A stretch of 64,000 nt of DNA from Promicromonospora soli (lineage in GTDB: Bacteria; Actinomycetota; Actinomycetes; Actinomycetales; Cellulomonadaceae), in the NCBI RefSeq assembly GCF_014653785.1, contig NZ_BNAS01000006.1, positions 1 to 64,000 of the forward strand, in the 5' to 3' direction. A program made the translations under genes and the position numbers. Positions 1-64,000 of the stretch are shown in pieces (the stretch's first letter is position 1; each line of letters opens with the position of its first letter). The notes under the pieces were generated by a model. The model was not told where the DNA came from. It worked only from the letters and a program-made list of their open reading frames with translations, and did no database searches.

Positions 1-1
1 T

Positions 2-367
2 CCGGTGCGGCACATCGACCACGTCACGCCGTTTGCTGAGGGTGGCGAGACGAGCCTGGGCAACGGGCAAGGGCTGTGCGTGCGCTGCAATCACGCGAAG
101 CAGGCGCCCGGGTGGAGGCAGAAGACAGCAGAGATCGACGGCCGGCACGCGGTGGAGACGGTCGCGCCCACGGGGCACACCTATACCTACCTCGCGCCCA
201 CACCACCCGAGCCCGCCCAACCGGACGGGCGTGTCCCGCGCAGCCGGTACTCGATCGGCTGCCCCACCCCGCATCGCAGCGGGACGGTCAGCTACCGGCC
301 ACCCGGCCGGCGTCGAACACCGAGGCGGAGGCGCCCGGCCGACCTCTCCTGGGCGCCTGTCCGCTGA
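2..367 (+). CDS. HNH endonuclease C-terminal part (DUF222/HNH type), truncated by window edge
   Basis: The frame is open at the left edge, so only the C-terminal part is seen. It begins with an HNH nuclease core (HIDHVTPFAEGG, then NGQGLCVRCNHAKQAPGW). The His-Asp-His start, the Asn and the CxxCNHAK segment are typical of the HNH domain that ends DUF222 proteins of Actinobacteria. These are abundant and variable nucleases of unclear role, often linked to mobile DNA. The last 70 or so residues are low complexity and rich in Pro and Arg. The DUF222 assignment is inferred from the HNH subtype alone because the N-terminus lies outside the window. Confidence 0.75.
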   Translation, partial: PVRHIDHVTPFAEGGETSLGNGQGLCVRCNHAKQAPGWRQKTAEIDGRHAVETVAPTGHTYTYLAPTPPEPAQPDGRVPRSRYSIGCPTPHRSGTVSYRPPGRRRTPRRRRPADLSWAPVR

Positions 368-449
368 ACCGGCGACCGCCGCGAGCACTCCTCGCGGCGG
401 CCGTCGGCATACCCAGGACCCGGGACCGGATGACCGGCCCCGGGCCAGT

Positions 450-1613
450 TCACCAGACCTGTTCTGCCCACTCCGGGTGGTCGATGAACGGGTTCCGGTT
501 GCCCTGCCAGTCGGTGTAGATGATCTCGTTGCGCCGGCGCTCGGTCGCCGAGACCGGGTCGGCCGCGTGCCAGGCCAGCAGCACCGTGATCCTCCCGTGC
601 AGCGGCACCGAGCCGTTCGACGACGAGTCGTTCAGCTCGAGGTTCGGCCAGCCGTCGTCGCCCTCGTACCGCACGGCCATGTAGAAGAGCATCCGGGCGA
701 CGTCGCCCTTGACGTTGTCGGCCGGCTCGAACGAGTTGGCGTCGGTGAAGCAGTCCGGGCACTCGGAGACGGCCGACCCGCCGTTGTCGAAGTCCTTGTT
801 GCCGCGGGTGGAGTTGACGGTGACGTCGGTGGGCCGCAGGTGGTGCAGGTCGGTGCCGGGGCCGGTCGCGGTGCCGAAGTCGCCGTGGCTCTGGGCCCAG
901 GTGTGCTCGCGGTTCCAGTCGTCGGGGTCGCCGCCGTTGCTGGTCTTCGAGATCGACGTGCCCGAGTAGAGCTCGATGACGTTGTTCGGGTTGTTCGGGT
1001 CCTCGTCGGTCTCGCGCAACGCCGTCCACACGGTCGTGTAGCTCACGCCGGTGTGGTTGTCGATGATGCCGTGCAGGGCGGAACGCAGGGCAGTACCGGT
1101 CCTGCCGGCTGCGGCGTCGTAGTAGCCGGCCGGTTCTGCCTGGCCGCCGCCGTCGTCCCCGCCGCCGGAGCCCACGACCGCGAAGGCTGTGCCGTTCCGG
1201 AGCCCCGGGTGGCTGAAGTAGGCCGAGAGCGCGCCGGTGACGTCGAGCTGCTTGCCCATCAGGCTGGGGTTGGACGCCAGGCCGTAGCCCGAGCGGAAGG
1301 CGGTGGGGATCTGGACGTAGACCATCCGCGCGGTGCTGGTCTCGCCCGGGGTGTCGGCGAGGGCCAGCGCGTAGTCGTTGGGGAAGCCGCTGGTGACCAC
1401 GGTGCTCGTAGCGGTCGGCTGTCCGACGACGTATCCCCGGACGGTCGCGGTCGAGCCGTTCTGGGTGGACGTCGCCTGCGCGACGGTGATCGGGGTGGCC
1501 GCATGGCCGGGCGCCGATGCGCCGACCTGGGCGAAGGCCAGGGCCAAGAGCACCAAGGCGAGGGAAAGGGCCAGGAGGGCGGGCCGCGCTGGGCGCCCGA
1601 GCAGTTGCCGCAT
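450..1613 (-). CDS. Secreted endonuclease I family nuclease
   Basis: A 387-residue exported nuclease. Residues 1-38 form a Sec signal peptide (LALSLALVLLALAF core, cleavage near GHAA). Residues 40-145 look like an OB-fold-type domain (ITVAQA.. ATVRGYVVG). A Gly/Asp-rich linker follows, and residues 165-387 are the endonuclease I domain. The catalytic segment NREHTWAQSHG is present, with His237 as the likely general base, as are the family's DLHHLRPTD and NPFIDHPEW motifs. Homologues such as Bacillus Bsn and Vibrio/Erwinia nucleases degrade DNA or RNA outside the cell. The ATG at 1613 was chosen because it opens a clean signal peptide. The long upstream frame extension is antisense to the next gene. 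It is transcribed away from the Ppx gene across an AT-richer 130-bp gap. Confidence 0.85.
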   Translation of the reverse strand: MRQLLGRPARPALLALSLALVLLALAFAQVGASAPGHAATPITVAQATSTQNGSTATVRGYVVGQPTATSTVVTSGFPNDYALALADTPGETSTARMVYVQIPTAFRSGYGLASNPSLMGKQLDVTGALSAYFSHPGLRNGTAFAVVGSGGGDDGGGQAEPAGYYDAAAGRTGTALRSALHGIIDNHTGVSYTTVWTALRETDEDPNNPNNVIELYSGTSISKTSNGGDPDDWNREHTWAQSHGDFGTATGPGTDLHHLRPTDVTVNSTRGNKDFDNGGSAVSECPDCFTDANSFEPADNVKGDVARMLFYMAVRYEGDDGWPNLELNDSSSNGSVPLHGRITVLLAWHAADPVSATERRRNEIIYTDWQGNRNPFIDHPEWAEQVW

Positions 1614-1746
1614 GAACTGACCGTAGGTCAATAAAGTAGAACTATTGTAGCGAACAGGTAAATTCTGGGCATATGGGGCAGCGGTGCCATCCCGCAGGTG
1701 TGGACTGCCCTGCTTGCGATCGCCCGATCCGAGTAGCGTCTGCCCC

Positions 1747-2685
1747 ATGCGTCTGGGCGTTCTCGATATCGGTTCCAACACGGGACACCTCCTGGTGGTC
1801 GACGCCCACGGTGGCGCAGCGCCGCTCCCCGCGTCGTCGCACAAGCAGCCGCTGCGTCTCGCCGAGCACCTGGACGACCAGGGCGCCGTCCGCCAGGCCG
1901 GCGTCGACGCCCTCGTGGAGTTCACCGCGCAGGCCGTACGCGCCGCGGAGGACAGGGGCTGCTCGGAGATGCTGGCCTTTGCGACGTCGGCCGTGCGCGA
2001 CGCCGTCAACTCCGAGGCCGTGCTGAAGACCGTGCACGAGCGCACCGGGGTGCAGCTCGAGGTGCTCACCGGCGAGGACGAGGCCCGGCTGACGTTCCTG
2101 GCGGTGCGCCGGTGGTTCGGCTGGTCGGCCGGCCGGCTGGCCGTGTTCGACATCGGCGGTGGTTCCCTCGAGATCGCCGGCGGGGTCGACGAGGCGCCCG
2201 ACGCCGCGTGGTCGCTGCCGCTCGGGGCCGCGCGGCTGGCCCGCACGCACTTCCGCGTCATGCCCGACGCCGAGGCGCTGCGCGCCCTGCGCCGCGACAT
2301 CCGCGCCGACATCGCGCAGAACGCCGGGAGCCTGCTGCGCTCCGGGCGGCCCGACCGCGCCGCCGCGACGTCGAAGACCTTCCGCTCCCTCGCGCGGATC
2401 TGCGGAGCGGCGCCGTCGGGCGAGGGGCCGCTCGTGCGCCGGGTGCTGTCGCTCGAGGCCTTGAGCGAGCGGGTCGGCGAGCTGACCCGCATGACGCCCG
2501 ACGACCTGGCCCGGCTCCCTGGCGTCTCGCCGAGCCGTGCGCACCAGATCGTCCCGGGTGCGCTCGTCGCCGAGGCGTGCATGGACATCTTCGACCTGAC
2601 CGAGCTCGAGATCTGCCCCTGGGCGCTGCGCGAAGGCGTCATCCTCGAACGCATCGACCAGATCCCCCACATCGCCGTCGGCTGA
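1747..2685 (+). CDS. ppx: Ppx/GppA family exopolyphosphatase or pppGpp phosphatase
   Basis: A 312-residue protein of the ASKHA fold. The N-terminal phosphate-binding loop reads [12 protein letters not shown]. The second loop is [14 protein letters not shown] near residue 140, and a GEDEAR motif precedes it. This single-module form lacks the C-terminal HD-like domains of E. coli Ppx and matches the short actinobacterial enzymes in length. Family members remove terminal phosphate from polyphosphate or from pppGpp, and the sequence alone does not separate the two. The ATG at 1747 starts directly at the conserved [11 protein letters not shown]. Upstream in-frame codons lie in the divergent promoter region. 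Confidence 0.85.
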
Positions 2686-2782
2686 CGAGCCCGGCGCCGC
2701 GGCAGGAAAGCGTCACCGGTGAGGGTTAGCGTGAGAAGCAGGGTGCTCGCGGACGCGCACCCGCCGACGCGGGGTGACGACC

Positions 2783-5491
<2,709 letters not shown>

Positions 5492-5515
5492 CCCGGTGCG
5501 GACTGCGCAGGCTCG

Positions 5516-6562
5516 TCAGTCGAGGACGCGGGGGTAGGTGCGCACCCGTCCGACCACGCTCACGCCGACGAGCTCGCCGAGGGCCGGCGCGTCCACCCCG
5601 AGGACGCGGGAGCGAAGCGGGTCCCGGGACTCGTCGCCCGCCGGGTCCAGCTCGACGACGGCGTCGTGCCCGAAGTAGGCGATGTCGCGCACGACGGCGT
5701 CCAGCCCGCCGGCTCCGGGGCGGGTCAGGGTGAGCTGCTCGGGGCGGATCATCACGTCGACGTCGCCGGCGGGGTACCCGTGCGCCGGCAGCGTGCCGAG
5801 CCGACAGGTGACGCTGCCGTCGGCCGCACTGCCGGCGATGAGCAGCGCGTCGCCGAGGAACTCCGCCACCTCGGCGTCGACCGGCTCGCGGTAGACGGTC
5901 CTGGGACTGTCCACCTGCCGGAACCGGCCGGCCTGGAGGATGGCAACCTCGTCGGCGAAGGAGAGCGCCTCGCCCTGGTCGTGAGTGACCAGGATGGTCG
6001 TGGCGCCGGCCGCGCGCAGCGCCTGGGCGGTCGCCTCGCGGGTCGCTGTCCGCAGGGCCGTGTCCAGCGAGGAGAACGGCTCGTCGAGCAGGATCAGGCC
6101 GGGGCGTGGGGCGAGCGCGCGGGCCAGGGCTACGCGTTGCTGCTGGCCGCCGGAGAGCTGCGCCGGGTGCCGCTCGGCGATCGCGGCGGGCAGGCCGACG
6201 AGGTCGAGCAGCTCGAGCACGCGGTCGTGGTGGCGGCGCCGTGGCCAGGGGAGACCGAAGGCGATGTTCCCGGCGACCGACAGGTGCGGGAACAGCGCAC
6301 CGTCCTGGCGGACGTAGCCCACGCCGCGGCGCTCGGGCGGCACCCACGTACCGGGACCGGCGACGGTCCGGCCCCCGACGGTGATCGTGCCCGACCCGGG
6401 CCGCAGGAAGCCGGCGACCGCCCTCAGGAGCGTGGTCTTGCCGCTGCCGGAACCGCCCAGCACCGCCGTCGTCGTACCCTCGGCCACGGTGAGGTCGACG
6501 TCCTCGAGCACCGTCTCCCGGCCGTACCCGGCGCTCACGCCGAGAATCTTGAGCTCGCTCAT
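5516..6562 (-). CDS. fbpC: Ferric-type ABC transporter ATP-binding protein
   Basis: A 348-residue ATPase with a complete nucleotide-binding domain: Walker [10 protein letters not shown], signature [15 protein letters not shown], Walker [13 protein letters not shown] and the switch His in [11 protein letters not shown]-terminal TOBE-like extension (from about residue 240, with [14 protein letters not shown]) is typical of iron and polyamine importers. Its ATG overlaps the stop of the upstream permease gene, so it is the last gene of the 11822-to-5516 operon. The Fe(III) assignment rests on the neighbouring permease and binding protein and on the iron box at the operon head. The ATPase alone could equally serve thiamine or spermidine uptake. 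Confidence 0.85.
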
Positions 6563-8112
6563 CGCTCCTCCAGGATCTGCCGCCGCAGCAACATCGTGAG
6601 CGGCACGGACATCGTGATCATCACGGCGGCGAAGGGTGCCGCGGCCGCGTAGTCCAGCTCGCTCGCCTCGCGCCAGAACGCCAGCGCGAGGGTGTCCGTC
6701 CCGGTGGGGGCCAGCAGGAGCGTGGCGGTCAGCTCCGTGTTGACCGCGAGCGCCACGAGCACCAGCGCGGTCAGCACCGACGGCGCGACGAGCGGGAGGA
6801 CGACGCGGACGAAGGCTGCGAGACCGCTCAGGCCCAGGGAACGCGCGGCCTCGGAGAGCTCTGGCCGTGCGGCGGCGAGTCCCGCGCGCAACGAGACCAT
6901 CGCCCGGGGCAGGAACAGGATCGCGTAGGCCAGCACGATCAGCCCCACCGTCTGGTAGACGGGCCGGGCCCACCGGACGGCGAGCGTGACCATGGCCAGC
7001 CCGACGACGACGCCGGGGAGCGCGCTCGCGATGAAGGTCGTCCGCTCGAGAAGCAGGGTCAGGCCGGAACGGTGGCGGTTCAGCAGCCAGGCGCCGGGCA
7101 GGGCGGCGACGACGGCCGCCAGGGCGCCCAGCACGGCGAGACCGAGGGTGCTCAGGGTGACCTGCAGGAGGTCGGCGCCGAGCGGGTCACCCTCGGCGAT
7201 GCCGTGGAGCAGCCACCGGACCACGGTCGCGACGGGGACGGCGACCGAGAGGGCGACCACGGCGGCGAGGAAGACGAGTGCTGGGGTCGTCCAGCCGCCG
7301 AGGACGGCGGGCACGGCGCGCCGCTGGACGCCCGACCCGACCCGGGCCACCCGGTGACGGCCCCGGGCCAGCAGGTCGAGCACGAGCGCCACCAGGCAGA
7401 GCGTGAGCAGCACCGAGGCGAGCAGGCTGCTGGACGTGTCGCTGAACCCCACGGCGTACTGCTGCATGATCGCGGTGGTGAAGGTCTGGAAGCGCATCAT
7501 CTCCAGCACGCCGTACTCGGCCAGGAGGTGGAGCGCGACCAGCAGCGCCCCGCCGCTCAGCGCGGGCCGCAGGCGCGGCAGCACGGTGCGCACGACGGCG
7601 GCGGCCGGTGAGAGGCCGAGGGAGCGGGCCGCTTCCTCGTCGCCGGGGTCCAGCGTCCGCAGCAGGGCCGCCACCGGGAGGAACACGAAGGGGAAGTACG
7701 CCAGCGTGGTGACCAGCGCCGCGCCGCCGAAGCCGTCGAGCCACGGTGCCACGGTCACCCAGGCGTACGCGCTGACGAACGAGGGCACCGCCAGCGGGGC
7801 CAGGAGCAGCGTGCGCCACACTCCGGCCCCGGGCAGCGCGGTGCGCTCGACGAGCCAGGCGGCGGCCACGCCCACGACGACGGTGGCCGGCACCGTGACG
7901 ACGAACAGCATCCCGGTGTTCGTGAGCAGCTCGCCCACGCGGGGGCGCAGCAGGTAGCTCGCAGCCTCGCCCGGGTCGGCGGAGAGCGCGTCGGGGACGA
8001 CCACGAGCAGCGGCAGGAGCGTGAGTGCGGCGACCAGGGCCGCGGCCACGGCGACGCCGCGCGCGCCGAGGCTGCGCGCGCCGACACTCTGCGCCCTAAA
8101 GGATGCCGGCAT
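6559..8112 (-). CDS. fbpB: Ferric-type ABC transporter permease, two fused permease modules
   Basis: A 517-residue integral membrane protein with about 12 hydrophobic segments in two homologous halves. Each half has a binding-protein-dependent transport EAA loop: EEAARSLGLSPAAAVVRTVLPRL in the first, written here as EEAARSLGL followed by VLPRLRP, and EAARSLGLSGLAAFVRVVLP in the second. The fused two-module layout is characteristic of FbpB/SfuB/HitB ferric permeases. The ATG at 8112 overlaps the 3' end of the binding-protein gene by 17 bp, indicating translational coupling. Stop and start also overlap with the ATPase gene downstream. Confidence 0.88.
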   Translation of the reverse strand: MPASFRAQSVGARSLGARGVAVAAALVAALTLLPLLVVVPDALSADPGEAASYLLRPRVGELLTNTGMLFVVTVPATVVVGVAAAWLVERTALPGAGVWRTLLLAPLAVPSFVSAYAWVTVAPWLDGFGGAALVTTLAYFPFVFLPVAALLRTLDPGDEEAARSLGLSPAAAVVRTVLPRLRPALSGGALLVALHLLAEYGVLEMMRFQTFTTAIMQQYAVGFSDTSSSLLASVLLTLCLVALVLDLLARGRHRVARVGSGVQRRAVPAVLGGWTTPALVFLAAVVALSVAVPVATVVRWLLHGIAEGDPLGADLLQVTLSTLGLAVLGALAAVVAALPGAWLLNRHRSGLTLLLERTTFIASALPGVVVGLAMVTLAVRWARPVYQTVGLIVLAYAILFLPRAMVSLRAGLAAARPELSEAARSLGLSGLAAFVRVVLPLVAPSVLTALVLVALAVNTELTATLLLAPTGTDTLALAFWREASELDYAAAAPFAAVMITMSVPLTMLLRRQILEER

Positions 8113-9169
8113 CCGTCATCATCGTGACCACGTCGTCGGAGTTGAGGGTGAACGGGTCGACCGGCGGAGCGTCGAGGCTGGTCAGCGGCGGCAGTGCCGG
8201 GTCGGACTCGACCCCGGTGCCGACCGCGTACTCCATCGACCCGCTGTCGACCAGCACCTGCTGGCCCTCCGAGCTCGTCACGTAGGACAGGAACTGCTGG
8301 GCCTTGTCCGCCATGTCCGAGGAGGCGAGCACGCCGCCCGCCGACAGGCTGACGAACGCGCCCGGGTCCTGGTTGCCGAAGTAGTGCAGCTTCGTGTTCG
8401 CGCTGCCCTCCTTGTCGCCCGCCTGGTCGCGGTACCAGTAGTAGTGGTACATGATCCCGACCGGGACCTCGCCGGCGTTGACGGCCTGCATCGTGGCGAT
8501 GTTGTTCTGATAGACCTCGGCGTTGTCGGCCAGGGCGTCGAGCCAGGCCTGGGTCTCCTGCTCGCCCTGGTCGGACAGCATGCCGGCCACGATGGCCTGG
8601 AAGTCCGCGCCTCCGGGCGCCGCGCCCCACCGGCCCGCCCACTCGGGTTCGGCGAGGTCCATGATCGACGTCGGGAGCTCGTCCTCGCTGATCAAGTCCG
8701 TGTTGTAGACGAGCACGGTCGACCGGGCCGCGATCGCCGTCCACTGCCCGGACGACGGCGCCATGCCGTCGCCGACCTGCGCCACGGTCTCCTGGTCCAC
8801 CGGCGCGAGGAGGCCCGCCCGCTCCACGATGGTCATCGCCGGAGAGTTCTCCGTCAGGAAGACGTCGGCCGGCGAAGCGTCGCCCTCCTCGACGATCATG
8901 TGCCCCATCGAGGCGTCCTGGCCCTCGCGAACCTGGGTCTTGATGCCGGTCTCATCGGTGAACGCCTGCGCCCACGCCTCGGTGACGTTGCGGTGCTGGG
9001 AGGAGTAGATCTGCAGAGCGTCGGGGTCCGCCTCGAAGGCGTCCTCGCCCGATCCGCCGCCGCCGCAGGCGGCGAGCGCCAGGGGCAGGGTCAGGGTGAG
9101 CACGGCGGCGGCGCCGAGGTGTCGTCTCTGGGGCACGGGAGTCTCTCGTCTCAGGGGGTCTTCAGGCAT
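8096..9169 (-). CDS. fbpA: Ferric iron (FbpA-like) substrate-binding lipoprotein
   Basis: A 357-residue secreted binding protein. It has a lipoprotein signal peptide with lipobox LAAC near residue 35, followed by a flexible Gly/Ser stretch. Family hallmarks include IYSSQHRNV at the start of the mature domain, DVFLTENSPA, and a tyrosine cluster in MYHYYWYRDQ, where FbpA-type proteins place the Tyr pair that binds Fe(III). It sits 7 bp behind the adenylation-acyltransferase fusion gene and overlaps the permease gene, so all are probably one transcript. Iron, rather than another oxyanion-coordinated metal, is inferred from this motif plus the iron box. Confidence 0.87.
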   Translation of the reverse strand: MPEDPLRRETPVPQRRHLGAAAVLTLTLPLALAACGGGGSGEDAFEADPDALQIYSSQHRNVTEAWAQAFTDETGIKTQVREGQDASMGHMIVEEGDASPADVFLTENSPAMTIVERAGLLAPVDQETVAQVGDGMAPSSGQWTAIAARSTVLVYNTDLISEDELPTSIMDLAEPEWAGRWGAAPGGADFQAIVAGMLSDQGEQETQAWLDALADNAEVYQNNIATMQAVNAGEVPVGIMYHYYWYRDQAGDKEGSANTKLHYFGNQDPGAFVSLSAGGVLASSDMADKAQQFLSYVTSSEGQQVLVDSGSMEYAVGTGVESDPALPPLTSLDAPPVDPFTLNSDDVVTMMTDAGIL

Positions 9170-9176
9170 GGGGTCT

Positions 9177-11822
9177 TCAGCGGTTCGGTCGGAGCAGCAG
9201 GTCCTGCAGCCGCCGCACGGGTTGGTCGGCGACGCGCCAGATGATGCAGCCGGCGGCGAGCGCGGCGAGGGTGGCGCCGAGGGCGCCGAGGGCGTCGGGG
9301 ACCAGGCCGAGGATCGGGAACTGGACCAGGTAGACGTACAGGGAGGCCGACGCGAGCAGGCCGACCAGGGGCACGGCCCAGGCGGGAAGGCGCACCTTGG
9401 GCACGAACGTCAGCAGCGCGATGCCGGCGAGGATGGTGGCGTTGCGCACGAGGTCGTCGGGGAAGAAGGTCGCCCCGCCGACGACGGCGATGGCGAGCGT
9501 GAGCATGCGGCGCCGGCGGGTGTCGGCATACGCGACGGCGGCTCCGACCGCGAAGAGCCAGAACGTCGTCGGCATGATCCCGCGCAGCACGCCCTCACCG
9601 AGGGACAGGACAAGGAAGCGGGGCACCAGGGCGACGACCGCGACGGCGGCCGCGACGCGCCACGGCTGCAGCCGCCAGGCGCGTCCCACCCAGGGCACGG
9701 CGAGGATGGCGGCGAGGGTGAGCGTGCACGCGATCAGCGCGTCGACGAACCACAGCTCGTTGCGGAACCCGTAGGCGACGTCGCCGAAGATCCAGTTGAC
9801 GAGCAGGATGTTGGCCCACCCGTAGCGGTCCTGGGCGATCATGCCGAACAGTGCGACCGCGACCGTGGGCACCGCGATACCGACCAGCGTGCGTAGGCTC
9901 GCCCGCCAGCGGCCGCGCGCCGTTGGCATCGACAGGCCGAACCGGGCGGCGTTGAAGCCGGCCACCGCGAGCAGGGTGTGCGCCCCGCCCAGGATGCTGA
10001 AGAGGTCGGCGTGGGAGCCGCAGATGATCACGACGGCGATCGCGCGGAGCAGGACCGACGTCTCCACGCTGCGGCTGCGCCACCAGCGCCCGCGTCCGCG
10101 TGCGCCGTCGACGGCGGTGGTGCCCGGCAGGTCGTGGACGGGGCGCGCCTGCTCGACGATCTCGCCGAGCGGGCGGTGGTGCCAGCCCACGGGCAGCGGG
10201 CCGACGAGCTTCTCGAGCCCGACGGACGCCTGCGCGTGGCTGAGCGAGTCACCGCCGTGCTGGACGAAGCTGCGACCGAGGTCGACGGCGTCGAGCCCGA
10301 GCACATCGCCCACGGCTCGGGCGACGCCCGTCGCGAGCGTCGGGCTGGTGTCGGCGGGCACGACGGCGCCCTGCGAGCTCTGCTCGCGGGGCTGCTGGTG
10401 CGGCTGCTCACGGCGGACCAGAGCGGCGCAGGCGAGCCGGTCGACCTTGCCGTTGGGCAGCCGGGTCAGCTCGGCGACGGCGACGGCGACCGACGCGGGG
10501 GAGAGCCCCGAGGCTTCGCCGGCGAGGCGCCGGACGAGCGCAGCCGTCTCGACGGGTACCGCGCCCGGAGCCGGTTCGACCGCCACGGTCAGGCCCGCGT
10601 CGTCGCCGCCGACGCACGCGACGTACCCGAGTGCATCCAGCGCCGACTCGACCATGTTCAGGTCGATCCGCAGTCCCATGACCTTGACGAACCCCGACCG
10701 GCGTCCGACCAGGCGCAGCAGGCCGTCCGGACCGATCCGTCCGAGGTCTCCGGTCCGCAGCTCGGACAGCATCGCACCGAGCGCGAGGTCGTCCACGTGC
10801 TCGGCGTAGCCCATCATCACGCCGGGACCGCGCACCACGACCTCGCCGGACCCGTCGGACGCCTCGGGCACGGTCGTGTCGAGGTGCAGGGACGTCCCGG
10901 CCACCGGCCGCCCGACGGCGTCCGGGTTGTCCGCCACGAGGGCCGGGTCGAGCACGCAGATGCGGGCAGTAGCCTCCGTCTGGCCGTACATCACGGCGAG
11001 CTCCCACCCCTGCCGCCGGCCCAGCGCGGCGGTGCGCAGGACGCGGTCGGGATGCATCCGCCCTCCAGCCTGGGCGAGCAGGCGCAGCGAAGCGTGTGGC
11101 CGTTCGAGCGCTCCGGTGGACTCGAGGAGCTCCACCGTGTGCGGCACGACCGCCATCGTTGTGACGCCCAGCTCGTCGACCGCGTTCCACAGCTCCTCGC
11201 CCAGGACCGATCCCTCGTTCAGGACCACCGAGCCGCCCGCGACCAGGTGCGAGTGCAGCACCGAGAGCCCGAAGCAGTAGTGGAGGGGAAGGCTGGTGAT
11301 CGCCCGGTCGTCCTCGGTGAGCCGCAGTGCCTCGGCGATCGCCAGGGCATTGCTGCGGACGTTCTGCCGGGACAGCCGGACCAGCTTCGGCGAACCGGTG
11401 CTGCCCGAGGTGCTCAGCAGGAGGGCGAGGTCCGGATGCAGGAGATGGCGGGGAGCCGGCGTGAGCGTCTCGAACGGTCGCTCCGGGTCCCCGGTCGCCA
11501 TGACGTCCGGCAGGTACCGGTCCAGGATCTTGCCCGTGCGGGCGTCGTCGGGCGTGACGAGCGCGACGTGGCCCGCCTGGAGCGTGGCCAGGTACGCCGT
11601 CACGCTGGCGAGGTCCGGTCGCAGCGGCAGGTGCACGAGCCGCCGGCCGTCGGCGACGTCCGGCAGCCGGCCGGCCACGTCGGCGACCGTGCGCCAGAGC
11701 TCCTCGTGGGAGAGGCCCTCGCCCGAAGCGGTGAGCAGAGCGAGCCGCCCGGTCAGCGCCTCGTCGGCCGACGAAAGGGTGCCACGGCTCGGGGCCACAG
11801 CGGGCGAAAGGGCGGTCAGCAC
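9177..11822 (-). CDS. Adenylation / carrier-protein / membrane acyltransferase-3 fusion protein
   Basis: An 881-residue fusion. Residues 20-470 are an ANL-superfamily adenylation domain with core motifs LLLSTSGSTGSPKLV (A3), YGQTEATARI (A5), RTGDLGRI (A7) and the A10 lysine in LPNGK (Lys459). Residues 490-560 are a carrier domain with the phosphopantetheine serine in QHGGDSLSH (Ser526). Residues 590-880 form an OafA-type acyltransferase-3 domain of about ten membrane helices, with the conserved Arg and His in LLRAIAVVIICGSH (His604). The layout implies activation of an acid, loading on the carrier and transfer to an acceptor at or across the membrane, like a one-protein analogue of DltA-DltC-DltB. 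The substrate is unknown. The GTG start directly abuts an iron box and has no Shine-Dalgarno sequence, which suggests a leaderless message. It heads the FbpABC operon. Confidence 0.85.
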   Translation of the reverse strand: MLTALSPAVAPSRGTLSSADEALTGRLALLTASGEGLSHEELWRTVADVAGRLPDVADGRRLVHLPLRPDLASVTAYLATLQAGHVALVTPDDARTGKILDRYLPDVMATGDPERPFETLTPAPRHLLHPDLALLLSTSGSTGSPKLVRLSRQNVRSNALAIAEALRLTEDDRAITSLPLHYCFGLSVLHSHLVAGGSVVLNEGSVLGEELWNAVDELGVTTMAVVPHTVELLESTGALERPHASLRLLAQAGGRMHPDRVLRTAALGRRQGWELAVMYGQTEATARICVLDPALVADNPDAVGRPVAGTSLHLDTTVPEASDGSGEVVVRGPGVMMGYAEHVDDLALGAMLSELRTGDLGRIGPDGLLRLVGRRSGFVKVMGLRIDLNMVESALDALGYVACVGGDDAGLTVAVEPAPGAVPVETAALVRRLAGEASGLSPASVAVAVAELTRLPNGKVDRLACAALVRREQPHQQPREQSSQGAVVPADTSPTLATGVARAVGDVLGLDAVDLGRSFVQHGGDSLSHAQASVGLEKLVGPLPVGWHHRPLGEIVEQARPVHDLPGTTAVDGARGRGRWWRSRSVETSVLLRAIAVVIICGSHADLFSILGGAHTLLAVAGFNAARFGLSMPTARGRWRASLRTLVGIAVPTVAVALFGMIAQDRYGWANILLVNWIFGDVAYGFRNELWFVDALIACTLTLAAILAVPWVGRAWRLQPWRVAAAVAVVALVPRFLVLSLGEGVLRGIMPTTFWLFAVGAAVAYADTRRRRMLTLAIAVVGGATFFPDDLVRNATILAGIALLTFVPKVRLPAWAVPLVGLLASASLYVYLVQFPILGLVPDALGALGATLAALAAGCIIWRVADQPVRRLQDLLLRPNR

Positions 11823-11841
11823 GTAGGAAATGCTAACCTAA
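11823..11841. promoter_or_regulatory. IdeR/DmdR-type iron box between the divergent fusion gene and PPTase gene
   Basis: The 19-bp sequence GTAGGAAATGCTAACCTAA matches the iron-box consensus TTAGGTTAGSCTAACCTAA at 15 of 19 positions, with the right half-site intact. It touches the GTG start of the fusion gene and lies 32 bp before the PPTase start, so one dimer pair could repress both directions when Fe(II) is high. Consensus knowledge is from IdeR, DmdR1 and DtxR. Actual binding is inferred. Confidence 0.72.
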
Positions 11842-11873
11842 CTTGCCCGTGTGTTTGACAAGAGGTGAAAGCC

Positions 11874-12425
11874 GTGATCCTCGAGATCTGGTGGTCCTCG
11901 CTGGCTGCGGCGGACCGTGATCTGCTCGGGATGCTCGACGCCGGTGAGCGCGCCCGGGTGGAGTCGCTCGAGCGCTCCGCGGACCGGGGCCGGTCCCTGA
12001 TCAGCGCGGCGATGCTTCGTGTGGCGGTCGGATCCTACCTCGGGATCGCGCCGGCCGAGGTCGTGGTGGATCGTACCTGCGCCGAGTGCGGCGGCCCGCA
12101 CGGCGCCCCTCGGATCGTGAGCCACGGCACACCGGCCCCCTCGGTCTCCGTCTCGCACTCCGGACTGCTGGCCGTGGTCGCGCTGGTCCCACGTGGGCCG
12201 GTCGGCGTGGACGTGCAGCGGCTCGGCGACCTCGCCGACCCGGCGGACGGTCACGGGTGGGCGACCAGAGAAGCGATGTTCAAGGCCGGGACGCCGGAAC
12301 GGGGGGACGTCGTGGTCCACGAGCTCCGGCCGCCCCTGCCCGGATACGTCGCCGTCGCCGTGGCACCCGCCGAGCTGGAGGGCGCGCCCCGGATCACGCA
12401 CTGGCCGCGGCCGATCCCCGCGTAG
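11874..12425 (+). CDS. Sfp-type 4'-phosphopantetheinyl transferase
   Basis: A 183-residue protein, somewhat short for the Sfp class. It shows VSVSHSGLLAVVAL, then the Mg-binding GVDVQR (Asp113, with Gln where Sfp has Glu) and WATREAMFKAG (Glu133, Lys137), the equivalents of Sfp Glu151 and Lys155. It would load coenzyme A-derived phosphopantetheine onto a carrier Ser, and the obvious partner is Ser526 of the divergently encoded fusion protein. The start GTG at 11874 follows a good AGAGGTGA ribosome site at 11861-11868. A GTG at 11865 is the alternative. The shared 51-bp promoter gap holds the iron box, so both are probably iron-repressed together. Confidence 0.82.
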   Translation: MILEIWWSSLAAADRDLLGMLDAGERARVESLERSADRGRSLISAAMLRVAVGSYLGIAPAEVVVDRTCAECGGPHGAPRIVSHGTPAPSVSVSHSGLLAVVALVPRGPVGVDVQRLGDLADPADGHGWATREAMFKAGTPERGDVVVHELRPPLPGYVAVAVAPAELEGAPRITHWPRPIPA

Positions 12426-12462
12426 TCTCCGGCGTCGGCCGCGCGGGGCGGATACTGGCGGT

Positions 12463-13338
12463 ATGCCGGTTGTCACGAGCCCTGTCGAACGTCTGCGTGC
12501 CCGGGTGGGCGACGCGCTCTTCATGCGCATCGCCGGGCCCGGCGGGTACGAGGAGCGGGACCGGATCCACCTCACACCCGGCCCTCGCTGGTTCGCCCCC
12601 GAGAGTCCCATCCGCCGGGTCCACGGCGACTCGGCGACCTTCGTGGGAGGGCTGCGGGCGCTGCTGCTGCAGTCGCTGCACCCGCTCGCGATGGCGGGTG
12701 TCGCCGGGCACTCCGGGTACCGCGGAGATCCGTGGGGGCGCCTCGCCCGCACCTCGACGTTCCTCGGCTACACGACGTTCGCGACCGCGGAGCACGCCCA
12801 GGAGATGGTCGACCGCGTGCGCGCCGTCCACGAACGGGTGCGGGGCAAGGCTCCCGACGGCCGCCCGTACCGCGCGAGCGACCCCCACCTGCTCAGCTGG
12901 GTGCACGTCGCGGAGGCCGACTCGTTCCTGGCCGCCCACCAGCGCTACGGCGAGAAGGCGCTCACCACGGACGAGGCCGACGAGTACGTCGCCCAGTCGG
13001 GTCGCGTCGCCCGCGCCCTCGGCGCCGAGGTCGTCCCGGAGACGGTCGCCGAGCTGGCCGACCGCATCGAGTCCTACCGCGGCGAGCTGGAGGCCACACC
13101 CGCGGCCCTCGACGCCGCCCGCTTCCTGCTGCGCGAGCCGCCGCTGCCCTGGCCCGCGCGCGGCCCCTACCGCCTGCTCGCGGCGGGGGCGGTGACGCTG
13201 CTGCCGTCCTGGGCTCGCGAGCAGCTGGAGGTCGACACCCGGTTCAGCCGCGTCCTCGGCGGGCCCGCCGGGTCAGTGGCAGTGCGTGCGGTGCGCTGGG
13301 GCATGGACTCCGTCGCGCGCCAGGGCCGGCGCTGGTGA
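12463..13338 (+). CDS. DUF2236 / MpaB-family oxygenase-like protein
   Basis: A 291-residue soluble protein with the family pattern PIRRVHGDSATFVGGLRALLLQSLHPLAMAGVAGH, quoted here by its parts RRVHGD, LLLQSLHP and VAGHS. It also has LLSWVHVAEADSF and a conserved C-terminal RLLAAGAVTLLP. The His and Asp residues in these motifs are those that ligate haem in the rubber oxygenase Lcp and MpaB relatives. Most actinobacterial members have no proven substrate. It is 38 bp downstream of the PPTase gene in the same direction, so read-through is possible, but no functional tie is evident. The ATG at 12463 is the first good start after the PPTase stop. Confidence 0.8.
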   Translation: MPVVTSPVERLRARVGDALFMRIAGPGGYEERDRIHLTPGPRWFAPESPIRRVHGDSATFVGGLRALLLQSLHPLAMAGVAGHSGYRGDPWGRLARTSTFLGYTTFATAEHAQEMVDRVRAVHERVRGKAPDGRPYRASDPHLLSWVHVAEADSFLAAHQRYGEKALTTDEADEYVAQSGRVARALGAEVVPETVAELADRIESYRGELEATPAALDAARFLLREPPLPWPARGPYRLLAAGAVTLLPSWAREQLEVDTRFSRVLGGPAGSVAVRAVRWGMDSVARQGRRW

Positions 13339-13359
13339 CCCTGCTCTAGCCTGGGCCTC

Positions 13360-14352
13360 GTGGAGAGCATCACCAAGAACCGCCAGTCCCTGGACACGCT
13401 CCGCGCCATGGTGGCGCGCGCCTACGGCCCTGACGCCGTCCCGGACGGGGAAACCTGGGTCGAGGAGCTGGGGCACGGCTGGTTCAACGTCGTCTACAAG
13501 CTCACTCTCGCGGACGGGCGTCAGGTCGCACTGAAGATCGCCCCGCCGCCCGACGTCGAGGTCATGACGTACGAGCATCGAGCGATGCGGACGGAGCTGG
13601 AGGCGCTGCGTCTCGTCTCCGCCCACACCGGCGTGCCCGTCCCGACGGTCGACTACGCCGACCTGGACCACGACCTCGTCGACGTCGACTACTTCTTCAT
13701 GCCGTACGTCGCCGCCGACAATCTGGGCGTCGTCAGGGACGAGCTCGGCACCTCCGACCTCGAGCGATACAAGGCCGCGCTCGGCGCCGCGAACCGCGAG
13801 CTCAACACGATCCTCGGCCCGGCGTTCGGCCCCATCACCGCACCCACCTACCCGACCTGGCGCGCCGCGTTCACCGCGATGTTCGACGGCGTGCTCGACG
13901 ACGGCCGCCGCCGGGGCGTCGAGCTCGGCCGGCCGTACGACGAGATCCGGGCGGTGCTGACCGCGCACGAACACCTGCTCGACGAAGCCACCGAGCCGCG
14001 CTACGTCGAGTGGGACCTGTGGGACGGCAACGCGCTGGTCCGCGACGGAGAGATCGTGTGCATCATCGATCACGAGCGCGCATTCTTCGGCGACCCGCTC
14101 ATCGAGGTCGGGTTCGCCGGGCTCCTGACGTCGGCGTTCGGCGACGCCACGGCCTTCGCGCGGGGGTACGGCCGTGGGCCGCTCACCGGGCCCGAGGAGA
14201 TCCGTCGCCAGCTCTACACGCTGCACCTCGCTCTCATCATGACCATCGAGACCGTCTATCGCGGCCACACCGACCCCGGCCAGTACGACTGGGCCCGCGA
14301 GCGCGTCGACGAGGTCATGACCGCACTGACGCGTGGGCGCCCGACTGCGTGA
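13360..14352 (+). CDS. Aminoglycoside phosphotransferase (APH)-like kinase
   Basis: A 330-residue protein of the APH/choline-kinase fold. A nucleotide-binding region (GWFNVVYKLTLADGRQVALKIAPP) carries the Lys, and the catalytic loop reads YVEWDLWDGNALV. The Mg-binding segment IIDHERAFFGDP is intact. In classic APH enzymes the loop is HGDLHxGN. Here the His before the catalytic Asp is Trp, a variant seen in large uncharacterised actinobacterial groups. The substrate cannot be told, and drug resistance should not be assumed. The GTG start is 21 bp after the previous stop, and its own stop overlaps the start of the MATE gene. Confidence 0.8.
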   Translation: MESITKNRQSLDTLRAMVARAYGPDAVPDGETWVEELGHGWFNVVYKLTLADGRQVALKIAPPPDVEVMTYEHRAMRTELEALRLVSAHTGVPVPTVDYADLDHDLVDVDYFFMPYVAADNLGVVRDELGTSDLERYKAALGAANRELNTILGPAFGPITAPTYPTWRAAFTAMFDGVLDDGRRRGVELGRPYDEIRAVLTAHEHLLDEATEPRYVEWDLWDGNALVRDGEIVCIIDHERAFFGDPLIEVGFAGLLTSAFGDATAFARGYGRGPLTGPEEIRRQLYTLHLALIMTIETVYRGHTDPGQYDWARERVDEVMTALTRGRPTA

Positions 14353-15704
14353 CGGAGAGACAGTCCTCCGAGCAGGCGACCGCCCTGGGCGTGCGCCCCG
14401 TCGGGCGCCTGCTGTGGCACGCCTGCTCGCAGACGACCTTGTCGGTGGGTGTGTACGGCATCTACGCCCTCACGAATGCCTGGTTCGTCGCCCGCGGTGT
14501 CGGGCCGGACGCGCTGGCGGCGGTCAACCTCGTCGCGCCCGTCCTGCTGATCCTGGGTGCTGTCGGCACCACCGTCGGCGTCGGCGGCGCGTCGCTGGTC
14601 TCGCGGCGGCTCGGTGCCGGCGATTCCGGGGGCGCCGGGCGCGCCGCGGGCAACACGTTCGTCGTCTTCTGGGTGACCGCGCTCGTGGTGATGGTGGCCG
14701 GGCTGGCGGCACTCGAACCGCTGCTCACCGTCCTCGGCGCGCACGGCGAGGTACGCGGGTACGCCCGTGACTATGCGGTGGTCCTGCTGCTCGGGGCATT
14801 CTCGGCCACGGGCTTCTCGGCGCTAGTGCGGGCCGAAGGGCGGATGGCCTTCTCGACGATGCTGTGGGTAGGGCCGATCCTCGTGCAGATGACGCTCGAT
14901 CCGCTGCTGGTCTTCGGCCTGGACATGGGCGTGCGCGGCGCCGCGCTGGGAACGGTCGGAGGACAGTCCCTCTCCACCGGGATGAGCCTGTGGTTCTTCT
15001 TCGTCCAGAGGCGGCGCCCGTACCGGGTCGGCCTGAAGCAGCTGCGCCCGCACCTGGCCACGATCGCCGCCGTCATCACGATCGGGGCGCCCTCGTTCCT
15101 CGCGGGATTCGGCGCGACCCTGCTCGTCGTGCTCGCGAACAACCGGCTCGCCGCCACGGGCGGCGCCGTCGCGCTGGCCGCGTTCGCCGTCGCGTCCAGG
15201 CTGCAGACCTTCGCCGCCATGCCCCACATGGGCATCGCGCAGGGTCTGCAGCCGGTCGCCGGGTACAACGCCGGCGCGCAGCTCTGGCCGCGGGTGCGGC
15301 GCGCCCGCGTGCTGGCACTACGGGCCACGGTCGGCTACGGCGCCGCCGCGGCCGCCGCGCTCGCTCTGCTCGCCGAACCACTGGTCGGCCTCTTCGTCGA
15401 CGACGGCCCCGTTGCGACCGCGAGCGTCACCGCCGTGCGCATCATCGCCGCCGGGCTCGTCTTCTCCGGCGTCACGCCGATGGTCTCGAGCTACTTCCAG
15501 GCGCTCGGCCAGGCGCGCCCGTCGTACGCGCTCTCGCTGGGCACGCTCCTGGTGATCAAGATCCCGCTGCTGCTGCTCCTGGGAACGTTCGGCGGACCCG
15601 GGGTGTGGATCGGCCTCTCGGCGGGGGAGGCCGCCGCCGCGGTGGCCGCTCTCATCCTGCTGCGCGCCCAACAGGAACGCGGTGCGCGCGCCGCCCTTGC
15701 CTAA
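14349..15704 (+). CDS. MATE family multidrug/cation efflux transporter
   Basis: A 451-residue membrane protein with about 12 hydrophobic helices. It has MATE-like repeats in each half (TLSVGVYGIYALTNAWFVA, LVAPVLLILGAVGTTVGVGGASLVSRRLG in pieces, AAGNTF, and later PHMGIAQGLQPVAGYNAGA). The start GTG at 14349 overlaps the kinase stop as GTGA, so the two are translationally coupled. Family members export cationic drugs or metabolites with Na+ or H+. Coupling to the APH-like kinase suggests a modify-and-export pair, which is inference. Confidence 0.87.
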   Translation: MTERQSSEQATALGVRPVGRLLWHACSQTTLSVGVYGIYALTNAWFVARGVGPDALAAVNLVAPVLLILGAVGTTVGVGGASLVSRRLGAGDSGGAGRAAGNTFVVFWVTALVVMVAGLAALEPLLTVLGAHGEVRGYARDYAVVLLLGAFSATGFSALVRAEGRMAFSTMLWVGPILVQMTLDPLLVFGLDMGVRGAALGTVGGQSLSTGMSLWFFFVQRRRPYRVGLKQLRPHLATIAAVITIGAPSFLAGFGATLLVVLANNRLAATGGAVALAAFAVASRLQTFAAMPHMGIAQGLQPVAGYNAGAQLWPRVRRARVLALRATVGYGAAAAAALALLAEPLVGLFVDDGPVATASVTAVRIIAAGLVFSGVTPMVSSYFQALGQARPSYALSLGTLLVIKIPLLLLLGTFGGPGVWIGLSAGEAAAAVAALILLRAQQERGARAALA

Positions 15705-15780
15705 CCCGGGTGTTCACGGCAGAGTCTGTGGTGACGCACCTCACACCGGCGTGAGGCGCGTCGCCAAGGGGGGTTGCCGA

Positions 15781-16074
15781 ATGACGAACACCGAATTCGC
15801 GACGCTTCGCCGCTCGATCGAGCAGCTGCGCCACAGCGTCGCCGGGGTGCGCAACGCTTTCGGCGACGCGCCCGAGGTCCGCCGGCTCATCAACGATCTC
15901 GAGCGGCTCGAGATCGACGCGAGCGAGCTCGCCTCGGCCGAGCCCCTCCGGCAACCGGGCCTCCCCGGTCGGATTCCGGAGCACGTCGTCATCCCCGACA
16001 CGCCGCTGGACGAGACGATGTTCAGCGACGCTGACGACGAGGGCCTCGGCGGCTACCACGGCGACCGGTCGTGA
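15781..16074 (+). CDS. Small conserved protein at the head of the sdh operon
   Basis: A 97-residue acidic protein with a predicted helical N-terminal half (FATLRRSIEQLRHSVAGVRNAF in part, then EVRRLINDLERLEIDASEL) and an unstructured Asp-rich tail. There is no transmembrane segment and no family I recognise. The ATG at 15781 is preceded by a strong AAGGGGGG site. Its stop overlaps the GTG of the succinate dehydrogenase membrane subunit, so it is translated with the sdh genes. It may assist the complex. No function is proposed beyond that. Confidence 0.7.
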   Translation: MTNTEFATLRRSIEQLRHSVAGVRNAFGDAPEVRRLINDLERLEIDASELASAEPLRQPGLPGRIPEHVVIPDTPLDETMFSDADDEGLGGYHGDRS

Positions 16075-16895
16075 CCACGACCGCCCGAGGAGTCGACGCG
16101 CGAGGTGTCAACAGTCCGGGGCGAGCTGCGGTCGGGGCGCGCACGCTGCGGACGGACCGGTGGTGGCTGCCGCCGACGGCGACCACGATCGGCCTGCTGA
16201 TCTTCCTCGTGTACGGCGGGGTGCGGGCGTTCCAGCAGCAGTACTTCTTCGCGGACGAGCGCTACCTGACGCCGTTCTACTCGCCCTGCGTGTCGCTCGG
16301 GTGCGCGTCGGAGCCGGGCTCCGCGCACTTCGGGATGTTCATCCCCGACCACCCGCTCATCCCGTACGCGGCGCTCAGCCTGCCGTTCCTGCTGCTGTTC
16401 CGGCTGACCTGCTACTACTACCGCAAGGCGTACTACCGGTCGTTCGTGCTGGCGCCCGCCGCCTGCGCGGTGCCGGAGCCGCACGCGACGTACACGGGCG
16501 AGACGCGCTTCCCGCTGATCATGCAGAACGTCCACCGGTACTTCTTCTATGTCGCGGTGGTCATCTCGGTCATCAACACCTACGACGCGATAGTCGCCTT
16601 CCGGCATCCCACTGACGGGTTCGTCGTCGGCGTCGGCAACCTCGTGCTGCTTGGGAACGTCGCCCTGCTGTGGTGCTACACGGCGTCGTGCCACTCGTGC
16701 CGGCACGTGATGGGCGGCCGGCTCACGCACTTCTCGAAGCATCCGGTTCGCTACTGGCTCTGGACCAAGATCTCCGCGCTCAACGCGCGGCACCAGTTCT
16801 TCGCGTGGATCACGCTCGCCACGCTCATCCTCACGGATCTGTACGTGATGCTCGTCGCGCGCGGGACCATCACCGACCTGCGACTCATCGGCTAG
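16071..16895 (+). CDS. sdhC: Succinate dehydrogenase membrane anchor subunit (actinobacterial Sdh1 type)
   Basis: A 274-residue membrane protein with about five hydrophobic helices (LPPTATTIGLLIFLVYGG, LIPYAALSLPFLLLFRLTC, YFFYVAVVISVIN, LVLLGNVALLWCYTASC, FFAWITLATLILTDLYVML in outline). It matches in size and position the single large anchor encoded beside sdhA and sdhB in the mycobacterial Sdh1 type (Rv0249c-like). Several His residues lie in or next to helices (NVHRYFF, CHSCRH), as expected for quinone or haem contact. The CHSCRH segment deserves attention as a possible redox or metal site. Starts by GTG overlapping the previous stop. Confidence 0.82.
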   Translation: MTTTARGVDARGVNSPGRAAVGARTLRTDRWWLPPTATTIGLLIFLVYGGVRAFQQQYFFADERYLTPFYSPCVSLGCASEPGSAHFGMFIPDHPLIPYAALSLPFLLLFRLTCYYYRKAYYRSFVLAPAACAVPEPHATYTGETRFPLIMQNVHRYFFYVAVVISVINTYDAIVAFRHPTDGFVVGVGNLVLLGNVALLWCYTASCHSCRHVMGGRLTHFSKHPVRYWLWTKISALNARHQFFAWITLATLILTDLYVMLVARGTITDLRLIG

Positions 16896-16911
16896 GAGAG
16901 GGAGCCCGGCC

Positions 16912-18888
16912 TTGACCGAGACCGAACAGCACGACTACGACGTCCTCGTCATCGGCGCCGGGGGCGCTGGGCTGCGCGCCGCGATCGAGGCGCGCGAACG
17001 CGGGCTGAGGACGGCCATCGTCTGCAAGTCGCTGTTCGGCAAGGCGCACACCGTGATGGCCGAGGGCGGGTGCGCCGCGGCGATGGGCAACGTCAACGAG
17101 AACGACTCCTGGCAGGTGCACTTCCGCGACACGATGCGCGGCGGGAAGTTCCTCAACAGCTGGCGGATGGCGGAGCTGCACGCGAAGGAGGCGCCGGACC
17201 GGGTCTGGGAGCTCGAGACGTACGGCGCACTGTTCGACCGCACCAAGGACGGCCGGATCAGCCAGCGCCACTTCGGCGGGCACACGTACCCGCGGCTCGC
17301 GCACGTCGGCGACCGGACGGGGCTGGAGCTTCTCCGCACCATGCAGCAGCGCATCGTGTCGCTGCAGCAGGACGACTACGCCGAGACCGGCGACTACGAG
17401 GCGCGGCTGCGCGTGTTCGCCGAGTGCACGGTCACGGAGCTGCTGACCGACCCCTCGACGGGCTCAGGGCAGGCCGGCGCGATCGCCGGGGCGTTCGGGT
17501 ACTGGCGGGAGTCGGGCCGGCACGTGGTGTTCTCGGCGCCTGCGGTGGTGCTCGCCACGGGCGGCATCGGCAAGTCGTTCCAGGTCACGTCGAACTCGTG
17601 GGAGTACACGGGTGACGGCCACGCCCTCGCGCTGCGCGCCGGCGCGAACTTGATCGACATGGAGTTCGTCCAGTTCCACCCGACGGGCATGGTCTGGCCG
17701 CCCAGCGTCAAGGGCATCCTGGTGACCGAGGGCGTGCGCGGCGACGGCGGCGTGCTCAAGAACTCGGACGGCAAGCGCTTCATGTTCGACTACATCCCCG
17801 ACGTGTTCAAGGGCCAGTACGCCCAGACCGAGGACGAGGCGGACCGCTGGTACGAGGACCAGGAGAACAACCGCCGCACGCCCGACCTGCTGCCCCGCGA
17901 CGAGGTGGCCCGCGCGATCAACACCGAGGTGAAGGAGGGCCGCGGCTCCCCGCACGGCGGTGTCTACCTCGACATCGCGAGCCGCATGCCCGCGGAGGAG
18001 ATCCGGCGCCGCCTGCCGTCGATGTATCACCAGTTCAAGGAGCTGGCCGACGTCGACATCACTGCCGAGCCGATGGAGGTCGGCCCGACCTGCCACTACG
18101 TGATGGGCGGGATCGAGGTCGACCCGGACACCGGGCAGTCGCGCGTACCGGGTCTGTTCGCGGCGGGGGAGTGCGCTGGCGGGATGCACGGGTCGAACCG
18201 GCTCGGCGGCAACTCGCTCTCGGACCTGCTGGTGTTCGGCCGCCGCGCGGGGCTCGGCGCTGCCGACTACGTCGTCGGCCTGGAGCGCCGTCCTGCCGTC
18301 CGGGAGGCGGACGTCGAGGTCGCGGCGGCCATGACGCTCGCGCCGTTCGACGCGCACCCGGCCGCCGCCGGGGGCGAGAACCCGTACACGCTGCACGCCG
18401 AGCTGCAGCGGGTGATGAACGACCTGGTCGGCATCATCCGCACGGAGTCGGAGATGATCTCCGCGCTCGACCGGCTCGGCGAGCTGCGGGCCCGGCTGCA
18501 CGACGTCGTCGTCGAGGGCCACCGGCAGTACAACCCGGGCTGGCACCTGGCGCTCGACCTGCGGAACATGCTCATGGTCAGCGAGGCCGTGGCCTCCTCG
18601 GCCCTGCTGCGCACCGAGAGCCGCGGCGGGCACACCCGCGAGGACCACCCGGGGCTCGACCCGCGGTGGCGGCACCGGGTGCTCGTCACGCACTGCGTCC
18701 GGGCCGGGGCGGACGGCGGTGTCGTGGTGCCGCGGATCGCCGTCGAACCGGCGGAACGGGCCCCGATGCGCGCCGACCTGCTCGCACTTTTCGACCTGAC
18801 CGAGCTGGAGAAGTACTACACGGCGCCCGAGCTGGCGGGGCACCTGGATCGCGTCGAGGCCCAGCACACCGAGGGAGGCACGGCATGA
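16912..18888 (+). CDS. sdhA: Succinate dehydrogenase / fumarate reductase flavoprotein subunit
   Basis: A 658-residue flavoprotein oxidising succinate to fumarate at the inner face of the membrane. The dinucleotide fold begins with VLVIGAGGAGLRAAIEA. The covalent FAD histidine is His46 in KAHTVMAEGG. Substrate-site motifs QFHPTG, TEGVRGDGG and SNRLGGNSLSDLLVFGRRAG are intact. The TTG at 16912 starts just before the Rossmann strand, behind an AGGAGAGGGAG site. Residues 181-188 (PSTGSGQA) are an in-frame insertion that appears to come from an interspersed repeat; see the separate entry. The stop overlaps the sdhB start as ATGA. Confidence 0.95.
   Translation: MTETEQHDYDVLVIGAGGAGLRAAIEARERGLRTAIVCKSLFGKAHTVMAEGGCAAAMGNVNENDSWQVHFRDTMRGGKFLNSWRMAELHAKEAPDRVWELETYGALFDRTKDGRISQRHFGGHTYPRLAHVGDRTGLELLRTMQQRIVSLQQDDYAETGDYEARLRVFAECTVTELLTDPSTGSGQAGAIAGAFGYWRESGRHVVFSAPAVVLATGGIGKSFQVTSNSWEYTGDGHALALRAGANLIDMEFVQFHPTGMVWPPSVKGILVTEGVRGDGGVLKNSDGKRFMFDYIPDVFKGQYAQTEDEADRWYEDQENNRRTPDLLPRDEVARAINTEVKEGRGSPHGGVYLDIASRMPAEEIRRRLPSMYHQFKELADVDITAEPMEVGPTCHYVMGGIEVDPDTGQSRVPGLFAAGECAGGMHGSNRLGGNSLSDLLVFGRRAGLGAADYVVGLERRPAVREADVEVAAAMTLAPFDAHPAAAGGENPYTLHAELQRVMNDLVGIIRTESEMISALDRLGELRARLHDVVVEGHRQYNPGWHLALDLRNMLMVSEAVASSALLRTESRGGHTREDHPGLDPRWRHRVLVTHCVRAGADGGVVVPRIAVEPAERAPMRADLLALFDLTELEKYYTAPELAGHLDRVEAQHTEGGTA
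17452..17475 (+). repeat. Interspersed repeat element inserted in-frame in sdhA
   Basis: The stretch CCCTCGACGGGCTCAGGGCA, followed by GGCC, encodes Pro-Ser-Thr-Gly-Ser-Gly-Gln-Ala in SdhA, and Ala-Cys-Pro-Glu-Pro-Val-Glu-Gly on the opposite strand. From memory, this type of sequence (CCTTCGACnnGCTCAGGgcagg) occurs as a dispersed element in many genomes, often inside reading frames. The TCA serine codon is unusual in this GC-rich gene. The surrounding Sdh sequence reads through if the eight codons are removed. Confidence 0.6.
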
Positions 18889-19637
18889 GCTACCGGGGCC
18901 GGTTCCGCGTGTGGCGCGGGGACGCCGACGGCGGCGCCCTGGCGGACTTCCAGGTGGAGGTCAACGAGGGCGAGGTGGTGCTCGACGTCCTCCACCGGCT
19001 GCAGGCGACGCAGACCCCCGATCTCGCGGTGCGGTGGAACTGCAAGGCGGGCAAGTGCGGGTCGTGCTCGGCGGAGATCAACGGGCGGCCAAGACTGCTG
19101 TGCATGACGCGGATGTCCGTCTTCGAGCGCGACGAGGTAGTGACCGTGACGCCGATGCGGAGCTTCCCGGTGATCCGTGACCTCGTCACGGACGTGTCGT
19201 TCAACTACTCGAAGGCGCGCGAGATCCCGTCCTTCACGCCGCCACCCGGCCTGGCGCCGGGCGAGTACCGGATGGGGCAGGTCGACGTCGAGCGGTCGCA
19301 GGAGTTCCGCAAGTGCATCGAGTGCTTCCTGTGCCAGGACACGTGCCACGTCGTGCGCGACCACGAGGAGAACAAGCGGTCGTTCGCCGGCCCGCGCTTC
19401 CTCATGCGGATCGCCGAGCTCGAGATGCACCCGCTAGACGTCGCCGACCGGGTGCAGGCGGCACAGGACGAGCACGGGCTCGGCCTGTGCAACATCACCA
19501 AGTGCTGCACCGACGTGTGCCCCGAGGGGATCCACATCACCGACAACGCGCTCATCCCGATGAAGGAGCGCGTGGCGGACCGGCGCTACGACCCCCTCGT
19601 CTGGCTGGGCCGGACGATCTCGCGCCGGCGGAGCTGA
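18885..19637 (+). CDS. sdhB: Succinate dehydrogenase iron-sulfur subunit
   Basis: A 250-residue protein with an N-terminal 2Fe-2S ferredoxin domain (CKAGKCGSCSAEINGRPRLLC, given by its cysteines) and a C-terminal dicluster domain with CIECFLCQDTCHV and CNITKCCTDVCPEGI, ligating the 4Fe-4S and 3Fe-4S centres. It carries electrons from SdhA FAD to the quinone site in the anchor. The ATG at 18885 overlaps the sdhA stop, so SdhA and SdhB are made in stoichiometry. It is the last gene of the operon and converges on the decayed glucarate dehydratase region. Confidence 0.94.
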   Translation: MSYRGRFRVWRGDADGGALADFQVEVNEGEVVLDVLHRLQATQTPDLAVRWNCKAGKCGSCSAEINGRPRLLCMTRMSVFERDEVVTVTPMRSFPVIRDLVTDVSFNYSKAREIPSFTPPPGLAPGEYRMGQVDVERSQEFRKCIECFLCQDTCHVVRDHEENKRSFAGPRFLMRIAELEMHPLDVADRVQAAQDEHGLGLCNITKCCTDVCPEGIHITDNALIPMKERVADRRYDPLVWLGRTISRRRS

Positions 19638-19654
19638 GGAGCGAGCGCTCGGTA

Positions 19655-19684
19655 CGCATCGCTCAGTACCGCATCGCTCAGTAC
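19655..19684. repeat. Perfect 15-bp tandem duplication
   Basis: CGCATCGCTCAGTAC occurs twice in a row (19655-19669 and 19670-19684). It lies between sdhB and the truncated glucarate dehydratase. Each copy supplies a TGA in the dehydratase reading frame, so the duplication sits exactly at the truncation point. Confidence 0.85.
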
Positions 19685-20910
19685 CGCGGAAGCGCATCCG
19701 TGAACGCGGCCCGGTTCCACGGGAAGTGCGTGTCACAGGTGTAGGCGAGGTTGGGGATGGCCGCCGCCACGTGCGTCATGGCCGCCAGCGAGACGCCGAG
19801 GTGCGAGTTCGAGTGCATGGACACGCCCATGTTCGTGGCCTCGCAGATCGCGGCGAGCTCCTTCGTCCGGCGCAGGCCGCCCCAGTAGTGGTGGTCGCTC
19901 AGGAGGATCTGGACGGCGTCGCTCCGGACGGCGGGCAGGATGTGCTCGGTCTCGACCACGCACATGTTCGTCGCGAGCGGCAGCCCGCTCTCCGCGTGGA
20001 TCCGGCTCATCCCGTCGATGCCCAGCACGGGGTCCTCGAGGTACTCCAGCACTCCGTCCAGCCGGCGCGCCACGTCGAGGGCGGTGTCGTGCCGCCAGGC
20101 CCCGTTCGGGTCGATGCGCAGGGGCAGCCCGGGGAACTCCTCGGCCAGGGCGAGGATCGACTCGACCTCGACGTCCGGGTGCAGGGCACCGGCCTTGAGC
20201 TTGATCGACCGGAAGCCGTACCGGTCGATCAGCCGCTTGGCCTGCGCCACTATGCCGTCGGGGTCCAGCGCCGCACCCCACTCGTCGTCGTCGGCCCCGA
20301 TGTGCCCGCCCCACTTGAAGAAGAGGTACGCGCTGTAGTCGACGCTGTCCCGCAACCTGCCGCCGAGGAGCTCGCTGACGGGGCGACCGAGCAGCTTGCC
20401 CTGGCCGTCAAGAGCCGCCACCTCGATCGGGGCGAACGTCACGAGCCGCGCCTGCGCTCCGAGGTCGGGCCTCAGCCGCCGCAGCACAGCGGAGATCGCC
20501 GACTCGATGCGGGAGGTCGCGAACACGTCGAGCCCGAGCAGCTCGGCCTCGAGCGCCGGGACGACGTCCGGCGGCAAGGCGTCGCCGCGGCCCTCGCCCC
20601 ACGCGACGACGTCGCCGATCTCGAGACGCACCAGGGTGCGCAGGGCCAGCGGCTCGTGCACACCGGCCGCGTTGAGCAGCGGCGGGTCGGAGAAGGCCAG
20701 GGGGTAGACGGTCGGCAGGACCACCGACCAGAAGACCCTCAGCTCGCCCGCGCCGTCGAGCCGCGCGGCCTCCTCGAGCTCCTTGGGTACTTCCTTCATG
20801 AACTCGGTCATGACGAGGATGGCGAAGCCCCACGCGACGATCGGCACGATCATCCCGGCGAGCGAGTCGGTGAGGTTCAGGTGCAGCAGGGCCGCCTTGT
20901 CCCGGGCCAT
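19678..20910 (-). pseudogene. Chimeric remnant: sugar ABC permease fragment fused in-frame to glucarate dehydratase truncated at both ends
   Basis: The first 70 residues (from the ATG at 20910) are an internal piece of a CUT1 sugar permease: helix-like LAGMIVPIVAWGFAILV, then the EAA loop PKELEEAARLDGAG and FWSVVLPTVYP. At about 20700 the frame passes without a stop into an enolase-superfamily D-glucarate dehydratase (DPPLLNAAGVHEPLALRT, KLKAG, RIDPNGAW, SDHHYWGG, HSNSHLGVSLAAMTH). Metal ligands and the acid/base Lys and His are present. However, the family's first strand is replaced by permease, and the C-terminus ends at CDTHFPWNR, missing the usual final 50-70 residues. The best reading is a deletion joining two genes of a lost catabolic operon. 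It is probably non-functional, though a small chance of expression remains. Confidence 0.75.
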
Positions 20911-20951
20911 GTTTCTGTTCCGCCCGGCGTTGGGGGGGCGGCGGCGAGGGC

Positions 20952-21150
20952 GTGTGTCCTGCACTGTCGGTCCACTCGGGCGTCCTCACCCAGGCCTTCT
21001 CCTGGAACAGCTCCGCGAGCGGCTCGGCGCTCGCGGCATCGCTCGCCGGGCGCGCCGCCGACACGTGGGGCGCCTCCGCGGCACTAGCGCAGGCGCCCCT
21101 TGCCGGGCTCGTCCTTCTTGTTCTCGCTCTGGTCCTCGCCCGGGTCGTCC
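20952..21150 (+). pseudogene. C-terminal relic of an MFS transporter
   Basis: This frame reads VHSGVLTQAFSWNSSASGSALAASLAGRAADTWGASAALAQ in outline, followed by a last hydrophobic helix (AGLVLLVLALVLARVV). The pattern of helices 11-12 of an MFS exporter (TEAF/TQAFSW...G.ALAAS.AGRAAD) is clear. There is no upstream transporter body: the frame is cut about 20 bp before and abuts the opposite-strand permease fragment. It is a remnant of a gene now deleted. The short frame runs on to 21203, antisense to the next gene. Confidence 0.55.
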
Positions 21151-21157
21151 GAAGGGT

Positions 21158-21928
21158 TCAGCCGCCTATCCGGCGCGGACGCCGGGTCAGCAGGGGATCG
21201 TGACCCCGCGGCCGATCCACCGGGTGCAGGGCATCCAGAGCCTGGGCCAGCGCGTCCGGCGTCACAGGCTCTCCGTCGGCGCCGGCGCGCAGCGTGGCCA
21301 TGATCTGGTCGGCCGCAAGGCGCAGCGAGACACCGGCCCGCCTCGCCGCCCAGACCAGGGTCTCGGAGGCCGTCGCCTCGTCGACGCCGCGCAACGCGAC
21401 GATGACGCCCTTGACCTGCTCGATCGTGGCCTGGCTGATGAAGGCGCGATTCACCGCGAAGTCCGCCCGGCGGTCCAGCGCCTCCTTCTGGACCGGCGTC
21501 ACGTCGACGACGTAGCCGACCAGCTCCGGCGACTGGACACCCGGGCAACCCTGACCGGTGACCACCACCGAACGGGTCCGGCCGTTCCGGTCGACTATGC
21601 GGTGCGCGCAGGCGAAGGGCCGGCCGAGCCGCAGCGCCTCGCCGGCGGCCCGGACGACGCGGCCGCGGTCGTCGGGGTGCTTGCGGGAGCGGAGCGCCTC
21701 GAGGCCGGGCTCGACCTCGTCCCGCTCCCACCCGTGCATGGCGTAGACCTCGTCCGACCACCACCAGCTGCCTGACGCGAGCTGCACGCTGTAGCGGCCC
21801 ACGAGGAGGTTGGTCCCCAGGCCGAGGCTGCTCGCAAAGTCATCTGCCGAAAAGCCCTGCGCCGGTGCCGCGGTTTCGCCTCCAGCGCCATCCATGACGG
21901 CCGTCTGAGGGTGCTTGAGCGCTGACAC
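21158..21928 (-). CDS. PAS-ANTAR domain RNA-binding antiterminator-type regulator
   Basis: A 256-residue cytosolic regulator. Residues 35-150 form a PAS_3 domain (SWWWSDEVYAMHGWERDEVEPG, in parts; HPDDRGRV; HRIVDRNGRTRSV). Residues 155-220 are an ANTAR domain (RAFISQATIEQVKGVI, the conserved Ala/Lys-rich helices, then AADQIMATL). ANTAR domains bind paired RNA hairpins to prevent termination, and the PAS module suggests a ligand or redox input. The C-terminal 30 residues are Arg/Pro-rich and antisense to the MFS relic. The ATG at 21928 follows a GGAGGTTC site. No target hairpin pair is evident nearby. Confidence 0.85.
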   Translation of the reverse strand: MSALKHPQTAVMDGAGGETAAPAQGFSADDFASSLGLGTNLLVGRYSVQLASGSWWWSDEVYAMHGWERDEVEPGLEALRSRKHPDDRGRVVRAAGEALRLGRPFACAHRIVDRNGRTRSVVVTGQGCPGVQSPELVGYVVDVTPVQKEALDRRADFAVNRAFISQATIEQVKGVIVALRGVDEATASETLVWAARRAGVSLRLAADQIMATLRAGADGEPVTPDALAQALDALHPVDRPRGHDPLLTRRPRRIGG

Positions 21929-22201
21929 GTGAACCTCCAGATCCGTTTCGGACCGGAAGCCGCTTCATGACTTCGAGTATCCAAGTGTAGTGCTGTTCGG
22001 ACGATTCGGACAGCCCTGTCCTCTAGTTTCTTTCCCGCTGGGGTCGGCCGGGCAGATCCCGTCGGTTGCGAGTGGCGCCCGTCGTCCTACGTTGGTGCGT
22101 GGTCAGGAAGAGGCCGCACTGGTGGAGCACGGACCCCGGCGGCTCGTGCTCTGCGATCCCGCCTGGTCTGTCCGGGCGAGGACGACGACAGGAGTCCGAC
22201 C

Positions 22202-22888
22202 ATGAGCGAGACGAACGTTCCGTACGGCGGAGGGGCCGGTGCGCAGGGATCCTGGGCGCCCGGCCATACGACAGGCGGCGCCGGGGCGGATGCGCCAGGC
22301 GTCAAGGAACGGGTCACCGAGGCAGCGTCGCAGGTGGGTGACGCCGGCCGGGAGACGGCCCAGGAGGCGCGGGAGCGGGTGCGCGACGTCGCCCACGAGG
22401 CGGGCGACCGGACCCGCGGGCTGGTCGACCGCACGCGGGCCGACCTCAGGACCCAGGTGCAGTCCCAGCAGCAGCACCTTGTGGGCGGGCTGCGGGCGCT
22501 GGGCGACGAGCTGGGCCAGATGGCCGGCGGGACCCGGGACCCTGGCTACGCGAGCGACCTGGTGGAGCGTGCGGGGGAGGTCACCGCCCGGGCCGCACGC
22601 TGGTTCGAGGAGAGGGAGCCCGCCGACGTCCTGCACGAGGTCGAGGACTTCGCCAGGCGCCGGCCGGGCGCGTTTGTCCTCATGGCGGCGGGCGCGGGCC
22701 TGCTCGTCGGGCGGTTCCTGCGCGGCGCGAAGGACGCGTCCGGCGGCGACGGCGACGCGGCCCGGCGTCCTGGCAGGTCCGGGAAGGGCCTCGCGTCCGC
22801 GGGGACGCCGCCCGCGCTCCCGCCGACGACGTCGGACGGCCCGGGGCCGCAGACCACCAGGAGTGAGACCTATGTCGAGCACACCTGA
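22202..22888 (+). CDS. Helical, Ala/Arg-rich membrane-associated stress-type protein
   Basis: A 228-residue protein. Residues 30-90 are a long amphipathic helix region with heptad-like repeats (VTEAASQVGDAGRETAQEARERV in part, AHEAGDRTRGLVDRTRADL). Residues 145-180 hold one hydrophobic segment (GAFVLMAAGAGLLVGRFLRGAKD). The C-terminus is disordered. It resembles late-embryogenesis-like or DUF3618-neighbour proteins rather than an enzyme. It is the first gene of a tight run with the holin-like and DUF3618 genes, whose start lies 16 bp before this stop. Likely envelope stress; function unproven. Confidence 0.75.
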   Translation: MSETNVPYGGGAGAQGSWAPGHTTGGAGADAPGVKERVTEAASQVGDAGRETAQEARERVRDVAHEAGDRTRGLVDRTRADLRTQVQSQQQHLVGGLRALGDELGQMAGGTRDPGYASDLVERAGEVTARAARWFEEREPADVLHEVEDFARRRPGAFVLMAAGAGLLVGRFLRGAKDASGGDGDAARRPGRSGKGLASAGTPPALPPTTSDGPGPQTTRSETYVEHT

Positions 22889-23336
22889 CCCGTTCGCCAC
22901 GTCCAGCGCGGCGCGGCACGCGACAACGGGCCCGGGCCCCGAGCGCACGGCCGGCCAGCCGAGCGTGGGGGAGCTCGTCGGTGAGGTCAGCCGCGACCTC
23001 TCGACGCTGATCCGGCAGGAGATCGAGCTGGCGAAGGCGGAGGCGAGGCAGTCCGCCCGGCGAGCCGGGAAGGGCGCCGGGATGTTCGGCGGCGCGGGCG
23101 TGGCGGGCTACATGGTCCTGCTGTTCCTGTCGCTCGCGCTGTGGTGGGCGCTCGGCACCGCCATGGGTGGCGGCTGGTCCGCGCTGGTCGTCGCCGCCGT
23201 GTGGGCGGTCATCGCCGCGGTGCTCGCCGCCCGCGGGCGCGCGGAGCTGCGTGCGGTGGAGGGGATGCCGCAGACCGCCGAATCGGTCAAGAAGATCCCC
23301 GACGCACTGCGAGGAAACGAGGAGAAGAACTCATGA
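22872..23336 (+). CDS. Phage holin superfamily III-like (DUF1469) membrane protein
   Basis: A 154-residue protein with a polar N-terminus containing a conserved helix (VGELVGEVSRDLSTLIRQEIELAKAEA, in parts) and two hydrophobic helices (GVAGYMVLLFLSLALWWALG and SALVVAAVWAVIAAVLAARG). Despite the family name, chromosomal members in Actinobacteria are not phage lysis proteins. They accompany DUF3618 genes, as here. The ATG at 22872 lies inside the preceding gene, and the stop overlaps the DUF3618 start as ATGA. Confidence 0.8.
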   Translation: MSSTPDPFATSSAARHATTGPGPERTAGQPSVGELVGEVSRDLSTLIRQEIELAKAEARQSARRAGKGAGMFGGAGVAGYMVLLFLSLALWWALGTAMGGGWSALVVAAVWAVIAAVLAARGRAELRAVEGMPQTAESVKKIPDALRGNEEKNS

Positions 23337-23959
23337 GCACCAGCGATCCGAACGAGATCCGGGCCAACATCGAACGGACGCGCGACGAGCTCAGCCGCGA
23401 CGTCGACACGCTCGGCGACAAGGTCAACCCGAGCCACGCCGCGCGGCGCCAGGCGGACCGTGTGCGGTCACGCGTGACCCGCATGAAGGACCGGGTCATG
23501 GGTACGGCGCAGCACACTATGGGCTCGGCCGAGGGCACCGCGCACGAGATGGCTGACCGTGGCCGGGAGGCGGCGGCGTCGGTCGCCGGCTCTGCCCGGA
23601 ACACCGCCTCGTCCGTCGCCGAGACCGTGGGCTCGGCGCCCCGCGCGATGCGCGAGCAGACGCAGGGCAGCCCGCTGGCCGTGGGCCTTGTGGCCTTCGG
23701 TGTGGGGCTCGTGGTCGCGTCGCTCTTCCCGTCGAGCCGCACGGAGCAGCGTGCCGCCACGGCCGTCCAGGAGGGGGCCGCACCGCTCGTGGGCGACGTG
23801 AAGGCGGCCGCGACCGAGGTCGCCCACAACCTCGAGGAGCCGGCGCGGGAGAGCGCGGAGGCCGTTCGGGACACCGCGAAGGAAGCAGCGCAGTCGGTCG
23901 CAGAGCACGGTCGTGAGGCCGCCTCCGACGTCCGCTCGCGGGTGGCGGGCACCGACTGA
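23333..23959 (+). CDS. DUF3618 domain protein
   Basis: A 208-residue protein. Residues 5-50 match DUF3618 (DPNEIRANIERTRDELSRDV, DTLGDKVNPSHAARRQ). A central Ala/Arg helical region follows, then a hydrophobic segment (LAVGLVAFGVGLVVASLFP) and a second helical tail with repeated AAATEVAH/AREAAS-like patterns. The layout suggests a membrane-tethered coiled-coil protein. It is coupled by ATGA overlap to the holin-like gene and followed 1 bp later by the YihY gene. The cluster's co-occurrence is known, its role is not. Confidence 0.82.
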   Translation: MSTSDPNEIRANIERTRDELSRDVDTLGDKVNPSHAARRQADRVRSRVTRMKDRVMGTAQHTMGSAEGTAHEMADRGREAAASVAGSARNTASSVAETVGSAPRAMREQTQGSPLAVGLVAFGVGLVVASLFPSSRTEQRAATAVQEGAAPLVGDVKAAATEVAHNLEEPARESAEAVRDTAKEAAQSVAEHGREAASDVRSRVAGTD

Positions 23960-23960
23960 C

Positions 23961-25058
23961 ATGGAAGGCATCGACCGCGCCGCCGAGCGGGCGGACGCCC
24001 TGCCGCCGGACGACCCGCGCCAGCCGGGCTCGCCGCCGGACCTGCGCCGCAGGACGTGGACGTACGTCCTGCGGACCACGGTGCGGCAGTTCTCGCGCGA
24101 CCAGTGCCTGGACCTGGCCGCCGCGCTGACGTACTACGCGGTCCTCGCGGTGGCGCCCGCCCTGCTCGCGCTCGTCTCCGTGCTCGGGCTCGTGGGGGAC
24201 GGCGGGGAGGCGGTCGAGCAGGTGGTCGGTACGCTCGACGGCGTCGTGCCGCCGGAAGTGCTGGCTGTCGTCGAGCCCCTTGTCCAGAACGCCGCCGAGG
24301 GCGGGGGCCGAGCAGGGCTCGCCCTGGTCCTCGGTGTCGTACTGGCCCTGTGGTCCGCCTCCGGATACGTCGGCGCGTTCGGGCGCGCGATGAACCGGGT
24401 CTACGAGATCGACGAGGGCCGGCCCGTGTGGAAGCTCATGCCGGTGACGCTGCTTGTCACGCTCGTGGCCGTCGTCATGGCGGCCCTGATCGTCGTGGCG
24501 CTCGTGCTCAGCGGGCCGGTTGCCCGCGCGGTCGGCGACGCCGTCGGGCTAGGCACGACGGCCGTGACGGTCTGGGGCATCGCCAAATGGCCCGTGGTGC
24601 TGTTGCTGGCCGCGGTGCTCATCGCGATCCTCTACCACGTCACGCCGAACGTGCGGCAGCCCAGGATGCGCTGGATCAGCGTGGGGGCGGTCGTCGCGAT
24701 AGTGGCGTGGATGCTCGCGTCCGCCGGGTTCGGCCTCTACGTCGCGACGTTCGCGAGCTATGACGCCACGTACGGTTCGCTGGCCGGGATCATCGTGTTC
24801 CTCTTGTGGCTGTGGATCACGAACCTCGCGCTGCTCTTCGGTGCGGAGCTGGACGCCGAGCTCGAGCGCGGCCGTGAGCTCCAGGGCGGCATCGCCGCGG
24901 AGGAGTCCGTGCAGCTGCCGCCCAAGGACGTGCGCGCGAGCGAGAAGCGGGAGGCGAAGCGCCTGGATGACGTCGAGCGCGGCCGCGAGCTGCGCGTGGC
25001 GGCTCACCGGGGCGCGGCGGCCCACCGTGCCGACGACGGCGACGGTCACCGCTCCTGA
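23961..25058 (+). CDS. YihY/BrkB family inner-membrane protein
   Basis: A 365-residue membrane protein with six predicted helices. Family motifs are LDLAAALTYYAVLAVAPALLAL near residue 55 (in parts), GYVGAFGRAMNRVYEIDEGRP, and YVATFASYDATYGSLAGIIVFLLWLW with the closing FGAELDAELERGREL. The YihY family was once named for ribonuclease BN or serum resistance. Its role is uncertain and may be transport. The C-terminal 70 residues are charged and cytoplasmic. It is the last gene of the 22202 run, and its end overlaps the convergent SDR gene by 13 bp. Confidence 0.88.
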   Translation: MEGIDRAAERADALPPDDPRQPGSPPDLRRRTWTYVLRTTVRQFSRDQCLDLAAALTYYAVLAVAPALLALVSVLGLVGDGGEAVEQVVGTLDGVVPPEVLAVVEPLVQNAAEGGGRAGLALVLGVVLALWSASGYVGAFGRAMNRVYEIDEGRPVWKLMPVTLLVTLVAVVMAALIVVALVLSGPVARAVGDAVGLGTTAVTVWGIAKWPVVLLLAAVLIAILYHVTPNVRQPRMRWISVGAVVAIVAWMLASAGFGLYVATFASYDATYGSLAGIIVFLLWLWITNLALLFGAELDAELERGRELQGGIAAEESVQLPPKDVRASEKREAKRLDDVERGRELRVAAHRGAAAHRADDGDGHRS

Positions 25059-26632
25059 TACCGGAACGCCCGCTCGCGCGCGTACTCGTGGAACCGTTCG
25101 AGCATCTCGATCTGCTGGTCGGCATGTTCGATGAGCTCGTCGAGCTGCGTGGCGTCCAGGCCTATGTCGTCGGCATGTTCGAGCAGCGTCTGCCAGCCGC
25201 TGATCTTGCCCAGGACCGCCGACCGCATGAGCTCCGCCTCGAGCACCCCCGTCATCGGTGACCGCTCGACGAGCCGGCCGTTGAGCTTCAGCCGCCCGGC
25301 CTTCTCGCCGAGCCAGAGCGCCGCCTGCCGGTACCGGCGCCGCGGCACCTCCAGGAGTTCCAGCAGGTCGAGGTAGAGCTCCCGCTCGGCCCGGATCTGC
25401 TCGGTGGCCTCGGCCAGCTCGGCGTGGAACGGCGTGTCCCGGTAGGCGCGGGTCATGCGCTCCATGCGCTCCAGGCCCGCCGTCGCGCCGCTGAGGTGGT
25501 CGGAGAGGTAGAGGCCGAAGAGGTAGCGGTCCATCGAGTCCGGGATCCGCGCGTCCCCGCGGTGCAGCAGCGGCATCACGGAAGTGCCCGTGGGCCGGGG
25601 GGTCGCGGGGCGGAGGGGAGCGGAGCGCAGCCCCTGCCCGACGGCCATGCCCGCGAGCAGCTCCTCGACCGCGTATGCGGCGGTGCGGCGCGGTGCCCAC
25701 CCGAGCTCGGTCCGGATCCGGGCGGTGTCGAGCACCGGCACGGCCATCGCCATGTCGAGCCAGCCGGGATCGGCGCGGACCACCCGGCTGCCGTAGGCGG
25801 CGGCAACCGCCATGCGGCAGGCGGCGGGCGGCACCTCGATCAGCCTGCCGTGGTCGACGATCCGCGCGAGGTCCTCGCCGCGGAGCACGTCGTCCGCCGC
25901 GACGTTGAACGCGCCGCGAGCACGCTGCACGATCACGCGCCGGTAGGCGTCCGCGGCGTCGTCGGCGTGCACTGCCTGCATGCGCAGGCCGGTGGGCAGC
26001 GGCAACACGGGCAGCCGGCCCTGCTGCAGGAGCTGGGTGGGCACGATCGGGCCCAGGAAGTAGCGGACCACCGACTGGGCTGCGTCGGCCTGGAAGATCA
26101 GCGCCGTCCGCAGCCGCGCCACCTCGATGTCGGGGTGCGCCGCCTCGAACTCGTCGAGCACCCGCTCCTGCGCGGCCTTGTCCACGCTGTAGTGCGACGT
26201 CGGGATGCCCTCGGCGCTCCAGTCCTCGCGACGCGGCGTGTCGTCGTCGACGGGGGAGTACGCACCCACCGACGAGGCGACGACCAGGTGCGGCACACCG
26301 CCGCGGGCCACGGCCTCGGCCACCCGGCGGGTGCCCTCCACGTTGGCGCGGCGCAGCATGTCGCGCTCGCGGTTGGGCTGGACGAGCCAGGCAAGGTGGA
26401 CGACAGCGTCCGCGTCGCGGAAGTGCTCGGCGAGCTGCGCGACGATCGTCTCGTCGGCGCCCTCCGTCGCGACGTCGGCGGCCGCCCACTCGGCATGGAG
26501 ATAGGGCTCGGCGCTCCGGTCCGGTAGCCGCCGGGCGATCCCCAGCATCGACGTGACCTTCGGTTCCTCGTGCAGGGCCCGCAGCAGGGCGGTTCCGGCA
26601 TTTCCGGTGGCTCCGACGATGACGACGCGCAT
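25046..26632 (-). CDS. Atypical SDR (NAD-dependent epimerase/dehydratase-like) with C-terminal helical domain
   Basis: A 528-residue protein. Residues 1-310 are an extended SDR with the nucleotide loop VIVGATGNAGTALL, VVASSVGAYSP and the active-site YSVDKAAQE (YxxxK). Residues 340-528 form a separate all-helical region rich in Glu, Arg and Leu (DRYLFGLYLSDHLSGATAG, AELAEATEQIRAERELYLD and RFHEYARERAFRYQE), resembling a four-helix, ferritin-like bundle. Normal SDRs of this type are near 310 residues, so this is a fusion. The ATG at 26632 begins at the Rossmann strand. Substrate unknown. Confidence 0.8.
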   Translation of the reverse strand: MRVVIVGATGNAGTALLRALHEEPKVTSMLGIARRLPDRSAEPYLHAEWAAADVATEGADETIVAQLAEHFRDADAVVHLAWLVQPNRERDMLRRANVEGTRRVAEAVARGGVPHLVVASSVGAYSPVDDDTPRREDWSAEGIPTSHYSVDKAAQERVLDEFEAAHPDIEVARLRTALIFQADAAQSVVRYFLGPIVPTQLLQQGRLPVLPLPTGLRMQAVHADDAADAYRRVIVQRARGAFNVAADDVLRGEDLARIVDHGRLIEVPPAACRMAVAAAYGSRVVRADPGWLDMAMAVPVLDTARIRTELGWAPRRTAAYAVEELLAGMAVGQGLRSAPLRPATPRPTGTSVMPLLHRGDARIPDSMDRYLFGLYLSDHLSGATAGLERMERMTRAYRDTPFHAELAEATEQIRAERELYLDLLELLEVPRRRYRQAALWLGEKAGRLKLNGRLVERSPMTGVLEAELMRSAVLGKISGWQTLLEHADDIGLDATQLDELIEHADQQIEMLERFHEYARERAFRYQER

Positions 26633-26744
26633 AGGGCCACGGTTGCACCGGGCCAGGGAACTCGCCATCCGGCGTCACGCATCTCGCGTGCGGGGGCGTG
26701 TACACCCATGCTGGCGGTATGTCAGGCACTACCGTGCGCGAGGC

Positions 26745-27494
26745 ATGGCGGTCGGCGGAACGGGGCATCGGGTGACCGAGCGACGTCGCGCGCCGGGCCC
26801 GGCGCTCGCGCGGCTCGGCGCGTGGGCCGCGGACTACGCCTGGGCCACCGACCGGCAGCTGCGCCACCTCCTGCGCCCACCACTGCCCGCCGTGCCCAGC
26901 GACCGGCTGCCCAGCGACCGGTCGCCCGTTGTGCTCCTGCCCGGCATCTACGAGACGTGGGAGTTCCTGGGCCCTGTAGCGACCGCGCTCGCCCGCGCGG
27001 GCCACCCGATCCACGCCGTCCCGGGTCTGAAGCACAACGCCCGGCCCGTTCCCGAGTCGGCCGACGTCGTGGTCGAGCACCTCGAACGAACCGGGCTGGC
27101 CGGCGCCGTGCTCGTGGCGCACAGCAAGGGCGGCCTTATCGGCAAGCGCGTGCTGCTCTCGCCCGCCAGCGACCAGGTGCTCGGCATGGTCGCGATCGCC
27201 ACGCCGTTCACCGGCTCGCGCTGGGCCCGGTACATGCTCCCTCAGGCGCTGCGGTCGTTCGACCCGCGCGACCCGGTGCTGCTGGCGCTCGCGGGCGAGC
27301 TCCTCGTCAACGAGCGCATCACTGCCGTGTACCCCCGTTTCGACCCGCACATCCCGGAGACCGGCGAGCTTCCCGGCGCACGGAACATCGAGCTCCCGCT
27401 GTCGGGCCACTTCCGGCCGCTCGGCCACCCCATGCTGGTCAACACCGTTGTGCACGAGGTGGCGCGGGTGGAGACCGAGCACGCGGTCACCTGA
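26745..27494 (+). CDS. Alpha/beta hydrolase (triacylglycerol lipase-like)
   Basis: A 249-residue hydrolase. The oxyanion strand is VVLLPGIYETWEFLGPVA, the nucleophile elbow LVAHSKGGLIGK supplies Ser, and a His near the end (GHPMLVNTVVHE) may complete the triad. The elbow AHSKGG and the following IATPFTGS are typical of LipA/EstA-like lipases and PGAP1-like proteins. No signal peptide is clear, although the Arg-rich N-terminus is long. ATG 26745 is annotated. GTG 26772, behind GGAACGGGG, is an alternative start. It is divergent from the SDR gene. Confidence 0.75.
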   Translation: MAVGGTGHRVTERRRAPGPALARLGAWAADYAWATDRQLRHLLRPPLPAVPSDRLPSDRSPVVLLPGIYETWEFLGPVATALARAGHPIHAVPGLKHNARPVPESADVVVEHLERTGLAGAVLVAHSKGGLIGKRVLLSPASDQVLGMVAIATPFTGSRWARYMLPQALRSFDPRDPVLLALAGELLVNERITAVYPRFDPHIPETGELPGARNIELPLSGHFRPLGHPMLVNTVVHEVARVETEHAVT

Positions 27495-27570
27495 GCTCGG
27501 CGGCTCGTGGGTTTGTGCGTGCGTGTCGGCCGTCCGGGCGTGTCGCCGGCCGGGCGTGGTCCACTGGGGT

Positions 27571-28488
27571 GTGCTCACCGTCCGCCACACCTCGCCGCGC
27601 CGGCTCGACGTCGGCCTGACGCTCGGGCCGCTCGGACACGGTCCGGCGGACCCGACGTTCCACCGGGCCGCCGACGGGTCCGTCTGGCGCACGTCGCTGC
27701 TGCGCACCGGCCCGGTGACGCAGCGGTTCGCGCCCGCCGGGCCGCACGAGGTAGTGGTGCACCTGTGGGGTGACGGTGCCCGCGAGGCCGCCGAGGCACT
27801 GCCGGTGCTGCTCGGCGAGGACGACGACCTCACCGGGTTCGTGCCGCCGCAGCAGGCGCACCTGGCCCACCGTCGCGCCGCCGGCATGCGGATGACGGCG
27901 AGCGGCCGGGTGCTGGAGGCCCTCGTGCCCGCTGTGCTGGAGCAGCGCGTGCAGACCGTCACGGCGCACCGGGCGTGGCGATGGCTCGTCATGCGGTACG
28001 GCACGCCGGCGCCCGGCCCGGCGCCGGAGGGGATGCGGAGCGGGATGCGTGTGGTACCTGACGCGCGTACGTGGACCCGCGTGCCGGTGTGGGACTGGCA
28101 CCGCGCCGGCGTCGACCCCGGACGCGCACGAACGGTGGCGCGGTGCGCGCTGGTCGCGCCGCGGCTCGAGGAGGCATCGGCGATGGCGCCCGCCGAGGCC
28201 CGCGCGCGGCTGGAGAAGGTGCAGGGCGTGGGGGTGTGGACTTCGGCCGAGGTGGCACAGCGGGCGTTCGGCGACGCCGACGCCGTCTCCGTGGGCGACT
28301 TCCACCTGCCGGCCGCCGTCGGCTGGGCGCTGGCCGGCGAGCGCGCGGACGACGCCGGAATGCTGCGGCTGCTGGCGCCGTACGCGCCGCACCGGCACCG
28401 GGTGGTGCGCCTGCTGATGATCGACGGGCGGCACCGCGCGCCGCGGCGCGGGCCAAAGCTGCCGATCGCGGACTACCGGGCCATGTGA
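27571..28488 (+). CDS. DNA-3-methyladenine glycosylase II-like (AlkA/HhH-GPD) protein
   Basis: A 305-residue DNA repair glycosylase. The C-terminal half holds the helix-hairpin-helix LEKVQGVGVWTSAEVA and the catalytic Asp in VSVGDFHLPAAVG (HhH-GPD). An N-terminal AlkA-like fold with RTGPVTQRF precedes it. It should excise alkylated purines from DNA in the cytosol, although actinobacterial members of this subgroup are poorly tested. The GTG at 27571 was chosen because it follows ACTGGGG and opens at the first conserved strand. It is followed by a strong terminator hairpin. Confidence 0.8.
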   Translation: MLTVRHTSPRRLDVGLTLGPLGHGPADPTFHRAADGSVWRTSLLRTGPVTQRFAPAGPHEVVVHLWGDGAREAAEALPVLLGEDDDLTGFVPPQQAHLAHRRAAGMRMTASGRVLEALVPAVLEQRVQTVTAHRAWRWLVMRYGTPAPGPAPEGMRSGMRVVPDARTWTRVPVWDWHRAGVDPGRARTVARCALVAPRLEEASAMAPAEARARLEKVQGVGVWTSAEVAQRAFGDADAVSVGDFHLPAAVGWALAGERADDAGMLRLLAPYAPHRHRVVRLLMIDGRHRAPRRGPKLPIADYRAM

Positions 28489-28543
28489 GCCGAGCTGGAG
28501 GCTGGGTCGCCGGTCAGGCCGCGGGTCGTCGGACGAGGAGAGC

Positions 28544-28582
28544 GATGAGGGAGCCCGGGTCGAGAACCCGCGCTCCCTCATC
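28544..28582. terminator. Bidirectional intrinsic-type terminator hairpin
   Basis: An inverted repeat has 11-bp perfect outer arms (GATGAGGGAGC / GCTCCCTCATC), one C-C mismatch, 5-bp inner arms (CGGGT / ACCCG) and a 5-nt loop. It sits between the convergent glycosylase and GH43 genes. No U-tract is present, which is common for GC-rich actinobacterial terminators. Confidence 0.7.
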
Positions 28583-28588
28583 GTCTGG

Positions 28589-30100
28589 TCATCGAGACAC
28601 GTCCGCCACGAGCGGCGTATAGCGCACCTCCGCGACGTCGACGACGCCGTCGAGCGCCCGGAGGCCGACGACGCGCCCGGTGAAGCCGCCGGCCACCTCG
28701 GTCGAGAAGTACCGGCCGTCGAAGCGGGTCAGCTCGTGCTCAGTGCCGTCGACGACGACGGACAAGCGCACGTCGTCCGGCCCGCCCGTCGTCGGAGGGA
28801 GCGCCTCGGCCCGGAGCGTGAGCGACGGCCCGGCCAGCGTGACCGCGGCACCGTGCTGCGTCTCGAGGGGACCGATGCGGACGACGGCGTGCACGTGGCC
28901 GCCGTCGGCGCGGATCTCGCACCAGTGGGCGTCGTCCAGGCGCAGCAGGAGCGCGCCCGACCCGTGCGCCAGGCCGAGGTCGGCCTCGAAGCGCCATGCG
29001 GGGTCCACGACGCGTGCGGTCAGAGCGCCGACGACGGCGCGGGGCCCGCTTCCCGGGCGAAGCTGGAGCCCGCCTCCGGGCTGAGGTGCCGCGACCTCCG
29101 ACAGGCCGGCACCGGGGGAGACCCACCGGGGGTGCAGTCGAGAGCCGTCGAAGGTGTCCGTGTACGACGTGTCGCGGACCGGCCCGCTGTGGCGGTCCTC
29201 GTCGACCACGGGCCAGTCGTCGACCCAGTCGATGCCCGCGAGGAACGTCTCGCGGCCGTTGACGTGGAACATCGGCGTGACCCCGCGCGGCCGCACGCCC
29301 AGGTAGACCACTGCCCAGCTGCCGTCCGCGTTCTCGACCAGGTCGGCGTGGCCGGTGTTCTGGACGGGGTGGGTGGTGCTGCGGTGGCTGAGCACGGGGT
29401 TCGTGGGGGCGCCGGTGTAAGGGCCCTCGGGCCGGTCCGCACGCGCTACCGAGACGCTGTGGCCGCGCTCCGTCCCGCCCTCGGCGATGAGCAGGTACCA
29501 GTACGCGCCCCGCCGGTACAGGTGCGGCGCCTCGGGGTGGGCGAGCCCGATCCCGCTCCACAGTGGTCGCGGCGCCTCCAGCACGGTACCCGTCTCGAGG
29601 TCGACCCGGGCCTGGGCGATGCCCCGCAGCTCCGGGTCGCTGGAGCAGTACGTCACGTAGCACGTGCCGTCCTCGTCCCAGGCGAGGTCGGGGTCGATGC
29701 CGCGCAGGCCGGTGAGGAACGTCGGGGCGCTCCACGGCCCGCTGGGGTCCTCGGCGGAGACGACGAGCTGTCCGGGGCGGCCGGACACGTCGGTGGTGAT
29801 CAGCCAGAACCTGCCGTCGTGATGGCGCAGGGTCGGGGCGTACACACCCCCGTCGGACGACGCATGCCCGGCCAGGAACTGGTCGGGGCGGTCGAGGATG
29901 TTCCCGACGAGGGACCAGGTCAGCAGGTCGCGGCTGTGCCACAGGGGGACACCCGGTGCGTACTCGAACGACGAGTTCGCCAGGTAGTAGTCGTCGCCGA
30001 CCCGGCAGACCGAGGGGTCGGGGTGGAAGCCAGGGATGATCGGCACGATGCTCGTGAGGGCGGCGGGAATGACGGCGGGCTGGGTCTCGGTGGTGGTCAC
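28589..30100 (-). CDS. Glycoside hydrolase family 43 (beta-xylosidase / alpha-L-arabinofuranosidase)
   Basis: A 503-residue cytosolic enzyme with no signal peptide. The five-bladed propeller spans residues 20-320, with the catalytic base in PGFHPDPSVCRVGDDYY, the pKa-modulating Asp in GIDPDLAWDEDGTCYVTY and the acid Glu in AHPEAPHLYRRG. Residues 335-503 are the C-terminal beta-sandwich (GH43_C2-like, WRFEADLGLAHGSGALLLRLD). It would trim xylo- or arabino-oligosaccharides after uptake. The GTG at 30100 follows an AGGAACC site. It stands alone, with no sugar regulator beside it. Confidence 0.88.
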   Translation of the reverse strand: MTTTETQPAVIPAALTSIVPIIPGFHPDPSVCRVGDDYYLANSSFEYAPGVPLWHSRDLLTWSLVGNILDRPDQFLAGHASSDGGVYAPTLRHHDGRFWLITTDVSGRPGQLVVSAEDPSGPWSAPTFLTGLRGIDPDLAWDEDGTCYVTYCSSDPELRGIAQARVDLETGTVLEAPRPLWSGIGLAHPEAPHLYRRGAYWYLLIAEGGTERGHSVSVARADRPEGPYTGAPTNPVLSHRSTTHPVQNTGHADLVENADGSWAVVYLGVRPRGVTPMFHVNGRETFLAGIDWVDDWPVVDEDRHSGPVRDTSYTDTFDGSRLHPRWVSPGAGLSEVAAPQPGGGLQLRPGSGPRAVVGALTARVVDPAWRFEADLGLAHGSGALLLRLDDAHWCEIRADGGHVHAVVRIGPLETQHGAAVTLAGPSLTLRAEALPPTTGGPDDVRLSVVVDGTEHELTRFDGRYFSTEVAGGFTGRVVGLRALDGVVDVAEVRYTPLVADVSR

Positions 30101-30181
30101 TTGGTTCCTGTCGCTGCGCTGCAATGGATGAAGTGGCGCTGGAGGCCACCTCACATTACCGGCCTCCCGTCCGGCTCGTTG

Positions 30182-31354
30182 TCAGCCCGCGCAGCGTCCC
30201 GACGACACCGGGGTGTCCAGGCCGGCCGCCTGGGCCGCGACCGGGCGCAGCTCGGCGTTTGTCATCGCATAGCCGATATCGGCCTCGGAGTCGGCGCGGG
30301 CGAAGATGACGCCTGCGACCCGGCCGTTGGTCGTCAGGACCGGTCCGCCCGAGTTGCCGGGACGCACCACTGCGGCCAGGGAGTAGACCTCGCGGTTGGC
30401 GCCGCGGCCGCCGTACGCGCCCGGCACGCGGGCCGTGTTCACGCCGAGCACCCCGGCGCTCGTGGAGGTGAACGGCCCGCCGTACGGGTAGCCCTGCACG
30501 ACGGCGCGGTCGCCCGTCGTCAGGGTCGGCGCCATGTCGAGCGGTTCCGCGGTCATGCCCTCCACGGCGATCACGGCGAGGTCGTCGACGGGGTCGAAGT
30601 ACACGACGCGCCCTTCCAGGGCCGCGCTGTCGGGAAGCTCGACGACCGGCCGGTCCACGCCGGCCACGACGTGCGCGTTGGTGACGAGCCGGTCAGGGGC
30701 GACGACAAAGCCCGACCCCGTCGAGCTCTTTCCGCACGCGTACGCGATGCCCGAGATCCGGGCCACCGACTGCGCGGCCTCCTCCAGCTCGGGGTTGTCG
30801 AGGTCGACGGCGGGCACTACCGGGGCCTGCCGCGGCACCAGCAGGATGTTCAGCCGGGGCAGGCCGTCGTCGAGCACCATGGCGCGCATCTGGGCGAGCG
30901 GGCGGCCCACCGCGGGCGGGGTCAGGTCCTCGATGGTGCGCAGGACGGCGGACGACGAGACCGCCGAGGCGACGCCCGGCGCGCCGGTGGCCACCACCGC
31001 GTTGCCGACGAACGAGAGCGCGAGGGCGGCGACAACAACGTTCGCCACGCCGCCGAGGAGCCGCTCGAGCGGACGCAGCGACGTGCGGTCCACGCCCTGC
31101 CGCAGGTTCCGGCCAAGGCCCGCCCCGAGCGAGGCGCCGAACAGCGGCAGCATGACGGCCACGGCGACGGACACCGGGCCGCGCCACTCCGAGCTGGGGA
31201 GCCAGTCGTTGACCGCGGGCACGGCCCAGAAGGCAGCGAGGCCGCCGAGGATGAGGCCGACGAGCCCGCCGAGCGTCGCCAGCAGGCCCCGGCTGAGCCC
31301 GGCGGCGAGGGCGAGCAGCAGCACCACGAGGAGCACGAGGTCGAGAACCGTCAC
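30182..31354 (-). CDS. marP: MarP-like membrane serine protease (CvpA + trypsin-like)
   Basis: A 390-residue protein. Residues 1-165 are a CvpA-like module of four membrane helices, and residues 195-390 are an extracytoplasmic trypsin-like protease with triad His228 (TNAHVVAG), Asp258 (DPVDDLAVIAV) and Ser335 (RPGNSGGPV). Cys207 and Cys388 match the pair forming the redox-sensitive disulfide in M. tuberculosis MarP (Cys214-Cys395), as known for that protein. MarP supports acid resistance through cell-wall hydrolase processing. The start GTG at 31354 follows GAAGGAG. An in-frame codon upstream would add an odd 32-residue leader. Confidence 0.87.
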   Translation of the reverse strand: MTVLDLVLLVVLLLALAAGLSRGLLATLGGLVGLILGGLAAFWAVPAVNDWLPSSEWRGPVSVAVAVMLPLFGASLGAGLGRNLRQGVDRTSLRPLERLLGGVANVVVAALALSFVGNAVVATGAPGVASAVSSSAVLRTIEDLTPPAVGRPLAQMRAMVLDDGLPRLNILLVPRQAPVVPAVDLDNPELEEAAQSVARISGIAYACGKSSTGSGFVVAPDRLVTNAHVVAGVDRPVVELPDSAALEGRVVYFDPVDDLAVIAVEGMTAEPLDMAPTLTTGDRAVVQGYPYGGPFTSTSAGVLGVNTARVPGAYGGRGANREVYSLAAVVRPGNSGGPVLTTNGRVAGVIFARADSEADIGYAMTNAELRPVAAQAAGLDTPVSSGRCAG

Positions 31355-31515
31355 TGGGGCTCCTTCGGGGGCGGCGGACGTGAGGCTGCGGGAGAAGACG
31401 AGAGTAAGCGCGGAACCTGTGTGCAGTGTGCCGCAACCCGGCTCCGTCACCCGATCCTCAGATTTGCGGCGAGAAGTTCACAGGCGCTCTCGGTTCTTTC
31501 GGACCGGCTCCGTTG

Positions 31516-31593
31516 AGCACCCACGCCGAGCTCCTCGCGTCCGGCGGGCCCTACGCCCGGCCGTGGGCGGCATGGCGGCGCCACCGGGAGTGA
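31516..31593 (+). pseudogene. Possible C-terminal relic of an ABC exporter ATPase
   Basis: The frame reads STHAELLASGGPYARPWAAW, then RRHRE and a stop. This closely resembles the final residues of ABC exporter subunits, which usually end with GTHxELLAxGGxYAxLWxxW. There is no nucleotide-binding domain upstream. The match is only 25 residues, so chance is possible. Confidence 0.4.
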
Positions 31594-31636
31594 CCTGGGA
31601 GACCTCACCCCGTGGGGAAATCCCGTGTCTCTGGTG

Positions 31637-31794
31637 TCGAACCGCAACCTGCGCGTCCTGGCGATCGTCCATCCGAAGGTTACGGGTCTACCGAGGGGTC
31701 GATGGACCCGCAACCTTCGGCTCGAGGCCCTAATTGACGCGCAACCTGCGGCTCGGCGCCGTCGGGCGTCGTGATGGACGCGGGACTTGCGGCC
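31637..31794. repeat. Cluster of imperfect about 20-bp repeats with a 16-bp stem-loop
   Basis: The motif GCAACCTGCGGCTCG and close variants recur four times in direct orientation (near 31641, 31703-31724, 31734-31755 and 31775-31794), and once inverted (31673-31688). The inverted copy and the second copy make a 16-bp stem with one mismatch (CCGAAGGTTACGGGTC / GACCCGCAACCTTCGG) and a 16-nt loop. The rest of the 31355-31793 gap holds the ABC relic and no other gene I can support. Confidence 0.65.
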
Positions 31795-32204
31795 TACGCC
31801 GTCGCCGCGTCGCGGACGAGCGCGGTGTCGACGAACTGCTCGAAGCGCACGATGAGCCCACCCCGCACGACGAAGTGGTGGGCGACGCGCACGTTCAGCT
31901 CCTTGCCGGTGCCGCGGTGCGCGGCCGTGTAGCGCGCGAGCACCACGACGTTCTCGCCGTCGACGACGTACGTGTCGTCGTGGGCAGCCCAGCCCTCCCA
32001 CTCCTCGGCGAGCCGCGTCATCACGTTCGAGGTGACGCCCTCGGGCGTGCGGTAGGTGCCGGCCAGGGGGAAACCGGCCATCTCGGTCCACTCGACGTCC
32101 GGCGCCAGGGTGGCGCGCAGCGCGTCGAGGTCACCGGCGGCGGAGGCCAGGTACTGCCGGCGGACGACGTCGCGCGGCGCCGTCGACGTCTCGGTCAGCC
32201 CCAC
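31794..32204 (-). CDS. SnoaL-like / NTF2-fold protein
   Basis: A 136-residue protein of the NTF2-like cone fold. It has an N-terminal helix (RDVVRRQYLASAAGDLDAL), DVEWTEMAGFPLAGTY, and the strand VVLARYTAAHRGTGKELNVRVAHHFVV in parts, ending in FEQFVDTALVRDA. Members act as small-molecule isomerases, cyclases or binding proteins, and active residues vary too much to assign a reaction. The GTG at 32204 overlaps the MBL stop, so the two are coupled and probably act on the same compound under the MarR regulator upstream. Confidence 0.82.
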   Translation of the reverse strand: MGLTETSTAPRDVVRRQYLASAAGDLDALRATLAPDVEWTEMAGFPLAGTYRTPEGVTSNVMTRLAEEWEGWAAHDDTYVVDGENVVVLARYTAAHRGTGKELNVRVAHHFVVRGGLIVRFEQFVDTALVRDAATA

Positions 32205-33001
32205 GTCATCTCACCCTTCGCGACCTTCGCCCCGATCTGGGCGGCGATCAGCATCCCGGAGCCGGGGTAGGCCGCCACCAGAGCCGCGGTCGTGGCGGCG
32301 CCGTCGGCCGAGCTCTCGAGGATGCGTTCGAAGTCGCGCAGGTAGGTGCGGGTGTAGTCGATGGCGCTCGCGTCGTTCGCTGTTTCCGGGAGGCGGTGAC
32401 CGGCGACGACGAACGCCGGGTCGAGCGCCTGCATCTCGTCGAGCAGCTCGATCCAGGCCGCACGCTGCTCCGGGGTCGCGGTGTCGGCCACCCACACGTG
32501 CTCCTGCTGGAAGAGGAGCACGCCGCCGATGATCGCCCGGTGCTCGGCGTTCCACAGGTAGTGGCGGTCGGGCAGGCCGGCCGGGCCGCCCCGGAGCTCG
32601 AACCGGGAGCCGTCGACCTCGATGACACTGCCGTCGAGCGGCTCGATCTTCGCCAGGCGGGTCGGCAGGTTCGGGCCGAGCGCGGCCCACGCCTTCAGCT
32701 TGCCCTCGTACGAGGCCTCGATGTGCTCGATGACGATGGGGGTCGCGACGATCCTTGCGTCCGGGAACGCGTCCGCGACGACTTCGAGGCCGAAGTAGAA
32801 GTCTGGGTCGGCGTGGCTGACGAAGACCGTGCCGAGGGTCTTGCCGGAGTCGAGGATCGCGGCGGCGAGACGGTGTCCGTCGGCGCGTGTGAAGCCGGCG
32901 TCGACCAGCAGGGCCTCGCTCTCGCCGGTGACCAGGACTGCCGACTTGTTCTTGGAGCCGGCGGGGAAGTCGAGGTCGAAGACCTCGAAGGACAGCGTCA
33001 T
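32195..33001 (-). CDS. Metallo-beta-lactamase-fold hydrolase with degenerate metal motif
   Basis: A 268-residue protein of the MBL fold (SAVLVTGESEALLVDAGF at the start, GGVLLFQQEHVWVADT, VVAGHRLPET near the end). The usual HxHxDH motif reads SHADPDFYFG, retaining the first His and the Asp but lacking the second and last His. It may therefore bind one metal or none. Substrate unknown. The ATG at 33001 follows GAGGAAGG. It is the first gene of a two-gene operon with the SnoaL-like gene, preceded by a perfect palindrome and the MarR gene. Confidence 0.8.
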   Translation of the reverse strand: MTLSFEVFDLDFPAGSKNKSAVLVTGESEALLVDAGFTRADGHRLAAAILDSGKTLGTVFVSHADPDFYFGLEVVADAFPDARIVATPIVIEHIEASYEGKLKAWAALGPNLPTRLAKIEPLDGSVIEVDGSRFELRGGPAGLPDRHYLWNAEHRAIIGGVLLFQQEHVWVADTATPEQRAAWIELLDEMQALDPAFVVAGHRLPETANDASAIDYTRTYLRDFERILESSADGAATTAALVAAYPGSGMLIAAQIGAKVAKGEMTWG

Positions 33002-33076
33002 GGTGAATCCTTCCTCGGGGCGCCCGGGGAGGGGCCGGGCGACGCGGCGCGCTTGCCGCATGCCGACCTAACAAAG

Positions 33077-33090
33077 GCTGACTAGTCAGC
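33077..33090. promoter_or_regulatory. Perfect 14-bp palindrome, probable MarR operator
   Basis: GCTGACTAGTCAGC is its own reverse complement. It lies 76 bp upstream of the MBL start and just after the MarR stop. The TGACTAGTCA core is the type of symmetric site MarR dimers use. The likely role is control of the MBL-SnoaL promoter. Confidence 0.55.
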
Positions 33091-33104
33091 TATTCCCGAG
33101 GAGC

Positions 33105-33599
33105 TCAGGGCATCACGGGAAGCTGCTGCTCCGCACTCTTGCTGAGCGTGCGGATGGCGACCGCGAAGGTCTCGGCCTGGTCGGCGGGCAGCACGTCGAC
33201 GAGGTACCGCTCGATGTTGCGCGCGTGGACCGCGCTCGCGCGCAGGAGGAGCTCCTCACCGGCGGGCGTGAGGAAGATGAGCTGCATGCGCCGGTCGGAC
33301 ACGGAAGGCCTGCGCTCGATGAGTCCCTGGTCGGCCGCCCGCTGCACCAGGCGCGTCGCGCCGCCCGAGGTGAGGACGCGTGCCTGCGCGATATCCCGCA
33401 CCGGCACGCCGTCAGGCCCGCCGCGGCCCACCACGAGCAGCAGCTCGAACAGAGTGTGGCTCAGGCCGGTCTCCTCCTCGAGCGCCCGGCCCAGGATGTA
33501 CTCGAGCCGGTTCGCGGCGCCGAGCAGTCGGCCGAAGACCAGGATCCGGGGGTCGTATGCGGCCTCTCGGGAGGAAGAGAACTCAGGCGGCGTGCTCAC
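33105..33599 (-). CDS. MarR family transcriptional regulator
   Basis: A 164-residue winged-helix regulator. It has the dimerisation helix LGAANRLEYILGRALEEETGLSHTLFELLL (in parts), recognition region VRDIAQARVLTSGGATRLVQRAADQGLIERRPS, wing SDRRMQLIFLTPAGEEL and a C-terminal dimer helix. The GTG at 33599 opens the normal-length protein. Codons further upstream belong to the opposite small gene's promoter. It probably controls the MBL-SnoaL pair next door through the palindrome at 33077 in response to a small aromatic or acidic ligand, by family analogy. Confidence 0.87.
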   Translation of the reverse strand: MSTPPEFSSSREAAYDPRILVFGRLLGAANRLEYILGRALEEETGLSHTLFELLLVVGRGGPDGVPVRDIAQARVLTSGGATRLVQRAADQGLIERRPSVSDRRMQLIFLTPAGEELLLRASAVHARNIERYLVDVLPADQAETFAVAIRTLSKSAEQQLPVMP

Positions 33600-33660
33600 C
33601 CGCTCAGCGTAGGCGAGGTGCTGGCCCGGGCGGCCGACGACAAGAAGTGCGCGGAACCAG

Positions 33661-33915
33661 GTGGCGCCGGCTTCCGACCCACTGCCCGGCACGCCGCTGG
33701 TCACCCGCGGCCTGGTCGCGGCCGGGCGAGCGCTCCTAGCCCGCGGGTACGCGCGGGCCTACGCCCAGGGCTCGCGGCGGCCGCTCCAGCACGTGGAGTC
33801 GTGGCTGGCCGTGCACACCGCGGCGCGGTTGTCGGAGGGCATCGTTGCCGAGCGACCCCGGCTCATCGGGCTGCTCCGCGACGCCTGGCGCAAGGGCGAG
33901 ACGTTGGAGCGGTAG
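33661..33915 (+). CDS. Small hypothetical protein
   Basis: An 84-residue basic, helical protein starting with GTG: TPLVTRGLVAAGRALLARGYARAY, HVESWLAVHTAARLSEGI and LIGLLRDAWRKGE in outline. I recognise no family. Codon third positions are GC-rich as in real genes here, and the frame fills a gap that is otherwise empty, which supports it. It is divergent from MarR and convergent with the REC-GGDEF gene, its stop lying 1 bp from that gene's end. Confidence 0.5.
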   Translation: MAPASDPLPGTPLVTRGLVAAGRALLARGYARAYAQGSRRPLQHVESWLAVHTAARLSEGIVAERPRLIGLLRDAWRKGETLER

Positions 33916-33916
33916 T

Positions 33917-34843
33917 TCACGGCGCTCGGAGGCCGGCCGAGGCAGCCGTGGCGATCTGGTTCCGGCCGGCCAGCTTCGCCTGGTAAAGGCGGGCGTCGGC
34001 AAGCTTGACCATGGCCTCGGAAGATCCGAAAGGGCCGAGCGCGCAGCCGCCGCTGACCGTGACGGTGATGCTCTGGCCGTCCGCAGCGACAGGCTCCGCG
34101 GCCGTCGCCGAGCGGATCCGTTCGGCGACCGTGAAGGCGCCGTCGAGTTCGGTGTGCGGCAGGATGAGGAGGAACTCCTCACCGCCCCAGCGCCCGCCGA
34201 CGTCGCCGGCACGCAGCTCCCGGCGCAGGCGGCCCGCGAAGGCACGCAGCACCTGGTCACCGGCCGAGTGCCCATAGGTGTCATTGACCAGCTTGAAATG
34301 GTCGACGTCCAGCAGCACCACCGACAGCGGATACCCGTGCCGGAGCGAGTCGCTGTGCCGGCGAGCCAGCTCCTCGTCGAGAAACCGCCGGTTGTAGAGA
34401 CCCGTCAGCGAGTCGATACGGCTGAGCTCCTCCAGTGCGGCATTGCGCTCCTGGAGCTCGTCCTGCAACTTCTTGACGTGCGACGCCGCCGCGACACGGG
34501 CCAGCAGCTCCGCTCCCTCGAACGGCTTCTTGAGATAGTCGTGCGCACCACCGCGCAGCCCCGACACCACATCGTCCATCGTGCTCCGGGAGGTCAGGAA
34601 CACGACCGGGATGTCCCGCAGCTCGCTGTCGCCCTTCAGCTCGGTCAGCACCTGGTACCCGTCCAGGCCGGGCATCTCCACATCGAGGAGCACGACGTCG
34701 GGCGGGTCCGCACGACACTGCTCGACCGCGTCCAGCCCGTCCACGGCCTCCACCACGCGGTAGCCCTCGGTCTCCAGACCGTCCCGGACCACGGCGCGGA
34801 TCACGAGCGAGTCGTCGGCGATCAGGACCGTCGTGGCGCTCAT
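33917..34843 (-). CDS. REC-GGDEF diguanylate cyclase response regulator (WspR-like)
   Basis: A 308-residue protein. Residues 4-118 are a receiver domain with acidic pocket IADDS, phospho-acceptor Asp54 (LLDVEMPGLDG) and Lys in LKKPFEG. A short coiled helix (KKLQDELQERNAALEEL) links to a GGDEF domain with active GGEEF at 220-224. The inhibitory I-site RAGD at 211-214 is correctly five residues ahead. Phosphorylation should trigger c-di-GMP synthesis. Domain order equals Pseudomonas WspR. It is the last of seven coupled chemosensory genes. Its ATG overlaps the CheW stop. Confidence 0.92.
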   Translation of the reverse strand: MSATTVLIADDSLVIRAVVRDGLETEGYRVVEAVDGLDAVEQCRADPPDVVLLDVEMPGLDGYQVLTELKGDSELRDIPVVFLTSRSTMDDVVSGLRGGAHDYLKKPFEGAELLARVAAASHVKKLQDELQERNAALEELSRIDSLTGLYNRRFLDEELARRHSDSLRHGYPLSVVLLDVDHFKLVNDTYGHSAGDQVLRAFAGRLRRELRAGDVGGRWGGEEFLLILPHTELDGAFTVAERIRSATAAEPVAADGQSITVTVSGGCALGPFGSSEAMVKLADARLYQAKLAGRNQIATAASAGLRAP

Positions 34844-35223
34844 AGCCGTCCGGCCAGTGCGGTCGGGTCGGCGACGAAGACGATGCCGTCGTCGGCGTCG
34901 ATCGTCCCCGAGACGAGACGATGGCGGCCCTGGCCCTTCGGAGCAGGCCGGATGTCGTCGGCGTCGACCCGCCGGAGGCCGGTGACACGGTCGACGAGCA
35001 GGCCGAATGCCTGTCCCTGGGCCTCGATCACCAGGATGTGCCGGCCGCTCGCATTGAGCGGGGAGATCACCGTCAGGGGTGGGTCCCCCGGGATGATGCC
35101 CGCGACGTCGGCGGCCGTGTCCGGCAGCGGGATCACGTCCGCGGCGGTGCGGACCGAGCGAGCTGCCTGCAGGGGCAGGCAGTATGCCGCGCCGGCCGCC
35201 CGGAAACAGACCATCGTCGTCAT
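34840..35223 (-). CDS. cheW: CheW-like adaptor (second)
   Basis: A 127-residue CheW-domain protein (MVCFRAAGAAYCLPLQAARSV, then VAGIIPGDPPLTVISPLNA, and AFGLLVDRVTGLRRVDADDI). CheW links receptor to kinase. This gene cluster has two, as in Wsp systems (WspB and WspD). The usual GLINLRG-type motif is altered to GIIPGD. The ATG at 35223 with GAGAGG ahead is preferred to an upstream start at 35253 that would overlap the methyltransferase gene. The stop overlaps the start of the cyclase gene. Confidence 0.85.
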   Translation of the reverse strand: MTTMVCFRAAGAAYCLPLQAARSVRTAADVIPLPDTAADVAGIIPGDPPLTVISPLNASGRHILVIEAQGQAFGLLVDRVTGLRRVDADDIRPAPKGQGRHRLVSGTIDADDGIVFVADPTALAGRL

Positions 35224-35249
35224 GAGGGACCTCTCACGTTCTTGATTCG

Positions 35250-36524
35250 TCACGTTCTGGAGTCGAGCAGCTTGAGGATCTCGGTTGCCGCGTAGCCGTC
35301 GAGCCCGGCGGGCGTGTGGTCAGGGCCGGCGTCGACCAGGGCGCGGCGAGCCGCCGCGAAGGCGCGCCGCGCCGGACCGTCGTCGCCTGCTGCCTCGAGC
35401 GCCAGCCCGAGGTGGAGCTGGGCCACCGGGTTGTGCGGCTCCAGGTACGTCCACTTGCGAAACACCACCACCGCCGCGCTGTAGTCACCCGCGGCGATGG
35501 CGTGCTGGCCCGCCGTCTCCAGCTGGTCGGCCGGTCCGGTGGGCTCTGGCTCGGGCGCCCCCGGCGGTCGTTCGGCCCTCCTGACGGGGCGGGCGGGTCG
35601 CGCCGGAGCGGCGGGAGCTGGCGTAGCCGCCGGGGACGTGCGCGTCCGGAGCGGGTTCCGCGGGTGCGGTGTGGCCGTCGGGGCCGCGGGCCGTCGCTGG
35701 TCCGGGCGGGGACGCTGTGCTGAGGAGCCCACGTGGGCGGGCCGCTGGCGGTAGATGAACGTGTCGCCCACGCGGATGGCACGGAAGCGGTCGGAGACCT
35801 GCCAGAGCGTCTCGGCAGCGCCGACGACGAGCGTCGTGGTCGGGGCGAGGCCCCCGGCGATCCTGTCGAGGAACAGGCGTACCTGCTCCGGGGCAAGGTA
35901 GATGAGCACGTTGCGGCAGAAGACCACCTGGCACGGCAGGACCTCGGGCGGGAGCGGGTCGAGGAGGTTGTGGTGCAGCGTGCTGACCCGGGACCGGACC
36001 GTCTTGCTGACCTCCCAGCCGTCTTCGACGCGGGTGAAGTGCCGCTCGAGCCGGCTGGGCGACAGGCCGTTGACCTCGCGGTGGCGGTAGCGAGCGGCCG
36101 CCGTTCGCCGCAACGCCGCGGTCGAGAGGTCCGTGGCTACGACGGCGCCGTCGATGCCCTGCTCCTCCAGGAGCATCGCCAGCGTGTAGGCCTCCTGGCC
36201 GTTGGCGCACCCCGCGCTCCAGATCCGCACCGGCCGGGGCACGTTCGGCAGCACCTCGCGCACCAGCACGTCGAACTGCTCGGGATGGCGGAAGAACCCT
36301 GTCTCCTGCACCGTGACCTGGTCCATCAAGCCCTGGAGCGAGGCGGCGTCCACTGTCAGCCGGTCGAGGTACGCCGTCGGATCCTGGCCGTGACGCGCGG
36401 CCTCCTCGCGGACCGCCCGGCGCAGGCGCCCCCGCAGGGTCTTGTCCGGGCGCAGGCCGATGCGCAGGTGGAGCAGGTCGGCCACCCGGTCGATCACGGC
36501 CTCGAGACCATGGCTGTGCGTCAT
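35250..36524 (-). CDS. cheR: CheR-type chemoreceptor methyltransferase with C-terminal TPR (WspC-like)
   Basis: A 424-residue protein. Residues 1-275 are CheR: helical N-terminus, then VTVQETGFFRHPEQF, the SAM site IWSAGCANGQEAYTLAM, and VVFCRNVLIYLAPEQ. Residues 280-350 are a Pro/Arg-rich linker, and residues 355-424 form TPR helices (GQHAIAAGDYSAAVVVFRKW, HLGLALEAAGDDGPARRAF). The CheR-linker-TPR form is that of WspC and FrzF rather than flagellar CheR. It methylates Glu residues of the receptor using SAM. The ATG at 36524 overlaps the CheB stop as ATGA. Confidence 0.9.
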   Translation of the reverse strand: MTHSHGLEAVIDRVADLLHLRIGLRPDKTLRGRLRRAVREEAARHGQDPTAYLDRLTVDAASLQGLMDQVTVQETGFFRHPEQFDVLVREVLPNVPRPVRIWSAGCANGQEAYTLAMLLEEQGIDGAVVATDLSTAALRRTAAARYRHREVNGLSPSRLERHFTRVEDGWEVSKTVRSRVSTLHHNLLDPLPPEVLPCQVVFCRNVLIYLAPEQVRLFLDRIAGGLAPTTTLVVGAAETLWQVSDRFRAIRVGDTFIYRQRPAHVGSSAQRPRPDQRRPAAPTATPHPRNPLRTRTSPAATPAPAAPARPARPVRRAERPPGAPEPEPTGPADQLETAGQHAIAAGDYSAAVVVFRKWTYLEPHNPVAQLHLGLALEAAGDDGPARRAFAAARRALVDAGPDHTPAGLDGYAATEILKLLDSRT

Positions 36525-37576
36525 CCGCGCACCACCTCGCGCACTGCCCGCTGCACGGCGTCGGCCAGCTTCTCGATCCGGATCAGCTCGGTCACCGCGC
36601 CGACGCCGACGGCGGCCTTCGGCATCCCGAACACCGTGGACGAGGCCTCGTCCTGGGCGAGGGTCGAACCACCGCGCTGGTGGATCGCCAGCAGTCCCCG
36701 CGCCCCGTCGTCGCCGATGCCGGTGAGCAGCACGCCGATCCCCGCCGAGCCCGCGGTGCGGGCAACCGACCGGAACAGCTCGTCGGCCGACGGCCGGTGC
36801 GTCGTCGCCGGCGTCTCGACCAGCTCGAGCCTGCCGTCGGCCGCGTAGTGAAGGTGACGGTCGCCGGGGGCGAAGTACACCCGCCCCGGCCGCGCGGTCT
36901 CGTGGTGCCGGGCGGTCTCGACGGGGAGCGCGGAGACCCGGGACATCCACCTGACCAGGCTCGTCGTGAAGTCGGGATGCAGGTGCTGAACCACCAGCAC
37001 CGGGGCCTGGAGCCCGGCAAGGCCCCCGAGCAGGATGGCCAGGGCGCTGGGTCCCCCGGTCGAGGCGCCGACCGCGACGACCGGTCGCCCGTCCGTGCGG
37101 GGCGCGGCGTCGCGTGGTGGGTCAAATGCATGGTTGCCCCGCGGATGCCGGATGACGTGGACCGTTCTGATCTGGCGGACGGCTCGCCGCAGCTCCGCGC
37201 CCTCCGCGGGTGTCCACTGCGGTGGCCGCGGCACGGCATCGAGGGCGCCTGCTACGAGAGCCGCGACCGCCGAGGGCGCGCGCCTGTCGCGGATGCGGGC
37301 GGACAGGATCAGGATCGGCGTGGGCGTTCGCGCCATGATCTGCTCGACGGCCCGCTGGCTCTGCCCGTCCCGGAGATGCAGGTCGAGGACGACGACGTCG
37401 GGCCGCGACGTCGCGACGAGCTCGATGGCCTCCGGGCCGGTGGAGGAACAGCCCGCGACGACGATGTCGCCCTCGGCCTGCAGGATCGACACCAGCTGGC
37501 TCCGCTGGGCGGACGCGTCCTCGACGAGGACCACGCGGATCTGGCCGGCTCTGCCGCCGAGGGTCCCGGCGTTCAT
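36521..37576 (-). CDS. cheB: CheB-type receptor methylesterase response regulator (WspF-like)
   Basis: A 351-residue protein with receiver domain (VVLVEDASAQRSQL; phospho-Asp65 in VVVLDLHLRDG) and a C-terminal methylesterase. The catalytic triad is visible: Ser172 in VGASTGGPSAL, His198 in VVQHLHPDF and Asp290 in GIGDDGARGLL. It removes methyl groups from the receptor when phosphorylated by the CheA-like kinase, giving adaptation. In Pseudomonas, loss of WspF locks WspR on. The ATG at 37576 overlaps the kinase stop. Confidence 0.93.
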   Translation of the reverse strand: MNAGTLGGRAGQIRVVLVEDASAQRSQLVSILQAEGDIVVAGCSSTGPEAIELVATSRPDVVVLDLHLRDGQSQRAVEQIMARTPTPILILSARIRDRRAPSAVAALVAGALDAVPRPPQWTPAEGAELRRAVRQIRTVHVIRHPRGNHAFDPPRDAAPRTDGRPVVAVGASTGGPSALAILLGGLAGLQAPVLVVQHLHPDFTTSLVRWMSRVSALPVETARHHETARPGRVYFAPGDRHLHYAADGRLELVETPATTHRPSADELFRSVARTAGSAGIGVLLTGIGDDGARGLLAIHQRGGSTLAQDEASSTVFGMPKAAVGVGAVTELIRIEKLADAVQRAVREVVRG

Positions 37577-39591
37577 GCCTTCACCCCCAGGAGGCGGTTC
37601 ACCGCGGTCACGAGGCTCGCCTCGTCGAAGGCGCTCTTGATGATGTAGCCGTCGGCGCCGACGTCCATACCCCGCTGCTGGTCGGCGTCGCTGGCACGGG
37701 AGCTCACGATGAGCACCGGGGTGTTGGCCAGGCTCGGATGGGCCCTGATCGCCTCGGTCAGTGCGAAACCGTCCATCCTCGGCATCTCGATGTCGGTCAC
37801 GACCAGGTCGCTGCGCTCCTGGCCGAGCATCCTCAGCGCGTGCTGCCCGTCGGTAGCGACCCGCACGTCGAACCCGGCTCGTTCGAGGATGCCGCGCTGC
37901 AGCTCGCGGATGACGAGCGCGTCGTCGACGACGAGCACGCTGCGCCGAGCGGCTCCGACGGCCTCGGCGGACGCCGTCGGCATGCTCGTCCGGCCCGTCC
38001 GACCTGTCCGCGCGGCCTGCTGGATCAGACCGGGCGGGTCGAGGACCACGAGGATCGACCCGTCGGGCTCCACGCCGGCACCCGCGACCAGCGGCAGGCG
38101 AGGAAGCACGGGGCTGAGTGCCTTGATGATCACGTCGCGCTGGCCGATCAGCCGGTCGACGCCGAAAGCGTGCCTCCGGGAGGCGCTGGCGAGCACCACC
38201 ACCGGCCCTTCGAACGTCTCGCCTCCGGCGAGCCCGAGCGTCTCGCCGAGCGCCTGGACGGGCACCGGACTGCCGTCCACCCACACCACCGGCCTTCCCT
38301 CGGCGCGCGCGGCATCGGCAGTGTCGGCACGGTCAGCACCGGAGGGCTCCTGGGCCTGGGAGAGCAGCACCCGGTGGAAGGGCAACGCGAAGGGCCGGCC
38401 GGCGGCCTCGACGAGCAGGCAGCGGAGCACGGCCACGGTGATCGGCACGATGATCCGGAACTCGGTGCCGACACCGGGCTCCGAATGGACCTCGACTCGC
38501 CCATGGGCCGCCTCTACGCTGGCCCGCACGACGTCGAGGCCGACACCGCGCCCCGACAGGTCGGTCACGAACTGCGCGGTGGACACCCCGGCCTGAAAGC
38601 TCAGCCCGAGACGCTCCTGGTGGCTGAGACCCTCGGTGTCGATGCCGAGGCGGTTCGCCTCCCGTTCGACGAGCTCCGTGTTGATGCCCCGGCCGTCGTC
38701 GCTCACCGCGATGATCACCTCCGAGCCGAGCTGCATCGCGTGGAGGCGCAGCGCCGCCTGGGACGGCTTCCCGACCCGCTCCCGCTCCTCGGGCGACTCG
38801 ATGCCGTGGTCGATCGCGTTGCGCACCAGATGCAGGACGGAGTCCGACAACCGGCGCAGCACGCCGCGGTCCATCTCGGTGTCCATGCCGGCCGCCTCCC
38901 ACCGGACGTCCTTGCCCTGGGCGCGCGAGATGTCGCGCACCGCCCGGCGAAGCTGGTCGGTGACGGTGGACACCGGCACCATCTGCGCGCGCATCGCGTG
39001 GTCGCGCAGGTCGTTGAGCGAGCGGGACAGCTCGTTGAACTCGGCAACCGTGGCCGGGTCGACACGGAACCTGTCGTTGAGCATCCGCCCGACGCGCAGC
39101 TGGGCCGAGGTGGTCTCGCCGACGAGGCGGGCGAGCTCCTCCAGGCGTTCGGCGGGAACCATGATGAAGTTGGCTGCGCCCGTCGCGGTCGGAGGGGGGT
39201 CTGGTCGCGTGTCGGCGGGCCCCGGAGCCTGGTCCACGGCCGAAGGCTGGGCGGCCGCCGGCCCTTCGGCCTCCGATCCGGAGATGGCCGCGCCGAGCTG
39301 GTCGGCGCCTCGCAGGAGCGTGTCGACCAGCTCGGCGGTGACCGGTCGCCGCCCGGCCCGCACCTCCTCGACCACCTCCTCGAGGTCGTGCGCCGTCCGG
39401 CTCACCTCGTCGAGCCCGGCGACGGCGGCCGAGCCCTTGAGCGTGTGCAGCTCGCGAAAGACGGACCCCACGAGGGTCTCGTCGTCGGCGTCCTGCTCGA
39501 GCCGGAGCAGCAGCCTGCCCAGCTCGGCGAGCCGGACCTCGGCCTCCTGCGCGAAGAGCTGACGCACCCGCTCCGGGCTCATGCCCGACAT
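37573..39591 (-). CDS. cheA: CheA-REC hybrid histidine kinase (WspE-like)
   Basis: A 672-residue kinase. HPt domain 1-105 has phospho-His49 in FRELHTLKGSA. A Pro/Ala linker replaces the CheY-binding P2 domain. The dimer and ATPase region has the N-box LVRNAIDHGIE, DDGRGI and GRGVGLDVV. A CheW-like domain spans roughly 385-530. A C-terminal receiver has phospho-Asp in LVVTDIEMPRMDG. The order Hpt-HATPase-CheW-REC without P2 matches WspE. It should phosphorylate both the CheB and the REC-GGDEF proteins. ATG 39591 overlaps the CheW stop; an ATG three codons later is also possible. Confidence 0.93.
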   Translation of the reverse strand: MSGMSPERVRQLFAQEAEVRLAELGRLLLRLEQDADDETLVGSVFRELHTLKGSAAVAGLDEVSRTAHDLEEVVEEVRAGRRPVTAELVDTLLRGADQLGAAISGSEAEGPAAAQPSAVDQAPGPADTRPDPPPTATGAANFIMVPAERLEELARLVGETTSAQLRVGRMLNDRFRVDPATVAEFNELSRSLNDLRDHAMRAQMVPVSTVTDQLRRAVRDISRAQGKDVRWEAAGMDTEMDRGVLRRLSDSVLHLVRNAIDHGIESPEERERVGKPSQAALRLHAMQLGSEVIIAVSDDGRGINTELVEREANRLGIDTEGLSHQERLGLSFQAGVSTAQFVTDLSGRGVGLDVVRASVEAAHGRVEVHSEPGVGTEFRIIVPITVAVLRCLLVEAAGRPFALPFHRVLLSQAQEPSGADRADTADAARAEGRPVVWVDGSPVPVQALGETLGLAGGETFEGPVVVLASASRRHAFGVDRLIGQRDVIIKALSPVLPRLPLVAGAGVEPDGSILVVLDPPGLIQQAARTGRTGRTSMPTASAEAVGAARRSVLVVDDALVIRELQRGILERAGFDVRVATDGQHALRMLGQERSDLVVTDIEMPRMDGFALTEAIRAHPSLANTPVLIVSSRASDADQQRGMDVGADGYIIKSAFDEASLVTAVNRLLGVKA

Positions 39592-40037
39592 CAGCCGTCC
39601 CCGTTCGAGGCCAGGTCGAGCCGTGCGGCCGGGTCCCGCACGCGTTCGGGGGACAGGAGCGCCGCGGGGTCGAGCAGCGCGGCCGCCTGCCGGCCCACCT
39701 GATAGAGCCCCGTGGTCCCCGGCAGGTCGGAGGGCCCGGCGGGCGTATCGAGCATCCGACGCTGAGGGACGCCGGTCGTCGCCAGTGCGGCAAGACCGTG
39801 CGCGCTGTTCACGACCACGGCGAACGCCACCGTCTCGACCCTCCCCAGGCCCAGCAGAGCAGCCGTGTCGAACAGCGGGACGATCTGACCTCGCAGGTTG
39901 AACAGACCGATGACGACCTGCGGCGCGGTCGCCAACGGCGTCAGGGTCGGGCCGGCGACGACCTCGCGTGCCCAGTCCACCGGCAGCGCGTGGAGGTCGG
40001 TTCCCACCGGGAGCAACAGGGCGTGGACGTCGGTCAT
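39591..40037 (-). CDS. cheW: CheW-like adaptor (first)
   Basis: A 148-residue CheW-domain protein with PVDWAREVVAGPTLTPL, the conserved VVIGLFNLRGQIVPLFDTAALLG and a C-terminal part that ends in a short charged tail. It bridges the MCP and the CheA-like kinase. ATG 40037 is annotated. A GTG at 40058 would overlap the MCP stop, and neither has a strong ribosome site. It lies between the MCP and kinase genes, as WspB does relative to WspA. Confidence 0.88.
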   Translation of the reverse strand: MTDVHALLLPVGTDLHALPVDWAREVVAGPTLTPLATAPQVVIGLFNLRGQIVPLFDTAALLGLGRVETVAFAVVVNSAHGLAALATTGVPQRRMLDTPAGPSDLPGTTGLYQVGRQAAALLDPAALLSPERVRDPAARLDLASNGDG

Positions 40038-40059
40038 CGGTGTCCCGGTCGCCGGCACG

Positions 40060-41784
40060 TCAGTACCGGTCCCGTGCCGCGGCCGCGGTGCTCTCGAGGT
40101 TGCCCGCGAGGTCCGCGAGGTTGCCGGCGGCGTCGGCGATCTGCTGGGCGGTGGCCGAGACCTGCCGGCTGGCGTCGCTGAGCTGTTCCATGGTCTCCAC
40201 GACCTGCGCGGTGGCGCTGCGCTGCTGCTGGGTCGTGAGACGGACCTGGTCGTGGGCGTGGGTCACGGCCTCGAGCAGCACCAAGCCGTGCTGCATCTGC
40301 TTGGCGCCCTTCTCCATCGCGATGACCGTGGCGTTGGTCTCGTCCTGGACCGCCGCGACGATCTCGGCGATGTTTCCGGCGGACGCCTTGGAACGTTCGG
40401 CGAGGCGACGTACCTCGTCGGCCACGACGGCGAAGCCGCGGCCGTTCTCGCCGGCGCGGGCGGCCTCGATCGCCGCATTGAGGGCGAGCAGGTTGGTCTG
40501 GTCGGCGATGTCGTTGATCAGCTCGAGCAGGGCGTCGATGTCGTTGACGCGGCCGGCCAGCGTCAGCGTGCGCTCGCTCGACGTCGCGATGTCGCCCTCG
40601 GCCTGCTCGAGGTTGTCCCTGGTCTCGGCCGTCTGCCGGACGACGTCGTCGACGGTCTCGGCGATCGCCGCCGAGGACCGGGACAGCTCCTCGGTGGTCA
40701 CCGCGACCTGGGTGAACGCGGCGCTCTGCTGGGTGGTGGTCGCGGCCAGCTCGTCCGACGACGCCGACAGCTCGGCCGCCGCCGAGTTCACCTCCACACC
40801 CGCGTTCGTGGTCCGGTCGGCGAACTTCCTGAGGTTTCGCGCCTCGTGGACGCCGAAGAGCAGGGCTGCTCCGATCGCGAGGACGATCCCGACCGCGAGT
40901 ACCAGAAGGGCGTACTGGCGCTCGGTGGCCACCGGGGCGAGCAGGACGTCGGCGCGTTCCTCGGCGACGATGATCCAGCCCAGGTCGTCGACGAGGTCGT
41001 ACCCGCCGATGACGTCGTGGCCGTGCGGGTCGGTGAACCGCGCGGCGCCGGGCTGGCCGGTGGTGGCCGCCTGCCGGGTTGCGGCGTTGTCGATGGTGGA
41101 GCTGAGCGCGCCGGCAGCCAGCATCGCGGTGTCGTCGGGGACCTCGGCCATCTCCTCGGTGCTGTGGATCAGACGAAGCTGCGAGTCCACCGTGAAGACC
41201 TCGCTGGCTTCCTCCAGCCCCGGGTCGAGCAGGTCGGAGAGCCGCACCGGGTTGAGGTTGCCGATCAGCACGGCCTGCGGGCGGCCGTCCTCGCCCAGCA
41301 CCGGCTGTGCCATGACCCACTCGATGTGGTCGCCCTGCCGGACCAGCGAGGTCAGGACCGACTGGCCCTCGGCGGCACGCAGGAACCACTCCTGGCCGGA
41401 CGGGTCGATCCCGGCGCCGGCTCCGCTGCTCAACAGCACCTCGCCGTCCAGGTCGGTGACCTCGATCAGGGTGAACTCGTCCCCGGTCTCCGCGACGTGC
41501 GCCAGCGCGGACCGGGTCTCCTCAGAAGCCGGGTCGGCGGCCGCGGTCGTGGCGAGGACGGTCAGGCTCTCACGCCGTTCGGCCAGCCAGTCCTCCAGGC
41601 GCAGCGTGAGGGCGTGGGCGACGCTCTGCCCATTCTGCTCGGCCGCGGCGGTGAGGCTCGTCGCCGTCGAGTTCGTCAACAGCAACGCAAGCACGACCAG
41701 CAGGGGCAGGGAGACGGACAGGACCGCCGCCGCCAGGCGGTAGCGATACCGCAGTCTTCGACGCGGTGACAGCCGGCGGGTCAT
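40060..41784 (-). CDS. Methyl-accepting chemotaxis-type receptor (WspA position), dCache-like sensor
   Basis: A 574-residue receptor. The first membrane helix is at 17-38, an extracytoplasmic dCache-like sensor at 40-290 ([43 protein letters not shown]), and the second helix near 293-316. The cytoplasmic four-helix signalling part follows, with hairpin tip [20 protein letters not shown] then [24 protein letters not shown] typical HAMP domain is not evident after the second helix. Methylation-type Glu pairs occur ([11 protein letters not shown]). The C-terminal CheR-tether pentapeptide is absent. It is the first gene of the seven-gene operon, preceded by a 198-bp gap. Confidence 0.92.
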
Positions 41785-41982
41785 GGTGCTGCTACCGAGT
41801 GTTGCGCGACAACGGGGTCAGTCCTTTTGCGCAATGGCGGCGTTATTACTTTTCGCTCGACGCTCGTCCTGAGGTGCATCTCAGATCTCCTCTGTCGCAG
41901 CCACTGTCTCGCGCCAGACGACTATTCGGACCAATCGGTAATCAGCCGGGCGTACCGCCAAAAGCCAGCATGACACGGGGCA

Positions 41983-42807
41983 TCAATAAACGTCAGATAT
42001 ACGGCCCGACGGGATATTCGACAGCCAATGATCGTCGACTTCTGCCGCGGTCAGCGGTCGACCCAGGGCGAAGCCTTGAGCGGATTCCACGCCGGTTTCT
42101 CTGAGCAGCTCGAACTGGTCCGTGTGCTCGACTCCTTCCGCAACCATCGGCAGGCCGAAGGCACGGATGGTGTCCACCATGGACCGGAAGCGCTCGCGCG
42201 ACGCCGTGGTCTCGACGTCGAGGTAGCTCCTGTCGATCTTCACGATGTCCAGGGGGAGACGAGAGAGCTGGGCGACGGTGCTGTGTCCCGTGCCGAAGTC
42301 GTCCAGGCTCAGAGAGACACCCATCCGCCGCAGCTCCCACAGGTTCGCCACGGCGAGAACGTCGCCGACCAGCACGGTCTCGGTGACCTCGACGACGAGC
42401 AGGCCGGGATCGAGGCCGCTGCGCCGCAGGGCGTTCGCTACGTCGTCCCGGATTCGTGGCGCATTGATGTGACGGCCGGAGACGTTGACGGCCATGGTCA
42501 GGGAGCGGGGTCCGTGCGTGCTGATCCAGGCGGCGGCCTGCTCCGTCGCGTTGTTCAGCACCCACGTGTCGATCTCGCAGATCAGCGCGGACTCCTCGGC
42601 AGCGGGAATGAACTCTGCCGGAGGAAGCAGCCCCAGTCCCGGCCGATCCCATCGGACCAGCGCTTCGAACCCCTCGAGGGCTCCGGTCCGGACGCTGATG
42701 ATCGGCTGGTAACGCAGCACGAGCTCGTCATGGTCGACGGCGTGCGATATCGCGGTCTCGAGGTCTGACCAGACCATGAATTCCTCGCCGTATCGAGCGC
42801 TGTCCAT
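41983..42807 (-). CDS. EAL domain c-di-GMP phosphodiesterase
   Basis: A 274-residue protein, nearly all EAL domain. The signature EGFEALVRW is intact, with NVSGRHI, VEVTETVLV, the loop-6 DDFGTGHS, VKIDRSYL and the late VAEGVEH. These residues bind Mg2+ and cut c-di-GMP to pGpG. There is no sensor domain, so activity may be set by partner proteins or expression. It starts 3 bp after the glycosyltransferase-PilZ gene and is surely in the same transcript. The 198-bp gap before the MCP gene (41785-41982) shows no further gene. Confidence 0.92.
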   Translation of the reverse strand: MDSARYGEEFMVWSDLETAISHAVDHDELVLRYQPIISVRTGALEGFEALVRWDRPGLGLLPPAEFIPAAEESALICEIDTWVLNNATEQAAAWISTHGPRSLTMAVNVSGRHINAPRIRDDVANALRRSGLDPGLLVVEVTETVLVGDVLAVANLWELRRMGVSLSLDDFGTGHSTVAQLSRLPLDIVKIDRSYLDVETTASRERFRSMVDTIRAFGLPMVAEGVEHTDQFELLRETGVESAQGFALGRPLTAAEVDDHWLSNIPSGRISDVY

Positions 42808-42810
42808 GTG

Positions 42811-44898
42811 TCAAACATTCTCTGCGGGGCTGTGCTCCGCGATGAGCACACCGAGCGAACGAGCGGTACGCCGCCGCCGCATTGCGGCAACGGCGGGCAC
42901 CCCCGCGGGAATGCCGTCGATTGCGCCTGGCGGGGTGTGGAACAGCCACATCGAGATGGCGTGGAATGCGGCCCAGTCGTCTTGGACGACCTTCATCGAC
43001 ACGATCTTGTCATGGCTCGACGGCGCTGTGACCGTGCGGACGACGGTCAGCCGCACGGGTGCGGCCCCGGGGAGGTTGAGCTCGACCACCTGGGCAGTCG
43101 GCGTCGTGCCCGCGGGAAACCGGACGGCCGCCCCGCCGATCGAGATGTCCACGAGCTCGCCCTCAGTGCCGTCGATGACCACCTTGGCGCGCACCGCGAC
43201 GCGGTGCGCGTTGCGTCGTGACGTCGCGTAGGCGGGCGCCATGACCCGTGCCGCACCATAGACCAGGCCGATCCCGGCCAGCAGCAGCCAGACGCCCGAC
43301 GCCACCGTCGCGCCGGCAGTCGCGCGCCAGGGAACCCAGCCCAGGGCACCGGCCAGCGCGTAGAGCAGCACCCCGAAGAGGATGGCGATCAGCACGGTCA
43401 CGATGTGGGGCGGGCGACTCCGTCGTCGCAGGTCGGCGCCCGCCTTGGGGGTCACCGCGAACTTGAGGGTCCGCCGGGTCACCAGCCACCACAGGCACGA
43501 GAATCCCACAGGGATGCGGAAGATCCGCAGCGCGAACGACGTCGGAAGGTGCAGGTGGTGCCGGAAGAGCTGCCGCACGCCCCACATCCGCACCACGAAC
43601 ATCGCGACGAAGACGGCGGCGAAGACTCCTGGACCGGCGGTCGACGTCTGCGCACCACTGAGCAGGATCACCACTGGGAGGATAAACACCGCGACCGTGA
43701 CGACCCCTTCCAGCCACCACACGGTCCCGCTGAGGTACTCGAAGTAGTTACGCCACGACATCCATCTCTTCGCGGCCCACAGCCGTTCCTTGGCGAGAAC
43801 CTGCATGGAGCCCAGGCCCCACCGGGTCCGCTGCAGGAGGTACTGCTCCGGGGTCTGGGGCGCCAGTCCGACGGCCAGGGTCTGACTGTGGTAGACGGTC
43901 TTCCAGCCCGCGCGGATGAGGCCCAGGGTCGTGTGCATGTCCTCCACTATCGTGTCGGTGGCGATCCCTCCCACCTCTCGCAGAGCGCGCAGGCGGAGCA
44001 GGGAGGTGGAGCCGCACCAGAACGGTCCGGCGCTGTCGTGGTTGCGGGCCGCCATCAGGACGTGGAAGAAGATGCCCTGCTCCCCGGTGACGCCGTCGTC
44101 GTCGAACGCACCAGAGTTGTAGAACGTCTGGGGGCCTTGCACCAGCGCGATGTCGGGATCGTCGAACCAGCCCAGGGTGGCGGTGAGGAAAGTCGGCAGC
44201 GGCACGTGGTCACAGTCCAGCACAGCGATGATGTCGACGTCGCCGCCTCCGTCCGCGGCCTCCCGCGCCATGAGGTCGAGAGTGTGGTTGAGGTTGCCGG
44301 CCTTGGCGTGGTCGTGCACCGGCCGGCGGACGTAGCGGGCGCCGTACGCCCGGCACATCTCCTCGACCCAGTCCCGGTCGCCGTCGTCGAGCACCCACGT
44401 CTCATGGGCAGGTCGCAGCGCGCACGCTGCGGCGATCGTTGGCGCGATGACCTCCACCGGCTCGTTGTAGGTCGGGATGAGAACCGCCACCCTCATCCCG
44501 GCGGGAAGCTCGCTGACCGGCTTCGGGGCGCGGCAGTCGATGTTCCACAGCGTCACGATACGGATCATCAGACCCAGCAGAGGAAGCGCCTCGAAGCTGA
44601 CCAGGATCCATGCCGCCGTCTTGTCCCATCCTCCGGTCGGCATGGTGAAGGTGACCCTCCACCACAGGTACGCCACGATGGCCCCGACCGCGACGAGGCC
44701 GCCGACCCTCGCGAGCCGGCGGCTGCGCGGTGACTCGGGTCGAGGCGCGCCCAGCAGGTACGCCCAGCCGGCCAGCTCGCTCACCGGCTCGACCGAGGCC
44801 GATATCCCTCGTGCCCGCGTCGGGATGTCTCTGAAGCTTCTGGCGGACCGGACCTTGGCCCCGGCGGGGGCAGAGCCACCGGTTGGGTTCCGATTCAT
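42811..44898 (-). CDS. BcsA-like family 2 glycosyltransferase with C-terminal PilZ c-di-GMP receptor domain
   Basis: A 695-residue membrane synthase. Two N-terminal helices are followed by a GT-A domain with LIPTYNEP, the UDP-site ETWVLDDGDRDW, a DCD triad (VLDCDHVP), the acceptor motif VEDMHT (TED in cellulose synthases) and QRTRW (QxxRW). Four to five helices form the export channel. Near residue 560 begins a PilZ domain with RRNAHR (RxxxR) and DISIGG ([D/N]xSxxG), the c-di-GMP binding residues. It would polymerise and extrude a glucan-like exopolysaccharide when c-di-GMP is high. No BcsB or BcsZ lies nearby. ATG 44898, behind GAGGGGG, is preferred over GTG 44925. Confidence 0.9.
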   Translation of the reverse strand: MNRNPTGGSAPAGAKVRSARSFRDIPTRARGISASVEPVSELAGWAYLLGAPRPESPRSRRLARVGGLVAVGAIVAYLWWRVTFTMPTGGWDKTAAWILVSFEALPLLGLMIRIVTLWNIDCRAPKPVSELPAGMRVAVLIPTYNEPVEVIAPTIAAACALRPAHETWVLDDGDRDWVEEMCRAYGARYVRRPVHDHAKAGNLNHTLDLMAREAADGGGDVDIIAVLDCDHVPLPTFLTATLGWFDDPDIALVQGPQTFYNSGAFDDDGVTGEQGIFFHVLMAARNHDSAGPFWCGSTSLLRLRALREVGGIATDTIVEDMHTTLGLIRAGWKTVYHSQTLAVGLAPQTPEQYLLQRTRWGLGSMQVLAKERLWAAKRWMSWRNYFEYLSGTVWWLEGVVTVAVFILPVVILLSGAQTSTAGPGVFAAVFVAMFVVRMWGVRQLFRHHLHLPTSFALRIFRIPVGFSCLWWLVTRRTLKFAVTPKAGADLRRRSRPPHIVTVLIAILFGVLLYALAGALGWVPWRATAGATVASGVWLLLAGIGLVYGAARVMAPAYATSRRNAHRVAVRAKVVIDGTEGELVDISIGGAAVRFPAGTTPTAQVVELNLPGAAPVRLTVVRTVTAPSSHDKIVSMKVVQDDWAAFHAISMWLFHTPPGAIDGIPAGVPAVAAMRRRRTARSLGVLIAEHSPAENV

Positions 44899-44949
44899 GG
44901 GCGCCCCCTCGAGGAGAGATTTCACCCCCCACGGTAAGCGAGAACCGGT

Positions 44950-46539
44950 TCAGCGGCCCGACGACGAACCTGCCGACCGCGAAAGGTGGCCGCGCACGCC
45001 GGCTCGGCCCCGGGCGGGAGCGACATGCCCGGTGCCGAACCGCCGCGACAGCGCGCCGCGCAGCCGCTCGCGCCCGCTGAGGTGGCCGTTGCCGTCCGCG
45101 TGGCCCGGCGTGGCCGGAACAGGGACGACGGCGAGGCGCGCCCGCTCGGCGTCGTCGACCGCCTGGTGGACCTCGGCGTAGCCGCCGTTCGGCATCCGGA
45201 CGATCCGGCCCGTCTCGTGCCCGTGCAGCACGATCTCGCGGTCCTTGCGCTGCAGGCCGATGCAGATGCGCCGGGTGACCTCGAACGCGAGTGGGGGGCC
45301 GACGAACAGCGTGACCTGCAGCGCAGTGATGACCGACTCGAAGCTGACACTGAACTCGGTGGACACGATGTCGGCGCTCGCGGCACCCCACAGGACTCCG
45401 TAGAAGAGCGCGCCGGCGACGCCGATCCCGGTACGGACCGGGACGTTCCTCGGCCGGTCGAGCACGTTGTGCACCTCGCGGTCCTGGTTGACCCACGACT
45501 CGACGTACGGGTAGACGACAAGAAGCCCGAAGTAGAGCCCGACCACCGCCATGGGGACCAGCGTCGCGAGGGTCACCGTCCACCCCATCCACTCGGTCTC
45601 CCAGCCCACCGGGACCAGTCGGAGCGCACCGTCGAGGAAGCCCATGTACCAGTCGGGCTGGCTGCCCGCGCCGACCTCGCCCACGGACGCCGGTCCGTAC
45701 GACCAGACGGGGCTGATGGTCGACGTCGCACCGAGCAGCACGAGCACGGCGCCGGTGATGCCCCCCATCCCCGCGGCGCGGAACGCGGCGTCGGGCCACA
45801 GCCGCAGCCCGAGCGACGGGACGGGCTCCGGCCGAGCCTGCTCGGGCTGACCGTGCCTCAGCGCGAGCGCCGCGCGGGCAGCGATGACCACGACGATCAG
45901 TGCCGGAGCGATGGCCACGTGCAGGGGGTACAGGTTCTCGATGATCTGGCCCGGGAACGGCCCGCCGAACATCAGGTTCGCCGCCCAGACGCCGATGAAC
46001 GGGATGCTGAGCACCACGCCCTCCACGATGCGGAGGCCCGTGCCGGAGAGCATGTCGTCCGGCAGGGCGTAACCGCTCCAGCCGGCGGCGAGAGTCAGGA
46101 TGAAGGCACCGACCAGCAGGACCCAGCTCAGCTGCCGCGGCCGGCGGAACCCGCCGGAGAAGAACGTGACGAGCAGCTGCATGATGATCGAGGCGGGCAT
46201 GACGAGCGCGGCCCAGTGGTGCGTCTGGCGCACCAGGAGGCCGCCGGTCTGCTCGAACGAGATGTACATCATCGAGGCAAAGGCCTCGGTCACCGTCGCG
46301 CCCTGGAGGGGCTCGTAGGGGCCGTCGTACGTGACGAGCTCGCCCGACGGCGTGTACGGGAACGCGAGCAGTATCCCGGTCACGGTCAGGACGAGCAGGC
46401 AGGCGAAGGTGACGACGCCGAACAGGTTCGACCAGTGCAGCCGCACCCGCCGTCGGGCGAGCGCGGAGGCGAGCGCGGAGGCGCGCGCCGGGGCGAGGGC
46501 TGCGAGCTTCGTGAGCCGACGGCGGCGGTCAACCGGCAT
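44950..46539 (-). CDS. bc-complex cytochrome b subunit paralogue (QcrB-like), orphan
   Basis: A 529-residue membrane protein with eight or so helices. It has haem-ligand His pairs in the first half (VRQTHHWAALVM, and NLYPLHVAIAPA) and the quinol-site PDWYMGF, the actinobacterial form of PEWY. The C-terminal 130 residues are cytoplasmic and Gly/Arg-rich. No qcrA (Rieske) or qcrC genes accompany it. Instead it overlaps the NDH-2 gene by 11 bp. It may pass electrons from menaquinol to an unidentified partner, or be a paralogue with altered partners. The ATG at 46539 is inside the ndh frame. Confidence 0.87.
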   Translation of the reverse strand: MPVDRRRRLTKLAALAPARASALASALARRRVRLHWSNLFGVVTFACLLVLTVTGILLAFPYTPSGELVTYDGPYEPLQGATVTEAFASMMYISFEQTGGLLVRQTHHWAALVMPASIIMQLLVTFFSGGFRRPRQLSWVLLVGAFILTLAAGWSGYALPDDMLSGTGLRIVEGVVLSIPFIGVWAANLMFGGPFPGQIIENLYPLHVAIAPALIVVVIAARAALALRHGQPEQARPEPVPSLGLRLWPDAAFRAAGMGGITGAVLVLLGATSTISPVWSYGPASVGEVGAGSQPDWYMGFLDGALRLVPVGWETEWMGWTVTLATLVPMAVVGLYFGLLVVYPYVESWVNQDREVHNVLDRPRNVPVRTGIGVAGALFYGVLWGAASADIVSTEFSVSFESVITALQVTLFVGPPLAFEVTRRICIGLQRKDREIVLHGHETGRIVRMPNGGYAEVHQAVDDAERARLAVVPVPATPGHADGNGHLSGRERLRGALSRRFGTGHVAPARGRAGVRGHLSRSAGSSSGR

Positions 46540-47920
46540 GGCGCACCACGCTCAGCTCGGGCCGTGGAGCGGTCTCCTGGGCGGGCGCACCGGCAGCCGC
46601 TCCGGCGAACGGGTCTCCGCCCGCGAGGAACGCGGCCCGCGGCTGCTGCACCGTGGCGAGCGGGATGATGTCGCGCCCGAAGAGCGCGGCCGACGCCCAG
46701 ACGAGCAGCACGCGGATCTTGCGCTCCCAGGTCGGCACGGCCAGCACGTGGTAGCCGCGGTGCATGAGCCAGGCCAGGACGCCCTTGATGACGAGGCGGC
46801 GGTACTGGAAGATGCCTTGCCCGATGCCGAGCGTCGCGACGGTGCCGAGGCTGTGGTGGATGTAGGGCCGCACCTTCTTGCCGCGCAGGTCGGCGACCAG
46901 GTTGGCCGCCAGGAGCTTGCCCTGGCGTACGGCGTGCTGCGCGTTCGGCACGGTCCGCGCGCCGGGCACGGCGGAGGCGAGGTCCGGCACGGCGGCGTTG
47001 TCGCCGGCGGCCCACGCGTCGGGGACAGGCGCATCGTCGGTGCCGACGCGGAGGTCGGCCCGAACGCGGACCAGTCCGCGCTCGTCGACCGGCAGGTCGG
47101 TGTTCCGCGCTACGACGGGGTTGCTGCCGTTGCCGGCCGCCCAGATCAGCATCCCGTTGCCGTAGGACTGGCCGTCGGCCAGGACTATCCGGCCGCCGGC
47201 GGCCGAGGTGACGTGGGTTCCGAGGTGGAGGTGCGCGCCCCGCTTCTCCAGGTGGCGCACCACCCAGCGGCCGGGCTCGTCGGTGACCTCGGGCAGGATC
47301 CGCTCGTTCGTGTCGACGAGGTGGAAGCCCAGGTCGTCGAAGCTGAGCTCGGGGTAGGAGCGCAGCAGGCTCGTGGCCAGGGACAGCAGCTCGCCGAACA
47401 CCTCGACCCCGGTGAACCCGCCGCCGACGACGGTGACCGTCAGCAGCCGCCGGCGCTCCGGCCCCGGGGGGAGCAGCGCGGCGCGGTCGAAGGCGGTCAG
47501 GAGCTGGTCGCGGATCGCGACTGCCTCCTCGACGTGCTTGAGCCCGATCGCCTCCTCCGCGATCCCGGGCACCGGGAACGTGCGGGTCACGGCGCCGGCG
47601 GTGACGACGATCGTGTCGTATCCGATCTCGCGGATGGCGCCGTCGTTGGTGCGGACTGTGGCGGTGCGGTGTGCGTGATCGATCGACGTCGTGTGGCCGG
47701 CGATGATGGTGCTGCGGCGCAGATGCCTGCGCAGCGACACCATCACGTGCCGCGCCTCGATCGAACCAGCCGTGACTTCCGGCAGGAACGGCTGGTAGGT
47801 CATGTAGCCGTGCGGGTCGACGAGGGTGACCTCCGCCTCGCCTCTGCGGAGCTTCTTCTCCAGGCCCCACGCGGTGTAGAAGCCGGCGTAGCCGCCGCCG
47901 ACGATCAGAATCTTCTCCAT
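46529..47920 (-). CDS. ndh: Type II NADH:quinone oxidoreductase (NDH-2)
   Basis: A 463-residue flavoprotein. The FAD fold begins LIVGGGYAGFYTAWGLE, the second nucleotide fold VTVVGGGFTGVEVFGEL binds NADH, and AAGDNAAVPD is the C-terminal FAD motif. QHAVRQGKLLAANL marks the quinone-side region, and C-terminal amphipathic helices (LVIKGVLAWLMHRGYH) anchor it to the membrane. It oxidises NADH and reduces menaquinone without proton pumping. The ATG at 47920 has a strong AGGAGG. Coupling to the cytochrome b gene suggests a short electron path through the quinone pool. Confidence 0.93.
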   Translation of the reverse strand: MEKILIVGGGYAGFYTAWGLEKKLRRGEAEVTLVDPHGYMTYQPFLPEVTAGSIEARHVMVSLRRHLRRSTIIAGHTTSIDHAHRTATVRTNDGAIREIGYDTIVVTAGAVTRTFPVPGIAEEAIGLKHVEEAVAIRDQLLTAFDRAALLPPGPERRRLLTVTVVGGGFTGVEVFGELLSLATSLLRSYPELSFDDLGFHLVDTNERILPEVTDEPGRWVVRHLEKRGAHLHLGTHVTSAAGGRIVLADGQSYGNGMLIWAAGNGSNPVVARNTDLPVDERGLVRVRADLRVGTDDAPVPDAWAAGDNAAVPDLASAVPGARTVPNAQHAVRQGKLLAANLVADLRGKKVRPYIHHSLGTVATLGIGQGIFQYRRLVIKGVLAWLMHRGYHVLAVPTWERKIRVLLVWASAALFGRDIIPLATVQQPRAAFLAGGDPFAGAAAGAPAQETAPRPELSVVRHAG

Positions 47921-48004
47921 GACAACCTCCTGGTGGTCTCATCTGATCGACAACGCAGCGCGGCGAAACGTGACGTGGTCCTGGTCACAGAGCGGGCAGG
48001 GCCC

Positions 48005-48406
48005 TCACGTGCGGGGTAGCCGGTCGAATCCGGTGAACGGCTCCCGGATCGTGACGCTTGAGGCGTCCCCGCTGGTCTGCGCGACGGCGGACATCGCTCG
48101 GATCAGGTCCTCGGTGAGGTGTCCGTAGACCTGCATGGTGCCGCCCGGTTCGAGATACTCGGCGTAGGCGGTGGCGAAGTGCTCCATCCCCACCTTCATG
48201 TGGGTCGCCATCGAGTCGGCGTCCGGATGCACCTGCACGATCGTGACGTCGTCGGAGTCCGGCGCAGCGTAACCGTAGAAGGAGTGCAGCCGCGGCTCCT
48301 GGGGCTCGACGATCTCCGAGCTGAACCACTCGAAGTGCTTCTTGAACTCCTCCCTCTTGCCAGGCTTGGTCTTGTAGGTGCCGATGAAGATGAACGGAGC
48401 GTTCAT
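48005..48406 (-). CDS. Hypothetical protein, dimeric alpha/beta-barrel (ABM-like) fold
   Basis: A 133-residue protein whose strand/helix order (FIFIGTYKTKPGKREEFKKHF, RLHSFYGYAAPDSDDVTIVQVH, MATHMKVGMEHFATAYAEYL in outline) suggests the ferredoxin-like dimeric barrel of antibiotic-biosynthesis-monooxygenase and stress-response proteins. No catalytic residue can be assigned. The ATG at 48406 follows GGGAGGA. It is divergent from the LuxR-TPR regulator across a 164-bp gap that contains an 18-bp palindrome, so it is probably that regulator's target. Its stop is 84 bp before the ndh start, on the same strand. Confidence 0.75.
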   Translation of the reverse strand: MNAPFIFIGTYKTKPGKREEFKKHFEWFSSEIVEPQEPRLHSFYGYAAPDSDDVTIVQVHPDADSMATHMKVGMEHFATAYAEYLEPGGTMQVYGHLTEDLIRAMSAVAQTSGDASSVTIREPFTGFDRLPRT

Positions 48407-48515
48407 GGCGTCCTCCCGGGTTCGGTGCCCCGCTGGATTCGGGGCTTGAGGTCAACGATGCCCGCCTCCCCGTTGCGTCGCTTCCGCAGAGCGGGCCATC
48501 CTCCGGCGGCCGATG

Positions 48516-48533
48516 CTGGGTATTCCTACCCAG
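48516..48533. promoter_or_regulatory. Inverted repeat, probable operator between divergent genes
   Basis: CTGGGTATTCCTACCCAG has perfect 7-bp arms and a 4-nt centre. It lies 38 bp before the LuxR-TPR start and 110 bp before the ABM-like start, a typical place for autoregulation and target control. Confidence 0.5.
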
Positions 48534-48570
48534 TGCCACCGGCTGGGAGAATCGGCAGGGGGAGAGTGCG

Positions 48571-50202
48571 ATGAACGACGCCGTCAGCGACGTTGGTACC
48601 GCTCGCGAGCATCACCACGCGTCGCGGTGGGTCCGGGCCAGCGAGGAGTACGCGGCCGCGGACCGGGCCACGCCCTTGGCCGTCGAGGACCTGGAAGCCT
48701 GGGCCGAGTCCGCCCAGGTCGTCGGGCGGATCGACGAGGCGGTCGCGGTCCTGACCCGGTGCTTCGACGTCCGGGCCGAGGCCGGCGAGATCCACGGGGC
48801 TACGCGTGCGGCGTACTGGCTCTGGAGTGCTCACATCTTCGCGCGAGGCGAGTTCGCCACCGCGGCCGGCTGGGTCGAGCGAGCCCGGGCGCTGGCGGAA
48901 GAGCGAGGGTCGGGTGAGTACGGCTGGCTCCTGATCCCGATGGCCTACGGGTACCTCGGGAAAGGTGACTTCGCGACCGCTGAGGGTTTGCTGCATCGGG
49001 CTGCGGAGCTGGGGCTCGGCCGCGGCGACGTCGACCTGATCACCGTCGCCACCACGATGCGTGGCCGGGCCACTCTCAAGCTGGGATCGCTCGAGATCGG
49101 GTTGGCGCTCCTCGATCAGGCGATGGTCCGCATCCTGACCCGGACGACCTCGCCGCGTACGGCAAGCGCCATGTACTGCGCCGCGATCGGCTCGTGCTAC
49201 GAGGTGCAGGAGATCGCGCGGGCGACGGAGTGGTCGGGCGCCCTGGACCACTGGCTCGGAACGCTGCCCCAGCTGGGAGGCGCGTACTTCGGAAACTGCC
49301 GGATCTATCGCGCGCTGCTGATGCGCCTGCGCGGGGAGTGGTCGCGGGCCGAGGCCGAGCTCGAGCAGGCCTGTCGTGACCTGGCCGTGGACGGGCGGCT
49401 GGTGGTCGGCCACGCCTGGTACGAGCTCGGGGAGCTGCGCCGGCTCCAAGGGGGGCCGGGTGTCGAGGAGGCCTTCGAGCAGGCGACGGCCTTCGGCCGC
49501 GTGGCCCAGCCTGGCCTCGCGCTCTACCGGCTCGGCCAGGGTGATGCGCAGGCGGCCGGCGCGGGTCTGCGGCGGGTCCTGACCGAGCGGCAGCTGGCGG
49601 ACGACCGGCTCGCGCTTCTCCCGGCGGCAGTCGAGATCTCCCTCGCCGCGGGTCAGGTCGATGAGGCCAAGGACTTCGTCACCGAGCTGGAGAAGATCGC
49701 CCAGACCTACCCGACGACCGCCATGCGGGCCATCCTGCATACCGCCCGAGGCGCTGTCGGGCTGAGGGAGAATCGGCCCGCCGATGCGCTGGCCCGCCTG
49801 CGGGACGCGTCAGATCGATGGCGGGAGCTCGACGCTCCGTACGAGACCGCCCAGGTCGGGGTACGGATCGCGGAGGGGTGCCGCGCACTCGGCGACGAGG
49901 AAGGCGCACTGATGGAGCTCCGGGCGGCCCTGGCGACGTTCGAACGGCTCGGCGCCCGGCCGGACGCCTCCCGGGTCCGCGGGCTGATGTCGGCTCAGAA
50001 CGCTCACCTTGCCGTGCTGAGCTCTCGGGAGGCAGAGGTGCTGCGGCTGATCGCCACGGGCGAGACGAACGCCGAGATCGCCGCTCAGCTCTTCCTGAGC
50101 GAGCGGACCGTTCACCGGCACGTCAGCAACATCCTGATCAAGCTCGATGTCCGCTCGCGCACCTCGGCCGCGATGTACGCGGTTCGGCACGGGCTGACCT
50201 GA
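48571..50202 (+). CDS. LuxR-family regulator with TPR-like N-terminal repeats
   Basis: A 543-residue regulator. Residues 15-460 are tandem helical TPR-like repeats (for example RIDEAVAVLTRCFDVRAEAG, GEFATAAGWVERARALAEE, EWSRAEAELEQACRDLAVD). No ATPase motif is present, unlike MalT/LAL proteins. The C-terminal 65 residues are a LuxR HTH (LSSREAEVLRLIATGETNAEIAAQLFLSERTVHRHVSNIL, quoted by its ends LSSREAEVLRLIATGETN and SERTVHRHVSNIL). It lacks any receiver domain, so its signal probably comes via protein contact. The ATG at 48571 follows CAGGGGGAG. Confidence 0.88.
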   Translation: MNDAVSDVGTAREHHHASRWVRASEEYAAADRATPLAVEDLEAWAESAQVVGRIDEAVAVLTRCFDVRAEAGEIHGATRAAYWLWSAHIFARGEFATAAGWVERARALAEERGSGEYGWLLIPMAYGYLGKGDFATAEGLLHRAAELGLGRGDVDLITVATTMRGRATLKLGSLEIGLALLDQAMVRILTRTTSPRTASAMYCAAIGSCYEVQEIARATEWSGALDHWLGTLPQLGGAYFGNCRIYRALLMRLRGEWSRAEAELEQACRDLAVDGRLVVGHAWYELGELRRLQGGPGVEEAFEQATAFGRVAQPGLALYRLGQGDAQAAGAGLRRVLTERQLADDRLALLPAAVEISLAAGQVDEAKDFVTELEKIAQTYPTTAMRAILHTARGAVGLRENRPADALARLRDASDRWRELDAPYETAQVGVRIAEGCRALGDEEGALMELRAALATFERLGARPDASRVRGLMSAQNAHLAVLSSREAEVLRLIATGETNAEIAAQLFLSERTVHRHVSNILIKLDVRSRTSAAMYAVRHGLT

Positions 50203-50270
50203 GCCATCGGTCAGCGGCCGCAGGTCGTGGCCGCGCTGGTACGCGACCTCGTCGCGGGAAAGGTGGCCGC

Positions 50271-50666
50271 ATGACAGACAGCGAACCAACGGCCGACCGT
50301 CACCAGGACGGCATGGCCGTGCGGCGCGAGGTGCTCGGTGACGTACAGGTGGACCGTGCCGTCGCGGGCACGACACCGTTCACCGCCGACCTCCAGGACC
50401 TCATCACGCGGTACGCGTGGGGCGAGATCTGGACCCGGCCCGTCCTGGACCGGCGTAGCCGCTCGATGATCACCCTGACCGCGCTCGTCGCCGGCGGCCA
50501 CTGGGAGGAGCTCGAGACGCACGTGCGCGCCGCCGTACGGAACGGGCTGAGCGTCGAGGAGATCCGGGAGGTGCTGCTCCAGACGGCGATCTACTGCTCG
50601 GTGCCCAGCGCCAACCAGGCGTTCAAGATCGCCCAGGAGGTGCTGACCGAGGAGGGCCTGGCCTGA
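50271..50666 (+). CDS. Carboxymuconolactone decarboxylase-family protein (PcaC-like)
   Basis: A 131-residue all-helical CMD-fold protein: REVLGDVQVDRAVA, TRYAWGEIWTRPVLDRRSRSMITLTAL (in parts), GGHWEELETHVRAAVRNGLSVEEIREVLLQ and YCSVPSANQAF. The Arg and His positions are those of gamma-carboxymuconolactone decarboxylase in the protocatechuate pathway. No other pca gene is near, and many single CMD proteins have other roles. There is no CxxC pair, so it is not an AhpD peroxidase. The ATG at 50271 follows GGAAAGG, 68 bp after the LuxR gene. Confidence 0.85.
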   Translation: MTDSEPTADRHQDGMAVRREVLGDVQVDRAVAGTTPFTADLQDLITRYAWGEIWTRPVLDRRSRSMITLTALVAGGHWEELETHVRAAVRNGLSVEEIREVLLQTAIYCSVPSANQAFKIAQEVLTEEGLA

Positions 50667-50673
50667 GGTGCAC

Positions 50674-50710
50674 CGCCGTCGTCGGATCGGTCAGCCGACG
50701 GATGACGGCG
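50674..50710. terminator. Probable terminator hairpin after the CMD gene
   Basis: Nested inverted repeats: outer arms CGCCGTC / GACGGCG (7 bp), inner arms GTCGG / CCGAC (5 bp), with a 4-nt bulge on the right side. It begins 8 bp after the stop codon at 50666. No U-tract. Confidence 0.5.
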
Positions 50711-50736
50711 CGTCCGCCGTCGCACTACCTTGAGGC

Positions 50737-51399
50737 ATGACCAGCGCGAACCCGCCCGCACCGGGCGGCCCAGATCCTGTCGGGAGCGATCTCAGCTCCG
50801 GCGCAGCACTGACTCCCGGCTTCCGCGGCCGGGCGCGCCCGAAGGGCGTGACGCTGCCGCCCGGGCAGTACGCGGAGGAGGGCTTCCCGGTCCTCTCCGC
50901 GGGCCCCACGCCCAACGTCGACAGCTCGACCTGGAGCTTCACCGTCACAGCCGAGTCCGGCGCCACGAGGTCCTGGACGTGGGCGGAGCTGATGGCGCTG
51001 CCTCAGGACGAGCCGACGGTGGACATCCACTGCGTCACGCGCTGGTCCAAGTTCGGCACCCGCTGGCGCGGCGTCTCCCTCGACGTGCTGCTCGCGGACG
51101 TCGAGTCCACGGCGGACTTCGCGATGGTCGGCTCCTACGGCGGGTACACGACGAACCTGCCGGTTGCGGACCTGCTGGGCGGCAAGGCGTGGATCGCGCA
51201 CACCTTCGACGGAAAGCCGCTGCACCCCGAGCACGGCGGCCCGGCGCGGCTGCTGGTGCCGCACCTGTACTTCTGGAAGTCGGCCAAGTGGGTGCGCTCG
51301 CTCACGCTCATGCCGGTGGACCGGCCCGGCTTCTGGGAGAAGCTCGGCTATCACGACCTCGGCGACCCCTGGCGCGAGCAGAGGTACCAGGGTGACTGA
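50737..51399 (+). CDS. Sulfite-oxidase-family molybdopterin oxidoreductase
   Basis: A 220-residue protein, mostly one Moco-binding domain of the sulfite oxidase fold (VDIHCVTRWSKFGTRWRGVSLD). The Cys is the expected Mo ligand, and ARLLVPHLYFWKSAKWVRSLTLM is the conserved C-terminal part. It resembles MsrP/YedY relatives, but there is no Tat signal, so it should be cytoplasmic. The next gene, overlapping by 8 bp, is a flavin reductase-like protein and is the obvious electron partner. Substrate unknown, perhaps an S- or N-oxide. Confidence 0.87.
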   Translation: MTSANPPAPGGPDPVGSDLSSGAALTPGFRGRARPKGVTLPPGQYAEEGFPVLSAGPTPNVDSSTWSFTVTAESGATRSWTWAELMALPQDEPTVDIHCVTRWSKFGTRWRGVSLDVLLADVESTADFAMVGSYGGYTTNLPVADLLGGKAWIAHTFDGKPLHPEHGGPARLLVPHLYFWKSAKWVRSLTLMPVDRPGFWEKLGYHDLGDPWREQRYQGD

Positions 51400-52180
51400 A
51401 GCGGTCGGCGCGCGGCTCGGTGCGCGCTACGCCGTCCCCAGCGGCTGGCAGGTCGCCACCCTGGTGGACCGGCGCGCCGAGAGCCCCTCCGCGGAGACCC
51501 TCGTGCTGGACGTGCCCGGATGGCCGGGTCACCAGGCCGGTCAGCACCTCGACCTGCGCCTCACCGCCCCGGACGGCTACACCGCCGAGCGCTCGTACTC
51601 CGTCGCGAGCGGCCCCACGCCGCCCGACGCCGGCCGCGTCGAGGTCACCGTCCAGCGCGTCGCTGACGGCGAGGTGTCGCCGTACCTCGTCGACGTGTTT
51701 CCACCCGGGTCCTCGATCGAGGTCCGCGGACCCATCGGCGGCTGGTTCGTCTGGGACCCCGTGCGCGACGCGGGCACCCCGGTGCTGCTCGTGGCGGGCG
51801 GCTCGGGGCTGGTCCCGGTCATGTCCATGGCCCGCGCCCGCCGGGAGGCCGGCGACCGCACCCCGTTCCGGCTGATCTACTCCGTCCGCACGGCGGAGGA
51901 CCAGCTGTACACGGACGAGCTGGCGGCGCTCGCCGCCCGCGGCGACGGGTTCGAGGCCAGCACGATCTTCACGCGGGCGGTCTCCCTCACGGCCTTGCGG
52001 GGTCCGCGACGCCTCACCTCGTCCGAGCTGGCGTCGTGGGGCTGGCCGCCGGAGCTGGAGCCTCGGGTGTACGTCTGCGGCCCGACCGGATTCGTGGAGG
52101 CGGTCGCGAGCATGCTCGTGGCCCACGGCCACGACCCGGCCCGGATCCGGACCGAGCGGTTCGGCCCGGCGGCGGGCTGA
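51392..52180 (+). CDS. Ferredoxin-NADP reductase-like FAD/NAD(P) oxidoreductase
   Basis: A 262-residue two-domain flavoprotein. The FAD barrel has ERSYSVASG (RxYS) and the phosphate loop region. The NAD(P) domain has VLLVAGGSGLVPVMSMARAR and the closing YVCGPTGFVEAVASML. It ends without a 2Fe-2S domain, unlike vanillate- or phenol-hydroxylase reductases of similar layout. The GTG at 51392 lies inside the molybdoenzyme gene, indicating coupling. The pair probably moves electrons from NAD(P)H to the Mo centre. Confidence 0.87.
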   Translation: MTEAVGARLGARYAVPSGWQVATLVDRRAESPSAETLVLDVPGWPGHQAGQHLDLRLTAPDGYTAERSYSVASGPTPPDAGRVEVTVQRVADGEVSPYLVDVFPPGSSIEVRGPIGGWFVWDPVRDAGTPVLLVAGGSGLVPVMSMARARREAGDRTPFRLIYSVRTAEDQLYTDELAALAARGDGFEASTIFTRAVSLTALRGPRRLTSSELASWGWPPELEPRVYVCGPTGFVEAVASMLVAHGHDPARIRTERFGPAAG

Positions 52181-52221
52181 GGGCCCGGTGGCGGGCTGGA
52201 CCGGGTGCTCGCGGGCCTCGT

Positions 52222-54366
52222 CTACCGGCCCTGGCGCGCCGGCGTCGACGGCCACCAGATCGCCCGGCCGACGTCGTAGGCGAGAGCGGGGACGAGCAGC
52301 GAGCGGACGACGAACGTGTCGAGCAGTACACCGAACGCCACGATGAACGCGAGCTGCGCGAGGAAGAGCACCGGGATGACCGCGAGCGCGGTGAACGTCG
52401 CGGCGAGCACCAGGCCCGCGGACGTGATGATGCCTCCGGTGAGCCGCAGGCCGCGCAGCACGCCCTCGTGGGTGCCGTGCGCGAGCGACTCCTCGCGGAC
52501 GCGGGTCATCAGGAAGATGTTGTAGTCGATGCCGAGCGCGACGAGGAAGACGAAGCCGAACAGCGGCACCGCGGGGTCGGCGCCGGGGAAGCCGAGCAGC
52601 TCGTTGAACACCAGTGCCGCCACGCCCATGGCCGTCCCGAAGGACAGCACCGTGGTGAGGACGAGGAGCAGGGGCGCCACCACGGCGCGCAGCAGGAGCA
52701 TGAGGATCAGCAGGATCACGACGAGCACGATCGGGACGATGAGGGCGCGGTCGCGGATGGACGCGTCGTTCGTGTCGAGGTCCGTGGCGGACTCGCCGCC
52801 CACGAGGGCCTCGGGAACGGTGCCGGCGTAAGCCGCGCGAAGGTCCCGGACGGTCTGCTCGGCGGCCGCCGAGTCCGCGGCGTCGCCGGGTGTGCCCTGG
52901 AGCAGCACCATGCCGTCGGAAACGACCGGCTCGGGCGCCGGCGTCCCGGGCGGACCCTGCGCCTCGATGCCGTCCGCGGTCACCGGGGCGGTCCCGCTGG
53001 GGGTGTCGGCGGTGACCGCCACCTGCGCTATGCCGTCCTCCCGCAAGAGGACGTCGGCAGCTCGCTGCGTCTTGTCCTCGGGCGCGACGACGTAGACCGG
53101 GCTCCCGGAACCGGCGGGGAAGTGCTCCGCGAGCCGCTCCTGACCGGTACGCGCCTCGGACGCGCCGAGTACGACCTCCGACTGCGGCACGCCCGACGCC
53201 TGCAGCTGGGTGATCCCCGCGCAGCCGAGGGCCAGGGCCGCCGCCGTCGTGATCCAGATGGTCCGGGGCCGGGCTCGGACGCCGCGCGAGAGCCGTCCCC
53301 ACAGGCCGCCGTCGTTGGCGCCGGCCCGCGCGGCGGCGGGGTCGTACGTGGGGCGACGGGGCCAGAACGCCGCGCGGCCGAGCGCGAGCAGCAGTGCCGG
53401 CAGCAGGGTGAGCGCGGCGAGCATCGCGAAGGCGATGCCGACGGCGGCGACCGGGCCGAGAGCGCTGTTGGAGCGCAGCTCGCTCAGCAGCAGGCAGAGC
53501 AGGCCCGCGATGACGGTGCCGCCCGACCCGAGGATCGGCTCGTACGAGCCGCGCAGGGCGCGCCAGGTGGCGGTCCACCGGTCCGGGGTGTGCACGAGCT
53601 CCTCGCGGAAGCGCGCGACGTACAGGAGGGCGTAGTCGGTCGCCGCCCCGATGACCAGGATGAAGAGGATGCCCTGTGTCTGACCGCTGAGCAGCAGCAC
53701 TCCGGCGCGCGCGAGGTGCCAGACCGTGAGCAGCGCCAGGCACAGTGCGAACAGGCTCGTCGCGAGCACGGCCAGCGGGAGCAGCAGGGAGCGGTAGACG
53801 ACGACGAGGATCACCAGGACCGCCGCGAGGGCGACGCCGAGCAGGATGCCGTCGATGCCGGCGAACGCCGACACCAGGTCGCTGGTGAAGCCGGCCGGCC
53901 CCGTGATGTACACGTCGACCCCGTCGGGCAGGCCGGTGCGCAAGGTGTCGCGCAGCTCCGCGGTGGCGTCGCCGAGGTCGGCGGAGACGGACAGGGGCAC
54001 GAAGGCCTGGGCCGCGGCGCCGTCGTCGGCGGGGATGGCGGGGGAGACGTCGCCGCCCACGGCGTCCAGGTCGGCCGCCGCCGTCAGCCGCTCGCCGATT
54101 GTGGTGAGCTCGTCTTCGGTGAGCCCGTTGGACCCCTTGGCAGGGACGAAGACGACGACGGCCGGCACGGCGTCGCCCTCGGTGAAGCCCGAGAGCCGCT
54201 CTTGCACCTCCGTCGCCTCCGCGGTCGCCGGCAGGTAGGCGGTGCGGTCGTTGGAGGACACCTCGTCGACCCGGCCGAAGTACGGGCCCCCGATCGCCGC
54301 GCCCACGAGCCAGACGAGAATGAGCACGGCCGGGAGCGTCACGCGCAGCCACGACCAGAGCCGCAT
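52222..54366 (-). CDS. MMPL/RND-family membrane transporter
   Basis: A 714-residue protein with 11-12 hydrophobic helices in two repeats, each with a large extracytoplasmic loop after the first helix. Helix 4-type motifs GAATDYALLYVARFREEL and ALGIDYNIFLMTRVREES carry the Asp-Tyr pairs that conduct protons in MmpL3 and relatives. It may export lipids, siderophores or drugs. The ATG at 54366 precedes the first helix. A MarR regulator is divergent, 87 bp away, so it is probably inducible. Confidence 0.9.
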   Translation of the reverse strand: MRLWSWLRVTLPAVLILVWLVGAAIGGPYFGRVDEVSSNDRTAYLPATAEATEVQERLSGFTEGDAVPAVVVFVPAKGSNGLTEDELTTIGERLTAAADLDAVGGDVSPAIPADDGAAAQAFVPLSVSADLGDATAELRDTLRTGLPDGVDVYITGPAGFTSDLVSAFAGIDGILLGVALAAVLVILVVVYRSLLLPLAVLATSLFALCLALLTVWHLARAGVLLLSGQTQGILFILVIGAATDYALLYVARFREELVHTPDRWTATWRALRGSYEPILGSGGTVIAGLLCLLLSELRSNSALGPVAAVGIAFAMLAALTLLPALLLALGRAAFWPRRPTYDPAAARAGANDGGLWGRLSRGVRARPRTIWITTAAALALGCAGITQLQASGVPQSEVVLGASEARTGQERLAEHFPAGSGSPVYVVAPEDKTQRAADVLLREDGIAQVAVTADTPSGTAPVTADGIEAQGPPGTPAPEPVVSDGMVLLQGTPGDAADSAAAEQTVRDLRAAYAGTVPEALVGGESATDLDTNDASIRDRALIVPIVLVVILLILMLLLRAVVAPLLLVLTTVLSFGTAMGVAALVFNELLGFPGADPAVPLFGFVFLVALGIDYNIFLMTRVREESLAHGTHEGVLRGLRLTGGIITSAGLVLAATFTALAVIPVLFLAQLAFIVAFGVLLDTFVVRSLLVPALAYDVGRAIWWPSTPARQGR

Positions 54367-54404
54367 GGGCCGGCACCTCCTGGGTCTCGTGCGATGAATT
54401 TCGC

Positions 54405-54415
54405 TAGCCAGGCTA
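54405..54415. promoter_or_regulatory. Short palindrome between divergent MMPL and MarR genes
   Basis: TAGCCAGGCTA is a perfect 5-1-5 inverted repeat in an AT-richer 87-bp intergenic region. A pair of near-identical direct repeats (GGCTATATTCAAGC at 54411 and GGCTAATATTTGAGC at 54445) overlaps it. These are candidate MarR sites. Confidence 0.4.
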
Positions 54416-54453
54416 TATTCAAGCACAACACGCAATAAGCGAAGGGCTAATAT

Positions 54454-55005
54454 TTGAGCGTGGATCCTGAACCCGTGGCGCGCGACCAGGCGGAGCTGTC
54501 GATGTTGGACCCCCGCGTGATGGATCCCGACCAGGAGATCGTGCGGCGCGCGGGTATGGACGACGCCGACGTCGACCAGGTGGTGCGTGTCCTGGAGGCG
54601 TTGCGCCGGTGGCGCGAGACCGAGCGCCGCATGAGCGAGGCCTCGCGGCGCTACATGAAGCTCGGCGAGACCGATATGCGGGCCCTGCGCTTCATCATCG
54701 CCATGCAGAACCACGGCCGCGTCGTGACCCCGGGCGCGATCGCCGAGCACCTGGGCATCACGACGGCGTCGACCACGAAGCTGATCGACCGGCTGGCCGC
54801 GGGCGACCACGTGCGGCGCTTCCCGCATCCCTCCGACCGGCGCAGCCTCGCCATCGAGGTGACGGAGGAGACGCGGCGGGCGGCGCGAGAGACAGTGGGG
54901 CGCAGCCACGCCCGCCGGTTCGACGCCGCCGCGCGGCTCACGTCCAAGGAGCGTGAGGTCGTCACGCGCTTTCTCGACGACCTGGCGGGTTCGGGCTCCG
55001 GCTGA
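54454..55005 (+). CDS. MarR family transcriptional regulator
   Basis: A 183-residue regulator: helix YMKLGETDMRALRFIIAM, recognition part VTPGAIAEHLGITTASTTKLIDRLAAG, wing HPSDRRSLAIEVTEETR and a C-terminal dimer helix. The TTG at 54454 has GAAGGG seven bases ahead. GTG 54460 and ATG 54501 are alternatives. It is divergent from the MMPL pump and probably represses it, by analogy with MarR-pump pairs. Confidence 0.87.
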   Translation: MSVDPEPVARDQAELSMLDPRVMDPDQEIVRRAGMDDADVDQVVRVLEALRRWRETERRMSEASRRYMKLGETDMRALRFIIAMQNHGRVVTPGAIAEHLGITTASTTKLIDRLAAGDHVRRFPHPSDRRSLAIEVTEETRRAARETVGRSHARRFDAAARLTSKEREVVTRFLDDLAGSGSG

Positions 55006-55007
55006 GC

Positions 55008-55762
55008 TCAGCCGCCCTGGACCAGGGACGCGCCCAGCGCTGTGCGCCTGTGGAGCACGCCGGTGCCGCTCCGGCGGGTGGTGATCAGCCCGGCTCGGCG
55101 GAGTATCGCGGTATGCCGGCTGACCGTGGAGGGCGAGGTCATGGCCAGCGCGGCGAGCGTCGTGGTGGTCAGCTCGGTGTCGATCAGCCGGAGCACCGTG
55201 GCGCGGGTTTCCCCCAGCAGCTCGCTCAGGGCGTCGGCCTGGCCATCGGTGGTCAGGAGCGGGCGCCAGAACGGTTCGCGGCTGACCGGGTAGACCAGTA
55301 CGGGTTGCAGCTGTGGGTCGGCCAGCGTGATCGGATGCTTGACGCCGAAGAACGTGGGGACGAGAGACAGCCCGCGCCCGTCAAGGTGGACGTCCCGCCT
55401 GACGGGGTAGTCGACCTCCAGGACCGGGGCGCGCCAGCGGGTGGTCGGGCCCAGGGTGCTTTGTACTGCGCCGACGCCGTGCGCCAACGCGTCGTTCGCC
55501 AGTCCGGTCACCCATTGGCCGGCGACAGCCGCCGCCTGGCCGACATACGGGGCCACCACCGCCTGGTGGTATCGCCGCATCGCGACGCCGAGCCGGTTCA
55601 GGGCGGCAGGTCGGCCCGCCGCTACGTCGTCGAGCCAGGGCGGGGTTCCCCGGCCGCGGCCCGGGAGCCGGGCAACCTCGGCGCGCAGACGTTGCTTGCC
55701 GGTGGACGGCACGGTCTCCACGTGCGCACCAGATCGGCCGCGGTGAAGTGAGTGCGAAGCAC
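55008..55762 (-). pseudogene. ArsR-type HTH regulator (DUF5937-like) disrupted by an N-terminal deletion/frameshift
   Basis: The C-terminal 237 codons read in one frame (stop at 55008): LRAEVARLPGRGRG, MRRYHQAVVAPY, VLEVDYPVRRDVHLDGRGLSLVPTFF in parts, and an ArsR HTH (LAALAMTSPSTVSRHTAILR, AGLITTRRSGTGVLHRRT). The expected start, GTG at 55762 behind a strong GAGGGGG, opens LRTHFTAADLVRT in a different frame. Intact relatives, from memory, are about 320 residues and have some 60-70 more residues between these two parts. The best reading is an internal deletion that also shifts frame. A shorter protein from GTG 55721 remains possible. The downstream DNA-binding domain is intact. Confidence 0.6.
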
Positions 55763-55937
55763 AGGTCCCCCTCGGAAGCTTCCGGCTCGTACTGACGCGC
55801 GCTGGGGCGCGGGCCGTGCGGACTGTAAAGAGGTGAAATCTGCCTGCGCAGTACACCGGCAACCGGTTGACCTGCCGGTTGTGGAGGGGCGCCGGCGCGG
55901 GGTCGCCCGAGGCGCCCGTCTCGTAGAAAGATGACGC

Positions 55938-55953
55938 CACTCATAAATGAGTG
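55938..55953. promoter_or_regulatory. 16-bp inverted repeat, probable ArsR-type operator
   Basis: CACTCATAAATGAGTG has perfect 7-bp arms around AA. It lies 65 bp before the enoyl-CoA hydratase start, in the 255-bp divergent gap with the broken ArsR-type gene. This form is common for winged-helix operators. Confidence 0.55.
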
Positions 55954-56017
55954 TAGTCTGAAATGGCCCACCAGCCGGGCCACCCAGAACCGTCATCGCA
56001 GTGAACGGAGCGGACCC

Positions 56018-56848
56018 ATGTCCGAGCAGAGCACCATCACGTTCGTACGCACCACACCACAGATCGCAAGGATCACGTTCGAGAACCCGCCCGTGAACCT
56101 GATCGTCGGCGAAACCGTTCGTCGGCTCGACGAGATCACCCGTGAGCTCGAGGCCGACCCGGAAATCCAGGTAGTCGTCTTCGACAGCAGCACGCCGGAC
56201 TTCTTCTTCAACCACTTCGACCTCGCGGCCGCAGCCGAGTTCCCGACGCCGGAGGGCGAGGGCGCAGTGCCGATCTGGACGGACATCGTGCTGCGGCTGT
56301 CCAAGGCTGCGTACATCACGATCGCGTCGATCCGAGGACGGACCCGTGGTGGCGGCAACGAGCTGACGCTCGCGCTCGACCTGCGCTACGCGAGCCGTGA
56401 GAAGGCGATCTTCGGTCAGCCGGAGGTCGGCGGCGGCCTGCTGCCGGGTGGTGGTGGCACCGAGCGACTGCCCCGGTTCATCGGCCGGGATCGCGCGCTC
56501 GAGGTGATCCTGAGCAGCGACGACTATGACGCCGACACCGCCGAGCGCTGGGGCTGGGTGACACGGGCTCTGCCCGACTCCGAGCTCGACGGCTTCGTCG
56601 ACACGATGGCCGCTCGCCTCGCCTCGTTCGACAGGACCTCCCTCGCGTCGGCCAAGGCCATGGTGAACCGCGCGTCGCTGCCGCCGGACGCAGACCTCGT
56701 CACCGCTTACGGCGAGTTCGCCCACTCGCTCACGCTGCCCGGATTCCTGTCCCGCGCCGCCGGGTTCGAGGCCTTCGCCGCCCAGCTCGGGCTCGACCTC
56801 GAGTACAAGCTCGGTGAGTACCTCGGCATGGCCAACCGGCAGGCCTGA
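56018..56848 (+). CDS. Enoyl-CoA hydratase/isomerase family protein (crotonase fold)
   Basis: A 276-residue crotonase-fold protein. ITFENPPVNLIV opens the core. The first oxyanion loop is ASIRGRTRGGGNELTLALDLRYAS, and the second GQPEVGGGLLPGGGGTERLPRFIG. The usual hydratase Glu in the second region (E before VGGGLLPG) is present, while the residue at the other Glu position is Asn-Glu-Leu, so hydratase or isomerase cannot be decided. ATG 56018 follows GGAG. It is divergent from, and probably regulated by, the ArsR-type gene whose N-terminus is broken. Confidence 0.85.
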   Translation: MSEQSTITFVRTTPQIARITFENPPVNLIVGETVRRLDEITRELEADPEIQVVVFDSSTPDFFFNHFDLAAAAEFPTPEGEGAVPIWTDIVLRLSKAAYITIASIRGRTRGGGNELTLALDLRYASREKAIFGQPEVGGGLLPGGGGTERLPRFIGRDRALEVILSSDDYDADTAERWGWVTRALPDSELDGFVDTMAARLASFDRTSLASAKAMVNRASLPPDADLVTAYGEFAHSLTLPGFLSRAAGFEAFAAQLGLDLEYKLGEYLGMANRQA

Positions 56849-56864
56849 GCCGGCACCACGTGCG

Positions 56865-56936
56865 GACCGCGGGCCTGACTCGGTGTGTACCTGGTGCACC
56901 GTGTACCTGGTGCGTCGCCGAGTCAGGGCCGCGGTC
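56865..56936. terminator. Bidirectional terminator with 19-bp stem and duplicated loop
   Basis: Arms GACCGCGGGCCTGACTCGG (56865-56883) and CCGAGTCAGGGCCGCGGTC (56918-56936) pair at 18 of 19 positions. The 34-nt loop holds a 13-bp direct repeat, GTGTACCTGGTGC, at 56885 and 56901. It sits between the convergent crotonase and glycoside hydrolase genes. Confidence 0.7.
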
Positions 56937-56953
56937 TCCGATCCGAAGTGGGC

Positions 56954-58683
56954 CTACGACAGCGTGATGCTGTCGATCTCGGCGTAGCCCGTGCCACCCG
57001 AGAAGTTCGGCGAGCCCTTCGCGAGCCGGATCACGTTGTACCCGGCCCGGAGCGAGACCGTCACGTTCCTTGTCGAGAACTGGCCCCAGCCCGCCGTCGC
57101 CGGATAGGACACGGTGGACCAGGCGCCGCCGTTGTAGGCCAGCCCGTGGGTCGACGTCGACCCCGTGCCGTTCGCATACCGGATGGCCATCGTGTAGCTG
57201 CGGGCCGTCGGAACGTTCACCGTGAAGTCCACGAAGCTGTGCGAGCGCATGTCCGCCGAGCCGTCGATCCCGCCGACGTACGAGCCGTTCGACGCGGCCG
57301 AGGAGCCGCGGGTCTGGGCGTTCACGACGTTCGCGTTCTCGGCCTCGTAGACCTGCTGCCAGCTCGACGTCGGGCCGCCTGCGGGCGTGACGACCACCTG
57401 GTAGGCGCCCTCCGCCGTCATCCCGTTCACCGGGACCGTGACCGTGCCGTTCGAGACGTTCATGGTCGACGATGACAGCACGGTCGGGGCCGACACCTGG
57501 GTGTTCCGCCCGCTGCCGGGTACCGCGTTCACCGTCACCTGGACCGACGAGCCGAACGATCCCAGCCCGTTGACCCGCACGCTGTTGTTGCCGCTGTCCC
57601 CGCCGAGGACGACGTTGACGATCTTGCGGCTCGAGTCGTACGCCGCCACGCCATCGAGCCAGCTCTGCGGTGTGGTGCGCACGACGTTGCCCGCCATCGC
57701 GCCGTACCAGCGGTAGGCCCAGTACGAGGCGGTCGGCTGGCCGCTGAGCGTGAACAGGCCGTCGAACGTGCCGGCCTCGAACCAGTACGCGCGGTGCGCC
57801 TCCCGCGCGCGCCGTGCCGCTCCAGCACCGAGATCCAGTGCACCGCCACGCTCGGGATGTCCATCTGGTTGAACGAGTTGTACTCGTTGATCGCAATCGG
57901 GCGCGGGCTGATGCCGAGCGAGCTCTCGATGGCCCGGTAGTCAGCCACGTGGTCGTCGAAAGCGTTCCAGTTCATGTCGTCGAGCTCGTGCCAGACGATG
58001 ACGTCGGGCAGCGTGTTCGTGTTCCGCGCGTTCGTCAGGAACGACAGCATCCGGTCGTGGTTGTAGACCGCGTCGCTGGGCCCGACGATGGGCGTCACCG
58101 AGTCGAGCGACCGGATCACGTTGAACGTGCGCGTCCAGCCGGAGTTGAACGATCCCGCCGCGGCGGTGTCCCACGTCCAGTCGGGCTCGTTCCACAGCTC
58201 CCAGCCGCGGATGTTCGTCGTCGACGTGGCCGCGAGGCGGGCCTGGACCATGGTCCGGACCTTCTGCTCCCAGTCCGCCCAGCCCTGCCACCGGTAGGGG
58301 AACGACGGGTAGATGTCCGGCATGCGGATGAACTGCTGCGCGCCGGCGCGGGTGATGTTGTCAGCGACGTGGAGCGCGTCGCAGCAGGGCTCCGTGGCGC
58401 CGTTGCCCAGGTGGGTGGTGCCCGGCGCGGGCTGCGTGAACCCGTTCGGGCTCAGCGGCAGGAGCTGGTCGGTCGTGGGCTTCGTGTCCGAGCCGACGCC
58501 GTAGAGGCCGCCCGACCCGACGTGGGTCACGGGCCGCACCACGGTGCCGACGTCGACGGTGAGGGTGTTGCCGGCGGCGTGGGCCGGACCGGCGGGGGAG
58601 ACCAGCGTGGCGCCCAGGACGAGGGCGAGGATGCTGGCGCGGGACAAGGCTCGTTTGGGCAGAGCGGGCAGGGCTCGCTTCAT
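56954..58683 (-). pseudogene. Secreted clan GH-A glycoside hydrolase with CBM35-like module, split by one frameshift
   Basis: The N-terminal frame (from ATG 58683) has a signal peptide ending AHAAG, a TIM-barrel domain with the acid/base Glu in GWELWNEPDWTWDT and the nucleophile Glu in IAINEYNSF (GH39/GH5-like). At a CGCGCGCGC run (57804-57812) it shifts. The other frame continues with YWFEAGTFDGLFTLSG and ASYWAYRWYGAM, a beta-sandwich, and a CBM35-like domain (YEAENANVVNAQTRGSSAAS, GYAEIDSITLS). Together this would be about 576 residues. A single base restores the frame, so it may be a recent mutation or a sequencing error. It is divergent from lacI and has a LacI-type operator at its 5' end. 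Confidence 0.72.
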
Positions 58684-58702
58684 GGAATCTCCTCGTTGAG
58701 AG

Positions 58703-58717
58703 TTCGAACCGGTTCGA
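58703..58717. promoter_or_regulatory. LacI-type operator O1
   Basis: TTCGAACCGGTTCGA contains a 14-bp perfect palindrome with the central CCGG, 20 bp upstream of the glycoside hydrolase start. The same core recurs at 58811, so both divergent genes can be controlled by one LacI protein. Confidence 0.72.
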
Positions 58718-58810
58718 CATTCAGGTTCACCACGACGCTAGTTTCGAACGATGTGCGCCGCAAGTGGCCAAAATGTCCCACCTTGCGCTCCACCGGGATC
58801 TGTGGCTAGA

Positions 58811-58825
58811 TTCGAACCGGTTCGC
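58811..58825. promoter_or_regulatory. LacI-type operator O2
   Basis: TTCGAACCGGTTCGC repeats the operator core, with 12-bp perfect symmetry (CGAACCGGTTCG), 32 bp before the lacI start. The centre-to-centre distance to O1 is about 108 bp. A half-site TTCGAAC at 58743-58749 lies between. Confidence 0.72.
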
Positions 58826-58856
58826 AACGGATGCGAGTTGGAGAAGAGGAGGCGGA

Positions 58857-59879
58857 GTGGCCACCATCGGGGATGTCGCCCAGGCGGCAGGGGTGTCGCG
58901 CAGCACGGCGTCGTACGCACTGTCGGGCAAGCGGGCGATCTCGGCGGACGTGCGCCGACGCGTCGAGGAGGCCGTGCGGGAGCTCGGCTACACGCCGAAC
59001 GCCGGTGCGCGCGCCCTGGCCACGTCGCAGACGATGGTGATCGGGCTGCTCGCCCAGTTCCTCGAGGACGAGTTCGCCCCGGCGATGCTCCAGTACATGC
59101 TCGGCGTCTCCAACACGGCTCGCGAGCTCGGCTACGACATCCTGCTGGTCACCGAGGCCGACGGCACGCGCGCCCTGCGCCGGATCACCGACTCGCGGAT
59201 GGTCGACGGCGTCGTGCTGCTCAATGTGGCCGAGCGGGACGAGCGCCTGCCGATCCTGCGGGCCGCGGGCCAGCCCGGCGCGCTCGTCGGGCTGCCCGCC
59301 GACTGCACCGGTGTGGACGTCTTCGACCTCGACTTCGAGGAGGCGGGCCGCCTCATGGTGGACCACCTGCACCGGCTCGGGCACCGCGAGGTCGCCCTCG
59401 TGTCGCAGCCCGAGCACGTCACCGAGCGGGGCGGCGCGTACGTGTGGCGCCTGCAGAACGCTGCCCTCGAGGCGGCCAAGGCGCGCGGGATCACGCTGCA
59501 CACCACCTCCGGCTCGTCGCACCAGCCCGACGTCGGCCGGGACCTGAACGCCCTGCTCGACGCGCATCCCGCAGTCACGGGGCTGCTGATCAACAACGAG
59601 GCCGCGGCGGCCGCGCTGCCCACCGTCCTGCACGAGCGGGGCCTGACGGCTCCGAAGGACCTGTCGGTGGTGGGGCGGTACTCGGACGAGTTCGCCCGCA
59701 CCTTCTCCCTGCCCTACTCCTCGATCGAGAGCGCGCCGGACCGGCTCGGCCGGATGGCCGTGCGGCAGCTCGTGCGCCGCATCGAGGGCGAGGTGGCAGC
59801 CGACGAGCCGCACGTCGTGCGCTTCGTGACCCCAGAGCTTGTCGACCGCGGCAGCACAGGCGTGCCCCGGACGGCCTGA
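58857..59879 (+). CDS. LacI family transcriptional regulator of the arabinoside locus
   Basis: A 340-residue repressor. The HTH is IGDVAQAAGVSRSTASYALSG followed by the hinge helix YTPNAGARALAT. A periplasmic-binding-protein-like sugar domain follows (VIGLLAQFLEDEFAP, VDGVVLLN, GLLINNEAAA, DLSVVGRYSDEFA). The GTG at 58857 has an AGAGGAGG six bases ahead. A longer frame upstream would run through the operator. It is divergent from the glycoside hydrolase and 79 bp before the SBP gene. The effector is presumably an arabinose-containing sugar, inferred from the GH127 enzyme. Confidence 0.93.
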   Translation: MATIGDVAQAAGVSRSTASYALSGKRAISADVRRRVEEAVRELGYTPNAGARALATSQTMVIGLLAQFLEDEFAPAMLQYMLGVSNTARELGYDILLVTEADGTRALRRITDSRMVDGVVLLNVAERDERLPILRAAGQPGALVGLPADCTGVDVFDLDFEEAGRLMVDHLHRLGHREVALVSQPEHVTERGGAYVWRLQNAALEAAKARGITLHTTSGSSHQPDVGRDLNALLDAHPAVTGLLINNEAAAAALPTVLHERGLTAPKDLSVVGRYSDEFARTFSLPYSSIESAPDRLGRMAVRQLVRRIEGEVAADEPHVVRFVTPELVDRGSTGVPRTA

Positions 59880-59958
59880 TCCCCATCCCCAGCACCAGCC
59901 CCAAGTACCACCGTCCGGCCGACGATGCCGTCAGGCCGGAGACGTTCAAGGAGGAACC

Positions 59959-61224
59959 ATGCACCACCCGAGGCGCAAGCCCACCACCCTCGCGGCCCTC
60001 GCCGCACTCTCACTGGTCGGCGTGCTCGGCGCCTGCTCGTCCGGCGGCGCCGCTGCCGGCGGCGGCGAGGCCGGCAGCGAGGACACCACCTACACCTGGT
60101 GGGACCCGTACCCCCAGCACGACGACTCGTCGGACTGGGCGGGCCGCGTCCAGGCCTGCGGCGAGGAGGCCGGCGTCACCATCGAGCGGACCGCCTACGA
60201 CACGACCGCGCTGACCAACCAGGCGCTGCTCGCCGCGCAGGAGGGCACGTCGCCCGACGTCATCCTGCTCGACAACCCGGCGGTCTCCACCCTCGCGGAC
60301 ACGGGCATGCTCACCACCGTCGAGGAGTTCGGCCTCGACATCTCCGACCTCGACGAGAACCTGCTCGCGGCCGGCGTCGTCGACGGCGAGACGTACGGCA
60401 TCCCGATCGGGGCGAACACGCTGTCGCTCTACTACAACGCCGACATCCTGAAGGACGCCGGCGTGGACCCGGCGTCGATCACCGACTGGGACTCGCTCAC
60501 GGCGGCCCTCGGTGAGGTGACCGGCGGCGGGCACAAGGGCATCACGTTCGCGGGCATCGGCACCGAGGAGGGGTCGTTCCAGTTCCTTCCCTGGTTCTGG
60601 GGCGCCGGCGCCGACCTGCGTGACCTCGACTCGCCGGAGGCCGTCGAGGCGCTCGAGCTGTGGAAGGGCTGGCTCGACGAGGGCTACGCGCCCAACTCGG
60701 TGATCAACAACTCGCAGAACACCGTGTGGGAGGAGTTCCTCACCGGGGACTTCGGCTTCGCCGTGAACGGCACCTGGCAGGTCGACAGCGCCGCCGGGGC
60801 CGACTTCGAGGCCGGGACCGTCCAGCTTCCCGGGCGCGACGGCGGCGTCGCGCCGGCACCGACGGGCGGCGAGTTCATCATGGCGCCGGTGCAGGAGGAC
60901 ACCGCACGCTACGAGGCCACCCGGCAGATCGTCGAGTGCATGACGACGCCCGAGGGTTTCGTCGAGACGGCGACCACCTTCGCGTACTACATCCCGCCGA
61001 CGGCGGACGGCCAGGAGGCGCTGCTCACAGAGAAGCCGGACCTCGAGCCGTGGGTCGAGGCCGTGCGCAACGCGAAGGGCCGCACGAGCGACGACCTGGG
61101 CGCCGACTACCCGGTGATCTCCGAGGCGCTGTGGACCGCTGTGCAGAACGCGCTGTCCGGTGCCGCGACTCCGCAAGAGGCGCTCGAGACCGCGCAGGCC
61201 GACGCCGAGGCCGGGACCAGCTGA
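59959..61224 (+). CDS. Carbohydrate ABC transporter substrate-binding lipoprotein (CUT1)
   Basis: A 421-residue lipoprotein with lipobox LGAC near residue 26 and a Gly/Ser-rich tether. Family 1 SBP features include TYTWWDPYPQHD, NQALLAAQEGTSPDVILLDNP, GIPIGANTLSLYYNADILKDAG (in parts), NGTWQVDSA and a late MTTPEGFVETA. The WWD start is typical of CUT1 binding proteins for oligosaccharides. The ATG at 59959 has an AAGGAGG site. No ATPase gene is seen in the window. A shared MsiK-like ATPase probably energises it, as known in actinomycetes. Confidence 0.92.
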   Translation: MHHPRRKPTTLAALAALSLVGVLGACSSGGAAAGGGEAGSEDTTYTWWDPYPQHDDSSDWAGRVQACGEEAGVTIERTAYDTTALTNQALLAAQEGTSPDVILLDNPAVSTLADTGMLTTVEEFGLDISDLDENLLAAGVVDGETYGIPIGANTLSLYYNADILKDAGVDPASITDWDSLTAALGEVTGGGHKGITFAGIGTEEGSFQFLPWFWGAGADLRDLDSPEAVEALELWKGWLDEGYAPNSVINNSQNTVWEEFLTGDFGFAVNGTWQVDSAAGADFEAGTVQLPGRDGGVAPAPTGGEFIMAPVQEDTARYEATRQIVECMTTPEGFVETATTFAYYIPPTADGQEALLTEKPDLEPWVEAVRNAKGRTSDDLGADYPVISEALWTAVQNALSGAATPQEALETAQADAEAGTS

Positions 61225-61251
61225 CCTCGGCACCACCTGGCAAGCCCGTGT

Positions 61252-61288
61252 CAGACGCACGGGTCACCTTCAGTGGCCCGTGCGTCTG
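61252..61288 (+). promoter_or_regulatory. Intercistronic stem-loop between SBP and permease genes
   Basis: Arms CAGACGCACGGG / CCCGTGCGTCTG (12 bp, perfect) extend by four more pairs, including one G-U, to a 5-nt loop. It lies 28 bp after the SBP stop and 43 bp before the first permease. Such hairpins stabilise the SBP message and lower permease expression in other sugar operons. Confidence 0.65.
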
Positions 61289-61330
61289 CACGACCACCCC
61301 TAGCCGACCGCAACGACTAAGGATCCCGTG

Positions 61331-62296
61331 ATGACCACCACCGAGGCCACGGCCACGGCGGGCGCGCCCCCGGGCGTGGGCCAGGTGCCGCTGCGACCGC
61401 GGCGGCGCCGTGGCCCGGCGGCCTCCCAGTGGGCCGCCGCCGGATTCGCCGCGCCGCTGCTCGTGTACCTGATCCTCTTCTACGCCTACCCGCTCTGGCG
61501 CAACATCGACCTCAGCGTCCACGACTACACGATCCGCGCGTTCGTCCAGGGCAACGCCGAGTTCGTCGGGTTCGAGAAGTACGCCGAGGTGTTCAGCTCG
61601 GCGACGTTCCCGATGGCCCTCTGGAACACCGCGGTCTTCACCGTCGTCTCGATCGTGTTCCAGTACGCGATCGGCCTGGCGCTGGCGGTCTTCTTCCGGT
61701 CCGGGTTCCGGCTCTCCGGCGTGCTGCGCGCGATGTTCCTGGTGCCGTGGCTGCTGCCGCTCATCGTCTCGGCGTCGACCTGGGCGTGGATGCTCAACAG
61801 CGACAACGGCATAGTCAACTCGGTGCTGGGAGCGTTCGGCGCCGAGCAGATCAACTGGCTGACGTCGCCGGACACGGCGCTGCTTTCGGTGACCATCGCC
61901 AACATCTGGCTCGGCATCCCGTTCAACCTCGTGATCCTCTACTCCGGGCTGCAGAACATCCCGGGGGAGGTGTACGAGGCCGCGTCTCTCGACGGCGCCG
62001 GTCCGTGGAAGCAGTTCTGGAGCATCACGTTCCCGCTCCTGCGTCCCGTCTCGGCGATCACGATCCTGCTGGGGCTGATCTACACGCTCAAGGTCGTGGA
62101 CGTCATCTGGATCATGACCACGGGCGGGCCGGGCAACGCCTCTACGACGCTCGCCATCTGGTCCTACCGGGAGGCGTTCGGCACCGGTCAGCCGGACTTC
62201 TCACCCGCCGCAGCGGTGGGCAACGTGCTGATTCTCATCGCGCTCGTCTTCGGGTTCCTGCACCTGCAGCTCCAGCGCCGTCAGGAGGACTCATGA
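61331..62296 (+). CDS. Carbohydrate ABC transporter permease, MalF-like
   Basis: A 321-residue membrane protein with six helices. The long first helix is AAGFAAPLLVYLILFYAYPLW, and the EAA loop is PGEVYEAASLDGAGPWKQFWSITFPLLRP (quoted by EAASLDGAG and ITFPLLRP). ATG 61331 is preferred to the adjacent GTG 61328 by spacing from AAGGA. The stop overlaps the next gene's start. Confidence 0.92.
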   Translation: MTTTEATATAGAPPGVGQVPLRPRRRRGPAASQWAAAGFAAPLLVYLILFYAYPLWRNIDLSVHDYTIRAFVQGNAEFVGFEKYAEVFSSATFPMALWNTAVFTVVSIVFQYAIGLALAVFFRSGFRLSGVLRAMFLVPWLLPLIVSASTWAWMLNSDNGIVNSVLGAFGAEQINWLTSPDTALLSVTIANIWLGIPFNLVILYSGLQNIPGEVYEAASLDGAGPWKQFWSITFPLLRPVSAITILLGLIYTLKVVDVIWIMTTGGPGNASTTLAIWSYREAFGTGQPDFSPAAAVGNVLILIALVFGFLHLQLQRRQEDS

Positions 62297-63135
62297 CCGG
62301 CACTCGTCCCCGCAACGAGGCGTGGCGGAAGCCCTGGTGGAAGACCGCCCTGGGCCTCGTCTTCACCGCGTTCATGCTGTTCCCCGTCTACTGGATGGTG
62401 AACGTCTCCCTCACGCAGACCAGCGACCTGCGCGCCGACCCGCCGCACTGGTTCCCCTGGAACCCGACGTTCGAGGGGTACGCGGCGGTGTTCCAGCAGC
62501 AGCTCCCGGCTCTGGGGACGAGCCTGCTGGTGGGGCTCGGCTGCGTCGCGCTCACCGTGCTGATCGCCGCGCCGGCCGGGTACGCGCTCGCGCTGCTGAA
62601 CCTCCGCGGCGGGCGCACCCTGAACTTCCTGCTGCTGGTCGCGCAGATGGTCCCCGCCGTCGTCATGGCCATGGGCTTCTACGCGGTCTACAACAGCCTC
62701 GGCCTGCTCAACACGGTCGGCGGGCTGATCGTCGCGGACTCGACGGTCGCGGTGCCGTTCGGCGTGCTGCTGTACACGGCGTTCATGTCGGGCATCCCGC
62801 GCGAGCTGCTGCAGGCGGCACGGGTCGACGGCGCGGGGCCATGGCGCACCTTCCGCTCGATAGTGCTGCCGGTGAGCCGCAACTCGACGCTCACGGTGTC
62901 GCTGTTCGCGTTCCTCTGGGCGTGGTCGGACTTCATCTTCGCCTCGACCCTCAACCGCAACGGCGAGCTCATCCCGATCACGCTCGGCATCTACAACTAC
63001 ATCGGCAACAACACGACGCAGTGGAACGCGATCATGGCGACCGCCGTCGTCGCGTCGGTGCCCGCGGCGATCCTGCTCGTCGTCGCGCAGCGGTACGTGG
63101 CCGCGGGCGTCACCGCCGGCGCGGTCAAGGACTGA
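62293..63135 (+). CDS. Carbohydrate ABC transporter permease, MalG-like
   Basis: A 280-residue membrane protein with six helices (GLVFTAFMLFPVYWMVNVS, VALTVLIAAPAGYALALL, LLLVAQMVPAVVMAMGFYAV) and the EAA-type loop RELLQAARVDGAGPWRTFRSIVLP, given as LLQAARVDGAG and SIVLP, with Gln in place of the first Glu. ATGA overlap with the MalF-like gene means tight coupling. It forms the channel with that protein. Confidence 0.92.
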   Translation: MTGTRPRNEAWRKPWWKTALGLVFTAFMLFPVYWMVNVSLTQTSDLRADPPHWFPWNPTFEGYAAVFQQQLPALGTSLLVGLGCVALTVLIAAPAGYALALLNLRGGRTLNFLLLVAQMVPAVVMAMGFYAVYNSLGLLNTVGGLIVADSTVAVPFGVLLYTAFMSGIPRELLQAARVDGAGPWRTFRSIVLPVSRNSTLTVSLFAFLWAWSDFIFASTLNRNGELIPITLGIYNYIGNNTTQWNAIMATAVVASVPAAILLVVAQRYVAAGVTAGAVKD

Positions 63136-63201
63136 CGCGGCCGACTGACCCGGACCGCCGTCAGCGACTGCCGCCGAAGAACTGAGAGGCAAAGGAACCC
63201 T

Positions 63202-64000
63202 GTGACACATCACCCCTCGACGCGCTCCGACGCGTCCCCGCAGCGGGAGGCGCGGGCGCGTCCCGTCGCCCCGCCTGGCCCGCGCCGCGGGCTCGGCGTC
63301 GGCGAGCTGCGGCTCGACGGCGGCTTCTGGGGTGCGCTCCAGGAGACGAACGCGGAGGCCACGCTGCGGCACTGCCTCGACTGGATGGAGCAGCTCGGCT
63401 GGCTGGGGAACTTCGACCGCGTCGCCGAGGGCGCCACCGGTGGGGACCGGCCGGGCTGGCAGTTCTCCGACTCCGAGGTGTACAAGCTGCTCGAGGCGCT
63501 GGCCTGGGAGTACGGGCGCACGGGCGACCCAGCGATCGACGCGCTGCTGAACAAGGTGGTCGACCGCATCTCGGCCGCGCAGGACGAGGACGGCTACCTG
63601 AACACGTGCTTCGGCCATGCCGGGCAGGCCGGCCGGTACACCGACCTCTCGACCGGCCACGAGCTGTACTGCACGGGCCACCTGCTGCAGGCGGCGGTGG
63701 CCCGCGTGCGGACCGTCGGGCGGGCGGCGGGCGGGGACGCCCTGGTCGAGGTCGCCCGCCGCGCCGCCGAGCACGTCTGCCGCGAGTTCGGTGCCGACCG
63801 CGGGCAGGCGGGCATCTGCGGGCACCCCGAGATCGAGGTCGGCCTCGCCGAGCTCGGCCGCGCTCTCGACGAGCCGCGGTACACGGAGCAGGCGCGGCTC
63901 TTCGTCGAGCGGCGCGGCCGCGGCACCCTCGCGCCGATCGCGCTGCTCAGCCCTGCCTACTTCCAGGACGACGTGCCGGTGCGCGACGCCGACGTCTGGC
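63202..64000 (+). CDS. GH127 beta-L-arabinofuranosidase, N-terminal part, truncated by window edge
   Basis: The first 266 residues of an alpha/alpha-barrel hydrolase. LDGGFWGALQETNAEATLRH, GWQFSDSEVYKLLEALAWE, RISAAQDEDGYLNT and GHELYCTGHLLQAAVA are the pattern of the GH127 (DUF1680) family, whose members release beta-L-arabinofuranose, for example from hydroxyproline-linked arabinosides. The catalytic Cys/Zn region would lie beyond the edge. The GTG at 63202 follows AAAGGA. There is no signal peptide, so it acts on imported oligosaccharides. It is 66 bp behind the permease in the LacI-controlled operon. Confidence 0.88.
   Translation, partial: MTHHPSTRSDASPQREARARPVAPPGPRRGLGVGELRLDGGFWGALQETNAEATLRHCLDWMEQLGWLGNFDRVAEGATGGDRPGWQFSDSEVYKLLEALAWEYGRTGDPAIDALLNKVVDRISAAQDEDGYLNTCFGHAGQAGRYTDLSTGHELYCTGHLLQAAVARVRTVGRAAGGDALVEVARRAAEHVCREFGADRGQAGICGHPEIEVGLAELGRALDEPRYTEQARLFVERRGRGTLAPIALLSPAYFQDDVPVRDADVW

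Follow-up and report, generated by a model that had tools for sequence, protein, structure and literature searches.

The window, by which we mean the whole stretch of 64,000 nucleotides analysed here, carries a block of seven chemosensory genes, all on the reverse strand. The first encodes an MCP (40060..41784), in which Pfam places a dCache_1 ectodomain (residues 45-274, 60.8 bits) between two TM segments. It is followed by CheW1 (39591..40058; Pfam CheW, 60.4 bits); by a CheA-REC (37573..39591) with Pfam matches for Hpt (H49), a canonical P3, P4 (HATPase), P5 (CheW) and a C-terminal REC; by CheB (36521..37576; REC plus methylesterase), whose start was placed by its overlap with the CheA stop; by the methyltransferase CheR (35250..36524), with one weak C-terminal TPR stretch in Pfam; by CheW2 (34840..35253; 137 aa), of which only the second half matches the Pfam CheW profile; and by a REC-GGDEF diguanylate cyclase (33917..34843), recognised from Pfam and motifs. 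The MCP and CheW1 genes are separated by 1 bp, CheW1 and CheA overlap by 1 bp, and each of the remaining four junctions is a 4-bp overlap. Pfam and the junctions thus confirm the seven same-strand, mostly overlapping genes of the initial annotation with their domains, the TPR of CheR lying below the cut-off (20.9 bits, against 25 bits).

The initial annotation took these seven genes for a complete operon and overlooked the more telling part, which lies upstream on the same strand and belongs with the seven-gene block. Here, a BcsA/CelA-like synthase of 704 aa with Pfam GT2 families and a C-terminal PilZ domain (GT2-PilZ, 42811..44925, reverse strand) is followed by a stand-alone EAL phosphodiesterase of 274 aa (41983..42807, reverse strand; Pfam EAL, 213.5 bits), whose gene starts 3 bp past that of the synthase. 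In the window, a further promoter could lie in the 198-bp gap between the EAL and MCP genes (41785..41982). The Rfam search of positions 33000-46600, which include this gap, for known regulatory RNAs returned no match at gathering score.

Among the chemosensory proteins, the MCP has a signalling domain collinear with that of E. coli Tap, i.e. of 36H-like length, and no HAMP among its Pfam matches; the predicted structure of its ectodomain, folded in isolation, had a pLDDT of 36. Pfam did not match a P2 domain in CheA-REC. The REC aspartate of CheB is conserved in six of eight systems, the window included. Two apparent frameshifts in relatives were discarded: the split CheA match in G021 is a single open frame, and the absent core of the G189 MCP is a run of X (unknown or masked bases).

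On the output side, the GGEEF motif and the I-site (RxxD, here RAGD) of the cyclase are intact in the window, in agreement with the initial annotation, and so is the REC aspartate (D54). Compared with solved single-receiver cyclases, the protein scored best with 6zxm (177.5 bits), with WspR (3bre, 167.9 bits) not far below. The EAL motifs are intact in the window copy, and the motif DDFGTG is altered in two of the three copies (DDFGTK in G189, DDFGAG in G021). The synthase matches BcsA chains (E 1.4e-47), and its PilZ domain scores 22.6 bits against a Pfam cut-off of 22.5. The motifs LDDGDR, DCDH, VEDMHT, QRTRW, FxVTPKAG, RxxxR and DxSxGG are conserved in all four GT2-PilZ orthologues; we take FxVTPKAG to be gating-loop-like, and RxxxR with DxSxGG to be the PilZ c-di-GMP motifs of the synthase. 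With BcsA the protein thus shares the GT2 core motifs, the gating-loop-like FxVTxK and the PilZ motifs, so that the catalytic and c-di-GMP motifs are present except for TED, which is replaced by VED. It also differs from BcsA in its NCBIfam CelA score (276.6 bits, below the equivalog cut-off of 699.1), and no BcsB was found among the neighbouring ORFs scanned. We predict from these motifs a c-di-GMP-activated polysaccharide synthase, whose polymer we do not assign to cellulose because of the CelA score.

Then, we evaluated the conservation of the locus in other genomes. The order MCP-CheW-CheA-CheB-CheR-CheW-DGC is common to eight genomes, i.e. the window's and seven others with CheA proteins 58-84% identical to that of the window (in one of the seven, G1023, CheW2 was not found), and such a shared order indicates that the block is not due to chance. 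The nine-gene block, from GT2 and EAL to MCP and onward, occurs in the window, G189 and G021, all of one family. A fourth genome of the family, G138, has the operon and GT2-PilZ without EAL, and there GT2 directly adjoins MCP (the distance is 12 bp if MCP begins at its first possible start, and about 110 bp if its start is aligned with that of the window). A search of 34 genomes found a GT2-PilZ orthologue (74-100% identity) in all four family members with the operon (4/4) and in no other genome, including the 11 congeners that lack the operon. Outside the family, G954, G1023, G409 and G494 have the seven-gene core and no orthologue of the synthase, and the core must therefore have another target there. 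The seven-gene core is thus likely scattered among few genomes and, in the window's family, linked to its own likely effector.

Taken together, the gene content and its conservation point to what is probably a self-contained chemosensory-to-polysaccharide circuit, Wsp-like in its working, forming a distinct actinobacterial clade and linked within the family to its likely effector. A reading we consider unlikely treats the chemosensory genes as one module and the GT2-PilZ/EAL pair as another, the two merely travelling together; the array would then act on a REC protein encoded elsewhere, and the cyclase would serve general c-di-GMP signalling. The 198-bp gap, the four genomes in which the core lacks a GT2-PilZ orthologue and the additional GGDEF proteins of the window's genome would fit it. 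Against it stand the adjoining GT2 and MCP genes of G138, the strict co-occurrence among the family genomes searched and the gene content of the congener G189, where the only GGDEF and the only PilZ found are the cyclase and the synthase of the operon.

Genome-wide counts were made for the GGDEF and PilZ domains, and most sampled genomes of the genus have no matches to them. The window's genome has one PilZ match and three GGDEF proteins besides that of the operon, one of them a near copy of the operon's cyclase, so that the circuit is not closed there. PilZ scored above the cut-off in 2 of 13 congeneric genomes, in both cases as the operon's synthase, with sub-cut-off matches in G185, G192, G193 and G195. 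Among the 11 operon-less congeners, nine have no GGDEF match, and G185 and G190 have one apiece. The only MCP found in the window's genome is that of the operon, and no CheW was found beyond the operon. FlhA, the flagellar marker gene tested genome-wide, had no match, and the bacterium is probably non-flagellated. The earlier remark that there is no separate CheY, CheZ or flagellar gene is borne out in the neighbouring ORFs scanned, none of which contained such domains.

As reference for Wsp we used the wsp operon of plasmid pAZKH of Azoarcus sp. KH32C (L210). The two systems share, in one cluster, an MCP, two CheW, a CheA-REC without P2, CheB, a CheR-TPR (weak in the window) and a REC-GGDEF. 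By blastp, CheA is 36% identical to its Azoarcus counterpart, CheB 33%, CheR 31%, the DGC 38% and the MCP 30%, while the match of the window's CheWs is confined to 24 residues. The initial annotation had proposed an exact Wsp parts list and layout differing only in order; the differences go further. The order is A-B-C-D-E-F-R in Wsp and A-B-E-F-C-D-R in the window, the sensor domain is dCache_1 in the window's MCP and 4HB_MCP_1 in the Azoarcus WspA, and WspA has a HAMP domain. The WspA proteins of L210 and L209 have 14 more residues per receptor arm. CheA P3 is canonical in the window, whereas none was detected in WspE; the linker from REC to GGDEF spans 26 residues rather than 38 (Pfam borders); and, unlike in Wsp, an EAL and a PilZ synthase are linked to the system. 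WspA belongs to the 40H class, and a 40H receptor with HAMP is a Wsp trait; the window's MCP is 36H-like with no HAMP match. In the available part of PMC8552884, Wsp is recognised by wspA-wspF synteny and at least 30% identity; the order in the window differs from it, the comparison here being with Azoarcus and not with the Pseudomonas and Burkholderia queries of that paper.

Furthermore, the CheA tree places the actinobacterial systems in one group and eight Proteobacterial Wsp systems in another, and the concatenated CheA+CheB+CheR tree gives the same separation; neither group is nested in the other in either tree. The CheA tree took in 22 of the at least 80 named loci from the contig profile scan, which are, by their neighbours, largely Pil-Chp and Campylobacterota kinases, and Frz was left out; there were no actinobacterial records among the matches listed in that scan. 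The concatenated tree comprises 45 systems, the MCP alignment being kept out, and omits, among others, L156, L163, L165, L166, L170-L177, L223-L227, L050, L058, L064 and L107; most omitted loci had no CheB or CheR match. A second actinobacterial CheA-REC type, at about 40% identity, was set apart because its P3 is unmatched and its neighbours are different.

These data bear on the possibility that the system is a true Wsp, inherited or transferred from Proteobacteria, with its genes rearranged and its sensor domain replaced. The same seven protein kinds, the 30-38% identity of five proteins and the closeness of the two cyclase scores speak for it, and the one-clade test did not reject the union of the actinobacterial and Wsp systems (p-AU 0.318 for CheA, 0.148 for CheA+CheB+CheR). 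The gene order, the dCache domain in place of 4HB, HAMP, the 14-residue arm difference, P3 and the mutual non-nesting in both trees make it quite improbable. A recent transfer from a Proteobacterial Wsp is unsupported by the trees, and a deeper sister relation is, on the sequences compared, neither shown nor rejected. What stands of the Wsp-like chemosensory system first proposed is a cyclase gene as its evident output and its being the only such system found in the genome; Wsp membership does not. The system resembles Wsp in its working plan and, judged by order, receptor length, sensor domain and CheA P3, falls outside it. As for the implied surface sensing, nothing in the analysis points that way, and a dCache ectodomain does not suggest it.

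Neither tree puts the window's CheA in the flagellar group, to which a presumed flagellar CheA of the window's family, about 36% identical, belongs; this answers the check by CheA phylogeny suggested initially, in a tree without Frz and with CheR entering only the concatenated tree. That the locus is a flagellar-chemotaxis remnant retained after loss of flagella is very hard to believe: the canonical P3 and the receptor of E. coli length are as in flagellar systems, but both trees, the C-terminal REC of CheA with its REC-GGDEF partner and the missing FlhA disfavour it. Coherently, the system is not the flagellar F5 chemotaxis of Actinobacteria, with which it shares the canonical P3 and whose CheA, according to the available part of PMC10746217, falls in another clade and has an additional CheW domain.

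Another system of comparison is chemosensory cluster 2 of Halomonas, which resembles Wsp, is sporadic and, in the view of its authors, spread by lateral transfer (available part of PMC5907407). Like the window's system, that cluster has GGDEF as its output and lacks flagellar genes in its vicinity, and it differs from the window in its 40H receptor, separate CheY, Hpt-REC-REC-GGDEF output and gene order; the available part of the same source does not mention a polysaccharide synthase. In our data, L211, a Halomonas plasmid, holds a cluster in this order.

In the chemosensory-to-polysaccharide circuit that we favour, the dCache receptor would bind a small extracellular ligand and, with CheW1 and CheW2, control CheA. 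CheA would autophosphorylate at H49 of its Hpt domain, and the phosphate would then move to the REC-GGDEF protein, at D54, and lead this protein to synthesise c-di-GMP; the REC domain of CheA may be an alternative phosphate acceptor or a brake. As its conserved motifs suggest, c-di-GMP could bind the PilZ domain of the BcsA-like GT2 and open the synthase so that polymer is made. The I-site and the EAL enzyme would limit the c-di-GMP pool, and CheR and CheB would tune the receptor. A wider proposal, for which we see an even chance, is that of a transferable one-operon c-di-GMP circuit, in which array, cyclase, phosphodiesterase and PilZ-gated synthase wire chemosensing to exopolysaccharide without motility and which, in G189, is the whole c-di-GMP economy as far as GGDEF and PilZ show.

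If this is true, Actinomycetota would have linked chemotaxis-type arrays to c-di-GMP in a clade separate from the Proteobacterial Wsp systems compared, and sensor, messenger and effector would stand together at one locus. G189, with one GGDEF and one PilZ both in the operon, would then offer a rare minimal setting for the path from array to c-di-GMP to a single output, avoiding the cross-talk of many cyclases.

The seven genes of the minus-strand operon (41784-33917) were recovered at the positions given in the initial annotation, and Pfam assigned their domains: the kinase CheA is ordered Hpt/P3/HATPase/CheW/REC, and the remaining products are an MCP, two CheW, CheB with a REC, CheR with a weak TPR, and a REC-GGDEF cyclase. 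The starts of CheB (37576) and CheR (36524) were both fixed from gene overlaps. Sequence inspection also bore out the intact GGEEF and RxxD I-site of the cyclase, in which D54 is present. In the window's CheA, H49 and the ATPase boxes are in place, as are the Asp and Lys of its REC domain. These CheA residues, D54, and GGEEF are conserved in 8/8 aligned systems. The REC Asp of CheB is absent from two of the eight (G409 and G954, from the phylum- and order-level samples; loci L153 and L168); thus, phospho-feedback on adaptation is not universal.

The distribution of the operon was surveyed with the window's CheA as query. A close relative (at least 70% identity) occurs in 4 of the 221 family genomes, including the window's own. 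Any CheA match at E 1e-40 was found in 118/221; the remaining 114, at 32-39% identity, are presumed, from the CheA sequence alone, to be flagellar, and the seven such CheAs included in the tree have a second CheW-like stretch, an F5 CheA feature. Further close relatives numbered one in 396 genomes at the order level (G954, 64%), one in 394 at the class level (G1023, 64%), and two in 396 at the phylum level (G409, 58%; G494, 59%), so that the close CheA type is present in 8 of ~1,294 different genomes of the combined samples. Remoter kin were found at the phylum level in G341 (48%), G233 (51%, contig cut), G499 (43%), and G601 (41%). The order MCP-CheW-CheA-CheB-CheR-CheW-DGC is common to all eight except G1023, in whose operon CheW2 was not found. 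Where scanned, the flanking genes vary from genome to genome; these differing flanks, together with the patchy distribution, suggest that the operon spread by horizontal transfer.

Other arrangements were seen in the same samples. A second actinobacterial CheA-REC type (L170-L177; 39-44% identity, the match spanning P4 to REC) was matched at E 1e-80 in 39 of the 394 class-level genomes; of these, eight regions were viewed: all have a gene for a REC protein after that for CheA, seven have an adjoining MCP (one region is contig-cut), and neither CheB nor CheR was found. In G601, a related chemosensory cluster lies between two Hpt-REC-GGDEF proteins (L157:4569-6695 and 15589-18219) with three REC stretches apiece, another GGDEF-output arrangement.

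The initial annotation had described the operon as the Wsp parts list in a different gene order. The functional plan is indeed Wsp-like; the identity of the parts did not hold, as P3, receptor arm, sensor domain, and HAMP differ. The operon CheA has a canonical P3, whereas WspE of the annotated reference (Azoarcus sp. KH32C plasmid pAZKH, L210) gave no P3 match. The receptor arms are 14 residues shorter than those of WspA, and the receptor has a dCache domain and lacks HAMP, in contrast to the 4HB of WspA. In the alignment, TM2 of the window's MCP passes straight into the signalling helices. By the same alignment, HAMP is likewise missing from the congener G189 and from G021, another family member; it is present in G138 (same family), G409, G494, G954, G1023, and G341, and seemingly missing from two remoter kin, G499 and G601, as well as from the shortened G233 frame. 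Cache domains generally sense chemical ligands, and the dCache ectodomain points to such a ligand rather than to surface contact.

The remaining Wsp loci (L208, L209, L212, L214-L217) were recognised by homology to L210 and by their neighbours; in L208, L214, and L217, no WspR-type gene follows CheB. In the CheA P3-P5 tree (77 rows), the actinobacterial set received 88/60 alone and 100/99 with L155, L156, and L163, Wsp 100/100, and the flagellar group, which here takes in Campylobacterota and a single Verrucomicrobia row, 98/91. In the CheA+CheB+CheR tree (45 rows, 806 columns), the corresponding values were 100/98 for the actinobacterial set (100/100 with L155), 100/100 for Wsp, which adjoins Pil-Chp at 86/91, and 99/99 for the flagellar group with the Verrucomicrobia row. 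Frz and Pseudomonas Wsp were outside both trees. The actinobacterial set stands apart from the flagellar group in both. The forks joining the actinobacterial, Wsp, and flagellar groups are mostly weak in both trees, and forcing the actinobacterial and Wsp rows together was not rejected (p-AU 0.318 for CheA, 0.148 for CheA+CheB+CheR). Among solved structures, the cyclase best matched PleD (238.8 bits when both receivers are added up, 159.0 for the top single stretch), 6zxm (Leptospira DgcR, 177.5 bits), and WspR 3bre (167.9 bits); since its best matches are spread over these three, it is no arbiter of Wsp kinship.

In the literature, Wsp is reported to be confined to beta- and gammaproteobacteria by a synteny criterion (PMC8552884), Halomonas is described as carrying a Wsp-resembling cluster (PMC5907407), and the chemosensory classes reported for Actinobacteria are F1, F5, F7, F9, and ACF, the last in six species (PMC10746217; its main text mentions neither wsp nor diguanylate). 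By title or start of abstract, none of the open-access matches listed, a set with the subscription literature mostly outside it, concerns an actinobacterial chemosensory operon with cyclase output.

Two genes overlooked in the initial annotation lie upstream on the operon's strand: an EAL phosphodiesterase (42807-41983), just upstream, and a GT2-PilZ glycosyltransferase of 704 residues (44925-42811). The latter matches solved BcsA chains at E 1.4e-47 and keeps the GT2 motifs, with VED in place of TED, and the PilZ pair RxxxR and DxSxGG; the motif roles are those described for BcsA. It scores under the cellulose-synthase equivalog cut-off, so cellulose is not implied as the polymer. Of the 21 genes measured, none has a lower GC3 than the EAL gene (0.81), the two genes flanking it on either side having 0.90-0.94; this would fit a foreign origin. 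Ahead of GT2-PilZ lie two overlapping genes (44950-47920), one for a QcrB-like cytochrome b and one for an NAD/FAD oxidoreductase, whose end is separated from the GT2-PilZ start by 24 bp; in G189 and G138, the stretches read beside the operon gave no match to cytochrome b.

Among 34 chosen genomes, a GT2-PilZ orthologue (74-100% identity) is present in four, namely the window's, G189, G021, and G138; no other match exceeds 38% identity. It was found in 0/11 operon-less congeners at E 1e-30; G954 and G1023 have distant matches only, and G409 and G494 gave none. The order GT2-EAL-MCP is kept in G189 and also in G021, where two contig ends overlap by exactly 127 bp inside the MCP. In G138, EAL was not found, and the GT2 end lies 12 bp from the first possible MCP start and ~110 bp from the start aligning with the window's.

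The window's genome (5.38 Mb, completeness 100) has CheW domains at three positions, each of them within the operon locus, and the only MCP signalling domain found is that of the operon; FlhA gave no match there, in a search whose control was positive in 4/14 known genomes. The inventory of c-di-GMP proteins covered GGDEF and PilZ domains. PilZ exceeded the cut-off in 2 of 13 congeneric genomes (the window's and G189), in both as the GT2-PilZ synthase; G185, G192, G193, and G195 gave matches under the cut-off only (at most 19.9 bits). GGDEF domains number four in the window's genome and one each in G189 (within the operon), G185, and G190, with none in the other nine congeners counted (G187 is 83% complete). 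A second REC-GGDEF gene of the window's genome (L238:9429-10517; contig C2, ~397.4-398.5 kb) is 93% identical to the operon cyclase (281/302), and the 66-bp stretch before it resembles (86%) the part of G021 in which CheR ends and CheW2 begins. This locus is apparently a decayed second operon copy with the cyclase as sole survivor.

Gene content and order, kept motifs, co-occurrence, and, in the genome searched, single-copy MCP and PilZ were observed directly. In the proposed mechanism, the dCache domain would sense a ligand, CheA would hand phosphate to D54 of the cyclase, and c-di-GMP would switch on the GT2-PilZ synthase. By the sequence features tested, the operon is outside Wsp. It is a conserved, new variant among cyclase-output chemosensory systems, Wsp-like in functional plan and, in Cellulomonadaceae, linked to its likely effector, the GT2-PilZ synthase.
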